Source: Ascochyta rabiei (Eukaryota > Ascomycota > Dothideomycetes > Pleosporales > Didymellaceae). From it: a stretch of 64,000 nucleotides of DNA. The notes below the pieces were generated by a model. That model saw only the letters and a list, made by a program, of their open reading frames with translations, was not told the DNA's origin and searched no databases. Of the stretch, positions 1-64,000 are shown piece after piece (position 1 is the stretch's first letter; every line of letters begins with the position of its first letter). The stretch covers positions 1,364,001 through 1,428,000 of the forward strand of contig NC_082417.1 of assembly GCF_004011695.2 (NCBI RefSeq). Direction: 5' to 3'. The position numbers were made by a program, and so were the translations under genes.

Positions 1-1361
1 TGTTTCTCTCTTTTACTATAGTAGAAAAATTTACAGTAATACTAACTAGAATTAGACTTAAATAAGTACTATAAGAGCTATGCTGTATAATTAAGAATAG
101 AATAATTATTATCCCTTACATAGACAACAATATAATTGCGTACCACCTAAAGCACAAATAAGAGGCAGATAATGCTATTAAATAGATATAGGAATAATAC
201 CTATATACTAGAGGAGATAACCTTTAACAGTTCCTTAGTATAGAAGTATAACGTAATAGACAGTAATAGACAATTAAATTGTTACAAGCTGCATACGTTA
301 ACAAGAATAGTTAATAAGTAACTAGACAGGACATAAGGCATAATATACTAATATCTAGAATTGAACTTAAGCCTAGGAACAGTCTAGCTAAACTACTAGA
401 GATTAATTAGAATTACTAAAAGATTAGATCCCTGTTATTTATAGTAGTAACTACTTAACCTAATATACCATTTGCTACGTTGTAACTTACATGCTTTCTA
501 GTTAACCTAAGTAATAAACACTAAGACGCTGCTAACTAAGTGCTCCTGTACCTATAGAAGATAAGAAATCTGTTACCTAACTTTAGATATAGTATAGGAC
601 TTAAAGTTACAAGCAACGCATTATTTGCTAATAACACTGTAGACTAAAAGAGCTCCTAAGGATACGCTATTAAGCTATTTAGAGGAATTATTACCTAGAG
701 AGTAAACAAACAAGATACTGTTATAACGTTAACTACTAAGGCTAAGCTCCTAGCACTGTCTTAAATAGCTAAGGAAGTAATATTTACTTCTTAACTGTTA
801 AAAGAGCTTTAGGTAACCTTAAGTAACCTAATAATAACAATTAAATATAATAAGATACAGATAATATGTCTAGTTACTATAGATATTACTAAGATATAAA
901 CTAAGCTTTAGTATATTAATATACATAACTACTAGCTGTAATAAGAAGATAACTGCAAAATGATTAAAGTAGAATATATCCTATCTAATAACATAATTGC
1001 AGATAGATTTATAAAGTTGTTGCTAATTAATAAATAGGCTAGATTTCTTAATTAGTTAGGACTTGTTAAGGGCTAGAAGGGTATATTAAGAGATATCCTG
1101 CTTAAGAAGATACAAGAGCAACTAGAGGACATTATGTTAAAGAGTTAATTAACTAGTTTACGCAGCTTATAATAGGATTCTAAGCTAAGGGGGTGTGTTA
1201 AAAAAAGGTATTAAAAAAAAGGTTAGGTAATATACCTGCTAAGAAACTGTGTAGGGGCCCCTACCAGAACCTAGATAAGACGAAAATCACCCTTACATAG
1301 AACAATAACAGAACATTAATACATCATCATCAACTCATTACCATTACCATCCAATCTGACA
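1..1361 (+). mobile_element. 3' end of a RIP-degraded Ty1/copia retrotransposon with 3' LTR
   Basis: Reading the plus strand through its stops gives a copia-type RNase H end near 850-1080, with the run VEYILSNNIIAD, which matches the family pattern VEYxPTxxMIADxxTK. It is followed by a polypurine tract (TAAGGGGGTG, near 1185-1195) and an LTR of about 166 bp (1196-1361) that starts TGTTA and ends CTGACA. Reading frames are broken by many TAG/TAA codons, as expected for RIP. The element runs off the left edge of the window, so its reverse transcriptase, integrase and 5' LTR are not visible in full. No intact gene remains. Confidence 0.7.
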
Positions 1362-2570
1362 CTAGGTAAGGTTATCCTCCTAGGCAGAACTGTTTCCATT
1401 AGGTATTAAGTCCTCCTTAAAATCTTCTTTAGCATTAACATATTCTTTAGTATCTACTTAGATTTCTTAAACTTAAGGACTAGTGCAATCTTTTGCAAAG
1501 TGACCTGCCTTACTACAGTTGTAGACTACAACTGTAGTAAGGCAGTAGTAGTTACCTAGGGTAAGCTCTCTTACAGGTGTGGCTAAGGGGATAGTCCTAG
1601 GTAGAGTTAGAGCGGATGTTAAAAGCTTCCAAATGCTAGGGGTAGGTTAGTTTAGAAGGCAGTTATTAGATTAAGGCTAAGCATTAACTGTTTAGGGTTA
1701 GGTCTAAGTAGGGATAGTATTAGGTAGTGTGTAGATAGGGTTCTGTTTTCTTCTATATTATACGCTGTTAAATACTCTACTATAAGTTTAAACAATTTAT
1801 TCTACTACCTCTTAAATCCTAGATTTAGGCTTTAGAGGGCTGGAGTAACCTTTGTCTACATCTAGTAAAACTATTTTAACTTAGGTACTTGTCCCTAATT
1901 AGCAGAACTTAGGAAGCGTGCTTCAAATGCTAGAAAGGTATTATCTTTTCCTATTTGTAGTTAGTTAAACACAGCCTTACTCTTATATTTCTTACTTCTA
2001 GTAATAAAATAAGAGTAGAGAAGCGTAATCGTTTCCTTAGCGTTCTAAGAACAATCTAAGTAATAACACAAGGTTTAAGGCTTAAGGCATTTCTTAGCAA
2101 GCCTAGAGGTGTATCCCTATACAAGAGCTATGCAGGCTCTCTCTATAGGATAGTACTCTAAATAAATATTAAGTTAGTTGCGAATTAAGACTTACTACTG
2201 TTTAAAGGTAGGGTCTTTGCTTTTACTTAATTTGTTAATAATTAGAGTTTGTTTACTACGCCTAGGGGCATAGACCAGGCTTAGAGAACTAAATCTCTAA
2301 GTTAGTTAGGGGGACTTAGTAGTAGGCACAGAATTATCTTTGTGTAGAGAGGTTTGTGCTTAAAGCCTAGCTATTTTAGACTGTATTTAGTCTATCTCCG
2401 TACGCAGCTTGTCCTAATCTAAGTCCTTATCTAATTTGCTTTCAGCAAGTAGTTTATTGACTAATCCTTTAGGAGGCACAGTTGCCTAAATCCTAGTAGA
2501 TCTTCTAATAGGTTCCTTTAAACTAGGGTTAGTAGTGCCTAATACTAGTAATAATCTAATTTAAGTAGGT
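1362..2570 (-). mobile_element. Degraded gag region of an LTR retrotransposon (minus strand)
   Basis: On the minus strand near 1480-1545 the sequence encodes a CCHC zinc knuckle (CYNCSKAGHFAKDC), the nucleic-acid-binding motif of retrotransposon Gag. It lies at the left of about 1.1 kb of AT-rich sequence with many in-frame stops. The closely similar knuckle at 46169-46210 belongs to a gypsy-like element, so this is probably the same superfamily. The repeats at 2571-3530 may be its LTRs. No intact reading frame remains. Family assignment is an inference from the knuckle alone. Confidence 0.5.
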
Positions 2571-3530
2571 TTTAATAATCTCTAAGTGTTTATCTTAGTA
2601 CAATCTAACGCAGCTTTTTCTAAAGGTAATCCTAGAGCGGTAAGTTGTAGGAAATTTTAAATCTAAAGGCTTTAGTTGCTAGAAGGTCTCTAGAATCCTA
2701 ACTGTTGTATTAAACAATAATTAGGACCTATTTAGTTCGTAACTGTAAGGGGTCTAAATCTATGGGTACTTAAATAACTAAACAAACGTTTATAATATTA
2801 TTTAGAGGCTGTTACTAGCTAGGATAATTTTTTAAGTATAATATGATAACGCAAAATAATAGAAGTCTTAAATGGATGTAGGTATCCGCTACAAGATATA
2901 TAGAAGCACTAGGATAGTTTATATAAAGAATTTTTATTCCTATAGGTCTTGACTAAAAAATACTTCAAAACTAGCTATCTATGCCTATTGTCCTTATGCC
3001 TTTTATACCTTGCAAGCATTAGGAGGAATCAGCGTGCTAGCCTAGGTGTGGGGTGGACACAGATGTAACGGCACTGAGTTAGAGATAAGTTGAATAGGAA
3101 TTGGACCGGAAGCTTTAGAAAGACCGGTGCGTTACAGTAGGTTCTTAAAAAACTCTAAGTGTTTGACTTAGTGTAATCTAACACCGCTTTTCTAAAGGTG
3201 TTCCTAGAGTAGTAGGTTATAGGAAGTCCTAAGCCGAAAGGCGTTAGGTATTAGAAGGTCTCTAGATAATCATTGTAGTTTTAAATAATAACAGGGACCT
3301 TATTAGTTTATACCTAGAAGAAGTCTATATCTAGTAATACTTAAATAACTAAACAAACTTTGTAATATTATTTAGAGGCTATTACTGGCTATAACAAGGT
3401 TTTAGTATAATATAACAACGTAAGATAATAGAAGTCTTTTATAGGCGTAGGTATCTCCTAAAAGGTGTATAGGAGCACTGGGATAATTATACAGAAAATC
3501 GTTGTATTTCTATAGGACTTATATAAAGGA
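2571..3530. repeat. Pair of ~390-bp direct repeats (2571-2950 and 3141-3530)
   Basis: The two segments share the same order of landmarks: CTCTAAGTGTTT at the start, then TAGAAGGTCTCTAGA, then ACTTAAATAACTAAACAAAC, then AATATTATTTAGAGGCT, then ATAATAGAAGTCTT, ending near a CCTATAGGTCTT or TCTATAGGACTT run. They differ mostly by C/T and G/A changes, as after RIP. The spacer of about 190 bp contains TGTAACGGCAC and GTGCGTTACA as inverted ends. They may be LTRs or partial LTRs of the gag-bearing element to the left. Confidence 0.6.
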
Positions 3531-3539
3531 AACTTAGCA

Positions 3540-3833
3540 ATTAATAACTCTAAAGGAGTTTAAAGCGCGTAGTAATAGTAAGAAGGTGAAGAAGGAGGTG
3601 TGTGCTAAAGGAGGTAAGCTCTCCTAAAGACGCTGTAGACAGTGTAATTAGACAGGATATAACACATAAACGTGTAAGAAAGAGGTAGAAGTAGTTTCTT
3701 AATAGAATTTCAGGCTATACTGCATTTTGCAGCACTAAACTAGGTTATTTTAGGCCATAATAGGGTGGGGTTTGGTAGGGGCTTGGCAAAAGTGAGCGGC
3801 TTGCCCGTTAAGCGGCTCGCCTGTGGGGTACGT
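3540..3833 (+). mobile_element. 3' end of a pogo/Fot-type DNA transposon at the left edge of the gene island
   Basis: This stretch matches the 3' part of the fuller transposon at 51855-53717. It has the same coding tail (GCGCGTAGTAATAGTAAGAAGG), the same CCHC-like tail, and the same terminal repeat. The terminal repeat read inward is ACGTACCCCACAGGCGAG, and a TA dinucleotide follows at 3834-3835, the usual target duplication of Tc1/mariner-pogo elements. Only the last ~290 bp remain. Its end lies about 110 bp from the 3' end of the serine hydrolase gene. Confidence 0.7.
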
Positions 3834-3942
3834 TAGCGCTTTTTACTATTTATAACACCGTATCTTGCAAGGGAAAGACTGCAGAGCTGTACAACAGCAG
3901 CTTTACTAGCAGCTCTCGTACATTGTGATTGTGCATTGATTT

Positions 3943-4809
3943 CTAAACAGGTCTGTTTACTCTTACTCCGGTCTTTTCCGCGGTGTCGTAGATGGCATGG
4001 ACAACTGGAACCACGTCGCGGCTTCTCAAAGGAACCCGATGAGTACCTTCCCACTCCACTAGCCTTGTAGACTCTTTGGAGCAGTAGTCGTAAAGTAGTT
4101 TTTGGTGCAGATGGATTCCTGCGTCGGCCGATCCATGTACGTGTAGAGTGGGTATTCTAACCACCGCCTCTTTATCCATCTTCCTCCCGGCCCAGAACCT
4201 CTCTGACGGGATATCACCAGCACCGATCAATGCCGGGCTAGTCAGAATCTCTGGTTTTAGGTTGATGAGGGGTGCGCTTCCAGCCATCAAAATCCCAAAT
4301 CTCCAGTGCAGGTTTGGAATGTTGGTCAGTCCAACAGGAACAATCAGCTCTCCCTCCTTTTCTGCTCGAGCTTCTCTGGCTTGCTGCTCAAGCAGGATGC
4401 TCGCGCACACCTTTGAACCCTGACTAAAGCCCATAAGTCCAACCCACTCCCCAGTAGCCCCTTTTCGGCTATCGTTTTCCATGGCTGTCCTCATGGCATA
4501 GCCTATCTCTTCTATACACGCCTCATCATCAATCTCAGCATGCTCCGGGAACGCTCTGAGCCAACGCCGAAAAGGCCCATAAGGGCCATAGACTTCAACA
4601 ACGTCAGGGTGCGGGTCGCAGAAGAACGGCGCGTTAGCCCATACAAGATGGAAAGACGTCTCTAAGTGGCGTATAAGTGATCGTGATTGTGCTTCGAAGA
4701 TGGCTGCGTTGACGCCGCCGCCATGCAGGCACAATATTCGGGGCAGGGCTTTGGTGTCTGGCCTAGCCACGAGCGTTCTGGGAAGAGTTGAAGAGTCTCT
4801 CAAAAGCAT
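3943..4809 (-). CDS. FSH-family serine hydrolase (alpha/beta hydrolase)
   Basis: An uninterrupted 288-residue frame starting at an ATG (MLLRDSSTLP). It has the features of the FSH1 serine hydrolase family. An N-terminal strand leads into LCLHGGGVNAAIF (about residues 27-38). The nucleophile elbow GFSQG has Ser129, an Asp lies in HGSADAG (about 229), and a catalytic His lies in EGTHRVP (about 257), so the Ser-Asp-His triad looks complete. Length is usual for the family. Relatives sit in many fungal polyketide clusters (for example AfoC of asperfuranone), where they are proposed to help release or hydrolyse PKS products. Here it would be a candidate thioesterase or esterase for the neighbouring PKS pair. 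It is cut off from the rest of the cluster by about 3 kb of AT-rich repeats (5403-8340), so its membership is likely but not certain. Its promoter lacks the AAACTCCG motif seen elsewhere in the cluster. Confidence 0.88.
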   Translation of the reverse strand: MLLRDSSTLPRTLVARPDTKALPRILCLHGGGVNAAIFEAQSRSLIRHLETSFHLVWANAPFFCDPHPDVVEVYGPYGPFRRWLRAFPEHAEIDDEACIEEIGYAMRTAMENDSRKGATGEWVGLMGFSQGSKVCASILLEQQAREARAEKEGELIVPVGLTNIPNLHWRFGILMAGSAPLINLKPEILTSPALIGAGDIPSERFWAGRKMDKEAVVRIPTLHVHGSADAGIHLHQKLLYDYCSKESTRLVEWEGTHRVPLRSRDVVPVVHAIYDTAEKTGVRVNRPV

Positions 4810-5402
4810 GACGAGATTCTGGTTACAGCGACTGTACCGTTGCAGATGAGAAGCAGTACCGTGGTGGCGACGGACATTGCAACAGCTACCTGGGCATGCA
4901 GAAAAGGGTAGGAGGCCCTACTTCTGTCAGAACGAAGTATAATGTAGGTGAGAATGGGCGGTACGTGTTCCCGATCCGAAGTGGAGGGTCCGCCAAGGTT
5001 CGAGTGTCTTGGGTCGGCCGATCTCGTGCCATGTTCCCGAACCTTTCCTGTCTTGGCACCAAGACGCGCCTCATGTATTTACTACGGTTGAGACCCGTTA
5101 GATCATGTGGTGCAATTGTCCCTTATCTACCGTGTTGAGGCTGGATGCCTTGGATGTCTTGGCTCTCTATTCAGCATGCGAATCCGTCAATGATGCGCGT
5201 CGATTTGATTGCCATTTTGGAGTTTCGGCCTCACCGTGTCAGCCTTGCGTAATCACAGCCTGAATAGGAACAAGTGGTTATTTGATGGGTTAATACGAAT
5301 CTGCCACGCTACGTGTTTCTACATGTGTAGGTGGAGAACTGCAACGTGCGTCAAGAGGTACGGACCGAAGACACAAGAGTTCGCAACCGTTGTCTAAGCT
5401 TA
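4810..5402. promoter_or_regulatory. Upstream region of the serine hydrolase
   Basis: About 590 bp of ordinary base composition between the hydrolase start and the MITE. Short open frames on both strands lack good starts or recognisable motifs. I see no AAACTCCG motif. It presumably contains the hydrolase promoter. Confidence 0.4.
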
Positions 5403-5813
5403 CCGTGTCTGTGCGCGCAACGCCCGGATTCGCGCAACGACCGCTTTTTACTAGTAAAAACACCAAAATCTCTTATTTTAAAAGCTAATAAACTTTGCTA
5501 TCAATAGAGATAAACACTAACTTTCTGTTACAAAAATACACTATTTATATAGCTTAATATCTAAGAGTTCTATTAAAGCTCTAGAACTTTTACTTTACTA
5601 GTGAAAAGATTTATTATAGCTAATTCTATAAGTTATAAAATAAAATTACTATAAGCCTATTAATCAATATAAATAGAGTTTTTTGTAACAGAAAGTTAGT
5701 GTTTATCTCTACCAATATCAAAGTTAATTAGCTTTTAAAATAAGAAATTTTGGTGTTTTTACTAGTAAAAAGCAGGCATTGCGCGAATCTAGTTGTTGTG
5801 CGCACAGACCCGG
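5403..5813. mobile_element. Palindromic MITE-like element with TA target duplication
   Basis: The two halves are near-perfect reverse complements over about 150 bp each. The left end begins CCGTGTCTGTGCGC and the right end, reverse-complemented, begins CCGGGTCTGTGCGC. Both continue with an arm containing TTCGCGCAA, then TTTTTACTAGTAAAAACACC, then AAACACTAACTTTCTGTTAC. TA flanks both ends (5401-5402 and 5814-5815). There is no coding capacity. TA duplication and size fit a non-autonomous Tc1/mariner-type MITE able to fold into one long hairpin. Confidence 0.8.
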
Positions 5814-5815
5814 TA

Positions 5816-8340
5816 TAAACGCATAACCTATTACTTAAATCTAGCCTTCTTTAAAACTTACTCTTAGAACACCCTATAGCATTATTGTTTTATAACATGT
5901 TTTTTTTTCAACATATATATCTTTTCTTAAAATAAATAAATTACATATTTCTATAACAATAACTATTGTCTTTAAAAAGAAAAAAAAAACTGTATACTAG
6001 TAATGAAAACTATACTGATTATATTAGCTAGGTTTTAGATAAGATAGAGCACTAGTAAGCTAGCTACACTACTTATTTAGCTACTTTATACTAGTACTAT
6101 AAAAACCTTTTTATTTAAATTAGTAAGTACTCTTTCTATATATTCTTAATATACTATACTTAGATTATTAACTTAATTTTCTTTTACCTTTTTCTAGTAA
6201 ATAAAAGCGTAGTGTCTGTTATTTTAATAATTACCATAGTACTATTAATTTAGCTTAGGTCTTCCTTAAATACTACCTATATATACCCTCTTTAGCTCTA
6301 TATAAGCTATAATTATACTTTTAGTTATAAGCAATATTAGGTTAGTAAAAGAGTAAAGGTAGGGTAATACTTAGTTACCTGTACTACCTAGGTTAGGTAG
6401 ACTCTAGAGGTAGAATATAGGTAGGAGTTTACATAAAATCCTCTTTAACTTTACAATTATTACTTAGAATCTTAAAATTTCTAAACTAGTTAAAGGCGCT
6501 TCTGTTGTTTTACATCCTAGTGGTCCAAAGGTTTACAACAGCTGCTTTAGTTTAGAAGTTAGAAATAGACCTATATTTAACCACTATATCTACACTATCT
6601 AGATAGAACAGACACCTAACCTCTACCTTATCTCTGCTTTTTTACTAACCTAAGTAAAACTATAGTACTATACTCTATATTTAACTATACTTTATCTTTG
6701 TTCTTCTATATCCTTAATACTAAGTTATTTCTTCTTAATACTTTCTAAGCTGTAATGTATAGGTCTAGTTATAATTTTTCCTACCAATCTACAACGTTTT
6801 AGCTACTTTAAATAGTTGATTAAACATTTCCAGGTGAAAGGTGGATCTGTGACTATTAAAGCTGTTAGGCTCTTGGCCTTAGACTCTCAGCCTCAGGCAT
6901 GTGGCGCGTCCACCTCTGACCTGTGTTGGCAAGCCTCAGGGCAATAAGTACTGTTCTGGCCGCTGTCTCACTATCAAAGTGAGCATTGTTACCTTTTTGA
7001 GGCATGCTTGGCACGGTGGGCAGAGCCGTGGCCTTGACAAAAGCTGGAAATAGTGTAAATAAATGTTTAGTGTTCTATTTAGAGAGCTTTTGGCTATGAA
7101 AAATCGTTTTCTAGAGAGCAAAGTTTTAGCTTTCAAACAGTCATTAGAAATCACCCTAATAGGTGGTAGAAATGCTGTAAAATCTCCGCGTTTAATATTA
7201 AGAGGCCTTAGGTTTAAGTTTTAGTCTATAATTAGACAAAATTATAATGTCTATCTATTATAGTTGCGTGATTCTTAATGGAAGGCGTTTGTAATGCTAA
7301 GATTAATAATCTAGTACAGTAGTAGATCTTACTTAGTACTTTATTATACAATGATTATTTTTTATAGTAAAGAGACTCTTATAATTATAAACTATAATTT
7401 AGACAATTTAGACACTAAGTATATTAGACACTTAATTCTACTTAAGAATATTAATTGTTTAAGAATTAGCATTCCTAGATTCATATTAGAGAGTTGTAAA
7501 AGAATTTAAAGTTCTACTATTATATATGGAGAATTTAGCATTTTAGCATGAATTAGCCCTAGTAGAATTCTCAATATAGCCGTCTAAAAACCTTACTTTA
7601 AACGCTGTTTAATTTTTAATCTCTATACATACAACTTCTAATCTGTACCACCCTATAACTTTCAAAAAAATAACAGATTAGTGTCTTTAGTAGTATTTAG
7701 AGTTTATTAGCTTGAATTGTTAGTGATTTACTAGGTATAAGTAGATCTTAAAGAGGCTATCTTACGAGCTTGCTCGATTACGTGTCACTACTAATACATA
7801 GACGTAAATATAAATTATTCTGTAAGAATAACATGACAAAGCTATAGAAATTTAAGATTGTTTAGCTCTTATATAGAGGAATTATTTATATTAGCTTAAA
7901 ATCAACAGTTAGTAAAAACCTAGTAGATACTATTAACATCTTAGATATACAACCTTTTAAAACGAAAAAAAGAAAAATAGGTTGATCTTACTTTTTTTTT
8001 TTTAATTTTAATGTAATATAAATTTTATATCTTTTCTTAGTCTAGTAACATTACTATATTCTAGAAGCCTTAACTTCTTCTCTATATAGAGAACTACATC
8101 TATAGATTTATCCTTTTTAGTTAACATCTGGATTCTTAATATTAACTTTTTTTTTTTTTTTTACACAAGGTGGCTAATATATAACAGAGGGCTTAGACAT
8201 TTTAGAGTGTACAGAATCTATAGAATAGAGTAATACTTTTTAGTCTTTAATTTTGTATATCTTCCTACACCATGTAGAAGAGATGGAATGAAATTATTAC
8301 TTGTAAGATTGTATACGTAAGATTAATTCTATTAACTTTT
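5816..8340. other. AT-rich RIP-like block without intact genes
   Basis: About 2.5 kb of AT-rich sequence dense in TAG/TAA on both strands, with homopolymer runs (for example T tracts near 7990 and 8150). It includes one island of more ordinary composition at about 6830-7160. I recognise no domain in any frame. It is most likely decayed transposon sequence separating the hydrolase from the regulator. Confidence 0.5.
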
Positions 8341-8650
8341 GCGGGGTATGGAAGTGGCACAAAGTGTAGCCGGAGAGATAGACGAAGGAAAGCTTTCAAG
8401 GTCCCTGGTGCATGCTGATTGGCTGGGGCTGATTCTTCGATGAACCCTTGGCGAGCCGCAACATCACGGGCGCGCCACGGTACCCCCGAGTCTGTACCTG
8501 AGGTGGGTGGGTCATGACTCTGTACCGGCCCGCGACATCACGGTAAGAAGTACCGGGTGTACGTCAGTTCGGCTTGTATAACATCCATCGCCTAGCTGGA
8601 TCGTGGCAATACAATTCCAGGGTCCAGCAAATCGTCTTGTCCCAACAAGT
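8341..8650 (+). promoter_or_regulatory. Promoter region of the Zn2Cys6 regulator
   Basis: The AT-rich block ends near 8340 and composition becomes normal. The ~310 bp before the ATG at 8651 contain a degenerate version of the cluster motif (CGGAGAGA near 8371). In-frame sequence upstream of 8651 is open back to 8603 but starts with GTG, so I use the ATG. Confidence 0.45.
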
Positions 8651-10542
8651 ATGTCCTCCGTCAATTTAGATTCAGAAACCCCACGCTCTCGTCAACAATC
8701 CGGCGTAGCATGCGACGAGTGCCGAAGACGAAAACTTCGTTGCGATCGAGGTCAGCCTCAATGTGGCGTGTGTCGGGATTCCGACACAACATGTGTCACA
8801 ACAACGATACGGCAACCTCGCGGTCCGAGAAAAGGTCATCTACGCGCGTTACAGTCTCGAATCAGTATGTTTGCACCAATTGTCTTCTCGTCAAACTAAT
8901 ACCCTGTAGTCGCGCTCGAGCAACGCCTCAGCAGTGAGGGACTAGAAGATACTGGCGAGGACGAGCTCATACGATTTCCTGATGAAACAAATACCTTTCC
9001 AGATCATTCTTTCCCAGATCTCGTACCTGCATACTCTCAGGATAGCTTTGAGAAAGAGGGTTCCAACAGCAGCTCCTCAAATGGTTTTGGCGTCGACATT
9101 GTCTTCTCACAACCCGGCTCGACCATGACTATGCCTTTGACAGGATTGTCGCCTATCAGTTTTATTAATGATCTGACGAGGTCGGATCTGTGAGTTTGCT
9201 TACAAGCTTCAGTACAGTTATCCAGCTAATCAACATGCGCTGTAGGGATCACCTCTACTTTGATAGATTTCACAGCTTTTTCCTCATTCTCAACAAGCGA
9301 CACTACTTCGCACGAGCCCGAAGAATATGCACCGAGAGCGACGTCGATTCCTTCCACTGTCTTCAACATGTTATGTGGACGCTTGCCGTTTCTACCTCAA
9401 GCCAATTCCAGCATATCCAAGACGATCTATACTCGCAAACAAGGCTCTTGATTGAAAACCTGGAAACAAAGCAGCCTCAATCTGACTGCATTGATCTTGA
9501 GCAAGTCCAGGCTTGGGGCTTGCTGTCTGTGTATGAATTTATGCATGTAGGTTATCGACGGGCATGGATGAGCGCGGGGAAGTTTTTTCGCTACGTGATA
9601 CTTATGAAGCTACATAATGTAGACGGGCTCGATGGCATTGCAGCAAATCAACCCCAGACATTAAACGTCACTGAGATCGAAGAACGAAGGCGGACGTTCT
9701 GGATGGCATACACGATCGATCAAATTACCAGTTTGCTAGACCGCTTACCATTGACCTTCGATCAGCACATTGTAAGAGATTGCCCTATATTCGCATCGGT
9801 AGCTAGAGGACTAATAAGCTATTGAAGATCTTGACCCGCCTACCCTGTTCTGAGAAAGAATTCCAGTCAGACGAGGTTGTGGTCACAGAGTTTTTGCGCA
9901 GTCTGCCTCTCCAAACCGATAATCAACCACCATCTACATTCACAGACTCAATTCAACTGATCGGTATATGTGGACAATTATTATCGCATCAACAGCAAGG
10001 TGCTGCTGAGCATACGCAGGGTTTGATGTCACTACCTCTGTGGGACAGACAGCAACAGCTTGATGCAGGGCTCGAACAAGCCTTGAAGGGCATGTCTCTC
10101 GATGACCCATACACGTTGATCTTTCAGGGTCCGATGGTCTATTTCACAGTGCTAGCAGCACAAGCCTCTGCTCTAGTGTCATTTACGTCCTGTCGCACAG
10201 CACCATGGGCTATGGAAGATACCACTAAAGGTGCGGCTCAGCGTGAGAAAAGAGCAGTTGAGGCAGCGCAACAGATGACCACACTTTCGAAGGCGCTGAT
10301 CGAGTTGAGCTATTTCAAGGTATTATGTCCTGATACAATGTCTTTGTAGTTGATAACTCACCACTGTTTAGATTCACCCATTCACGCCGGTTCTTCTCTA
10401 TCTTTGCGCGGAGTTCATTAGCTCGAACCCTCACGTCGACTCGACTTTTGAGATGCAGTTAGAACTACAGAACGTGCTGCATACTTTAAGTCATGTCAAC
10501 CGTACTGCGAAAGAGTGCTTGGCTAGGCTTCACATGGTTTGA
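8651..10542 (+). CDS. Zn2Cys6 fungal transcription factor, likely cluster activator
   Basis: Proposed model of five exons: 8651-8864, 8910-9189, 9246-9771, 9828-10319, 10372-10542 (560 residues). All introns are GT-AG, 45-56 bp, and phases join correctly. Near the N-terminus is a Zn2Cys6 cluster with spacing C-X2-C-X6-C-X6-C-X2-C-X6-C (starting CDEC, about residues 20-47), followed by the linker TIRQPRGPRKGH. The first splice creates the run SRIIALEQRL, a short coiled-coil dimerisation helix. The middle and C-terminal parts resemble the fungal-specific transcription factor domain, with ERRRTFWMAY and DRLPLTFDQH leading into ILTRLPCSE. It would act in the nucleus as the pathway-specific regulator. 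CGG-type half-sites are the usual target of this family, and a shared CGG-containing motif occurs in the cluster promoters. Exon boundaries are inferred by eye. Confidence 0.88.
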
Positions 10543-10720
10543 CAGGAAGCGTTCGAAGATTCACCGGCGTTCTGCATTTGAGTCTGTCTCACTTGCACAA
10601 ATAATAATCACTGTAGCAAAGATTTTGAATGGCATAATAAGCGACTGAACGACATCAGAATTGTTGAGCCGATAAATGCTATATTGCCCTCAGTATCCGG
10701 TTCCACAATAGATCTACCGC

Positions 10721-11431
10721 TCAGTGAGTAGCAACATCAGCAAGTTCCTTAGGGTGGCCTGGGGCAGGTTCATCGATTTCGGCAAAATTGCCTTCTTCAG
10801 GATTCGCCTCGGGTCTCTTGCTTCCAGGTGGCCCCTTGAACAGAACAATAACCTCTTCAAAGTACTTGTTCGTCTTTTCAAACCACTTCTCGATCTCATC
10901 CTTAGCCTCCCCGGTCAACTTGCCCTCGAGAGCTTTCTCGAAGGACAAATAAAGGTGAAAATGTCTCTCGATTCCAGTCCCGACATTCCAAGCCATGATT
11001 GGGGTCTCGAGATGTCTGACCGCCACAAAGCTGTAAAGGAGATGCGCCATGCCCCAATCCATGTTCTTGACTTCCTTGGCAATCAAGATAGTTTCCGCCT
11101 CGCTGAAGCCCCATCGATGGCGTAAGACGAGTTGCTTGGCACGGAAAAGCGATGCAGCCATGATGTCCAGAGCACAATGAAAGGTGAAGTCGGCCTCGGG
11201 ATCTTGGGTTCGTTGCCACTCGTCTGTTGTGCCCTCGACGATGCCCATCTCAAGAACGTATTGAGAGAGCTGAGCTTGAATGTCTCTGATGTTCCATCGA
11301 GGCCCGAAACGAGACAGTTGTGCGACCGTTGCAGGTGGCGGCGGCTCGTGGTGGACGGGAGCTACCGCAATCCTAGCCTTGCCCGTTTGAGGATTCGGTG
11401 GTGTCTCGGGAAATTCATAACTGCCGGACAT
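10721..11431 (-). CDS. Hypothetical protein in cluster, function unknown
   Basis: A single frame of 236 residues from the ATG that starts MSGSYEFPETPP. The open frame extends 17 codons further upstream, but only to a TTG codon. I recognise no family. The N-terminus is proline-rich (PETPPNPQ, HEPPPPATV). The rest is mostly helical in character, with aromatic and charged stretches such as RHRWGFSEAETI and KNMDWGMAHLLYSFV, and ends in an acidic, proline-containing tail. There is no signal peptide and no clear membrane segment, so it is probably soluble. It is transcribed divergently from the DUF2306 gene, and the shared 668-bp spacer carries two copies of AAACTCCG, which argues that it is a co-regulated cluster member rather than a bystander. 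It could be an enzyme of unknown type or a stability factor. I do not assign a function. Confidence 0.7.
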   Translation of the reverse strand: MSGSYEFPETPPNPQTGKARIAVAPVHHEPPPPATVAQLSRFGPRWNIRDIQAQLSQYVLEMGIVEGTTDEWQRTQDPEADFTFHCALDIMAASLFRAKQLVLRHRWGFSEAETILIAKEVKNMDWGMAHLLYSFVAVRHLETPIMAWNVGTGIERHFHLYLSFEKALEGKLTGEAKDEIEKWFEKTNKYFEEVIVLFKGPPGSKRPEANPEEGNFAEIDEPAPGHPKELADVATH

Positions 11432-11595
11432 CTTGGAGCAATTTGATGAGGAATATTTCTTGGATAGTAGAGTCAAGACCAAACAACTGCTGTCAATCGA
11501 ATGCTGTTCATTCTGTCTCTCAATGACATGCTTGTGATATATAAATTATGTTATTGTTGTGCTTGTAGAGTAAAAGAAGAAGCTCTTAAAACAGT

Positions 11596-11603
11596 CGGAG
11601 TTT
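11596..11603 (-). promoter_or_regulatory. AAACTCCG motif copy 1
   Basis: Exact 8-mer on the minus strand, about 165 bp upstream of the unknown gene's start. Probable Zn2Cys6 regulator half-site, by recurrence in four cluster promoters. Confidence 0.5.
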
Positions 11604-11809
11604 AGTATTGAATAACCTTTCTGAGGCAGTGACCGGCCCCTTACAGACGCGCACTTCTGAGTAACAGAGTGGGGCGATTCACGGAGGACTTGTAATGTTG
11701 TTCATCCGACTCCGTCGCTCTTACCGCCTCCTGAGCCCTTGCAACAGCTAATCGGGCCGGTGAAATACCGGAATACCAAGCCCGATAACTAAATCTTCAC
11801 TACAGAAGG

Positions 11810-11817
11810 CGGAGTTT
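11810..11817 (-). promoter_or_regulatory. AAACTCCG motif copy 2
   Basis: Exact 8-mer on the minus strand, about 290 bp upstream of the DUF2306 gene start. Same inference as for the other copies. Confidence 0.5.
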
Positions 11818-12099
11818 TTGTTGTACCGGAGCCTTCGTCGAACAACCTACGTCACGATGGTCATAAAGTATACACTAAGAGGTTGTTCAAGGGGAGATGG
11901 ATTGTCCCTTTGCCGTACAGCACTGCAGACAATCAGATTCCTACAAAATCGACCAATTGCGCGCCTATATTGATGAACCTTACCAATTTTACCGCGCTTT
12001 TGCTTATACCGTACACATATCAGTGTACTTGCCTCGTTCTCCACAGCCCTTAATCGAAATCCATAGCCAACTCTCACGATTCGAACGTATTCTGGCATT

Positions 12100-13304
12100 A
12101 TGCCTATTAAATTCTACAACCACATTGGATTCAATAAAGGCTACAACTTTATACTATGGTTCATCTTCGGCGGCGCGATGATCGGCTGTGAGAAGTCATC
12201 TAATCAGTCCTGTCCACGAACCTTCGCTGACGATTCGAAATACAGTTGTGCTTGCCCGTGCTATGTATCTAGATTTCAACGGCCAGTATTGCCCCTCTGA
12301 GGCTCGCACAAATGGTAGCGGCGCAGCGCCTGGAGAGTGCTACTACTATAGGACCTTCCCGAGGTACAAGATTGGTATTCTACTGCATCTTGCGGGTATC
12401 TTGCCTGCCTCTGCCATTGCTGTGATACAGTTCACACCTTTTTTCCGCCAAAAATGGATTGTTGTGCATCGTATTGGCGGGTATGTAGCGATAGTGCTCT
12501 ACATCATAAGCTTGGCTGGGGTTTTGATGATTGCACGTCACGCACTTGGTGGATCTGTTGATGTGCAGGCCTGGTGCGGCTTCGTGGGGTTTGGTGTTCT
12601 TGCTTGTTTCGGATTGTCATGGTACAACATCAAGAGACTGCAGATTGAACAACACCGGGCGTGGATGCTTCGAGGATGGTTCTATGTGCGTGCGACACTT
12701 TCAGCCCCTCGAGCAGTCTCGCTAACATCTTGAACAGGCCGGCTCCATCATTACGTCAAGGTTGATTATGATTATTGCGGCGTTGATCACATCGAACCGA
12801 GGCGGCTACTATGCTGTCTGGACCTGCGCAAAGATTCTCTCGACATATCCCGATAGATCGGTCGAAACTCTAGTACAGGACTATCCATCTTGCGCATCAT
12901 GGGCTGATGGTAGTAATTCATCGCAGGTTGCCCCTGTTCCTGCAAGATTCGCTGGCGGCTCGTCGGCCACTGTTGGTGCGGCATTGAACATCAGCTTTGG
13001 GGCAGCCTTGTGGCTTGCTTTCAACCTACATGCGTTGGGAGTGGAAATCTACGTAAGTGAAGACGATCTCTCCACCAGAACGTCATGGCTAATAAGACAA
13101 CAGTTGGCTCTCACTCCGAGAGAGGCAGAACGACTAAGGAAGGTTAGCTATGCCCGACAATTAGAAGCAGGGATGCAAAACCCAGGATCTGCGGGCCTTA
13201 CTACGGATAGACTGGGTGATTCTGAGAGGTGGGTTGTCCCTAGAAGTAGAGCAAGCCAGGATTCTGTAGACGCTGCGCTGGTCCAGCAGACTAAGGCTAA
13301 GTAA
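12100..13304 (+). CDS. DUF2306-family integral membrane protein
   Basis: Proposed exons 12100-12187, 12246-12685, 12738-13052 and 13104-13304 (347 residues). The N-terminus MPIKFYNHIGFNKGYN leads into a first hydrophobic segment (FILWFIFGGAMIG). The first splice restores the run GFVLARAMYLDFNG. Further hydrophobic stretches follow, including ILLHLAGILPASAIAVIQF, VAIVLYIISLAGVLMIA and CGFVGFGVLACFGL. The hallmark of DUF2306 is visible as HRIGGYV and, later, QHRAWMLRGWFY joined across the second intron to AGSIITSRLIMII. About six membrane segments are expected. The biochemical role of the family is unknown, though members recur in fungal secondary-metabolite clusters. The last intron (13053-13103) is 51 bp with no in-frame stop, so an unspliced form would also be readable. 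Confidence 0.82.
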
Positions 13305-13766
13305 GATCCCAAAGCTGAACAACGTCTGTGTTGGGGACTGCGAATCGCGAGATCGTCAGTACAGTAGGAACAACGATTTCCAATAATTCTATGGTAGCTG
13401 AGAGATGGTGGACTTCTGTTTGCTTACGATCCGAAATCTCATACGCTCTACTAGTTATGCACAGCGTTTTCCTAGTGTGCATACGTTGGTGAAGCTAATC
13501 AAGTTTCGGGAACCTGAAATAACTTTGAAATAGATTTCAAGAAAACTATTGACGACTCAGGCTTTCTTGATAGTCTTTCGAGTTCTTCTAGGTCTCACGA
13601 ACATGTGCAACAACCGAACTAAAGCGCCGAAGTTGGGGAATTCCGAATAGGTAAGTGATACGCATTGTAAGGGCTCTCCCAAGTAGATCGGTGTAAAAAT
13701 TATGTTTTCAGCTATCTGGACACGCTCGCGCAAAGAGATGCTTCCATTGCAGAGTAAAAGTACACG
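13305..13766. other. Convergent intergenic spacer
   Basis: About 460 bp between the 3' ends of the DUF2306 and acyltransferase genes. No recognisable gene or motif. Presumably 3' UTRs and polyadenylation sites of both. Confidence 0.4.
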
Positions 13767-15137
13767 TCAATATTCCTCCTGAATTGCATATGTGCACCGT
13801 GCCCAGTCAGGGTCCTCCATCAGACCTTGCAACTCCATGTCTGGTAAGCAAACAAGAATAAGATAGTCGCCCGACTTCTCCTGCGGATAGATGTAGAAAG
13901 TATTCACAGTGAGTCCCAGATGAGGACGGCGTCCAAAATCCGACTTGCCTAGGATACCGTAGTCAAATCCATTAACCTTGGCGTTCATCATCGACGAATG
14001 TCCCACATCAGTCTGTAAGTTCATACCTCCAGAGTACAGCAATTGCGTCTTGTCATCAACAGAGGCAACAAAAGTGGCATAAGAGCGAGCAGAAAACTCG
14101 TTATTCACATCGTCGAGATCCTTGCGCAGACGAGTTGTAACAGTGGAGAGTGGTGCATGAACGAGTTCCTGAAATGTCATGCGAGATGGTGATATATAAA
14201 CCATCTGGCCCAGATATCCTGGAGAGACCCCAAGGACTGGTCGAGTATCGATGGCGCGATTGAATTTGGATACTGTCGTGGGAGCCAGTCCAGTTTTGAT
14301 TCGTACGGATGCCAACGATTTCCAAAAAAGAGCACAGATGGCATCGTTGGGCGAAATGAAGGGAACCTCCTCGTCATATCCGATGGGGTCTTCAGCAGCT
14401 TTTTTGACATCGGCGACTGCTTCCTTGCGGAAGAGAAAGTTCTGCCATCTTCCACCAGGTCGGGCGGGAACGAATTCGGGCTCTGGATCTGGTTTTAGGA
14501 GCCAGCTATGGTCGAGTAAAGGTTCGAAAGGATCCATCAGACGAATGACACCAGCCGGATCTTGGTTCGCGGCTGCGATAATATCCTCTGGAAACGGTTC
14601 CCCTCGAAGCGCAAACGAGAGTAGTGTGATGATGGTGAAGAGACCGGTTCCGTCGACAACATTGTGTTGATTTGTGTAAGTCAAAAGAAAGCCGCCCTTC
14701 ACGAATGTGACTTGGATCATCGCTGGTGGCGCAGGTCCAATGACATCAGTGTCGTATCTTTCAGGAAAACCAGGGTATGGACAGAGAACCTTCCCGTCTA
14801 GCATGTAAAAAGGTGCGTTTGCGGCGCACATATCAGCGTATGGTGGCAATAGATCGGTGGCATCTTTGATCTTGAGAAGGCCATGAGGAGGGACCCCGGG
14901 AGGCCATGGTTCAACACGTATTGTTCCTGAGGTTCCATTTGCTCCGACTGTATGGACAACTTGTCCGGTGAGCCACGGAATCGCGTTAAGGATCTTGCCG
15001 GTCGCGTCGCGGAGGGCAGAGATGACTATCTCTTGGGTGAGATCATCTCTCCAGGGAAAAAGAGCAACGCCATGGTTGTACGTTTTTAATTGAGGAAATT
15101 GTCCAAGAACATCGACGCCGCGAGGCAGACCTGACAT
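13767..15137 (-). CDS. BAHD-like O-acyltransferase (trichothecene 3-O-acetyltransferase-type)
   Basis: An intron-free frame of 456 residues starting at an ATG (MSGLPRGVDV). The catalytic HxxxD of the CoA-dependent acyltransferase superfamily is present as HNVVDGTG (His158, Asp162). A C-terminal structural motif appears as KSDFGRRP in place of the usual DFGWG, a variation seen in the fungal branch. Residues such as FPWRDDL and NAIPWLTGQ near the N-terminus are typical of fungal members. The enzyme would transfer an acyl group from CoA (or from a carrier protein) to a hydroxyl of the polyketide. Azaphilone clusters contain acyltransferases of this class that esterify the bicyclic core. It is divergent from the monooxygenase gene and shares a 483-bp promoter with one AAACTCCG motif. 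The exact acyl donor cannot be read from sequence. Confidence 0.88.
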   Translation of the reverse strand: MSGLPRGVDVLGQFPQLKTYNHGVALFPWRDDLTQEIVISALRDATGKILNAIPWLTGQVVHTVGANGTSGTIRVEPWPPGVPPHGLLKIKDATDLLPPYADMCAANAPFYMLDGKVLCPYPGFPERYDTDVIGPAPPAMIQVTFVKGGFLLTYTNQHNVVDGTGLFTIITLLSFALRGEPFPEDIIAAANQDPAGVIRLMDPFEPLLDHSWLLKPDPEPEFVPARPGGRWQNFLFRKEAVADVKKAAEDPIGYDEEVPFISPNDAICALFWKSLASVRIKTGLAPTTVSKFNRAIDTRPVLGVSPGYLGQMVYISPSRMTFQELVHAPLSTVTTRLRKDLDDVNNEFSARSYATFVASVDDKTQLLYSGGMNLQTDVGHSSMMNAKVNGFDYGILGKSDFGRRPHLGLTVNTFYIYPQEKSGDYLILVCLPDMELQGLMEDPDWARCTYAIQEEY

Positions 15138-15620
15138 GCTGAGTTGCGATGCTAAATGGTTGGGCTCAGCAAAATCAAGAAATCAAACTGTTTTGTGTTC
15201 CGTATTCCAGAGGAAATTGCAACTTTTATCGGTATCCAATAAGATCTGTCTTTGTCGGTCTCGGGGGTGTTTACAAACCCGCCGTAGAGAGAGTGTTTCG
15301 CTTTTGTTTTTGTGGTCATCTGTGGCTTCGAAGAAACTCCGAGCCCCGGACCTCATGCGGACTTACCCAAATAGCCACTGACACTTTTGTTGACTAGGTT
15401 CCACAAACTGGGCCTGAACAGATCGGCTAGTCTTTGACCGGACGTCTTTATATTGCCGAGGTCGGCTCACGCTTCGAATCCGGAGTATTTGATTCATTTG
15501 TCGCACGGGGCAACAAGCTCTTATGCACGAACGTAAGGAAAGGCAACTTCCTATGCTCTCATCACCACACGCTCATATCGAAGGTTTGATCACTACCAAA
15601 TCAGTATTCACAAACACAGA
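15138..15620. promoter_or_regulatory. Shared divergent promoter, acyltransferase / FAD monooxygenase
   Basis: A 483-bp head-to-head spacer with one exact AAACTCCG (15334-15341), followed closely by a CCCCGGA. Short frames inside it lack support. Confidence 0.6.
15334..15341 (+). promoter_or_regulatory. AAACTCCG motif copy 3
   Basis: Exact 8-mer in the acyltransferase/monooxygenase spacer, about 285 bp upstream of the monooxygenase ATG. Confidence 0.5.
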
Positions 15621-17089
15621 ATGGCACAGCCCGCAGCCGATACCGACATGCTCGAGAAATCCAATGATGGCCGTCTGCAGGTCGCCATCATTGGCGGGGG
15701 GATCATTGGACTGGCCCTTGCTACTGGCCTTCTCCAACGCAACATCGATTTCACGATCTACGAGAGAGCCAGTGCCTTTCGCGAGATCGGGGCTGGCATC
15801 GGATTCACCCCAAACGCTGAAAGAGCTATGAGATTGCTCAATCCCGCCATCCATGCCGCTTACCGAAAGGTTGCCGTGCAGAATGACGAAGATTACTTTT
15901 ACTACATGGACGGATACAACTACAGCAGCGAGAGATCAGAACATGAAGAAACCATGCTCAAGCTGTACTTGGGTGAACGAGGGTTCGAAGGGTGTCGAAG
16001 GTCTGATTTCATGAACGAAATGGTGAAATTAATTCCAGAGCGTGATGTGCAGCTCAACAAAGAGCTGATTTTTGCAACTGAGAGAGAAGATAGTGGACTC
16101 ATTCATCTGATGTTCAAGGACGGCTCAACTGCAACGGCTGACGTTGGTAAATGCTGCCAACTCTTTTGCGAGCCTAGTGCTGACAGCCGACAGTGATTGG
16201 TTGCGACGGTATTCATTCAAAGATGAGGGAACTGTTGCTTGGCCAAGACCATCCGTCCTGCACACCTTCCTATAGTCATAAATACGCCATCCGAAGTCTC
16301 GTTCCGATGGAAAAAGCCCGGGCCACCCTTGGAATATTCAAGACGTCGAATCGTGTCATGCATTGTGGTCCAAATGCTCACGTCCTGACATTCCCTGTAG
16401 CAAACAACACGCTACTGAATGTGGTTGCTTTCGTCACCGACCCACAAGACTGGACGGTACCAGATGGGAAATTTGTGGTTCCCGCTGCCAAATCAGAGGC
16501 TATAAAGGCATTCTCAGGATTCAGCCCAGTTGTCCAGGGCCTGATGAATCTACTGCCCGAGGACCTTGACAGATGGGGAGTTTTTGACACATATGAACGT
16601 CCTGTACCTTCCTATGCAAATGGTCGCCTTTGCCTTGCCGGAGACGCGGCCCATGCTTCGTCTCCTCACCACGGTGCCGGTGCGGGAAGTGGTATCGAAG
16701 ACTGTCTTACATTAACTACACTTCTGCAAACCGTGTCTGAGCGAAGCAAGCTTCGTAGACCTAATGCCCTTCGTGTCGCACTCCAAGTGTACAACGATGT
16801 GCGTTACGATCGCTCTCAGTGGATCATGGACACGAGCAGAGCTGTCGGCGAGATCTACGAATTTCAAGGCTCGAGTTGTGGCTCGGATCACGCTAAGATC
16901 GCTCGCGAGATTCATGATCGTTCGCACCAAATTTGGGATTATGACATCGATGCTATGGTCAATGATACAAAGAGGCGTTTCGAAAAAGCGATGAAGGAGA
17001 TCCCTCCTTCAGTGGTAATCGAATTAGGCTCTGAGCCTGACGACCAACCTGCTACTCCACATCCGTGGCTGGACGGAATACGTTTGTAA
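15621..17089 (+). CDS. FAD-dependent monooxygenase, salicylate-hydroxylase-like
   Basis: Exons 15621-16146 and 16194-17089, intron of 47 bp, phase consistent (ADV|VIGCDG). The product is about 472 residues if translation stops at the TAA at 17087-17089. The N-terminal FAD-binding Rossmann motif is VAIIGGGIIGLALATGL (about residues 22-38). Next come IGAGIGF, the second FAD motif VIGCDGIHS (DG motif), and GDAAHASSPHHGAGAGSGIED (about 325), which binds the flavin ribityl and pyrophosphate. This is group A flavoprotein monooxygenase architecture. Relatives (AzaH, AfoD, TropB, SorC) hydroxylate and dearomatise the NR-PKS aldehyde, starting pyran-ring closure in azaphilones. The C-terminus is odd. 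The last codons overlap a GTAAGT splice donor at 17086, and splicing it fuses this frame to the downstream MFS transporter. The divergent neighbour is the acyltransferase. Confidence 0.9.
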
Positions 17090-17191
17090 GTACAACGGAA
17101 ACATTTAGGATTGTAGTAAAAGAGCCGTTGAATGCTGTATCGTTTTCAAATTTCGCTTTTGTCTACGCTGACACTTTGTTCTAAACTGCAG
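17086..17191 (+). other. Intron joining the monooxygenase and MFS frames; contains the monooxygenase stop
   Basis: GTAAGT at 17086 and a CAG acceptor ending at 17191 give a 106-bp intron, about twice the local norm, with a CTGAC branch-like site near 17167. Spliced, the frame reads GIRL|WAFLISIT and runs on through the transporter. Unspliced, the TAA at 17087-17089 ends the monooxygenase. No ATG in the transporter frame follows the in-frame TGA at 17169-17171 before the transporter exon, so the transporter cannot start inside the intron. Confidence 0.65.
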
Positions 17192-18982
17192 GTGGGCCTT
17201 TCTCATATCAATAACGCTGGTATATTTCTTAATGATGTTGGATATGTCAATCCTATCCACAGTAGGTTTTGATTGTGCTGAATCGGAATCGATTTGTTCT
17301 AACTTCTTTACCAGGCTATTCCCTATATCACCGACGATTTCCAATCACTGCTCGATGTGGGCTGGTATGGATCTGCGTACCAGCTATGCGCGTGAGTTTC
17401 TCTCAAGTGAGAGTGGTAACCATCTAACACACAATCTAGTGCATCTTTCCAACCACTTACTGGAAAGATGTATGCTCGATTCAATTCAAAAGTGCTCTTT
17501 CTGGGTTTTTTCACGATCTTTAACATTGGTTCTGCGATCTGTGGCGCAGCACAGTCGTCAGCTATGCTGATTCTCGGACGATTTGTTGCGGGATTGGGTG
17601 GTGCCGGCCTCATGAATGGAGGTTTTACGATGATTCACGCGTCGATACCCCCGGCACGACGGCCTAGCATGCTTGGATACTTCATGGCATGTGAGTAACT
17701 AGTGCAAGGATTTTTTCGAAAGGACACTGACAGACCTAGTCGGCAATCTAGGCTCTGCTAGTGGACCTCTCATAGGAGGAGCCATCACAGACTTCGTATC
17801 CTGGCGTTGGTGTAAGTGTATACCATACCATCGTCCCTCAATCACTGACAGTCATCAGGCTTCTACATCAATCTTCCCGCCGGTGCTCTCGTTTTCGTTG
17901 CTCTTTTGTTTCTGGATATCCCTGAGCCACTTGTCAAACCTCACTGGAAGGAAGTTCTGAAACACCCCATGCAAGAATTTGACCTGATTGGGTTCGGATT
18001 ATTCGGCCCTGCTGCGATCATGCTTTTCCTTGTCCTAGACTTTGGCGGCAATCGCTTCCCTTGGGACAGTCCAGAAGTCATTGGCCTGTTCTGCGGAGCT
18101 GGCGCTATGTTTGCGATATTCTGCCTGTGGAACTACCGGAAGGGCGTCTCTGCTCTCATACCGGTCTCAATGCTGGGTAGGCGAGTTGTCTGGTCAAGCT
18201 GCGCGACAATTTTCATTATCTCTGGTACGGTGTTTGTCACCGCATATTACCTACCGCTATACTTTCAAGGTGTCAAGGCCGACACCCCATTTGAAAGCGG
18301 CTACAATTTCCTACCGACAATTCTGACGCAAGTCGTCTTTACTCTTCTCAGCGGAAGACTGGGTGCGCCTCTTCCCCATTCACAGAATGCATGTGACTGA
18401 CAACAGTATAGTTCAGAGATTTGGTTACTACCTACCTTTCATACTGCTCGGTGGAGCATTGAACTCCGTTGGCTCGGGTATGTTTACAACTCTGTCGACC
18501 TCAACTAGTACGGCAAAACTTGTGGGCTATCAATTGATCTCCGGAACTGGTAGAGGTCTTGCACTTCCAATGGTATGCAACATCTTTATTGTGTTGTCAG
18601 TTCTGACACTGATACATTTTAGCCAATGATTGCTTTGCAAAGCAACCTCCAGCCAACCGAGGTACCAATAGCACTAGCAACCTTCGTCTTCTCTCAACAG
18701 ATTGGTGGTGCCCTGATGACAGTTATTGCCCAAACTATATTTACGAATGAGCTTAGGAATAATCTGGAGAGTCTCATACCCACAGTCGAGTCGGCTCGGA
18801 TCATTGAAGCAGGGGTAACGCGCATGAGATCTCTTGTGAATTCAGGCGAGTTACCACTGCTTCTGAAATCCTACAGTAACAGCATAGCGACGACATTCTA
18901 TTTTGGTACTGGTATGTCGATCTTGGGTGTGTTCGCAAGTTGTTGGATGGGATGGAAGGATGTCAGACCAAAGACCTCTTAA
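17192..18982 (+). CDS. MFS efflux transporter (DHA14-like), in frame with the upstream monooxygenase
   Basis: Exons by eye: 17192-17261, 17315-17391, 17440-17690, 17740-17811, 17859-18362, 18412-18572, 18623-18982, all GT-AG with phases that join. The first membrane helix reads WAFLISITLVYFLMMLDMSIL and continues STAIPYITDDF. Then come DVGWYGSAYQLCA, LTGKMYARF, the motif-C-like run GNLGSASGPLIGGAITD, and SWRWCFYINLPAGAL, all typical of drug:H+ antiporters of the 14-helix family. The transporter portion is about 498 residues, so near full length. It likely exports the cluster product across the plasma membrane. The segment before helix 1 (PHPWLDGIRL), which in MFS relatives reads like YxxGxxLW, is encoded by the last monooxygenase exon. 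Either the two are one 970-residue fusion, or a separate transporter message starts at the in-frame ATG at 16991 inside that exon. Confidence 0.85.
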
Positions 18983-19374
18983 GCTCTTAATCTTGTACTA
19001 TACAAGGGAAGAATGCCAATAGCTCCAGAAAATGAAATCAGTGATATGTTCGGTCGAACGTCTTGATGGCAATGCTAGTATATTCAATTAGAAGAAAATA
19101 GAGACCGAAGTCTTAACTCTTATGTCTGATAGCCATTGGTTTAACTTTGCTTGGATTTCGTCCGGTCCCTTGCATCCAGATCAAGAGAGGAGAAAACCGT
19201 TGGTGTCATCGTTGTTGGAGTCTCCAAAGCATCTTACTAACCTTATCTTCGAAATCAAGTCACTGATTAGAACAGGTCCTTTGTGAGCGAGCAAGAACAG
19301 ACAACAGCATTTATTTCATGTCAAAACGCACAAGTGGTTATTACGGACCCTGCAATAGATTACATGTCCTTCTT
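18983..19374. other. Convergent intergenic spacer
   Basis: About 390 bp between the 3' ends of the transporter and the 2-oxoglutarate oxygenase. A short plus-strand frame from 19283 runs into the antisense of the oxygenase and is not supported as a gene. Confidence 0.4.
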
Positions 19375-20501
19375 CTATGCCGGTATCTCAATCTTCGTCA
19401 CATTCGTCGCTGTTGAACCCTTTTCGAGGAACTTGCTCCTCTCTTCACCTAGTGACCTTCTAAGCCTCATCATGAAATGTTCTCTAACGCCGAAGTGGTG
19501 ACCAGATCCATCGAGTGACTGTGTTTCCAGCTTCATGTTTCCATTTAAGAAAAACGGGGCGGAATAGCGGTGCTGCTCGCCGAAGTTGATGACACGATGC
19601 AAAGAACTACGATAATAACCAGCCGTCCACTTCTCAATCAGATCGCCGATATTCACAACGTAAGAGTCTGGTGTTACAGGAACGGGTACCCAGCTCTCAG
19701 TAGGCGGGTACCAGACCTCAAGGCCCTTTGTTCCCGGTTGCTGCAGAAGAAAGGTTATCCCACCAAAGTCTGTGTGCGCGCCAGCTGGTCTGCAGTTAGC
19801 CCAGATCAGCACCCAGGAGCAGCATGATGGTATTACCTCCGAGTTGCCGAGGGTCAGTGGATAGCTGAGGGGGGTAGTGTAGCAATCGCAAGTTGCCTGA
19901 TGGATTGATGAGAAACTCGTCAAAAACGTTTGGCTCACAGCCCCACTCTTGAGGAAGTCCTGAGGCCAAGATCCCCAAAACCTTTTCGGCGAGCTTAACC
20001 ATAGTGTCTCGGTAGTGCATAACAGGTGTTTGAAACTCGCCTGTTGTCAGAGACTTTGGCCACTGATTAGGACCTGTCAAAAAAGTGCCCGCATCAGGGT
20101 GGTCTGGTGGAATTTCAGCACCAACAACGAAGCCCTGCTGAAGTTCAGAGATACATCGAAGTAATTTTCAAGCTAACACTTACCTCTTTCATGTCGGGTA
20201 GAGTGCCTGGCTCCGAGGTCTGGCCTCTGTAAACTTCATACCCACGATTCGACGCTCCTAAGGCGTTCTCAATGAAAACAGACATCTTCTCCTCCTCGGG
20301 AAGATCAAAGAAACGCTGGGCACATTCAAGCGCAGTCTCTTGATCCTTCAGAGGAATGCCGTGACCAACGATAGTGAAAAAACCATAGGTTCTAGCGGCA
20401 TTGCATATGGCTGCAATGACTGCTTGTTTGCCTTGAGGTGTGGCATCTGCGGCTAGGTATGGAGCGAGGTCAATCGTAGGGATCGAGGCTTTAGTGGCCA
20501 T
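19375..20501 (-). CDS. 2-oxoglutarate/Fe(II)-dependent oxygenase (isopenicillin N synthase-like)
   Basis: Exons on the minus strand: 20501-20184, 20134-19837, 19784-19375, giving 341 residues. The introns are 49 and 52 bp, and the second carries a CTAAC branch site. The N-terminal DIOX_N part includes IPTIDLAPYL and TYGFFTIVGHGIP. The catalytic domain has the iron ligands His209 and Asp211 in GAGAHTDFGG and His268 in SSLHRVINFG. The 2-oxoglutarate-binding RxS is at HRYSAPFF (Arg278, Ser280). The splice producing GAGAHTDFG matches the family's usual sequence, which supports the intron choice. It probably hydroxylates, desaturates or rearranges the polyketide. Related enzymes include TropC (ring expansion in tropolones) and CitB (citrinin). 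The upstream open frame to 20558 has no ATG. It shares a divergent promoter with the ketoreductase gene. Confidence 0.88.
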
Positions 20502-21144
20502 CTTTTGTGTTGGAGTGAGACGGACAACGAGGGCGCTTCGGTGTACTGCAGATAACAATTCTGTGCCTTCTGCTTATAGACATTAGAAGCATGGTTGTTA
20601 AACTAGTTTACCTTGCAACAATGCCTGTAGGAAGGAGTCGAAGTCCCGCATTCTATGCAAAACATTTGCCGAAAGAAACTCCGCTTACAACAACAATAAC
20701 ACATCAGTATCAAGAGGCCGTTCGTTCAAGCCCCTAGCAAAAGTGGTTCCAATCCCACGCCCAGTCTAACATGCAAGTCGAACGGCATCCGATTGGTAAA
20801 CGCAGAATACCTTCAGTCACCAGAGCTAATGAATTATCCAGTCTCCGGCACGGGCTTCATAAAGATCCGGAAAAACTGTCGTAGCGCTTCTTTGTACCAA
20901 TAAGTCTGAAACCGCATAGGTCTAATCCAGAAGCTACTTTACTCCATCGGAGTATCGATAATTTTTTAGAGTGCATTGAGTCGTGATCAACGGTTTTAAT
21001 AGCACCGGGCTTTAGTTTCTCAATCGAAGAAAGACAAGGCGCAAACATCAGGCTGAAAGATTTCGTTGCCAGTCGAACATAACGAACATCTTCTTCGATC
21101 TCAGGTATTGTTGTATAGTTTGGATAACAGCAGCTGCCATCTCG
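20502..21144. promoter_or_regulatory. Shared divergent promoter, 2OG oxygenase / ketoreductase
   Basis: A 643-bp head-to-head spacer with one exact AAACTCCG at 20676-20683. No gene is supported in it. Confidence 0.6.
20676..20683 (+). promoter_or_regulatory. AAACTCCG motif copy 4
   Basis: Exact 8-mer in the oxygenase/ketoreductase spacer, about 175 bp upstream of the oxygenase start. Confidence 0.5.
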
Positions 21145-22223
21145 ATGCATGTTCTGCTCACTGGGGGCAATGGCTTCCTGGCTGCTCATATACTTGAACA
21201 ACTTCTTGAACGCGGGTAGGGGTTTGTTTGATTCATGCCATGAACTCATGCTAACGATGATGGATCAGCCACACAGTAGTCACGACAGTCCGCAGCCACG
21301 AAAAAGCAAGTCGCATTAGGGCTCGTCATCCTACGCTCCCAAAGCGTAAGCTCGATTTTGCCATTGTATCAAACATTGCGCAGCACGATGCCTTCGACCA
21401 AGCAGTGCAAGGGGACCCTCCCTTCGACGCAGTTATCCACACGGCCAGCCCTAATGTTAGAAACTGTAACAACGTGCAGAAAGAACTATTAGATCCAGCC
21501 ATCATTGGAACGACAGGCATCTTGTCTTCAATTGCACGTTTCGCACCATCTGTGAAGCGTGTGGTCTGTGTTTCTTCTATCGCTGCTTTGATCGATGCGG
21601 CAAAGGGCAGTTGGCCGGAGCACACATATACAGCAACAGATTGGAACCCAATCACATTGGAAGAGGCGCTCGACAACTCTAGCTGGATCCCCGGATATCG
21701 TGGTAGCAAAACTTTTGCTGAGCGCGCCGCTTGGGCGTTCATGGATCAAGAGAAGCCTAGCTTCACGCTGACCACACTCGCGCCCCCTGGTATATTTGGG
21801 CCCATGGTCAAGTATCCAGGGTACCCAATGGAGGCGCCAAACGCTTCAAATGGGATTTTTGGCAGTCTCCTTCAGGGTAAGGTGCTTCCCACTGCCCTCT
21901 ATACCTGGATCGATGTGAAAGATGCTGCTCTTGCCCATGTCATGGCTATAGAAAACGACGCTTTTGGTGGTGAGCGCATCCTTCTCGCGTCTTCAGAGCA
22001 GCTGTGTAACAAGGATATACTGGAAATCATCTACGAAAATTATCCTGAGCTTCGCGAAAGACTTCCGGCAAGGCACACGTGGCAGATCGCGGGGTACCCA
22101 AAGGGTGGTGCGTACAAAGTCGATTCTGCGCGAGCGAGGGCTCTCATTGGGCGCGAATTTGTTCCGTTGAAGGACACCGTCAAGGAGACGGTCGATATGT
22201 TTAGGGAGTATTTTCAAATCTGA
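21145..22223 (+). CDS. NAD(P)-dependent extended short-chain reductase (ketoreductase, DFR-like)
   Basis: Exons 21145-21215 and 21269-22223 (341 residues). The small first exon begins MHVLLTGGNGFLAAHIL and supplies the TGxxGxxA nucleotide-binding motif. The 53-bp intron has a GCTAACG branch site and rejoins as LLERGHTVVTTVRS, where Arg after the second strand favours NADPH. The body shows DAVIHTASP, VVCVSSIAAL and the catalytic YxxxK as GYRGSKTFAE, then TLAPPGIFGP. This is the dihydroflavonol-reductase-like branch of extended SDRs. In azaphilone pathways a ketoreductase of this kind (AzaE, MrPigC) reduces the side-chain ketone of the released aldehyde, which is the likely role here. The region upstream of 21269 has no better start. 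The minus-strand frame overlapping exon 1 is a shadow. Confidence 0.88.
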
Positions 22224-22747
22224 TTGGATGTAATTTACTGAAATAAAGAACGCTAGCGTGCCAAAACTGTGTCGTTCGGTGCATATCGCAAAATGGTTGT
22301 GCGCTCACGCTGCGGATTCGGCGAATCTCAAAAGTCCGCAGCTTCTGACGAAACTCCGACAGTCCGACCCGAAGCCCATACAACCAAGATTTTGATATTG
22401 TGATCTGATCAGTTCCACTTTGTCCATAATTGTCAATCGATGATGTGGGGCTCGACAGTAGCATGCGTTCCTTACCAGTGTCTTCATTCATAATCATCTT
22501 CATTATAAAGACCTCATGAGTACTTCTCAATGGCTCTTTTTTTATCCACCAGGGGTCCCAGCTTCAATCCTCGAAGAGTGAATCGTTCTGCCAAATTGAG
22601 GACGATCCGGCTGCAACCACCATACAACTCACCGGCGAAGACTATTTAAAAACCTTGATTCGAGCTGACTCAGCTTCCTTGGATCTCAGACTTCTCCACA
22701 AGCCAACGCTCGCAATCTACTGTCTTCGCGATCCTGGATAATAAGAA
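22224..22747 (+). promoter_or_regulatory. Promoter region of the medium-chain reductase
   Basis: 524 bp between the ketoreductase stop and the next ATG. It contains AAACTCCG (22351-22358) followed by AGTCCG and preceded by AAAGTCCG, so several CCG half-sites cluster within 30 bp. No gene is supported. Confidence 0.55.
22351..22358 (+). promoter_or_regulatory. AAACTCCG motif copy 5
   Basis: Exact 8-mer about 390 bp upstream of the reductase ATG, with further TCCG sites beside it. Confidence 0.5.
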
Positions 22748-23860
22748 ATGACACCTACCAACAAAGCGGCTTGGCTGGTCGGCAAACAAGTTTTTCCCTT
22801 GTCCGTCCATGACGCACCCTACACACAGCCAGGAACGAATGAGATCGTTGTGAAAGCGGCAGCCGTCGCGATCAACCCTGTGGAAGCGATGAAACAAGCC
22901 ATGGGTGATAACATGATGCCCTGGATCAAATATCCCTTCGTTCTAGGTCACGATGTAGCAGGCGAGGTAGTCGAAGTTGGGCCCGGCGTCTCACGCTTCC
23001 GACCTGGCGACCGCGTGCTTGGTGACGCCGTCGGCCTCGACCAGCGGAGCAACCGCTCCTGCGAGGGTGCGTTCCAGGAATATGTCGTATTGCGCGAGAA
23101 CCTTGTTTCTCCTATACCGGACAGCCTAAGTTACGAATTCGCCTGTGTGCTTCCGCTCACGCTGTCTACGGCTGCATGTGCGTTGTACTCGAAGGACTAT
23201 CTGTCGCTGAACCTGCCCGGACTCAAATCTTCGGAAACTGGCGAGGTCGTACTGATATGGGGTGGATCAACGAGTGTCGGCTGCAACGCTATCCAACTTG
23301 CTGTTGCTTCTGGGTATGAAGTCATCACCACCGCATCCCCGAAGAATTTCAACATGGTGAAAGATTTGGGAGCTACTCATGTTTTCGACTATCATAATCT
23401 AGCAACGACTCAGAAGATTATTGGTCTGCTGGAGAGAAAAACGCTGGCTGGTGCTGTTGCCATTGGTGACGGATCAATGAAAGCATGTATTAAGATTGTA
23501 GCAGCCTCATCTGGAAAAAAGTTTATCGCCCAGGCTTCTCTTCCCATGCCTAATCAGATCCCACCAACAGGGCTCAACCTGGTATCTTTCATTTCTCGGT
23601 TTCTGTGGTTCAAGGTTTCGACTTTCATACATTGCAAAGTCAAGGGAGTCGACTACAAGTTTATATGGGGGGACGATGTAATGGAAAACGAGGTTGGTGG
23701 TGCAATCTACAGAGACTTCCTCCCAAGCGCGTTGGCAAAGGGAAGATACAAGTGCGCACCGGAACCGGTTGTAGTTGGAACTGGATTGGAGCACGTACAG
23801 GCAGCGTTAGACCGTATCAAGAAGGGTGTCTCCGCTCAGAAGTTAGTTGTGCTAATCTAG
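22748..23860 (+). CDS. Medium-chain dehydrogenase/reductase (CipB/ToxD-like, possible trans-acting enoyl reductase)
   Basis: A single-exon frame of 370 residues from a good ATG. The N-terminal GroES-like fold shows PGTNEIVVKAAAVAINPVE, then VLGHDVAGEVVEVGPG and RPGDRV. The Rossmann part carries WGGSTSVGCNAIQLA (about residues 172-186), the signature of the zinc-independent quinone-oxidoreductase branch. The cysteine cluster that holds a structural zinc in alcohol dehydrogenases is absent. This group includes the PKS partner enoyl reductases such as LovC and many CipB-type enzymes of unknown substrate. Monascus pigment clusters carry a comparable enoyl reductase. Here it could serve the HR-PKS, whose own ER domain has a changed nucleotide-binding loop, or act as a tailoring reductase. 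Its promoter carries the cluster motif. Confidence 0.85.
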   Translation: MTPTNKAAWLVGKQVFPLSVHDAPYTQPGTNEIVVKAAAVAINPVEAMKQAMGDNMMPWIKYPFVLGHDVAGEVVEVGPGVSRFRPGDRVLGDAVGLDQRSNRSCEGAFQEYVVLRENLVSPIPDSLSYEFACVLPLTLSTAACALYSKDYLSLNLPGLKSSETGEVVLIWGGSTSVGCNAIQLAVASGYEVITTASPKNFNMVKDLGATHVFDYHNLATTQKIIGLLERKTLAGAVAIGDGSMKACIKIVAASSGKKFIAQASLPMPNQIPPTGLNLVSFISRFLWFKVSTFIHCKVKGVDYKFIWGDDVMENEVGGAIYRDFLPSALAKGRYKCAPEPVVVGTGLEHVQAALDRIKKGVSAQKLVVLI

Positions 23861-24223
23861 ATCTACAGAGTTTATACCTATTCTTGCCGTGACTTTTTAT
23901 GTATTAATATATTGATTTTACACTAGACACATAATGGGCTATAAAGAGGCCAAAAATCTCCTATGGGGCGTATGTGAGACGAATGAAGATATGGGTAAGG
24001 AATTAGGAGCTGTTATTCCCCTAGCACACTTCCTGATAGTAGTGCACTCAGAGTTTAGCGTATGGTGTGGAGGTCTGATTACCCCCTTAGTGAAATCAAA
24101 CGTAGTCTTTCGCCGTTTGTGGAGACGCCATATAGAGATAGCGTTGCAAACTCCAAATCCTGCTTGTGATAGCATGGCAGTGGGAGAATGCCTGAGGGTC
24201 GAAAGGCCCTGGCGGAGTTTGGT
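23861..24223. other. Convergent intergenic spacer
   Basis: About 360 bp between the reductase and the 3' end of the NR-PKS gene. A 107-codon plus-strand frame (23934-24257) runs into the PKS antisense and has no recognisable features. I do not call it a gene. Confidence 0.4.
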
Positions 24224-27200
24224 CTACACTAAGAATTTACGTTTTCTCCAACTTTGAATGAATCGGCGCACTGTATCATCATCCACAGGCCCGATATTTC
24301 GCATACCCTCCGAGTCATTACGACTCCTTTCTGTTTCCAGCAACACACCCCCACAGCTCATTCGTAAAAAGTCAGTCTCGAGAAAATCCACAAGTCGGTT
24401 TGCCGGATTAAGGTCCACCTGGCCTGTGGTGCCCGATGAAGGAAATGATCTCACACGCCGAATCCACTCCCCAAAAGAAATAATTTCAGGAATCTCAAGC
24501 TCCTGAGCAAGCAAAGGCAGCAAGTCACTCCACGGCTGGCGAACAGGATTATCGATGTGATAAAACCCTCCCTGGGTCATCTCCCCCAGCGCAAGATCAG
24601 CACACACGCGTGCCACAGCATCGACAGGCGTCCAGCTCACGGGACCTTCGAACCGAGGCAGCGCCCCCAGTGTCTGTGAGCTCTTGAGCAGGAAAGGGAG
24701 GTGCTCGGTCTCGTTCCAGTATCCTGAAGTGGAGGATCCAGCGACTTGTCCAAGCCGCACGACCGTTACTTTGAAGCGAGAATGATGCTGATGCAGTGTG
24801 GCGTCAAGCATGCGTTCGCAGACGTATTTTGCGTCGCCGTAGCCATTGGGTAGCACATGCTCGATGGTCATACGCTGCTCAGGCACCGCAGATGATCCCT
24901 CGTGCAGGGGATAGTGGCCTACAGTCGCGATGGAAGATATGAACTGGAAGCCCACTTCAAAATTAGATGGGCGTTTTGAAGATATGAGTGCTGCAAAGTC
25001 GATGAGGTTACGAAGGACACGGAATTGTGGGGTGAAGGCTGAAAAGGGCTGTTTCGCGTTCATGGGCCACGCATTGTGAACGATGTGTGTTACAGTGTTG
25101 ACAAGCGAGTCGTATGTGTGAGGTGGAAGGCCAAAGTGTGGCTTCGTGATATCGACTTCGAATACGGAGACTTTGTTCGTTGCCTGTGGAGAGAGGATGA
25201 TGTCTCTTGATGTAAGGGCGATCAGCTGGCGCGCGAGAGGATCGAGGCCAGAGGATCTATTTCGTCGATTTAGACAGATGATTGACGATATCGCGGTAAG
25301 ATTGGCGTAATGAGCGACCATATGTGTTCCAAGGCTACCAGTGGCGCCGGTGATGAGAACGCATTGTCCTGATCGGCGAGCGTCGTGGGAGACCGAGTCC
25401 AATCTTGGAGGCAATGCGAAGTCAGCAGTATTTCCGCGGATGGCTCTCTCAGTCGAAGCCCTCCTTTCGACATGACGGAAGTCCTACTGGTTTGGTCAGT
25501 GAGTTGTAGATTGTGATGTCATTCATTGCTCACCTCGCTCTTTCCATGCTTTGAAGGAGGCAACAAACGCTCAGCTTGTGTGCCTCCTGCTGTGGCAATA
25601 ATTAGCCGTTCGCAGTTGATTTCTTCCGCACTTCCATCGCTCCAATCGACATGCCCATAACCAACACTGTGCAGGACTTTTTCCCATGCCTGGGGTGAGG
25701 TTACAGCATGCTGTCTGTCATCTTCGAACATCCACCAGCCTTCAAAAACACCAAAGATGATGTCGCACCAATACATGGGCTCTGTCATCTCGAGTAGAAG
25801 TAACAAGCCATCCGGTCGAAGCATCTTGCGAATATTCGTGGTCGATAGAGGCAGACTGCGCGTTGCGTGCACAGCATTGCTTGCGATGACGACATGTTGG
25901 CTGTGCAGCAAGTCCTTTGCGGGTTCCTTCTCAATATCGTGGACTCTAAACTTCATGAAAGGATACTGCTTGAACTTCTTCCTCGCTGCAGCGACGAAAC
26001 TGGATGCCAGGTCGGTGAAGGTGTACTCAACCATGATGCCCAGATTGGCCAACAGGGGAATCAGAGTCCTCGTCGTGGCACCAGTGCCGGCCCCCATTTC
26101 AAGAATCTTCAAAGGTCCCTGTTCCCGACTTTGCAGATGTGATGATGCAAGACGACGAAGGAAATCGCCCATTTGATCGTAGTACATCTTATTCATCGGG
26201 AAGTCAGCGTACACAGCGCCGACGAGCTCACGGCCTCGTTCGGTGCCGAAGATGAGTTTGATACCATCTTCCTGTCCTGTTATGATATCGGAGAGACGCG
26301 AGCCAGTATAGTACGCTAGCTCGTTGCAGCACGCGTGCTCTGGGAAATTGTCGAGTAGGCCGCGAAACAGGTCGCTACTCGTCTTTGATGGAACCGGGAC
26401 ATCAGTACGGGTGATTCCTCCATTATTGTGCTGCACGACCCTGGCTTTTTCGAGTACCGTATAAAGATATTGTGCAAACTTCTTTTGGTCGCCAGCATGC
26501 GTGATAAATGATAGCTCTTGACCTGGTTTTGCAGCACCAAGATCACATCCCAGGTTTCGAAACGCTTCAACAATGAGTGCTACGCACATTTCATCTTGAT
26601 GCGGCGCGACGGTTTGCAGATACCCGTGAATGCCATACTGTTCCATAAGCTTATCGGTCTGCAACTTTGACTCGCTGAAAGCTTTGACTACGGCGTCTTG
26701 AGACAAGACGAGGTCAAACGGGAAGGCCTCGGCTTCGTCTGGAACTGACATAGGCGTGATTGAATCGACAGTGTCCGTGTCATTGTCGTCCGAAGACGTT
26801 GGCGCAGATGAGATGTCTGGGCCGATGATTGTTGTCCCGAGCGCTCCCTGCACGCAGCGGAGCAGATCCGGTAGATCAGTGACGTGTGCGAGCTCGTCTT
26901 GAGGTAGTGTGCAACTGAACTCGTTCTCAATCTCTTTTGCCATCTCCATTCCCATGAGTGAGTCAACACCGATGTCGCCGAGCTCGACGTTGTCTTTGAT
27001 CTCGTCAACGTCGAGGCCAGATAATTCGGCCAAAATTGCTTTGAGTCTCTTGAAAACATCCTCTTGCGTGCTTTTGGGTGCTCGGATGGTCTCCGCAGCA
27101 TACACGGTCTTAGGAGGCGCCAAATCGGGGAGAGGGATGGATGCTGAGAGAACCGGAGGACCGCCCTTGACCACTGGCTGTACCGGTCCGTCTATGTCGC

Positions 27201-30200
27201 GAGATAGACGGGACAGCAATTTCCCCATCGACAATCTCGACACCTTTGCGTATTGAATACCCAAAATAGCCTCAACAAGCCTCCCAGTTCCAGCATCAAA
27301 GACGAATACATCTGACAACGTGGTTGTACCGTCTGCGGAGCGCGAGTGTTGCCCAAAGATATCCCATTTATCAATCGAACAAGTCTGTGGCTTTGTCATG
27401 GTGGGGGCACGTATCCACTGCTCGATACCATTGGCGATCCACATGTCTTTCTCGCTTTCCTCCGCCATGCAGTTTACCCAGATCCCGGCTACCTGACAGA
27501 ATGCGTCCGACAAAAAAGCATCGAGCCAAGTTTTGCCCGTGTGCTTCTTGATGACACGGCCAGCCGATTCTGATCCTCGGCCGACAAGCTTCTGCAAGCC
27601 AAAGTAAAGAGGAGAATACTGGACGATAGGCGAGAATACACGGTAGATACTCCTCTGGCCCTGGAGTACGTCGTCTGGGTTTTCCGATTGCAGAAGTTTT
27701 ATGCATCGGCGGTGGCTAACGAGTCGTTCGTAACGCGCAAACTCTGCCTGATAGTGGATATCGACTGATTTGCGGAAATGGATTTCACCAGATACATGAG
27801 TAGTGGGCACGGCACTTGTGGGGCTTGTGGATGTCCACTTCCAGCTCCAACTTGTGCGCTCAACATCTAGCGCTTCAGCCTCAAGCCATACAGAACGCGA
27901 AGCGTCAACACATATGGGGACAAGGTTCGTCATGCTGCGGATCTGCGGTTGGACTTCATCGCCCGCGAGATGTCCGAAGAGACTCCTCAGCGCTTCGATG
28001 GCAATATCGATCTGCACTGTTGCTGGGCAGATTGGTGCTACGCCGGCAATAACGTGACCAGCAACGATATCATGGTACTTCGGTAGCATGGTGTTGATTC
28101 GGAACCTGGCGGAGCGTTGCTGAGTATCTTGGTATCCAGTGAATGTGTAGAGCTCTAGCAGGATCTCCTCCATCTTCTCGTTCACGATGGTCGTAACCTT
28201 TGGAGGGGCCTTAAGCTCAAGCCAGTGTCTATTCCTCTCAAACTGGTATGGTGGCAGCAGTATGGAGTCGTAATCCTCTGTTTGAGCCCTTGAATGACCC
28301 CAGTACGTTACATTGACTCCAGCTTTCCAAAGAGCCATTGTGGAGTCAATGAGTCTCTGTAAGCCTTGAGAACCTGATAAATTTACGGCCTGCAAATGGT
28401 GATCCGATGGTTTTGCAAGAGACTTGGTTGCCATTGAAGTGATGGTCGCGTTGGAACCCGCTTCAAGCCAAACGGCGGAAGGATACCTCTTTGCAAGACG
28501 ACGAACAGCATGAGAGAAATACACAGGCTGTCTCAAATGATCGGCGACGACATCCGCGTCGAATGGCTTCATGTACATGGAGCTATTGGAAGACCTCTCG
28601 AAATGAAGTGTTGGCTGGTTGAAGGTAAGATCCTTGCCAATTTGCTGCAGTTTTGGTCGGAGTGAATCGACCAGACCAGAGTGAAAGGCGTTCGAGACGC
28701 TCAATCTTTTTACTCGCAGGTGAGGATACTTTTCCGAAACTGTTGCTTGAATAAGATCAACACTGTGTACAGATCCAGCTACGGTGTAGCATTGCGGAGT
28801 ATTGTAGCATGCGATGGACGCGTCGTGGACTTGATCGACATCGGCTAATACTTTCAAGACGTCGTCCTCATCTGCATCGATGACTAGCATGGAGCCTTTC
28901 TCGGGACCCCAACTTTCTCGGACAACGGTAGCACGACGGATGATCATTTTCATTGCGTCCTCGAGACCGATCACACCAGATAAGCACATGGCTGTTAGCT
29001 CACCAAAACTGTGACCGACTACGGCAACGGGCCTGACACCGCACTCGATCCAGCACTGAGCGGTACTGTACTGCAGCGCAAACAACGCAGCTTGGAGGAG
29101 AACAATATCGGAGATGGGTGTGTCTTGGAAGACCGCGGGGTAGATGCTTCCGGCACCAAGTGCGATGGCCAAGTCGTTGCAGCGATCCATGTGCTGGCGT
29201 AGAAGGGTGATCCTGTTGTATAAAACCCGATCAAGGTTGATAGTTGTCGACATTTGGCCGCCGAAGCATAGAATGACTGGCTTGGACGAGGACACGTCGG
29301 TGAAACTTGTGGCAACCTTGTCGAGTTCGGCGAGCTTTCCAAAAAGATCCGGGACCGACCGGGCACTTAACAGTAGAGCTCGGGGAAGTGAGCGGTTCGA
29401 TTGTCGTGAGATGTTGAATGCAAGATCTTGTATAGGCGCATTTGGTTTCCGGTTGAGTTGATCGCGGAGCTTGGTAGTGAAAGAACGTATGCTTCTGTCA
29501 TCGAGACCAGCAAACCAGAACGGATATCGGATATCTGAATCCTCTTTCCCACGCTTAACAGTTGCAGCGGCTTCAGGGCTAAGTTTGGGAGCCTGAGTAA
29601 CAACCATAGAGGCATTGCTCCCGCTCGCACCGTAGTTGTTGATCAGCGCGGCCTTGAACTCAGCATTCCATGGCTTCAGTTCAGTCGAGATCTTGATGCC
29701 ATCGTTTGCGTTCGCGCCTATTGCCGGGTTCAAAACGGAGTGACTTGCCTGGGGCGGTATGGCAGCCTCGTGCATCATACACAGCACTTTGATGAGACTG
29801 ACGGCACCAGAGCTGCCTTCTGTGTGCCCGACCAGGCCTTTCACCGAGCCCAACTCCAACGCAACCGGTCTTTCTATCCGGTTGCCTTTTTCTTGTCCGA
29901 AAATATGACGGATGGCGGCGTATTCTGCAGGATCGCCTACTGGTGTTCCTGTACCATGCGCTTCGACCACGGAAACATCCTGCGCATCCAGTTTGGCCGT
30001 CTGCAGTACTGATCTGAAGAGGGTTGACAGAGAGGGTGCGTTAGGGACTACGATGGGCGTGTCGTTGCTATTCTGAGCCACGGCGGTACCAGAGATGACA
30101 CCAAAGATGACATCCCCATCTTCTCTTGCTTTGGACAGCGACTTGAGGAAGACAGCCGTAACCGCTTCTCCGCGGCAGTAGCCGTCTGCATTCGCGTCGA

Positions 30201-32105
30201 ACGGCTTGCAAGCACCGGTCGGACTGAGGAACGATGCACCAGCAAGGTTCTGATAAACACCTGGCTCACTGATGGTGTTTGTGCCACCAGCGAGCGCGGC
30301 AACGACCTCCCCGGACAGGATAGCACGACATGCGGTGTGGATGGCGACTGCAGACGCAGAGCAGGCTGTGTCGAGCGTAAGCGAAGGGCCGAGCCATCCA
30401 AAGTAGTGTGAGAGCTTCCCAGCCACAAAGGATCGCAGGGTGCCCGTTGCAGTATATGCGGTTGGCGCGTGGTGCGAGCAGTTGGCTACGTAATCGTTGC
30501 CGCACATGCCGATGTAACAGCCAATGTTCTTCAGGTCGGCGGCCGAAGCTCCGCTACCGGCATCGGCCTTGTTGGTGTCGTTAAAGTAGCCCGACATCTC
30601 GACAGCCTGGTAAGCACACTGAAGCAGGAGTCGTTGCTGAGGGTCCATGCTGGAGCTCTCCCTGGGTGTCTTCTTGAAGAATTTGTGGTCAAAGTCCTCT
30701 ACGCCATCGATGAAGTTTCCGTACCAGTTCTTGGCGGCATCGTTTTCCCGGAAAACGGTGTCGAAGGAAAACTTATCTTCGGACACACGCCTGTGCTGCG
30801 ACCTTCCTGCCGCAAGGAGGTTCCAGAATTCAGGAAGAGAGGATGCTCCGGCGACGTTTATCGACATACCGACGACAGCAACATCGTCCGTGTTCACTCG
30901 TCGCGACAGTGCAGTCGCATTGTCAAAGTATGTAGTTCGTCCAGCAAAACTGCTTGATACACTTGATGGAATGCAACGTTCGCCAAAGGAGACAAAGCAT
31001 GCACTCTTCGGCGGATACGACGCTTTGAGGTCCGAAATAATGTTATACCACTCACACTTGTGCAACAGGATAGCCTGGAGTGCAAGCTTGTGATGACTCT
31101 CTTGGCTGTTGAGCAGAGCTTCACCAGCTTTGGCTCTGGTCGGGATCTTTGGCGTGGACGAAGAGAACGCGAATGCGGGATGTTTGTCGCAGAAGTCCAT
31201 GATCGAGTCAAACGATCCACGGTGGTCGTATTCACTGTGGAAACGTCCTGAGAGCCCCAATTCGGTGGTAGAAAAACCCGCATCCCTCAGGGCCTTTTGA
31301 AGCGGCTCGAGGGTCGAGACGGTCGTCGTGACAGACATGCGCGTTATGTCGTATGCTACTGAGATGTAGGCCTAAATCCAGCATACGGTTAGATTGTTCG
31401 TAATCCTGGCGCATAAGAGACCGAGAGTGACAGGTCTCATCATGGTCCTTTTGGGGGGAAGAGAAGACTCGCCTCTGGGAAATCTGCTAGGGTATCGTCT
31501 AAGCTGTTGCTCGCGATAGTGGCACCGGCGCGCTTCCAAGCGACAGATAGCGTCTTCGACGGACCTCTCGTGTCATGAAGATGTTGTTTATCGACTACAG
31601 CACCAACAAGCATTGCTAATCGTACTGCTACTCCAGCATTTTGATCGAAATCTGTAGCCGTTGACTGGTACGTACGGGCGACGGCGAAGGCACTGAGCAA
31701 TCCAATACAGAACCCGGCCGTCTCCTTGACCACTGGCTTTTGATGTTCGGCTTGCTGGCCGTCAAGAAACGCGCTGTATTGCACAAGTTGCTCTATTACG
31801 ACTAGTGGTGCGAGAAGCGAGTTCGATAGCTGCTTAGTGTCCAGAGAGAGGTCAGCAGTGTTCAGCCATTTCGCTATGTTATCGATCTGGGTCTTGCTGG
31901 CTACATCATGTAGATCGGGAATTTCGGCAGTCAAGGTCTTATAGTGCGCAGGTAGCGAGCTAATAACGTCTTTAACCCAGGCATGTTGTGGCGAAGAGAG
32001 GATAGTGGTTCGCAGTGCACTGAGATTCGACTGTGAAAAAGACCGTGTGAGAGAGCCAAATATGAGGACTGCCGGTTCATGGTTGCGGGATATAGAGGAT
32101 GACAT
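24224..32105 (-). CDS. Non-reducing polyketide synthase SAT-KS-AT-PT-ACP-CMeT-R
   Basis: Exons on the minus strand: 32105-31473, 31371-25534, 25483-24224, about 2576 residues. Domains in order follow. SAT has GFCIGLLSA (Cys133). KS has DTACSASA (active Cys about 548), EAHGTGTP and GLVGHTEGSS. The malonyl-CoA:ACP transacylase has VVGHSFGE (about 1002). PT has AGHVIAGVAPICPA (His about 1316) and a later WLDAFLSDAF Asp. ACP has GDIGVDSLMG (Ser about 1676). CMeT has LEMGAGTGATT (about 1969). The C-terminal thioester reductase has VLITGATGSLG (about 2206) and YGDAKYVCE (Tyr/Lys). This order defines NR-PKSs that release an aldehyde, as in AzaA, AfoE, SorB and TropA. SAT would accept the chain made by the divergent HR-PKS. 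The first intron (31472-31372) begins with GC rather than GT. The second (25533-25484) is GT-AG. All catalytic residues I checked are present. Confidence 0.95.
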
Positions 32106-32808
32106 GGCTGGTAATTGAGTGATCTTTGTCAAGACAAAGCGAGGAATAGTATCAGAAAATTGACGAAGAATCGATGCAGGTATTGCACAAAAGTATAAAA
32201 AAGCGCAATGATCTTCAAGGCGGAAAGGTATGCCTTGCGCCTAAATGCTATATACACTGCAAGATCGTAGTATTAGCTTCGGCTGAGCAACGCGCCATCT
32301 CAATTATCTATGGTTGGACTTTGTTTACGTGGGTGAAGGCCAAGGCCGTGGCCAATGTCTTCGGCCCCAGCGATCCGGACTATCTTGGCCTTACAAATTC
32401 TCGGAGTAACTTTTCGGACTCACAAACGCACCACGAAACCCCGTACAAGCCTGAAATCGTGAACCTCAACCCTCGGCACTTTTTCCATGGCAGCGGTGCT
32501 ACCGTTACGGAGCCATGCAAGTCCGGCAAAACGATGCGAATTGGTACAGACTACGTTTCGAGCCATCGCTTTATCCTTAAGAGTTCATAAACATGGTCTT
32601 AAATATTGCTATTTCTGTAGTCAACACAGTCTTTTTCCAAGGGGACAATCATTCTTTCAGTTACACTTGATCTGCTTTAATTGAACAGCTCCGTTCCTGA
32701 ACTCAACGTTACAGTGGGCACATTCAATTCTTTGCTCACTCACGCATCAACACATCCAAAGCTCTTTACATCGACAACAAGTCATTCTACCAAGTGAACC
32801 CAATCAAG
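32106..32808. promoter_or_regulatory. Shared divergent promoter of the two PKS genes
   Basis: A 703-bp spacer between the PKS start codons. It contains a one-mismatch version of the cluster motif, CGGAGTAA (32402-32409), followed eight bases later by TTCGG. Several other CGG/CCG triplets occur (near 32375, 32505, 32522). A small plus-strand frame (32174-32590) has no ATG-supported domain and is not called. Confidence 0.6.
32402..32409 (-). promoter_or_regulatory. Near-match of the cluster motif (TTACTCCG)
   Basis: Seven of eight bases match AAACTCCG, roughly midway between the PKS genes. Weaker evidence than the exact copies. Confidence 0.35.
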
Positions 32809-35800
32809 ATGTCCGCTCCCAGTGTACCAATCGCCATCATTGGTATGAGTTGCCGCTTTGCTGGTGGCGCCACCGATCCCGAGAAGCTCTGGCAACTCTG
32901 CGCCGGGGGAAGAACAGGGTGGAGCGAGATTCCAGAAGATAGATACAACATCGATGGCCACTACCACCCCCGGCCCGACAATCTGAACACCACCAATGTG
33001 AAGGGAGCATGTTTTCTTGACGAAGACGTTGGGAATTTCGATGCCACGTTCTTCAATCTGCCCGCTGAGACGGCTGCGGTCAGTAGTGGCTTCTTCCAAA
33101 CGTATACATTCCAGCTGACAGGGAACAGTGCCTGGATCCGCAATTCCGACTCATGCTCGAAGGTACCTACGAAGCTTTTGAGAACGCAGGACTCACCATG
33201 AGCGATGTCGTTGGCTCCGACACATCCGTCTATGCAGGCTCATTCTTCAAAGATTATCACGATGCTGGACTTCGCGACGTCACCACATTGCCTCGTTTCT
33301 TTCTCGTTGGTGTTGGGTCTGCCATGGCATCGAACCGTCTGTCTCACTACTTCGACTTACGGGGAGCCTCGATGTCCATCGATACGGGATGCTCGACAAC
33401 ACTGACTGCGCTGCACCAAGCTTGCAATGACCTCCGAAATCATGAGTCGACAATGTCCGTGGTGTCTGGAGCCAATCTGATGCTCAATCCGGATATGTTC
33501 ATCACCATGTCCTCAATAGCATTAATCTCGAAGGATGGCCGATCCTTCGCGTTCGACAGTCGCGCGAACGGATATGGACGCGGCGAAGGAGTGGCGACCC
33601 TCGTACTGAAGCGCCTTGATGACGCGCTCCGCGATGGAGACCCTATCCAATGTGTTATCAAAGAGACTGGCCTGAACCAAGACGGGAAAACGGAGACCAT
33701 CACCACACCAAGTCAAGCGGCGCAAATTGCACTCATGCAACGTGTCTACAAGAAAGGTGGCCTCGATCCGAAAGATACTGGCTATTTTGAGGTTCGTTAT
33801 CACGTGATCCTGTGAAACCCCCGCGTCGCGCTAATCTCACGAAGGCTCACGGCACTGGAACACCGACCGGAGACCCGCTGGAGGTGGGCGCGATTGCCGC
33901 AGTATTCAAAGATTCTAGAAGGGATGGTGCTCCTCTTCCGATAGGATCGATCAAGCCCAATGTCGGACACACAGAATGTGCTTCTGGGTTGGCGAGTATA
34001 GTGAAGGTCGTCAAAGCCATTGAGAAGGGGCTCATCCCTCCACTGGCAAACTTGGAAACCATCAACCCCAAGTTAAAGCTCGATGACTGGAATTTGAAGG
34101 TAATCCCTATGATATGCCTCTTTATCCTCACTGTCACATACTGACATGCTTTCTTCCGGTAGATTCCTCGTGTCGTCGAGCCCTGGAATGCAGTTTGCCG
34201 ACGCGCCTCCGTCAACAACTTTGGATATGGCGGTGCAAACTCGCACGTCATTCTGGAGAATTACACGCCACGTCGTCCTGCTGCAGACCTCAACTTATCC
34301 CCTTCTTCCAAGGTATACGTGCTAAGTGCTAAAGATGAGCACGCTGCCAAAGCAATGGTGTCCAACCTACGCGATCACATACTTGATGTAAGCGATACTT
34401 CGCTGTACCAGAATGATCTGGCATACACTCTTGGTGAACGTCGTTCAGCGTTTCCGTGGGTAGCAGCGGCCTCTGCGTCTTCTCTTTCCGAACTTGTCCA
34501 ATTGATCGATGCTGGCAAGATGAAGCCCAGACGTAGGAACGACGTTCCAAAACTCGGCTTTGTTTTCACCGGTCAAGGAGCGCAGTGGTGGGCAATGGGT
34601 CGCGAACTTATCTCCGCCTACCCAGTCTTCCGCCAGGCGTTGTGCGAAGCGGATCGGTACCTACGCGAGTTCGGCGCAACCTACAGCCTCATGGAAGAAC
34701 TATACCAAAGCGAGAAGACTACACGGGTCAACGAAGCAGCACTGGGCCAGCCGGTGTGTGTTGCTGTACAAATCGCACTCGTTCGCCTCTTGGACTCCTG
34801 GGGTGTGAAGCCCACCGCCGTTACTAGTCACTCCAGTGGTGAGATTGCCAGTGCGTACGCCGCAGGTGTACTCAGTTTTCGTAGTGCCATGGGTGTTGTG
34901 TACGCCCGTGGTACCCTTGCCAGTGAAGTGGCAAAATACTCGAACCTCGGCCCTGGCGGAATGATGGCTGTTGGTCTTGGTGTCGATGACGCACAACAGT
35001 ACGTCTCGCGTGTCGCTGCTGGCCGTGTCGTAGTCGCATGCCGAAACAGTCCGTCGAGCGTAACCATTTCGGGAGATCTTCCTGGGATTGAGGAGCTTGA
35101 GACGCTGTTGCAGGCAGACGGGATATTCGCACGAAAGCTCCAGGTCCCGGCCGCATACCATTCTCACCATATGGAACCACTTGCAGAGGCCTACGCAGAG
35201 TGGTTGAACGCGAACGTCACACCGGAGCCAGAAATGAAAGACGTAATCTACTCCTCGCCAACAACAGGTCAACGTATGTCAGATGTAAAGGAAATCGGTG
35301 CTGCCAATCATTGGGTCAAGAGTCTTACACAGCCGGTGCTCTTCGTCGAATCCTTCACGGATATGTGCTTTTCCGCACCAGGCCAGCCCAGCAGTGTGGA
35401 CATGGTCATCGAACTGGGCGCTCACCCCGCTCTATCTGGACCCATCCAAGACATAACCACGCTCGATGTCTTCAGTGGATCCTCAGTCGGCTATGCTAGC
35501 TGCTTGGTTCGCAAGAAAAACGCCGTTCAAACAATCCATGCATTGGCATGTGAACTGATACACAAAGGCTTTCCACTGAACATGGCTGCGGTTAATCTTA
35601 CGGTCCAAGGACAAGTTTTGACCAACCTGCCCAAATATGCCTGGAATCATCAAAGCCGCCACTGGTACGAGCCACGCATGAATCGAGCGCATCGCATGCT
35701 ATCTGAGGGACCGCACGATTTGCTCGGTTCCCTCATGACTGGTACAAATCGCGTCAACCCTACCTGGCGGCGAATAATCGCCCCATCCTCAGTGCCTTGG

Positions 35801-38800
35801 ATCAGAGATCACAAGCTCCAGGGCACGACTGTCTATCCTGGAGCTGGCTTGATCTGTATGGCTCTCGAGGGCCTCATACAAACCGAGAAGCACAACCAAG
35901 ATTCGATATCTGGATACCGTTTGCGCGATATCGATATAATTGCAGCATTAGTCATTCCGGACGGCGAGAATGGTGTTGAGGTTCAACTGTCGCTTAAACC
36001 GTGTGATGATAAGGACATCTACGCCACAACCTGGAGCGAATTCCAGGTCTTCTCCGTCACACAAGATGATCAGTGGAAGGAACACTGCCGCGGTCTTATC
36101 TGCATTGAGCGCGGGAGCGCACCCGCCCCTGCAGGCCCTGTCGCTGTACGCAAGATGACAGAGTATCGCACAAGTGTTGGCCCATCGGACGTTTACGAGT
36201 CTATGCATCGCGTGGGAATTCAGCACGGTCCCATCTTTCAGAATCTCAAGACAGTGCGGGCTCGTTCTCAGGGCTCTTTTGCGGTGCTTGAAGTTGCGGA
36301 TACTGCTTCCGTCATGCCATATCAGTTTGAGCATTCGCACCTCATCCACCCGACAACTCTCGATACTGTCTTCCAGGCCGTCTACGCAGCATTACCCGCT
36401 GCCGGAGCACAACTCGCGTCTGCACAGGTTCCGCGCTCGATCAAGAACATGTGGATCTCGAACAGTATCAAGCAAGGCTCTGGAACTTCTTTTAGTGCTC
36501 ACTCGCAGGTCTGCGACAACAATAAACAGAGCTTCAAGGCAGATGTTACGGTTGTCGATGGTGACGACGAACAGCCCGTCATCACTATTGAAGAGTTCTT
36601 CTTCCAATCGATTGGTAGCGTACTGGATAGCGGTGAGCTGTGTGAGAACGACAAATTTCTTACCTCAAAGTGGGTTCCGGACGTATCGATGATGAAGCCA
36701 GCACAAATCAAGCAGCAGTTAGCTTGCGAGGCTAGTTCAACTGAGGAGCAGGCACTGATCGATACGAAGTTAGTGTGCTCCTGGTTTCTCCAAGACGCTC
36801 TTGCGGCTATCACTACCGTCGACGTCCAGAGTATTCAAGGCCACTTCAAACGTTACTATGCCTGGATGAAAGCTCAGACCATAAACCTCAAGACCGCCCC
36901 TGCCACTCAAGAAGAAAGAGCGACTCTCATTGCAAAGGTTGCAGCAGGCAGTGCCAACGGGAAACTCATGTGTAACGTGGGACCGCACTTGGTCGACATT
37001 ATTTGTGGACGTGTCTCTCCCCTCGAATTCATGGAGGAAAATCAAATTCTCCACCGATTCTATCGTGAGTGTCTAAAGCTTGATCGCAGCAGGAGTCACA
37101 TGGCAAAGCTGGTCCGTCTCCATGCGCTCAAGAACCCTCGCGCTAAGATCCTCGAGATCGGCGCAGGTAGCGGTGGTACGACCCATCATATTCTGGAAGC
37201 CCTGGGCCATGAGGACCCTCTTTGCGCTTCTTACGACTATACCGATCTGTCCGATGAATCTTTTGAAGCTGCTCAAGACGAGTTTGTAGCGTGGAAGAGC
37301 CTTCTGTCGTTCCAGAAACTAGACATTGAGCTGGATCCTTCGGTGCAGGGCTTTGATGCGGGATCCTACGATCTTGTCATTGCCTCGCAGGTCTTGCACA
37401 GAACCAAGTCTATGGATGAGACGCTTGCAAACGCGCACAAGCTGTTGAAACCAGGTGGTAAGCTCGTCGTTCTAGAGTCAACCCAAGACCAGGCAGATTT
37501 CCGGATGACATTTGGCTTGCTGCCGGACCAATGGCTTGGCGAAGAAGAATACCGAATCTTAACCACATCGCTATCCGCCGACACTTGGAACGAAGTCCTC
37601 CAGAGCAACGACTTCAGCGGGGTAGACGTGGAAGTTCGTGATTGCGAAAGCGATGCTGTCTACTCCTACAGTGTTATGACGGCTTCAGCTGCGAGCAAAA
37701 GCCCGTTGTATCACCCAGATGTTGTCATCGCAATTCCCACGATCGCTCCGCCTCGAGAGTGGTTAGACAGCCTTGTTGAAGCTGTGACCACAACAATCGG
37801 CAAAAAACCTTCCATCCAGCCGTTTGAAAACCTTGATATTGAAGGCAAGGTGGTAATTTTTCTTCCCGAGCTGTCTAATAAGCTTCTTGTCAGCCCCACG
37901 GATGACCAATTCGCTTCAGTGCGAGATGTTTGCACCAAATCCAAAGGTCTGCTCTGGATCACACGAGGGGGGTCAGTAGAAAGCTCTGATCCGTTCTCAA
38001 GTTTGGCTTCCGGGTTTCTTCGTATTCTCCGGTTGGAATACGTTGGGAAACCTCTCGCAACTCTTGACCTCGACGGTGCCAATCCCTGGTCGTCCAGCAC
38101 AGTCTCAACAATAAGCAATGTTTTTGCAAGCGTCTTGGGCAATCCTGGTGAGGCCGGACCTCGCGACTACGAGTTTGCGGAGCGCAACAGCACCATTCAT
38201 GTCCTGCGTTACTTCAAGGACCATGAACGAAACAAGACTTGGTTTCAAGACACTACAGAGTCCGATACCGCTACACAGCAAAAGTTCTTCGACAGGCCAG
38301 TACATCTGACAATTGAAAGCCCTGGACAACTGGGCAGTATTGTGTTTGCACCTAGTCCTGACCAAGCAAGGACAGAGATCCCGGCGAACGAGCTGGAGAT
38401 TCGTCCTCACGCTTTTGGCATCACTTCTCGGGACATTAGCGTTGTGACCAACGCTATTCAAGACAGAACAATGGGGTTCGAATGTGCAGGCACCATTACA
38501 AAGGTCGGTTCCTTGGCTTTGCTCGAAGGTTACAAGGTCGGCGATCGTGTTGCAGCCGTCACGACGGGCGGATACGGCACCATAGTTCGTGTACCCTGGA
38601 CTAGCGCCGTGCACATCCCAGCCGCTATGGGAATGGAGCTCGCTGCTGCATTGCCTGTGCCCTATACGACAGCATGGATCGCGCTCATAGACACTGCCAA
38701 CATTGGAAAGGGGAACACCGTTTTGATCCACGACGCTGGATCAGCTGTTGGTCAGGCTGCAGTCGCCCTCGCCCAGCATGTCGGTGCTGAGATATTTGCT

Positions 38801-40480
38801 ACGGCGAGCAGTGCTGAACATCGCAGCTTCCTGAGACGCGTCATTGGACTCAAAGCCGACCACATCTTCTCGAACACCGATTCTGCCTTCGCCGCCACTG
38901 TTCATCGAAAGACGCAAGGTCGCGGTGTAGATGCGGTCCTCAATACGCTAGAAGGACCCCTTCTCCAGGAAACACTCAACTGCGTTGCCCCTCTTGGTCA
39001 CTTCATCGAGCTCGGGAAAAGAGACCTTGAGCGAAACAGCCGTCTAGACATGGGCGCGTTTGCGAGGGGGATTACACTCTCAGCGATTGACATTGCCCTT
39101 CTCGCGGAACACAAGGGAGGCCAGGTTCATCGAGCTTTGATATCGACCACAGAGCTTCTTAAAGCAAGAAAGATACGCGCTGTGCCTATCTCGGTACACG
39201 ACATATCCGAGGTAATCCAGGCCTTCCGAGACACGCAATCGAGCGGATCGCCAGGAACAGTGGTTTTATCAGTGAAACCTGATAGTTACGTGCCGGTAAG
39301 TAATCCTCGTTTGATCTTTGAAGGACATCATCTAACAGTACACAAGGTGATTCGCCAAATGCCCGCTGTTCAGTTGGACTCGAATGCGTCCTTTGTTGTT
39401 GTTGGCGGGTTTGGAGGCATCGGTCAGAGCATCTGTCTCTGGCTTGCTGAACACGGCGCCAGGAATCTAATCGTTCTCTCCCGAAGTGCTAACGCAGCTG
39501 ACAAGGCAGCACCTCTACTCAGCGACCTCCACGCCTTAGGATGCCAAGTCAGATCTGTCGCATGTGACATCACCAACGAAGACGACGTGAAACGTGCGAT
39601 CAAGAGTTGCAAAGATATGGCTCCCATTCGTGGCGTGATTCAGGGCGCCATGGTCCTCCGCGATTCCATTCTCGAGAAGATGTCGCTTGCCGATTACACG
39701 GCGGGCCTACGTCCCAAAGTCCAAGGAACTTGGAATCTCCACAAAGCTTTTGCGACCACTCCTCTTGACTTTTTCGTCATCCTCTCTTCCATCGCTGGCG
39801 TCATTGGTATTGCATCTCAATGCAACTACGGCGCAGGTGGTGCATTCCAAGACGCGTTGGCAGCGCATCGCACAAGTCAGGGCCTCCCATGTGTCTCCAT
39901 TGACATTGGAGCGGTGAAGAATGTTGGCTACGTTGCCGAGCACGACGAGACGCACACCTATCTCAAGAAGCAAGGTCATATGGTCCTTGCGGAGAGCGAT
40001 GTCCTGAAATCCCTTGCATGCGCCATCACGTCACCATTCGCAACGCAGCTCGTCTTCGGTATCAACACATCGCCCAGTAGCGCACTGTGGGACGAAGGGC
40101 CCGCTTCGCGAGACCTCCGCTTCTGGCCCGCCAAATACCGGTCTACGGGCAACGATGATGCAAGTTCAGGCATGGCTGACACGCTTGCTGGGCGCATTGC
40201 ATGCGCAAAATCGCTCGAAGAAGCCGCCGCAGCTGTGGGAGCTGAGATCGTCGCCAAGATCATGGATATCTTCATGATTCCGGAAGCTGAAGTGTTTCCC
40301 AATATGCCTATGGCTGATTTTGGAGTCGATTCGCTGACAGCCGTCGAGCTGAGAAACACGTTGGCGACCAAAGCTAGCGCTGAGGTATCCATTTTTGATA
40401 TCATGCAAAGCCCAAGTCTAAGCTCATTAGCTTTGTCGATTGCTAAAAAGAGTACTCATCTGAACCCAACGCTCTTGTAA
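32809..40480 (+). CDS. Highly reducing polyketide synthase KS-AT-DH-CMeT-ER-KR-ACP
   Basis: Exons 32809-33078, 33129-33791, 33845-34099, 34163-39295, 39347-40480 (about 2484 residues). Start is the ATG of [11 protein letters not shown]; the open frame extends only to a GTG. KS has SIDTGCSTT (active Cys about 180), EAHGTGTP (restored by splicing) and [11 protein letters not shown] has FTGQGAQW and SHSSGEIAS (Ser about 620). DH has [14 protein letters not shown] (His about 946) and HPTTLDTVF (Asp about 1129). CMeT has [11 protein letters not shown] (about 1397). ER has [14 protein letters not shown] (about 1917). KR has [10 protein letters not shown] (about 2128), LSSIAG and [12 protein letters not shown] has DFGVDSLTA (Ser about 2436). 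There is no release domain, consistent with direct hand-over to the partner NR-PKS. The last intron is 51 bp with no stop and is inferred because removing it restores [11 protein letters not shown]. The ER loop SAVG replaces the usual GGVG, so ER activity is uncertain. Confidence 0.94.
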
Positions 40481-41740
40481 AAATAAGTAGAAATAGTTTG
40501 AAATAATGCTGATCATCAAAATTGAATCCTCCGCTCTGGTGATGCTGTGATGTGAACTGACAACACGAACGGACATACAAAAAACAATGAATCGATTTGT
40601 TCTTTCGCAAGAACTATTCCGAGATTGGACGTGGAGCAATGACGATGCTATAAACGCGGCGGCGTCTCAATCCGAGTTCTAACGGAGTGCCCTCTAGCTG
40701 GCAGAATCTGAAGATTCTAGCTTTCCCATATGGAGTGAGTGCCTAACACCACTCTTGTTGTGACGGAGGCCGAATCACGCATTTCGTGATTCGCAATGTG
40801 TACCTCGTTTTGTGCTACGGACACACTTCTTAACCTAAAGGTCATGTATAGAACCTCTAGAAAATAATGTTCACATCAATCTAAAGAAGATCATCTGGTT
40901 ATGATGTTTGTAGAGTTAAACAGAAAGTTGACGCTTGTCGACGTTGATTGTCCAAGGAGATTTGCAGTCGCCTGTCCAAACAACAATACCTGCAACCCAA
41001 AAACCAAAACAACGCCATCTCACCTCTAGACCACACCAGCTTGTCCTTCGCACACCCAAGACCTCTGACCAACCTCCTCCTCCTCCCTCACCCCATTTAA
41101 ACTCCCTTATGCACTTCCCCCACGCCCTATCCGCGAGCCCACCCCCCCCCGTTGTCGCTGCCCAGCAGCAATCAACGCCCCGTATATCTCCTCTCGGCTC
41201 GGTGGGTGTCCGGTTGTGTTAGGTTCCGCTACGCGGGATTCATCTCCGATTGCGACTTCTAGCTGGCCACCTATCGTCCACACGCTTACGGAGGGGGGTT
41301 ATGCGGTGGGTTGTGGGGTGCCTGCCTGTGCGCTGGTGGTAGGCTGGCGAGGGGATGAGGTTGGGGGTGCTGGGTGCTGAGGCGAGGCAGGGGAGCTGAG
41401 GGGTCTGCGTTTCTGGCGTTGAGAGGTTGGGGTTGAGATGAGGTCATGGTTGGTGGAGGTGGTGGTGGTGTGATGATTGCGAGTAGCGTTGAGTTATCGG
41501 AGTGCCAAAGTAGGCACTGTCAGATGGTTTGGAACTTTGTGGTTCTACAAGATATAGAACCTCTGCAAAAATGTGCGCACCCCCCCCCCCCCCCACGATC
41601 TTGGTACGGAGAGAATTCCCAATCTATCCCCCCTTGAAATTGTATCGTAGCGTACTAGTAAGTAAGAGTGACGGCAGGGTGAATGTTCACTATAACCTTA
41701 AACGTAGTTAACTACAAGTTATAGGATAGTAGTACTTATA
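40481..41740. other. Right margin of the gene island: low-complexity C-rich then G-rich stretch
   Basis: No gene is supported. From about 41080 to 41160 the plus strand is C-rich (CCTCCTCCTCCTCCC, a run of C at 41140-41148). From about 41280 to 41475 it becomes G-rich (GGGGGG, GGTGGAGGTGGTGGTGG). A 15-16-base C run follows at about 41580. Segments near 40850 and 41552 share ATAGAACCTCT followed by an AAAA/ATGT run. Composition turns AT-rich after about 41640. Confidence 0.5.
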
Positions 41741-41881
41741 ACGTACTCCACAAGCATACCGGTCACCTAAGTGTACCGGTTACTTTTACCATGACCACAC
41801 TAACACTATAACTACTTTGCAGTACTATAGTACACAGCAGCATTCTACTATACTATACACCATATTGTACTAATCTATAGT
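41741..41881 (+). mobile_element. Terminal fragment of a pogo/Fot-like transposon at the right edge of the island
   Basis: Begins ACGTACTCCAC after a TA, and continues to a CCATGACCACACTAAC that matches CCAAGACCACACCAAAC of the element at 51855. It is interrupted at 41882 by a copia LTR. Only about 140 bp is seen here. Confidence 0.5.
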
Positions 41882-42350
41882 TGTCAGATAATATGCCTAA
41901 TGTGCAAAGATGATAATAAAGGTTATTAATTGATGATTATCTGTTTAGATGGCTGATTTATGTGTGGGTGGCTAGCCTCTAAGTTAACCAAGGTGAACCC
42001 CAGCCTGGTTCGGCAAGGTCGGTTATCTAACATACCCCCTCAGCCTTAAGGCTCTATTAAAGCTAGACATTTAGCTCTTATTGTACCTCTAGGTTAGCAA
42101 GCTTTTAGTTAAGTAATTCTATTTAGGTGTTAGCTAGCTTTTTTGTTTAGTTTGTCTCTCTAGTTCTAGCTACCTTAAGAAGGTTAATTATTTGCTAATA
42201 GGCAGAGCCTTAGTAAATCTGTTGGCTAACATCTTAGTAGATAGGACATAGGCTACTGTTATAGTGTCTTTATTTACTTCTTATTATAGCTAGTAGTTAT
42301 AAAAATATACATATTGTAGTTTCGTTTGTAGTTTAGAGGCTTTAATTGAT
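41882..42350 (-). mobile_element. Copia 3' LTR (41882-42032) plus adjoining internal fragment
   Basis: A 151-bp LTR that starts TGTCAGATAA and ends TTATCTAACA, so its ends are inverted repeats. It is followed by CCCCCTCAG, which on the minus strand is a polypurine tract just upstream of the LTR. The element is therefore on the minus strand. The internal part resembles the stretch beginning at 53837 and is cut at about 42350 by a LINE tail. Confidence 0.75.
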
Positions 42351-42490
42351 TGATTGATTGGTTTAACGTCCTGTGTAAGTCTAAGACTATATAAGACGAG
42401 AGCAGTTAAGCTGCTCTAGTAGTTTAAGGAGTGTGTTTTGTGTAAAGGGATAGTAAATATGTGTTTGTGGTCTAATAGTAAGAGCCTGTG
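42350..42490 (-). mobile_element. LINE 3'-end fragment with (ATTG)n tail
   Basis: Starts with ATTGATTGATTGATTGG, then TTTAACGTCCTGTGT and AGACTATATAAGACGAGAG, a 3' UTR shared with the LINEs at 42662 and 46233. It is cut at 42490 by an LTR beginning TGTTACGATCC. Confidence 0.65.
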
Positions 42491-44620
42491 TGTTACGATC
42501 CACAGAACACGGGAAGGATTCGTCCAATTACAGTGGCTGCGGCACAGTGATTATAACAACAGAACAAACAATAAGTAAGCAACAATTACAATGTCAGCAC
42601 TCGGTTAAGGGCTAAAGGGACACGTGACCTAATTAGGGCTTAGCGTAATTAGTAAAATTAATTTGATTTGATTTGTAAGTTTAACGTCCTGTGTGGGTCT
42701 AAGACTATATAAGACGATAGCAGTTAAGCTACTCTAGTAATTTAAGGAGCGTGGTTGTAAAAGGTAGTAAATATAGGTTCAGAGTCCTGTAGTGAGAGCC
42801 TATGCTCTAGGGGGTTAACAGCATTTTTTAGGTGTCTGTTGTTTGTTATAGGTACCACTTGCGGGTGCCTATTCTAGTGTCTGAAATAAAAGTTAGAGTA
42901 GCTAGAATTCCCTAGGTTGTGTGTAGTAGTAGTTGCATTAAGAGTTGTTGTCCTTGTAGGTTATCCTGCATTATTTTTCTTACTTATTTGTATTCTTTAC
43001 AGCTAAGTAGGAGGTGTTAAGTTATTTGTGTGTAGCCGCAGATACATCTATTACTATCTACCTTCTGTAGGTTGTGGAGGTATGCTTTATTATATCTATA
43101 TCCTAGTTTTAGTTAGTAGTAGGCGCTTGCTATCTCTTGTTTGGTATTTTTAGGTAGTTTTATCCTGTTTATTAGTCCTAGCTAGTATTTTACTACGTAG
43201 GTGTCTGTTTTCCTTAGGATTGCTTTGGCTTTGTAGGTAACTAGTTTATAAACCTATTTGTCTGTTGTAATAGCTTTTACTTAGATTCTAGTTATAGCAA
43301 TACTTGTAGCGTTAGAGGTAGGCCTCTTTTTTGTTGCTTCTTTTGCTAGAAAGTCTGCTTTCTCGTTTCCTGCAATGTCTTAGTGGCCAGGTGTCTATTT
43401 AAGGCTTATTGTGGCTCCTTTATCTTTAATAGTTTTAGCTGCCTTTATGCAGCGTATTTGCTAAGCCTATCTAGGCTTGTTTAAAGGAGTTTTTAGTCTT
43501 AGGATAGCTGCCTAGTTGTCTGTAAAGACTTAGACGTCCTGTCCTGTATTAGCTATAGTAGCTGCAATTTTAAAGCCTCTTGTTATTCCTTCTAGTTCTC
43601 TGTTGTATACAATTTAGCCTTTACTAATGTTGTAGTTTATAGTGTAGATTTCCTTAGGCTCTTAGTTATAGTCTAGGACTGTGATTCCTACTTCTATCCC
43701 TAGGCCTCCCTCTACAGAGGAAGCGTCTGTGTAGATAGCTAGTAAATTACTTCCTACTTTCTGTAGTATCTGTGTTTTATGTGCTTTTACTTCTTCTTCT
43801 TTTAGTAGTTTTAAGATTTCTGTTTAGTATGCAATAGCATTATTCTAGGGGCAGAAGTAGAAGTCTTTTAGTTTCTCTTCTCTTATGCTAGGTATAGCTT
43901 TTTCTATAGACTGTGTAATTTGCATAAGCTGTGTAGGAGGTCCTATTCTTAGCCTAGTATAGTTAACCTCTCTTTGCTCTGTGCTAGAGTCTAGGTCTGT
44001 GTTTTGTAGGGTGGATTTTAGCTGTGTTGTAGCAGTGTAGATAGGGTAGTTCTTTAGGAGCTTTCTAGCTCTAAAGGCGTACTTTCTTATTACAGTGTTT
44101 AGCCTTATTATAGGAGGGGCTAGTGCTGCCTCTACCTCTTAGGGAATTATAGGTGAGGTTTAGAAGGTGCCTAAGATTTTCCTAAGTGCTAGGTTCTGTA
44201 GTCCTTGTAGTTGTTTTGCTATCCTAGCTTGTTGCTTCTAGAAGACCTGGCATCTATAGTCTGCTATGCTAGTAACACAGGCTAGGTATATTTGTTGGAG
44301 AGCAGTAGGTGTAAGGCCTTTACTGCTGTTTGCTAGTCTGCACATTCTGTAGAAGGCGTTTCTTACTTAGCTAATCCTTGTGGCAGCATGCTCCTTAAAG
44401 GAGATAATTAGTACAATTAGTATTTAGTGTAATTAGTGCTTAGTGTAATTAGAGGATGTATAACACTAATTAGTCTATATTACTACTACAATTATTAAAG
44501 TATATAGTTTGTAGGATCACAAGCGTTATAGTTTGTGTTTAACCTTATTAATTAGCTTTGTTATTAGAATATCTTAACCCTGCTTGTAAAACAGATAGTC
44601 TACTCTATACTCTTCCTTAC
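42491..44620. mobile_element. Gypsy-like LTR remnants split by a LINE copy (42662-44397, minus)
   Basis: An LTR-like sequence starts TGTTACGATCCACAG at 42491, is interrupted at about 42660, and resumes at about 44398 with a related AATTAGTGTAATTAG-rich stretch and LTR-type sequence up to 44620. The inserted LINE is on the minus strand. It has an ATTTGATTTGATTTG tail, the shared 3' UTR, and an RNase H domain near 43370-43400 that reads as a PGHQDIAGNEKADFLAKEA pattern. Its 5' part is missing. All frames are broken. Confidence 0.6.
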
Positions 44621-46230
44621 TGTTACGAACATGAATCCTAAGAAGGGAATCACTGGGTTTTGTTAATGGATATTACAAGGCGGTACAACGGCTAGTAAGG
44701 AGGCTATCACCCTGCAGGTAATAACAAGACAACTTACGTGTAAGCTGCTAGGGCTATAACAGGTAAAGCGTCCTATAAGACAAAGGCTAAGCAAGCTATA
44801 GGATTTATAGGACAAATAACTAGCGTCCTATAGGAATCCTATAGGATCCTATAAGACTTATAAGACTATAGGACTTTGTCCTATAAGACTGTAGGACATC
44901 TTAAGTATATAGTAAGCAGGAACATAACCTTTATAGTTTATGTTTAACCTTATTAATTAAGTTTGTCTTTAGAATCTTAACCTGCTCTTAAACTAGACAG
45001 TCTACTCTGTACTATTTATTGCACCCTATCTTCACAAGCTTTGCTTAGTTAATAACCCCAACCGATCCACCAGTGCTCATCCCTGAGAACTAATAGAATC
45101 AGTGCTTACGGTCTTTAACTAAAGTACGACTTTAACACTTACAACCCCAGTTACTATAGTCTTTAACTAGACAACTATCCCTTTAAGAACCCCTGCACGT
45201 GCTTATCCCTAAGACCTAATTAAACAATTACTTACCGACTTTGTCTAAAGTGTAAAACTTAACATTTTAAACACCCCTAAGATAAGTACTTTAGGATCTT
45301 GCGCTACCTCTAGCAGCACTTGCTCTAGTAATGCAGACATAGAGGTACCTGTTACAAACAACACTATAAACATAGCTAAACTAGACATCTACAATAGAGA
45401 ACGTAACAAGCTTAATAACTAGCTCCTCTAGTTTAACTTGTTCTTTAAATTCTAAGGAAGTAAGATCTCTAACAGTAAATGTGTTATACTAGCCCCCAGC
45501 TCCATGCACAGAAACGCTTTTAAATAGATTAAGCTATTTCTCTAAAAGGCTATATTAAATAAATGTCTAGACAATATCTCTAAATAGTTTAACAACTTTA
45601 ACAACTTTAAGCAAATAATTAAGCTAATCTTTAGAGTCTTAAACAAACCAGCTATTGTACGTTGTAACATCTAATATATTAAGTAATCCTAATCTACAGC
45701 TAAATATACTGCTAAGTTCTAGTAACTTACTACTAACACAAAATAGGATAATACTGCGTTAAAAACTATGTACAAGCAAGGATTGAAACTTAAGGTTAAG
45801 GAGGAACTAATACGCACCAGCGCTAGTACTAAGACTTTAAATAAACTTATTAATAAGTCTATATCTATTAAAGTTAAGCTCTACAACTTACAACTAGAAC
45901 TAAGAGAAGATCTGCAGGCACAGGTTGTAGATATTAGAAATAACTACCTGCCTCTACGTAACCTGTAGCGCAACAACCTAAAATAAGGACAATAAGAAGG
46001 ATAATACTACCCTTATACTAGTTAACGCATCTATAATAACATATAGAGTAGTTACTTTAGACTAGAGGCTATAGACCTCTTAAACCTTAATAAGGGACTG
46101 CTACTAGGACAATAGAATAAAAAGAAGGGTAGAGGAGGACACTACTCTAACAAACATAGCAGCAAGGACTGCTACAACTGTAGTAAGCCAGGCCACTTTG
46201 CAAGAGACTGTAAAATAAAGAATAAGGTTG
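44621..46230 (+). mobile_element. Gypsy-like element: 5' LTR (44621-45264) and gag
   Basis: The LTR starts TGTTACGAAC and ends AACTTAACA. Its second half matches the LTRs at 63337-63821 and, inverted, at 50393-50851. The gag region follows; a short surviving frame lies at 45768-45968, and the zinc knuckle CYNCSKPGHFARDC at about 46169-46210 fits CX2CX4HX4C. A LINE tail begins right after it, so pol is not seen. The frame is broken by TAG/TAA codons upstream and downstream of the short ORF. Confidence 0.7.
44760..44905 (+). repeat. CCTATAGGA/CCTATAAGAC degenerate repeat inside the LTR
   Basis: Many copies of a 9-10-bp unit (CCTATAGGA, CCTATAAGAC) in both orientations lie in this LTR and are absent from its relatives at 50393 and 63337. 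They account for much of its greater length (644 against 459 and 485 bp). Confidence 0.6.
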
Positions 46231-46232
46231 AT

Positions 46233-49200
46233 TAATTGATTAATTAATAAGTTTAACGTCCTGTGTAAGTCTAGGACTATATAAGACGAGAGCAGTTAAG
46301 CTACTCTAGTAATTTAACGAGCGTGTTTGTAAAAGGGGATAGTAAATATGTTTTCAAAGTCCTGTAGTGAGAGCCTATACTCTAAGAAGTTAAAAGAGGA
46401 TTTTAGGTGTCTGTTGTTTGTTGTAGGTACCACTTGCGTGTGCCTACTCTTGTCTCTAAAATAAAAGCTAGAGTAGCTAGAATTCCTTAGGTTGTGTGTA
46501 GTAGTAGTCTTATTAAAAGCCTTTGTCCTTGCAGGCTGTCTTACATTGTTTTCCTTAGATTCTGTACTCTCTATAGCTAAGTAGAAGGAGTTGTGTTGTT
46601 TGTACGTAGCTGCAGATACATCTGTTATTATCTACCTTCTATATATTGTGTAGGTATGCTTTGTTGTATCCATATCCTAGTTTTAGTTAGTAGTAGGCAC
46701 TAGCTACCTCTCTCTTAGTGTATTTTAGTAGTTTTATCTTATTTGTTAGTCCTAGCTAGTATTTTGTTGCGTAGGTGTCTATTTTCCTTAGGATTGCTTT
46801 AGCTGTGTAGGTGTCTAGTTTTTATTCCTACTTGTCTGTTATAATAGCTTTAACTTAAATTTCAGTTATAGCAATGCTTGTTAAGTTAGAGGTAGGCCTC
46901 TTTTTAGTTGCTTCTTTTGCTAGAGAGTCTGCTTTCTTGTTTCCTGCAATGTCCTGGTGTCTAGGGGCCCATTTGAGGCTGATTGTTGCTCCTTTGTCTT
47001 TAATAGTTTTAGCTGCCTTTATGCAGCAAATTTTCTAGGCCTGTCTAGGCTTGTTTAAAGGAGTTTTAAATCTTAGGATTGCTGCCTGGTTGTCTGCAAA
47101 GACTTAGATGTCCTGTGCTGCAGTAGCTATAGTAGCTGCAATTTTAAAGCCTCTTATTATACCTTCTAGTTCTCTATTATATACAATTTAGCCTTTACTA
47201 ATATTATAGATTATAATGTAGATTTCTTTAGGCTGTTGTTTGTAGTCTAGGACTGTAATTTCTACTCCTATACCTAGGCCTTTCTCTATAGAAGAAGCGT
47301 CTGTGTAGATAGCTAGTACATTACTTCCTACTTTTTATAGCATCTATGTTTTATGTGCTTTTACTTCTTCTTCTTTTAGTAGTCTTAAGATTTCCGTCTA
47401 GTATGCTATAGCCTTGTTCTAGGGGCAGAAGTAGTAGTCTTTTAGTTTTTCTTCTCTTATGCTAGGCATAGCTTTCTCTATAGAATGTGTTATTTGCATA
47501 AGCTATATAGGAGGTCCTATTCTTAGCCTAGTATAGTTAACCTCTCTTTGCTCTGTGCTAGAGTCTAGGTCTGTGTTTTGTAGGGTGGACTTTAGCTGTG
47601 TTGTAGCAGTATAGATAGGGTAGTTCTTTAGTAGCTTTTAAGCTCTAAAGGCGCACTTTCTTATTACAGAGTTTAGCCTTATAGTAGGAGGGGCTAGTAC
47701 TGCCTCTACCTCTTAGGGTATAATAGGTAAGGTTTAGAAGGTGCCTTAGATTTTCCTAAGTGCTAGGTTCTGCAGTCCTTGTAGTTGTTTTGCTATTCTA
47801 GCTTTTTACTTCTAGAAGACCTAGCATCTGTAGTCTGCTATGCTAGTAACACAGGCTAGGTATATTTGTTTAAGGGCAGTAGGTGTAAGGCCTTTGCTGC
47901 TGTTTGCTAGTCTGCACATTCTGTAGAAGGAGTTTCTTGCCTAGCTAATCCTTATAGCCGCGTGCTCTTTAAACAAGAGCCTGTTGTTAAAGTAGATTCC
48001 TAGCTACTTAACAGTCTTTTTTAGAGTTATTATAGACATGTCTGGTAGGGTAAGGGTATAGTTTTCTGCTTTTTAGCTTGTAGTAAAGTGGATATGTTTA
48101 GTTTTTAGCGCATTAAACTAAATTGCACAGCTAGATCCTTTTTTAAATACGCTTGCTATATCTCTTTCTAGTAGACAGATGTTTTTTTTTAGGCTAGTAG
48201 ACAATACTGTAATAGCTAGGTTGTCTAGGTTAGATAGCAAGTAGTTTGTAATTAACTAGAATAGGGGTCTAATATATATCAGGAACAGAATAGGTAAGAC
48301 AGGGCTTCCTTATAGGATTTCAGCGTTTATATTACTAAATTCTTCTATTTCTCTATAGAAGGACAGTTATAGTTAGCGTCTAGAGAGAAATAATTAAATC
48401 TAGGCTATTAGGCTGTATGGTAGCTTTAGTTGTTGCAGAATAGTAAGTAGTTAGCCTAGTAAGAAATAGTTAAAGTCTCCTTTAATGTCTAGGAAAACTA
48501 TAGTTATTGTGTGCTTTAGTTTCCTCTGTTTTTACACTTAGTTTAGTAGCAGTATAGAAGCGTCTATAGCTTATTTTTGTACTCTTCTACCTAGTTATAA
48601 AGGGTGTAGTAGTGTAGTTGTTTCTGCTAGTATGCTAAGCCGTTTGGCTACTAGTCTTTCTACTACCTTGCCTAGGCAGCTTAGAAGGGCAATTACCCTG
48701 TAGGCTTTAGGGGCTAAGTAGTCTAGTTTGTTTAGCTTTTTTAAGATAACTCCTGTTACTCTTTTCTAGATTTAAGGATAGTACCTATAGTTAAATAAAG
48801 TAGAGAACCTATAGAAGAATATGTCTGTTTCTGCTTTATATACTGTAGTAATAATCTCCTAGTATATAGCATCTAGTCCTAGGGAGCTACTTTAGATTTG
48901 TGAGGAGCAGGCGTGTTCTAGCTCTTCTTTAGTAAGAGGTGGCTATTTCCAGCTACCTTCCTAGTAGGTGCTCCACTCTATCGGTTAAGAGGTAGGTAGG
49001 CTAGGGAAGAGAGTATCTCTTAGTGCTAAGCATTTACCTTAAAAGAAGTTCTCGATTCCCCTAGGGCCTTATATAGCAGGTATGCTTTAGTTACCTACAG
49101 TTCTAGTATAAGACATTACTTTAAAGATTAGTTTTATGTCCTCTTTTTCTAGGAATTAATTCTAATAGTTGCGCTTTGCTGCTTTTACTACTTGTAGGTA

Positions 49201-51854
49201 GCTGTTTCTAGTAATTAGGTAGTCCCTTTTCTATATGTAGGTGTTTGTAGGGCTAGTTACTAGTTCTCTCTGTACGTAGCGTTGTTTGCTAAGCATGTTT
49301 GTCCTAAGTAATTTTAGGTCTAGGTTCTACTAAGGCTTACTTCTAGCACTAGTAGAGCTTTGTAGGATTGTAGCTTTAGCTGCATTTGTTATTGCTGTAG
49401 TAAGCTCCTTCCCTATTGGTTCTAGCTGCTCCTCTGGATCTCTGTCCTCTCCTTGGATAAGAAGTAGGGATTTGCTAGTAGAGTGGCTTAGACAGGTAGT
49501 ATTAAGAGCAGGGCTTTTTGCTATCTCCTTCGCTAGCTCCTTCTAAAATAGGTCCTAGTCTGCCTTCTTTGTGTTAGACCTAGAAGTAGGGTTGTTTAGG
49601 AGCTGTGTTCTAGGCGTTGTAATTATAAACAGGATGCCTAAGTAGTCTAAGCCTATACCTGCTAGGGTTTGCTATTCTTCTATCTGGTTTGCTAGCCTGT
49701 GCGTAGTAAAGGTAAGGTCTAGAACACTTCCCCTACTTATGTTTAGCCTGTAGAAGGTGCCTGTTCTAGGGTTGTTTAATAGCTCTAAGTTTTATTCTTC
49801 TATTAAGGCAACTAAACTACTAGCTTTTAGTGTTATAGTAGTTATAGTAGGGTCCTACTAAGGGGAATAGGTGTTAAAGTCGCATAGTAGGATTAAGGAT
49901 AGAAGAGTACAGCTATTTAGGAGCTTTCTCTCTACTGTTGTTGTTCCTTATGCGTTTGTTTAGTTATAGATATTGTAGATTGCAAAGTTTGTCCTAGACT
50001 GCTAGACTGTAATAGCTAGGAAGTCTAGGTCTAGGTTTGTATCGGCTGCTAGGGTAACCTGTGCTGTTGTTAAGCGTAGGACGTAGGCTAGAACGCATGG
50101 CCTTATGCTGTAGTCCTGTAGTAGGGGTAGGATTTGTGTAAAGGAAGGGTGGTTTATAGAGCGTGTGTCTAAGTAGTCTAAAGGTGGTTGTTAAGTAGGG
50201 GTGAGCTACAGTTCTTGTACTAAGACAAGGTCTATAGCTAGTTCTACTGCTAGTTACAAGGCGCTCTCTGTAGCTTGTGTGCTCTTGTTTAGATTTACTT
50301 GTAGAGTCCTTAGGTTGTCTAGTATTCTAGGTGTGTTTATGCGTTTATTATAGCCCTATAGGCTGCACATTATGTGCTATCTAGTATATATGTGTTAAAG
50401 TTGTACTTTAGTTAAAGACTGTAAGCACTAATTCTATTAGTTCTTAGGGATAAGTACAGTTACTAGATTAGTAAGGGTTATTAACTAAGTAAAGCTTGTA
50501 AAGATAGGGTGTAATAAATAGTACAGAGTAGACTGTCTAGTTTAAGCGCAGGTTAAGATTCTAAAGACAAACTTAATTAATAAGGTTAAACACAAAATAT
50601 AAGGGTTGTGTTTCTACTACCTTATATACTAAGGAGATACAGTGCTTATTAATAAGCAACTAGAGTTAGTCTAATAAAATGTATAAGGGTGCTTGTTAAT
50701 AAGTATATTGTACCATGCTTGTTAAATAGCAATTACGTAATATCCTAATCTGTTCTGTCCTTCTCTACTGTTCGTTCCTTCAGGGCGGAGTTAGGGGTCT
50801 TAGTTGGCTGGTACTTATGTTTGCGTCGTGCCCTGGCACAGGATCGTAACAATATACTTCTTTATAGTTTATACACTTAGGTATAGTATGTACGCAGGCT
50901 TTACCTATAGTACTACACATATTACACTTATACAGTGTTGTAGGGTGTTTATTTGCACATATTTTACATGGAGTGCTATTAAGGCACCTGTTCTCTGTGT
51001 GTCTAAATTGCTGGCATTTTTAGCATTGTGTAGTAGAAGGTGTAGTAATAAACTTTTCTACTCTTATGCTAGCTTCTACTAGGTATAGTCTATTCTGTGT
51101 AGCTTATTATACTTCTTTTTCTGTTGCAAACGCTATACAGACAGATCCTAGTTGTTGCTTTTGTCTTCTTTTGTAGCTTGTAAGCCAGAATAGGTTTTCT
51201 ACTATAGTTAGGCCCTTATTAAAGGTAGTTATTTCTGACTTAAGCACCTCTAGGTCCTGGTTTAGTTCTAGATATGTAGGGATGTTGTGTAGTATTACTT
51301 TGTGCCATAGTTCTATTAGAAGGGCTTCCTTGTAGGTAGTAACTAATTACCAGATTACTTAGTTTTTACGCAGGTACTTTGCTGTAAAGGAGGGTGTAGT
51401 AGTAAGAATAATATTGTTCCTTCTGCTTAGGATAGCAAAAGCGATTATAGGGAGACTTACTCCTTTATCTGTAAAGGCCTTATTAAAAGCGTTACGCATT
51501 TTAAGGGGAGTAAAAGAGGGTAGTTCTTATTCTTGTGTAAGAACTAGTTAGTGTATACTTAGGGAGTTCTTTACAATAGTAGGTTGCTTCTTTTTTGTAA
51601 CTATTTGCCACTCTGTGTTCTTAGGGAGGTTAGCTGAAGCTGCGGATGCGTATGAAGTAGGGTAGGTAGAAGGTTAAATAGTAGGAGTCTTAGTAGCTAG
51701 AATATGTTTTTAAAGGAGTTTTGCTCCTGTTTTACTTAACTTTAACACTGTTTTAAGATTTAATACTTAAGACGCTAGGATAAGGGCCCTTGTTTGTTTA
51801 TCCTGTTGTTTTCTGTGTAGTCCCTAAAGATTTCAAGAAGGTCTAGGAGGTTTA
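46233..51854 (-). mobile_element. Near full-length Tad-like LINE (minus strand), RIP-degraded, split by a solo LTR
   Basis: Its 3' end is the ATTAATTGATTAATTAAT tail at 46233, followed going upstream by the shared 3' UTR, an RNase H domain (near 46900-47000), reverse transcriptase (about 47900-49000) and an endonuclease-like region (about 49600-50300). The 5' ORF1 (50852-51600) encodes CCHC-type knuckles on the minus strand. Matching positions exist in the plus-strand copy at 59420-63336. A solo LTR (50393-50851) interrupts it between ORF1 and the endonuclease. No intact frame remains. Confidence 0.7.
50393..50851 (-). mobile_element. Solo gypsy-like LTR inserted in the LINE
   Basis: 459 bp, starting TGTTAAAG and ending CGTAACA on the plus strand, and reverse-complementary to 63337-63821. 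It is flanked by ATATG (50388-50392) and ATATA (50852-50856), a 5-bp target duplication differing by one G/A. The plus-strand LINE copy at the matching point has no insertion (AAGAAGTACATATAG near 61086). Confidence 0.8.
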
Positions 51855-53717
51855 ACGTACTCCACGGGTGAGCGGATCAAACGGGTAAGCGGATTACTCT
51901 GCCAAGACCACACCAAACCTCCACCTTACCACGCAATGCCTCAACAACAACATTAATCTACGCCCTTAAGAGAAGCTGCAATACAGCTTGCGCTCTAGGC
52001 AATTAAACAAGACGCAACGCTTACCCTGTAACGCGCTGCAGCTATATATAACGCGCCTTACAGCACACTACACGCTTAATACACAGGACAACCTGCACAA
52101 GCTGATTGTACGCTAGTTCAACAGATTATAGACTAGACTAAGGAGGACGTAATTGCTGAGTACATCCTTAAGCTAGATGTACAAGGATTTGCCCCTTAGC
52201 TGGCTGCTATAGCTAATATAGCTAATTCTTTGCGTGCTAAGCGCAATATAGGCCATGTTGGCATAAACTAGCCTAACACATTTATTAAGCGCCGCCCTAA
52301 CCTTAAAGTAAGGTTTAATTGCAAGTATAACTACAAGAAAGCCCTCTATAAGGATCTAGAGATTATTAGGGGCTAGTTTAGGCTTGTAGCGAATGTTAAA
52401 GCTAAGTATAGCATCTAGGACAATAACACATACAACTTTAATAAGACAGGCTTTATAATAGGCCAGATATTAACAGGAGCAGTTGTTACAGGCTTAGAGC
52501 GTTAAGGACAGCTAAAGGCAGTGTAGCAGGGTAACTGTAAGTGGATAACAGTTATACAGGGCATTAATGGCACAGGGTAGGCTATTCTACCCTTTATTAT
52601 CTTTAAAGGCCGCAACTACCTCTCTGCCTGGTACAAAGAAGACAATCTGCCCTATAATTGGGTTATTAGAGTCTCTAAGAACAGATGGACTACTCACAAG
52701 CTTAGTCTAGACTGGTTAAAGCACTTTAATGCCTATATAAAGACGCGCACCTAAGGAGTGTACTAGATGCTCCTTATTAACAGCTATAAGAGCTACAACT
52801 CCCTTAACTTCTAACAATACTGTAAGGAAGTAAACATTATTACACTATATATGCCTCTACACTTATTACACCTCTTATAACTACTTAATGTAGGTTATTT
52901 TGCCCCTCTAAAGAAGGCGTATAGGTGCTAAGCTAAGAATCTTATATACAACTACATTACTTATATTACTAAAACTAAGTTCCTACCATGCTTTATAGGC
53001 GCCTACAAGGAGACGTTTACTTCTAGCAACATCTAAGAAGGCTTCTAAGGCGCTGGATTGGTCCCCTTTAACCCAGAACGGGTTATAATAGGTCTTAATG
53101 TCCGCCTACGTACCCTACCGCTACCTCCTGTAGAAGATGCTCCCTAGCAGTCCCAAACCCCAAGTAATACCCTGCAATTAGGGTCGCAATTAACGCTGGT
53201 TCGAGAGAGGATTCAAAGGCATGCAAGCAGCTTACTAACTTTAATAGTTAAGGCCTTTAAAAAGCTTGCTAAAGGCGCAGCTATAGTAGCGCACAAGCTA
53301 GTGTTGGCTTAAAGGGAGATTACTAGGCTTTAAGCAGCAAATAAGGCTGCTATGCGACGTAGATCGCATAAAAGAAAGCGGTTGCAGCAGGAGGGAGTCC
53401 TAACAGCTAAGGAAGACCTTTAATTAACTACTCTAACTAAGTTTAGGGCGCGTAGTAATAGTAAGAAGGCAAGGAAGCAAGTATGTGTTAAAGGAGGTAA
53501 GGCAACCTAAAGACGCTGTAAAAAGTGCTACAATATAGGGCATAACTCGCGCACGTGTAAAAAGCCTAAAGAAGGTGTTACTAAATAATATTATATACTG
53601 TACTACTATAAACAATGCTAATATGGGCCAATGTAAGCCATAATAGGGTAGAATGTTGGTGTGGTCTTGGTAGAGTGGCCCACTCGCCTGTGTAGCCGAC
53701 TTACCCGTTGAATACGT
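51855..53717 (+). mobile_element. pogo/Fot-type DNA transposon, transposase inactivated by RIP
   Basis: 1863 bp with TA at each side (51853-51854, 53718-53719) and imperfect inverted ends (ACGTACTCCACGGGTGAGCGG against ACGTATTCAACGGGTAAGTCGG). The plus strand translates, through about twenty stops, into a pogo-family transposase. It starts near 51936 (MPQQQ), with an N-terminal DNA-binding part, the first DDE-site region YNFNKTGFIIG, the LLINSYKSYNSLNF block (usual DGHxSH) and MPLHLLHLL leading to LLNVGYFAPLKKAY. A CCHC-like CKKCYNIGHNSRTC tail follows at about 53520-53570. It is non-functional as it stands. Confidence 0.82.
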
Positions 53718-53719
53718 TA

Positions 53720-56700
53720 AAGGTGATTAATTAATAATTATCTGTCTTAATGGCTAATTTTATATGTGTGTGCCGCTAGCCCCTAAGTTAGCTAAGGTTA
53801 ACCCTAACTTGGTTTGGCAAGGTCAGTTATCTAACACACCCCCTCAGCTTTAAGGCTCTATGAAAGCTTAACACATTTGGCTCTTATTGTACCTCTAGGT
53901 TAGCAAGCTTTTAGTTAAGTATTTCTATCTAGGTGTTAGGTAGCTTTCTTTGTTTAGTATGTTTCTCTAGTCCTAGCTACCTTAGAAAGGTTAACTACTT
54001 GCTTATAGGCAGAGCCTTTGTAAGTCTATTAGCTAATATCTTAGTAGATAGAACATAGGTTACTATTATAGTGCCTTTGTTTACCTCTTATTGTAGCTAG
54101 TAGCTATAAATGTCTATATGTTATAGTTTAGTTTATAGTTTAGAGACTTTCTTATTAATTAATTAGATAGTCTAGGTATTATTACATTAAATAGTAATTG
54201 TTAATTATAAGAGGTTTATGCTAAGTTCTGAAAATAGTTATAAGATAAGGATAGCTTCCTTAGCTACCTGTGCTACGGCAAGTAGCTCTGCTTTAGTTAT
54301 TAATATAGTAACTATGTCTTGTTTATTAGCTTTCTAGGTAATAAGTCCTCTGTATAGTTTAATAGTATATCCTTAGAAGCTCTTCTTGTTAAGAGTATTA
54401 TTAGCAAACAATGCATTACTAGCAACTACTAGGCGCTTACTACCTCTAAAGGTAGGAGATAGGTCTTATGTTCCTTGTAGGTACAATAGTACTTAATCTA
54501 CTGCGTTATAGTGCTGCTGTCTAGGGTTAGTTAGAAACTATACTAGCCTAGATGTAGCAAAGGTAATATTAGGCCTAGTAGTAACTGCAGTAAAGAGGAG
54601 AGATCTAATCTTTCTCTAGTATTTGTTAATTTCTAATGCTGCAGCTTCCCCTTTATTTAGTAGAAGGTTAATACTTAATATTAGTGTGTTATATTGTATG
54701 TCTGTATTATCTGCTAGGGAGCTAATTTTGTTAATGCATAACGCCTATAAGAGAAGGATCCTTAGGTTATCTTAGTCTTAGGTTATCTCTACTTCTAGGA
54801 ACTATTACAGATTGTTTCCCCCTGTAACAGAGTATTTATTAGTAATATAGCTAAGGGCCTTATCTGCCTTATGTTTTCTAGTTAGGTAATAAGCTATAAT
54901 AATATCGTCTATATAGAAGAAGATAGTAACTCTATTCTTAAGTAAGCAGCAGGGTTTATAGGGAACAACTGCAAATCTATAGCTTATTAGAGTAGATGTA
55001 AATTCCTTCTGCTAGAGGAGTAGAGAGATTCTTAGTCTATATAGTGCCTTATGTAGCTATAGGACTATACCTAGTTTCTAATGCCTATATAGCATCCTTA
55101 TATAGACCTCTCTGTTAATTAATATATAAATAAAGGCGTTTATAACATTAAACTACTTAAGTTCTAGGTTATGTGCTGCTGAAAATGCTATAAGTATTCT
55201 AACGGACCTGCTAGCTAGTATTACTGCGTAGGTATCTTTAGAAGTAATGTTTTATTGCTAGTTACCTTAGACTACTAGTTACGCCTTATATTTAAGTAGG
55301 TAGTAGTTCTTATTAAGCTTGTACGTGTATACCTACATACAGTTAAGTACCTAGTGTCCTACTACCTTAGTCTTTATTAGGGGTACTTTAGACTATAACT
55401 TTATAGTCTAATAGCTGCTAAGATGTTCTTACTTAGCTTCTTTAAACTATTAGTAAAGTAGGTGGTCCTCTAGGTTTAATTGTGCTGTTAGCTCTAGTAG
55501 AAGTTAGCTTTAATAAGGCTTAAGCCCTTTTATTAGCATTTATTTTAACCTAGCCTTATTAATATTGTTGCCCTAGTATATGCCTATGCATCTGCCTTAT
55601 ATGCTAGCTATAAATACAGCTTTCTATAGGATAGTTTGTAAAGTTCCTTAAGATTACGCTAGCGTTAATTCTAACTAATTAGTAGTTAACTAGTGCTACC
55701 TGCTAACTCCTGATTAGCTGTTACCTCTTGCTAACTAGGATAATAATAATATGTTTATTAACAACGCAACTAGTGGCAGAGTTAGAGGAGGAGTTAGATA
55801 TATATGTCTAGCTTTCTGTCTATTATTATATCCTAGTTAATCCTCTGTAGTATTTAAGTATATAATAGTGTTATCCTTATAGAATAACTAGATTTTAGCC
55901 TTATTTTAGGGTAGGGGCAGAAGCTCAACGCTTCTTATCTATGTTACTATCTCTTTAAGAGTGCTGTGCATAAGGTTGTCTATTAGGTCCTAAGTCTAGC
56001 TACTAAAGACAGTATCCTTATTAAAGATTACATCTCTTATGCTAATAACTTTTGCTAAGGTTAGAATCTATATCTAATATATATTTAAAGATTAGTATCT
56101 TACTAGGTATCCTACCTATGCTCTTAGGTCTAGTTACTAGAGTTGTAATTTTCCTTAAAAGGTGTTACTTATAAGAGTAAAGGCTTTACATCTATATAGT
56201 TTTAGATGTGCCTAGTTTAGTTTCCTACTTTATATATTTAGGCTAGCTAGTTAAGCTGTATAGGTAAAGAATATATTATAGGGTGTTTTCTAGTTATGTA
56301 ATAACCTTAGTGTTTAGTTGTATAGGTATACTGCTGCCCTTATAATCTCTAGCTACATTTCCTATAGTAGGTTTGCGTCTAATCTTATAGTGCGTGCCTT
56401 ATCTTTTATTACACCCCCTAAGCATTTAGCACCTCTGTTCTGTGCTTAGGTGTCTAGTGTAGAAGGCTTAAGCCTAATTCATTGTGCAGCGCACTATCTT
56501 AATACTTCTAGTTTTATTATAGTAATTTTACTATTACAATTAATTACCTTAACCTAGATTTTGTATTATTTTAACAGGAATTATGTAAGAGTGTCTAGGA
56601 AGTAGATAATTGTCTTTCCTAGTTAGTTATCTTTAAAATAGAAGTCCTAGAGGAAGCCAGATTGCCTGTTAACAGCAAGCAATTAGCTCTTTTCCTTAGT

Positions 56701-58867
56701 AAAGCTTCCTTCTTCATATAAGTAGAAGTTAATTGCTATACGTTCTTCTAGTTCTTTATCGCCTGTTTGTGGTATTTAACTAATTTGCTTCTTACTCTTA
56801 GCTTGTCTGCAAGTATCACATTAGACTGTAGTAATACCTCTAACTCTTACCCCCTAAGATTGTTAGATAAGGTGTTTAATAGTAGCAGCTCTAGGGTGCC
56901 CTATTCGCTTATGCTATAGCAGAGCAGTAGTAGTCTTAGGTGTTTAGCTTTGTGTTAATTGTATTGCAAATGCTGTCTATAGCTGTTTCCTAAGTACCTA
57001 TTATCTATATTATTTATCTAAGGATATAATAGCTGTGTTGTCTACTTGTCTAAGCTAAGTTAGATCTCCTTTTGTGTCCCACTAGATGCCCTGTTAACAT
57101 AGTTATTAGAAAGGGATAAGGTTTCAAAGTATGTCTAGGCACTATGCTATATTATGTAGTATAAGAGTAGTTAGTTAGCTTATACTTAATAGATAGAGAT
57201 AGATAGTGCTATATTCCTATATCTATACCTAGGAGTTTCCTGCCTATAGGTAGTTGTATAATGTAGGTAGAGTAAGGTCTTATATCTAGTCCTTGTTATT
57301 TATAATATAGATAGTTAATCCTAAGTTAAGAATAAAGGAGTTCCTAAGAGGGTAGCTTAGTAGCTCTATATTATATAATTCTTTAACTAGACTTATATTA
57401 ATTATTAATATCTTCTGTCCCTATAGTTATCCTAGAGGTGCCTCTAGTGTTTAGGATGTCTTAATAGCTAGTGTCTTAGTGTAAGCTTGTTTTGCAGATC
57501 TAACCTAATCTTAAAGGTTAGCATTTTGTTCTATCCTAAATTGTACTATCTTAGCAATTCTATTACGTAAGGTAAACTATTCTAGTGCTTTTTCTTTGTA
57601 GACGTAGTAGCAATCTTCTAGTCTATAGCGTTGTCTACAAGTAGAGCATTTTGCTCCTCTAGCTACTGCTGTATCCCCTCTTAGGGACTGCTTAGATATA
57701 GTTATTTAACTAATATTCTATTTTTAATAAGGTCTTCCCTAGCTCCCCTGTGTAGTAGGAGTAGATAATACGTCTTTAATAACATAAGAGGCGTCCCTGT
57801 TAGTGTCTAGGGTAGATATACTACTAGCAGCGAGAGTTAAGTTGTTCCCTGCAGCAAAGGCGCCCCTTTACTATCTCCCCTTAGGGTAGTACTTACTTAT
57901 ATACTCTTAGAAGCGTTTTATTATTTCTTTATAAGTTATATTTTGTTCTTATCTGCTATAGTCCTAGAATCTTGTTACCTAGGTTAGCGCTATTTTTATT
58001 ACTAAATCTAAGAAGTCTTAGACAGTGTCTTGTATATTGTATATTTTAGTAATACCCTCTATTTTAGCGTTAGTTACAGCATAATTATACTTAAGGAGCT
58101 AGGTATCCTAGCTCCTAGGTTGTCTTATTAGCTTTAGGGCTGCTAGGTATTAGTGGCGTGCGCGTAATTGTTCTTCTTTAGCATTAATACTAACTGTGTG
58201 TTTAAGGCTAATAAGCTATGTTTAAATTAATTTACCTAGTTAGTAGCAGTTCTTTATAAGGTAAGGTGATACACAGCTATAGATAAACATTACTACCTTG
58301 TCTAGGTTAGCTTGTTCCTTGTAGTAGTCTCTATCCGCTATCTTGTAGGATTTAAGGCAGCTCTTCTAATAGTTATTATCTTCCTTCTATGCCTTTAGGC
58401 TGTTAGCTGATAGTTCAGATAGGATTTTAGGAAGCTAAGGGTTTCCTTGTTTATTATTGCTAAGGGCTGGCCTCTTCTTGTAGTTAGTAATGTCTGGGGC
58501 GTTAGGTACTTATAGCTTAGTCCTTAGAGGGATAGTCTAATTTAGGTCTATCTTCTCCTATACGTCTAGAGAGGCGCAGCAGGTCTATAGTTAATTTAAC
58601 TAAGGTGTGTAGGTTATGTAATCTATAAGAATTATTATTAAATTTCGCATTATTAATAGCAACATATTAAAAGGGTATTTTGGTAGTGTTAGTAAGACTC
58701 TTAATTGTTAGATAATATGCTTAATGTGCAAAGATAATAATAAAGGTAATTAATTAATAATTATCTGTCTTAATGGCTCATTTTATGTGTGTGTGCCGCT
58801 AGCCCCTAAGTTAACTAAGGTTAACCCTAAACCCCTAACTTGGTTCGGTAAGGTTAGTTATGTGACA
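53720..58867 (-). mobile_element. Full-length Ty1/copia retrotransposon (minus strand), RIP-degraded
   Basis: The 3' LTR (53720-53836) is cut at its outer end by the pogo element. The polypurine tract is at 53837-53848 (CCCCCTCAG on the plus strand), and the 5' LTR is at 58706-58867. Copia reverse transcriptase is recognisable on the minus strand at about 54898-54940, where it reads VTIFFYIDDIII (family YxDD). Integrase and gag parts follow to higher coordinates. Length of about 5.1 kb is usual for the superfamily. All frames carry many stops. Confidence 0.8.
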
Positions 58868-59414
58868 GGTAGTCTGTAACCGCTATCTTATAGGATTTAA
58901 GGCAGCTCTTCTAATAGTTATTATCTTCCTTCTATACTTTTAGGCTGTTAGCTAATAGTTTAGATAGGATTTCTAGAAGCTTAGGGTTTCCTTGTCTATT
59001 ATTGCTAAGGGCTGGCCTCCTCTTATAGTTAGTGATGTCTAGGGCGTTAGGTACTTGTGGCTTAGTTCTTAGAGGGATAGTCTAATTTAGGTCTATCTTC
59101 TCCTATACGTCCAGAGAGGCGCAGTAGGTCTGTAGTTAATACAACTTAGGTATGTAGGTTATGTAATCTATAAGAATTATTATTAAATTGCGCATTGTAA
59201 ATAGCAACATATTAAAAGGGTATTTTTTAGTAGTGTTAGTGAGACTCTTAATTGTTAGATAATATGCTTAATGTGCAAAGATAATAATAAAGGTGATTAA
59301 TTAATAATTATCTGTCTTATTGGCTAATTTTATGTGTGTGTGCCGCTAGCCCCTAAGTTAACCGAGGTTAGCCCCAACCCCCTAACTTGGTTCGGCAAGG
59401 TCGGTTATCTGACA
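58868..59414 (-). repeat. Tandem copy of copia 5' gag fragment plus LTR
   Basis: 58868-59252 repeats about 58331-58705 (5' gag/leader end), and a second LTR of 162 bp lies at 59253-59414 (TGTTAGATAA to TTATCTGACA). The arrangement is therefore gag'-LTR-gag'-LTR, as expected from unequal or ectopic LTR recombination. Confidence 0.75.
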
Positions 59415-59419
59415 ACTAG

Positions 59420-62400
59420 ATAGCAACAAGCCTTTCCTTAGCTTTCTGCTTTTAACCCCTTCTTTCTACTCCTAGAGGTCTACTAGTTAGGCTAGTAAGA
59501 ATAGAACAAAGGCAAGATTAGTAAAGCTAAGACTGCCTTTTCCTTGATTTTTAGCTCTAAAAAGCAGATAGAGACTAGGTACCTCTATCTGTGCAAAAAC
59601 AAACTCTCTTCTAGTTATTTCTTAGTTATTTTATTTTTAAAAGAGAAGAAAACCCCTACCTAGGACCAGGACCTAGGACTATGGAACTAGAACCACCACC
59701 TAATAGAGAGCACTCTCTAAGCACAGGGAGAATGAAAATAACCCCCCTAGCTCCCTAACCCCTCTAGGAGAGATGTACCAGCCTACACTTACCCCTTAAC
59801 CTCTGTCTATACCCTTATTGTTAACATTACACCCGCAATCTACACTAGGAATACACTAACCTAGTATATTTAACAGAACTGCAACGTTACCTCTACCCTC
59901 TGCTCCCTCCAAACAACTAGCTAGCAGACTTGCTACTCTAACAGCACCTAGGCTCCCCCCTTTCTAATTTAACATAGCTACTAGGCCTATAACCTAAGCT
60001 CCTATTGCTAAGACAGTAAAAGAAGCTCTATCTATTGCCAGGACAATAGTTATTTAGGCTTCTTCCCTAGCTACCTTAAACAAGGGACAATTAAGCCTCT
60101 TAGACCTTCTGGAAATCTTTTAAGACTACACAGAAAATAACAGAATAAACAAATAAGGCCTCTCTATCCTAGCGTCCTAAGTATTAAACCTTATAACAGT
60201 GTCTAGATTGATTAAATTAAGAGCAAAACCCCTTTAAAAACCTACCCTACCTACTAAGACTTCTACTATTTAACCTTCTACCTAGCCTACTTTATACGCA
60301 TTTGCAGCTTTAGCTAACCTCCCTAAGAATATAGACTAGCAAACAGTTATAAAGAAGAAGCAACCTACTATTATAAAGAACTCTCTAAGTGTACAATAAC
60401 TAGTTCTTACACTAGAGTAAGACCTACCCTCTTTTACCCCCCTAGAGATGTATAATACTTTTAATAAGGCCTTTATAGATAAAGGAGTAAGCCTCTCTAT
60501 AATTACTTCTACTAGCCTAAGCAGAAGGGACAATATTATTCTTACTATAACACCCTCCTTTACAGGCAAATACCTGCTTAAAAACTAAGTAATCTAGTAA
60601 TTAGTTACTGCCTATAAGGAAGCCCTTCTAATAGAACTATGGCATAAAGTAATCCTACACAACATCCCTACGTCTCTAGAAACAAACAAGGACCTAGAGG
60701 TGCTTAAGTCAGAAATAACTACCTTTAACAAGGGCGTAACTATAGTAGAAAACCTATTCTAGCTTACAAGCTACAAAAGAAGACAAAAGCAATAACTAGG
60801 AACTGTCTGTATAGCGTTTGCAACAGAAAAAGAAGTATAATAAGCTACACAGAATAGACTATACCTAGTAGAAGCTAGTATAAGAGCAGAAAAGTTTATT
60901 ACTACACCTTCTACTACACAATGCTAAAAATGCCAGCAATTTAGACACATAGAGAACAGGTGCCTTAATAGCACTATATGTAAAATATGCGCAGACAAAC
61001 ACCCTATAAAACTGCATAAGTGTAATACGTGTAGTACTATAGGTAAAGCCTATGTACACACTATACCTAAGTGTATAAACTACAAAGAAGTACATATAGT
61101 AGATAGCATTTAATATACCGCCTATAAGGCTATAATAAACGTATAAACACATCTAGAATACTAGACAACCTAAGGATTCTATAAGTAAATCTAAACAAGA
61201 GTGCATAAGCTATAGAGAGCGCCTTGCAACTTCTAGTAGAACTAGCTATAGACCTTGTCTTAGTACAAGAACTATAGCTTACCTCTACTTAACAACCACC
61301 TTTAGACTACTTAGACACACGCTCTGTAAACTACTCTTCCTGTACACAAATCCTACCTATACTACAGGACTACAGCATAAGGCCACACGTTCTAGCCTAC
61401 GTCCTTTGCTTAACAACAGTATAAATTACCCTAGCCGCAGATTTAAACACTAACCTAGACTTCCTAGCTATTATAGTCTAGCAGTCTAGGTTAAACTTTA
61501 CAATCTATAATATATACAACTAAACAAACACATAAGGAATAATAATAGTAGAAAGAAAGCTTCTTAATAGCCGTACTCTGCCTAACTTAATCCTACTAAG
61601 GGACTTTAACACCTACCACCCTTAGTAAGACCCTACTATAACTACTTTAACACTAAAAGCTAGTAGTTTTGTTGCCTAGATAGAAGAGCAAAACCTAGAG
61701 CTACTAAACAACCCTAGCACAGGCACCTTCTACAGGCTAAACACAAGCAGGGAAAGTGTTCTAGACCTTACCTTTGCTACACATAGGCTTGTAAACTAGA
61801 TAGAAGACTAGCAAACCCTAGCAGGTATAGGCTTAGACTACCTAGGCATCCTGTTTATAATTATAATGCCTAGAACACAGCTCCTAAACAACCCTACTCC
61901 TTAGTTCAACACTAAGAAGGCAGACTAGGACATTTCTTAGAAGGAGCTAGCAAAGGAATTAGCAAAAAGCCCTGCCCTGAATACCACATGCCCTAGACAC
62001 TCTACTAGCACCTCTCTACGTCTTATCTAAGGAGAGGACAGAGAGCTAGAGAAGCAGCTTAAAGCAATAGGGAAGGAGCTTACTACAGCAATAACAAACG
62101 CAGCTAAAACTACAATCCTCTAAAGCTCTACTAGTGTAAGAAGTAAGCCTTAGTAGAACCTAGACCTAAAATTACTTAGGATAAACATGCTTAGTAAACA
62201 ACGCGTCCTATAGAGAGAACTAGTAACTAGCCCTACAACTACATACATATAGAAAAGGGACTACCTAATTGCTAGAAACAGCTACCTATAAACAGTAAAA
62301 GCAGTAAAGCGCAACTACTAGAATTAATTCCTAGAAAAAGAGGATATAAAATTAATCTTTAAGGTAATGTCTTATACTAGGTCTGTAGGTAACTAAAGCA

Positions 62401-63336
62401 TACCTGCTATATAAGGCCCTAGGGGAATAGAGAAATCCTTTTGAGGCAAGTGCTTAGCACTAAGAGACACTCTCTTCCCTAGACCACCTTCCTCTTAGCC
62501 TATAGAGTGGAGAACCTACGAAAAAGGTAGCTAGAAATAGCCACCCCTTACTAAAGAAGAGCTAGAACACGCCTGCTCCTCACAAATCTAAAGTAGCTCC
62601 CTAGGACTAGATATAATAAACTAGGAGATTATTACTACAGCATATAAAGCAGAAACAGACATATTCTTCTATATATTCTCTACACTATTTAACTATAGAT
62701 ACTACCCTTAACTCTAGGAAAGAGCAACAGGAGTTATCCTAAAAAGGCTAAATAAACTAGACTACGCAGCCCCTAAAGCTTATAGGGTAATTGCTCTCCT
62801 TAGCTACCTAGGTAAAGTTACAGAAAGACTAGTAGCTAAACAGCTTAGCATACTAGCAGAAACAACTACCCTACTACACCCTTTACAACTAGGTAGAAGA
62901 GTATAAAAATTAGCTATAGACGCTTCTATACTGCTGCTAAAGTAAGTGTAAGAATAAAGGAAACTAAAGCGTACAACAACTACAGTGTTCCTAGACATTA
63001 AAGGAGCCTTTAACTACGTCTTACTAGGCTAACTACTTACTATCCTACAACAACTAAAGCTACCTTGCAGCCTAATAGCCTAGATCTAATTATTCCGCTC
63101 TAGACGCCAACTACGACTGTCCTTTAATAGAGAAACAGAAGAATTTAGCAATATAAACGCTGGAATCCTATAAGGAAGCCCTGTCTTACCTATTCTGTTC
63201 CTAATATATATTAGACCTCTATTCCAGTTAATTACAAACTACTTGCTATCCTACCTAGACAACCTAGCTATTACAGTATTGTCTACTAGCCTAAAGAAAA
63301 ACATCTGCCTACTAGAAAGAGATATAGCTAGCCTAT
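59420..63336 (+). mobile_element. Tad-like LINE (plus strand), RIP-degraded, truncated by an LTR element
   Basis: Plus-strand homologue of 46233-51854. ORF1 (about 59630-61140) ends with CCHC-type knuckles (near 60929-61075). An endonuclease-like region (about 61180-61900) and reverse transcriptase (about 62300-63330) follow. The catalytic YxDD reads YLDN at about 63245-63260, a change explained by G-to-A. It is interrupted at 63337 by a gypsy-like LTR. Stops are frequent throughout. Confidence 0.7.
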
Positions 63337-64000
63337 TGTTACAATCCTGTGCTAGGGCACGGCACGAACATAAGTACCAGCCAACCAGGACCCCTAACTC
63401 TGCCCTAAAGGAACGAACAGTAGAGAAAGACAGAACAGAAAGGGTTATTACGTAACTGCTTATTAACAAGCAGAAACACACGTAACTGCTTGTTAATAAG
63501 CATAGTATAATATGCTTGTCTATAAGCACCCTTATGTATTTTATTAGACTGACTCTAGTTACTTATTAATAAGTATTGTATCTCCTTAGTATATAGTTAG
63601 TAGGAACATAATCTTTATAGTTTGTGTTTAACTTTATTAATTAAGTTTGTCTTTAGAATCTTAACCTGTGCTTAAACTAGATAGTCTACTCTGTACTATT
63701 TAGTGCACCCTATCTCTATAAGCTTTACTTAGTTAATAACCCTAACTAATCTACTAGTACTTATCCCTAAGAACTAATAAACTTAGTGCTTACAGTCTTT
63801 AACTAAAGTACAACTTTAACATTTTAAACACCCCTAAGATAAGTACTATTAGATCCTATACTACCCTAGTAACTTAACGTCTAGCAACGTTAACATAGAT
63901 ATTACTGTTACTACCAGCACTATAAACATTTATAAGCCTAACCTTTACTACAGAGATTATAGTAAGCTTAATAACTAGCTTATGTAGTAGGACCTCTTCT
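63337..64000 (+). mobile_element. Gypsy-like 5' LTR (63337-63821) and start of gag, running off the window
   Basis: The LTR starts TGTTACAATCC and ends CTTTAACA. It is followed by TTTTAAACACCCCTAAGAT, the same leader as after the LTR at 44621-45264, then the same gag start. The element continues past the right edge. It contains duplicated TTGTTAATAAGCA-type blocks not seen in the 459-bp solo LTR. Confidence 0.75.

What the first reader, a model, noticed from the sequence alone, without database searches (positions are those of the whole stretch)
15621..18982. FAD monooxygenase and MFS exporter share one reading frame; the stop codon sits inside the splice donor
Seen: the monooxygenase ends CGT TTG TAA GT, and the TAA lies within a GTAAGT donor at 17086. 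Removing 17086-17191 joins GIRL to WAFLISITLV in frame and continues through seven transporter exons with no stop. There is no ATG for the transporter inside the intron after the in-frame TGA at 17169. Known: MFS relatives have a GxxLW-like motif just before helix 1, and here that motif straddles the intron. Inference: either a ~970-residue oxygenase-exporter fusion, or alternative splicing that gives free enzyme (intron retained) and fusion or exporter (spliced), or an in-frame transporter start at the ATG at 16991. A fusion would place the dearomatising enzyme at the membrane and couple synthesis to export.
Basis: partly seen in the sequence, partly recalled or inferred. Interest (0 to 1): 0.85.

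Follow-up and report, generated by a model that had tools for sequence, protein, structure and literature searches.

The report
Dearomatising enzyme fused to its exporter
A fungal pigment-type gene cluster carries one gene that appears to make a single protein in which an oxidising enzyme is joined to a membrane exporter, and the same joined gene is found in related fungi.

Summary
Exons 15621-18982 (+) splice into one 970-codon frame without a stop: a complete TropB/AfoD/SorC-type flavin monooxygenase (FMO), a loose linker, and an MFS transporter of DHA2 type. The "stop inside the donor" is ordinary: a phase-2 intron starting GTAA or GTGA always makes one, and intron 4 of this gene does too. 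The fusion looks real. Proteins crossing the same junction come from ten named species. Nine environmental ORFs end exactly at the same donor. P0160 seems to run from enzyme into TM1 without introns 1 and 2. The end of the "enzyme" exon codes the transporter's own pre-TM1 motif: 63 of 71 standalone transporters have it, 0 of 79 standalone FMOs. The fusions form one branch in the transporter tree; in the FMO tree one FMO-only Diplodia protein falls among them. A separate transporter start is poorly supported. Likely role, inferred: the enzyme dearomatises an azaphilone-type polyketide at the membrane and the attached exporter removes it, as separate SorC and SorT are reported to do (PMC11934079). 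I had no transcript or protein evidence.

The parts
15621..16146 (+). Exon 1 of the fusion gene (FMO, Rossmann part)
   Evidence: Splice model; Pfam FAD_binding_3 at residues 19-356
16194..17085 (+). Exon 2: rest of the FMO, linker, and the transporter's pre-TM1 motif PWLDGIRL at its 3' end
   Evidence: alignment to SorC, AfoD and TropB
17086..17191 (+). Intron 2, 106 bp, phase 2, GTAAGT...CTGCAG; holds the in-frame TAA (17087-17089) and TGA (17169)
   Evidence: nine environmental ORFs end at the same donor position
16991..16993 (+). In-frame ATG, Met442: the candidate internal start, judged unlikely
   Evidence: Kept in 15 of 23 junction-bearing sequences
17192..17261 (+). Exon 3: TM1 of the transporter
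17315..17391 (+). Exon 4 of the transporter part; its donor also makes an in-frame stop (GCG TGA)
17440..17690 (+). Exon 5
17740..17811 (+). Exon 6
17859..18362 (+). Exon 7
18412..18572 (+). Exon 8
18623..18982 (+). Exon 9 with the stop codon 18980-18982
   Evidence: Pfam MFS_1 at residues 481-882
13770..15182 (-). Neighbour: acyltransferase ORF (TRI-like_N, Transferase)
19378..20573 (-). Neighbour: 2OG-Fe(II) oxygenase, two open stretches (DIOX_N and 2OG-FeII_Oxy)
21261..22220 (+). Neighbour: Epimerase / 3Beta_HSD-like reductase ORF
22745..23857 (+). Neighbour: zinc alcohol dehydrogenase ORF
24227..32240 (-). Neighbour: non-reducing PKS in three open stretches (SAT; KS-AT-ACP-methyltransferase; NAD_binding_4 reductive release)
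   Evidence: the stretches were not joined
32701..40477 (+). Neighbour: highly reducing PKS in three open stretches (KS; AT-DH-methyltransferase-ER-KR-ACP)
   Evidence: the stretches were not joined

Best explanation
One gene makes one protein of 970 residues. Residues ~18-443 are a group A flavin monooxygenase of the dearomatising TropB/AfoD/SorC type. Residues ~444-465 are a poorly conserved, flexible linker. Residues ~466-970 are a DHA2-type MFS exporter whose usual N-terminal tail has been replaced by the enzyme. The gene probably arose once, by joining two neighbouring genes of an azaphilone-type cluster, and was kept in relatives. The enzyme is expected on the cytosolic face of the membrane, where it dearomatises the aromatic compound made by the two PKSs; the attached transporter then carries the reactive product, or something made from it, out of the cytosol. 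Shown by sequence: the joined frame, its recurrence, two intact domains, one fusion branch. Inferred: that the single protein is made, its orientation, its substrate, and the hand-off. The confidence given is for the fusion protein; for functional coupling of the two steps I would say about 0.5.
For: 970 codons without a stop over nine GT-AG exons. Both domains complete: the FMO aligns to SorC (residues 14-434), AfoD (18-443) and TropB (18-438) nearly end to end, MFS_1 at 481-882; model of the homologue P0001 has mean pLDDT 84.7 with residues 447-464 under 50, and Foldseek finds TropB, AfoD, SorC and also EfpA, EmrB, QacA. Junction-crossing proteins in ten named species. Nine environmental ORFs end at the same donor. 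P0160 crosses the junction and then reads into what looks like the intron 3 donor. The pre-TM1 motif, coded in the FMO exon, is in 63 of 71 standalone MFS and 0 of 79 standalone FMOs. One fusion branch in each tree. Sequence kept at 59-76% in the FMO and 62-90% in motif plus MFS but only 9-36% in the linker, over five relatives. SorC and SorT are reported to act in succession (PMC11934079, passages).
Against: No transcript or protein was seen. The relatives are mostly predicted gene models, and predictors do merge neighbours: one search also lists one-off FMO models joined to a hydrolase, an acyltransferase or a P450, and MFS-FMO models in reverse order (P0026, P0032). Several junction models are truncated (P0004, P0008, P0009, P0158, P0160, P0163) and P0007 and P0079 lack TM1 or part of it. 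The FMO-only Diplodia seriata protein P0159 falls inside the fusion branch. Met442 is kept in 15 of 23 sequences and would give a 32-residue tail up to the motif end, within the range of standalone transporters (27-189). pTM 0.56 says nothing firm about how the domains pack.
Confidence: 0.84

Rival explanations
1. Regulated intron retention: the retained transcript gives a free 473-residue enzyme and the spliced one gives the fusion, so splicing sets soluble against membrane-bound enzyme.
For: The stop follows the donor at once, and the retained product has all FMO residues. Intron 2 is twice as long as the others. The ten unspliced frames known (window plus nine environmental ORFs) all end at the donor.
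Against: A phase-2 GTAA/GTGA/GTAG donor always gives a stop; intron 4 does the same. P0160 seems to lack intron 2. A retained transcript would have a stop upstream of six further introns and would probably be degraded (nonsense-mediated decay, recalled). The retained product would carry the transporter's tail and motif.
Confidence: 0.09
2. The transporter is made separately, from ATG 16991 (Met442) or from its own 5' exon and promoter; enzyme and transporter genes overlap.
For: Met442 is in frame, kept in 15 of 23 sequences, and would leave a tail of ordinary length for this family.
Against: Met442 sits in the FMO's last helix in the homologue's model. 8 of 23 sequences lack it; P0158 and P0200 have no Met between the FMO's D-x-M and the junction. 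The intron has no in-frame ATG after TGA 17169. The transporter's motif is in the FMO exon, so a separate 5' exon would have to replace a conserved motif.
Confidence: 0.04
3. Two ordinary neighbouring genes that only look joinable; the fused models in other species are prediction artefacts.
For: Gene predictors merge neighbours; one search lists several one-off FMO-plus-neighbour models. Diplodia P0159 is FMO only.
Against: The transporter has no start of its own and its conserved motif is coded in the FMO exon. The join recurs at one position across a branch of proteins 57-95% identical to this one, and in unspliced environmental ORFs.
Confidence: 0.03

Closest known systems
SorC (FMO) and SorT (MFS) of the sorbicillinoid cluster
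   Same: An FMO of the same kind dearomatises a polyketide and an MFS protein exports the product (PMC11934079, passages). SorC is the best solved relative of the FMO half.
   Different: SorC and SorT are separate proteins. SorT itself was not compared by sequence here.
TropB and AfoD, free dearomatising FMOs
   Same: Aligned over nearly the whole FMO half and first in the fold search; Arg at TropB 206 is kept (R209).
   Different: They are free proteins of 440-447 residues. Position TropB 239 is Phe here (F242).
Hfaza1C of Hypoxylon fragiforme and other standalone DHA2-type MFS
   Same: Hfaza1C is 46% identical over 97% of the transporter query; the name comes from the source label.
   Different: Standalone, with its own N-terminal tail.
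MamZ of magnetotactic bacteria
   Same: A redox-enzyme domain fused to an MFS transporter (PMC3971196, passages).
   Different: Ferric reductase domain, iron, bacterial magnetosome; not compared by sequence here.

Membership tests
TropB/AfoD/SorC-type dearomatising FMO | Alignment over nearly the whole length of solved members | tested here: met
   SorC 4-430 of 445, AfoD 10-438 of 440, TropB 12-441 of 447
TropB/AfoD/SorC-type dearomatising FMO | Arg and Trp reported conserved (SorC Arg201 and Trp300) | tested here: met
   R209 and W303 in the alignment; residue roles from PMC11934079 passages
TropB/AfoD/SorC-type dearomatising FMO | Oxidative dearomatisation activity | not testable with these tools
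   Needs an enzyme assay
DHA2-type MFS exporter | MFS_1 match above the curated cut-off | tested here: met
   161.7 bits against a cut-off of 33.4
DHA2-type MFS exporter | NCBIfam TIGR00711 (DHA2 efflux) at or above its curated cut-off | tested here: not met
   Tested on the homologues P0001, P0005, P0006: 167.6-171.2 bits over almost the whole model, but the cut-off is 230.2; it is a model for bacterial and archaeal annotation. So it resembles this family; membership by that model is not claimed.
DHA2-type MFS exporter | Export activity | not testable with these tools
   Needs a transport assay
Azaphilone-type cluster | NR-PKS with reductive release, HR-PKS and a dearomatising FMO together | tested here: met
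   the definition is recalled and in line with PMC6763771 and PMC8403587 passages
Azaphilone-type cluster | Azaphilone product identified | not testable with these tools
   No chemistry available
Ascochitine cluster | Gene content of Table 1 in PMC6763771 | tested here: not met
   The rows seen (orf1-orf9) include a separate 517-residue transporter and no FMO; compared by annotation only, not by sequence

The most novel reading that the evidence does not exclude
The fusion is an enzyme-exporter machine: the FMO is held at the cytosolic mouth of the exporter so that a reactive dearomatised intermediate is passed directly into the transport path and does not spread in the cell. Loss of the tether alone, with both activities intact, would then cause self-damage or shunt products.
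Probability: 0.35. Interest if true: 0.8.

Novelty: new variant of a known kind. Interest (0 to 1): 0.62.

Why it matters
Fungal clusters usually code synthesis and export in separate genes, and physical coupling of the two is mostly argued from co-localisation (general knowledge). A natural, recurrent, covalent enzyme-exporter pair would make that question directly testable by comparing joined and split forms, and would offer a ready tether for pathway engineering. My searches found no description of such a protein (listings only, and for only 15 of 151 papers were listed). The library lacks most subscription journals.

Tried and rejected
Considered and rejected: that the TAA in the donor is itself a signal (it follows from phase and donor). 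That this is the ascochitine cluster. That a second fusion exists in this genome: one search shows separate FMO and MFS matches elsewhere and no other place with both, but only 47 of 116 candidates were scored. That the product is lunatoic acid: one search listed four papers, of which I saw the listing only; left open.

Led nowhere: Rfam and tRNA scans of the window (no hit). Literature searches for an FMO-MFS or enzyme-transporter fusion in fungi (no paper; 15 of 151 listed; five papers, one of use, MamZ; two papers; 8 of 223 listed). PMC4124159 passages named no fusion. PMC4921024 treats prokaryotes (passages); its abstract says that fused genes most often code transporters, regulators and enzymes and that avoiding toxicity is one rationale. 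NCBIfam: TIGR00711 and TIGR03219 matched below their cut-offs.

Limits and dropped rows: the DNA of other species could not be read, so their introns are inferred from where unspliced-looking ORFs end; that P0160 and the nine ORFs are unspliced is my inference. The protein searches scored only the 7997 candidates sharing most words, and one search listed 120 of 180 hits. Trees: 13 fusion rows plus 34 standalone FMOs picked by me; 8 fusion rows plus 31 of the 78 standalone MFS (five junction proteins left out as truncated); both quick trees, midpoint root; of 78 MFS rows, 5 had no TM1 match and 2 a cut tail; of 115 FMO rows, 12 junction-bearing and 24 without the anchor (P0159 among them) were left out. 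The second notebook entry's label for P0212 (AzaH) is recalled; its source label reads FAD-dependent monooxygenase orf3 and is cut off. The first notebook entry calls the linker Met 449; it is Met442.
Full report
WHAT WAS CLAIMED AND WHAT IS THERE. The finding says that a flavin monooxygenase (FMO) and an MFS transporter share one reading frame, with the enzyme's stop codon inside a splice donor. I read 14500-20500, translated it in three frames and built a splice model: exons 15621-16146, 16194-17085, 17192-17261, 17315-17391, 17440-17690, 17740-17811, 17859-18362, 18412-18572, 18623-18982. It has 970 codons and no internal stop. The eight introns are GT-AG and each carries a CTRAC-like site starting 13-24 nt from its 3' end. 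With intron 2 kept, the enzyme would end after 473 residues. Pfam places FAD_binding_3 at residues 19-356 and MFS_1 at 481-882 of the one chain.

THE STOP IN THE DONOR IS ORDINARY. Intron 2 has phase 2. A phase-2 intron that begins GTAA, GTGA or GTAG must create NNG followed by a stop. Six of this gene's eight donors would do so in phase 2, and both of its real phase-2 introns do: intron 2 (TAA) and intron 4 (GCG TGA). Intron 2 is odd only in length (106 bp; the other seven are 47-53 bp).

THE JOIN RECURS. A search with the whole protein admits only proteins of at least 0.55 times its length, which keeps out most free FMOs. It returned the same architecture in Curvularia kusanoi (81% identity), Bipolaris zeicola (79%, 31 member sequences), Ascochyta lentis (79%), A. 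clinopodiicola (95% over 78% of the query), Polyplosphaeria fusca (61%), Pyrenophora teres (59%) and P. tritici-repentis (57%, named 'MFS-1 multi-domain protein', TM1 missing from its model). Shorter models that still cross the junction come from Pleomassaria siparia and Neofusicoccum parvum, Macrophomina phaseolina, a second N. parvum entry and one unnamed source, P0160. A second P. tritici-repentis entry, P0079, is a partial protein that starts in the FMO tail and runs into the transporter. The ten named species belong to Pleosporales and Botryosphaeriales (order names recalled).

UNSPLICED-LOOKING SEQUENCES AGREE. Nine environmental proteins (P0180, P0181, P0200, P0214, P0216, P0218, P0238, P0249, P0252) lie within exon 2 (P0200 begins slightly upstream of it) and end exactly at the G-x-[LV] before the donor, so the intron position seems shared. 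P0160 (511 aa) instead runs from the FMO through the linker and TM1 to STVS..., which looks like an unspliced intron 3. Introns 1 and 2 then seem absent in that organism and the enzyme-to-transporter frame unbroken. I could not read its DNA.

WHOSE ARE THE LAST RESIDUES OF THE ENZYME EXON? In standalone relatives of the transporter, the stretch before TM1 mostly reads [YW]-[VIL]-x-G-x-[KR]-L. At the matching offset, 68 of 71 have G, 66 of 71 have L, and 63 of 71 have G together with L, I, V or M. Here that stretch is PWLDGIRL and it is coded by the FMO's exon. None of 79 standalone FMOs has such a motif; their tails after the I-W-D-Y-D anchor have a median length of 25 residues (range 19-93), against 52 here up to the junction. 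Three MFS relatives fetched from the same genome read through this position into TM1 in one frame; one of them lacks the G. The transporter therefore appears to need the FMO exon, and without the splice the FMO would carry a piece of transporter.

A SEPARATE START IS POORLY SUPPORTED. The intron has no ATG in the transporter's frame after TGA 17169. The in-frame ATG 16991 is Met442. It lies in the last helix of the FMO in the homologue's model (residues 427-448). In its favour, it is kept in 15 of 23 junction-bearing sequences and would leave 32 residues up to the motif end, within the 27-189 seen in standalone transporters. Against it, 8 of 23 lack it, and P0158 and P0200 have no Met between the FMO's conserved D-x-M and the junction.

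ONE ORIGIN IS LIKELY. In a tree of 47 FMOs, the 13 fusion rows and one other, the FMO-only Diplodia seriata P0159, form a branch with SH-aLRT 99; counted strictly, the label needs two changes. In a tree of 39 transporters, the 8 fusion rows form a branch with 100. P0159 may be a loss or a cut model. FMO and MFS hits share a longest-contig length in five cases (51285 Pleopsidium, 767613 Pleurostoma, 1941687 Xanthoria, 5118729 Cryphonectria, 38906 Viridothelium). This suggests, without proving it, that unfused genes on one contig are the older state.

TWO COMPLETE DOMAINS AND A LOOSE LINKER. The FMO aligns almost end to end with solved SorC, AfoD and TropB. R209 and W303 sit at SorC Arg201 and Trp300, reported among the substrate-binding residues and as conserved (PMC11934079, passages). 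F242 sits at TropB position 239, tied to stereochemistry; AzaH has Phe there but gives R products (PMC10789314, passages), so I make no call. AlphaFold2 on the Curvularia homologue P0001, with 33 sequences in the alignment, gave mean pLDDT 84.7 and pTM 0.56; residues 1-15, 327-339, 447-464 and 970-972 are under 50, and 447-464 is the linker. Foldseek ranks TropB, AfoD and SorC first and the MFS pumps EfpA, EmrB and QacA from rank 22 on. Over five relatives, identity is 59-76% in the FMO, 9-36% in the linker and 62-90% in motif plus transporter.

SURROUNDINGS. The gene sits among ORFs for an acyltransferase, a 2OG-Fe(II) oxygenase, a reductase, a zinc alcohol dehydrogenase, an NR-PKS with SAT, methyltransferase and reductive release, an HR-PKS, a transcription-factor domain and an FSH1 hydrolase (19 of the 46 stop-to-stop stretches scanned). 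None of these 19 matched another transporter family. This looks like an azaphilone-type cluster. A named relative of the transporter is Hfaza1C of Hypoxylon fragiforme (46%), and hfaza1 is tied to azaphilones there (PMC8403587, passages). The product here is unknown. The fungus is probably an Ascochyta: 95% identity to A. clinopodiicola, and genome and contig sizes (40,901,820; C1 3,374,210) close to A. rabiei ArME14 (40,927,385 and largest contig 3,373,759; PMC7341154, passages). This is not proved.

HOW IT PROBABLY WORKS. In the sorbicillinoid pathway, SorC dearomatises sorbicillin inside the cell and the MFS protein SorT carries sorbicillinol out; the authors suggest that export of so reactive a compound may be favourable (PMC11934079, passages). 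The fusion puts two such steps in one chain. The FMO should face the cytosol, where NAD(P)H and the PKS product are, and the N-terminus of this transporter type is cytosolic (recalled). This is inference; I put direct hand-off at about one in three. Plainer reasons, fixed 1:1 expression or membrane anchoring, fit as well.

VERDICT. A separate start is weak; intron retention is possible but unsupported. The architecture was not found in my paper searches, but both halves are known kinds, so I rate it a new variant of a known kind.

Noticed in passing
P0015, P0018, P0035; P0012, P0016, P0017, P0022; P0023: Other FMO models carry a second domain typical of such clusters: PF02458 acyltransferase, PF03959 hydrolase, or PF00067 P450. 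They may be merged gene models or further real fusions of this FMO type.
   Followed up: no
P0026, P0032: MFS-FMO models in the reverse order, from a Chaetothyriales isolate and Halenospora varia; probably merged neighbours, and a warning about trusting models alone.
   Followed up: partly
P0159, Diplodia seriata, 438 aa: An FMO-only protein inside the fusion branch, next to Macrophomina: a loss of the transporter half or a cut gene model.
   Followed up: partly
window 40481-64000: No stop-to-stop stretch of 120 aa or more lies after 40480, and G+C falls to 32-42% from 42 kb on: an AT-rich, apparently gene-poor flank of the cluster.
   Followed up: no
window 3946-4917 (-): An FSH1 serine hydrolase ORF stands as a G+C-richer island between AT-rich stretches, some 4 kb from the next ORF of 120 aa or more.
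   Followed up: no
window 12182-12730 (+): A DUF2306 predicted membrane protein ORF lies between the transcription-factor and acyltransferase ORFs; its role here is unknown.
   Followed up: no
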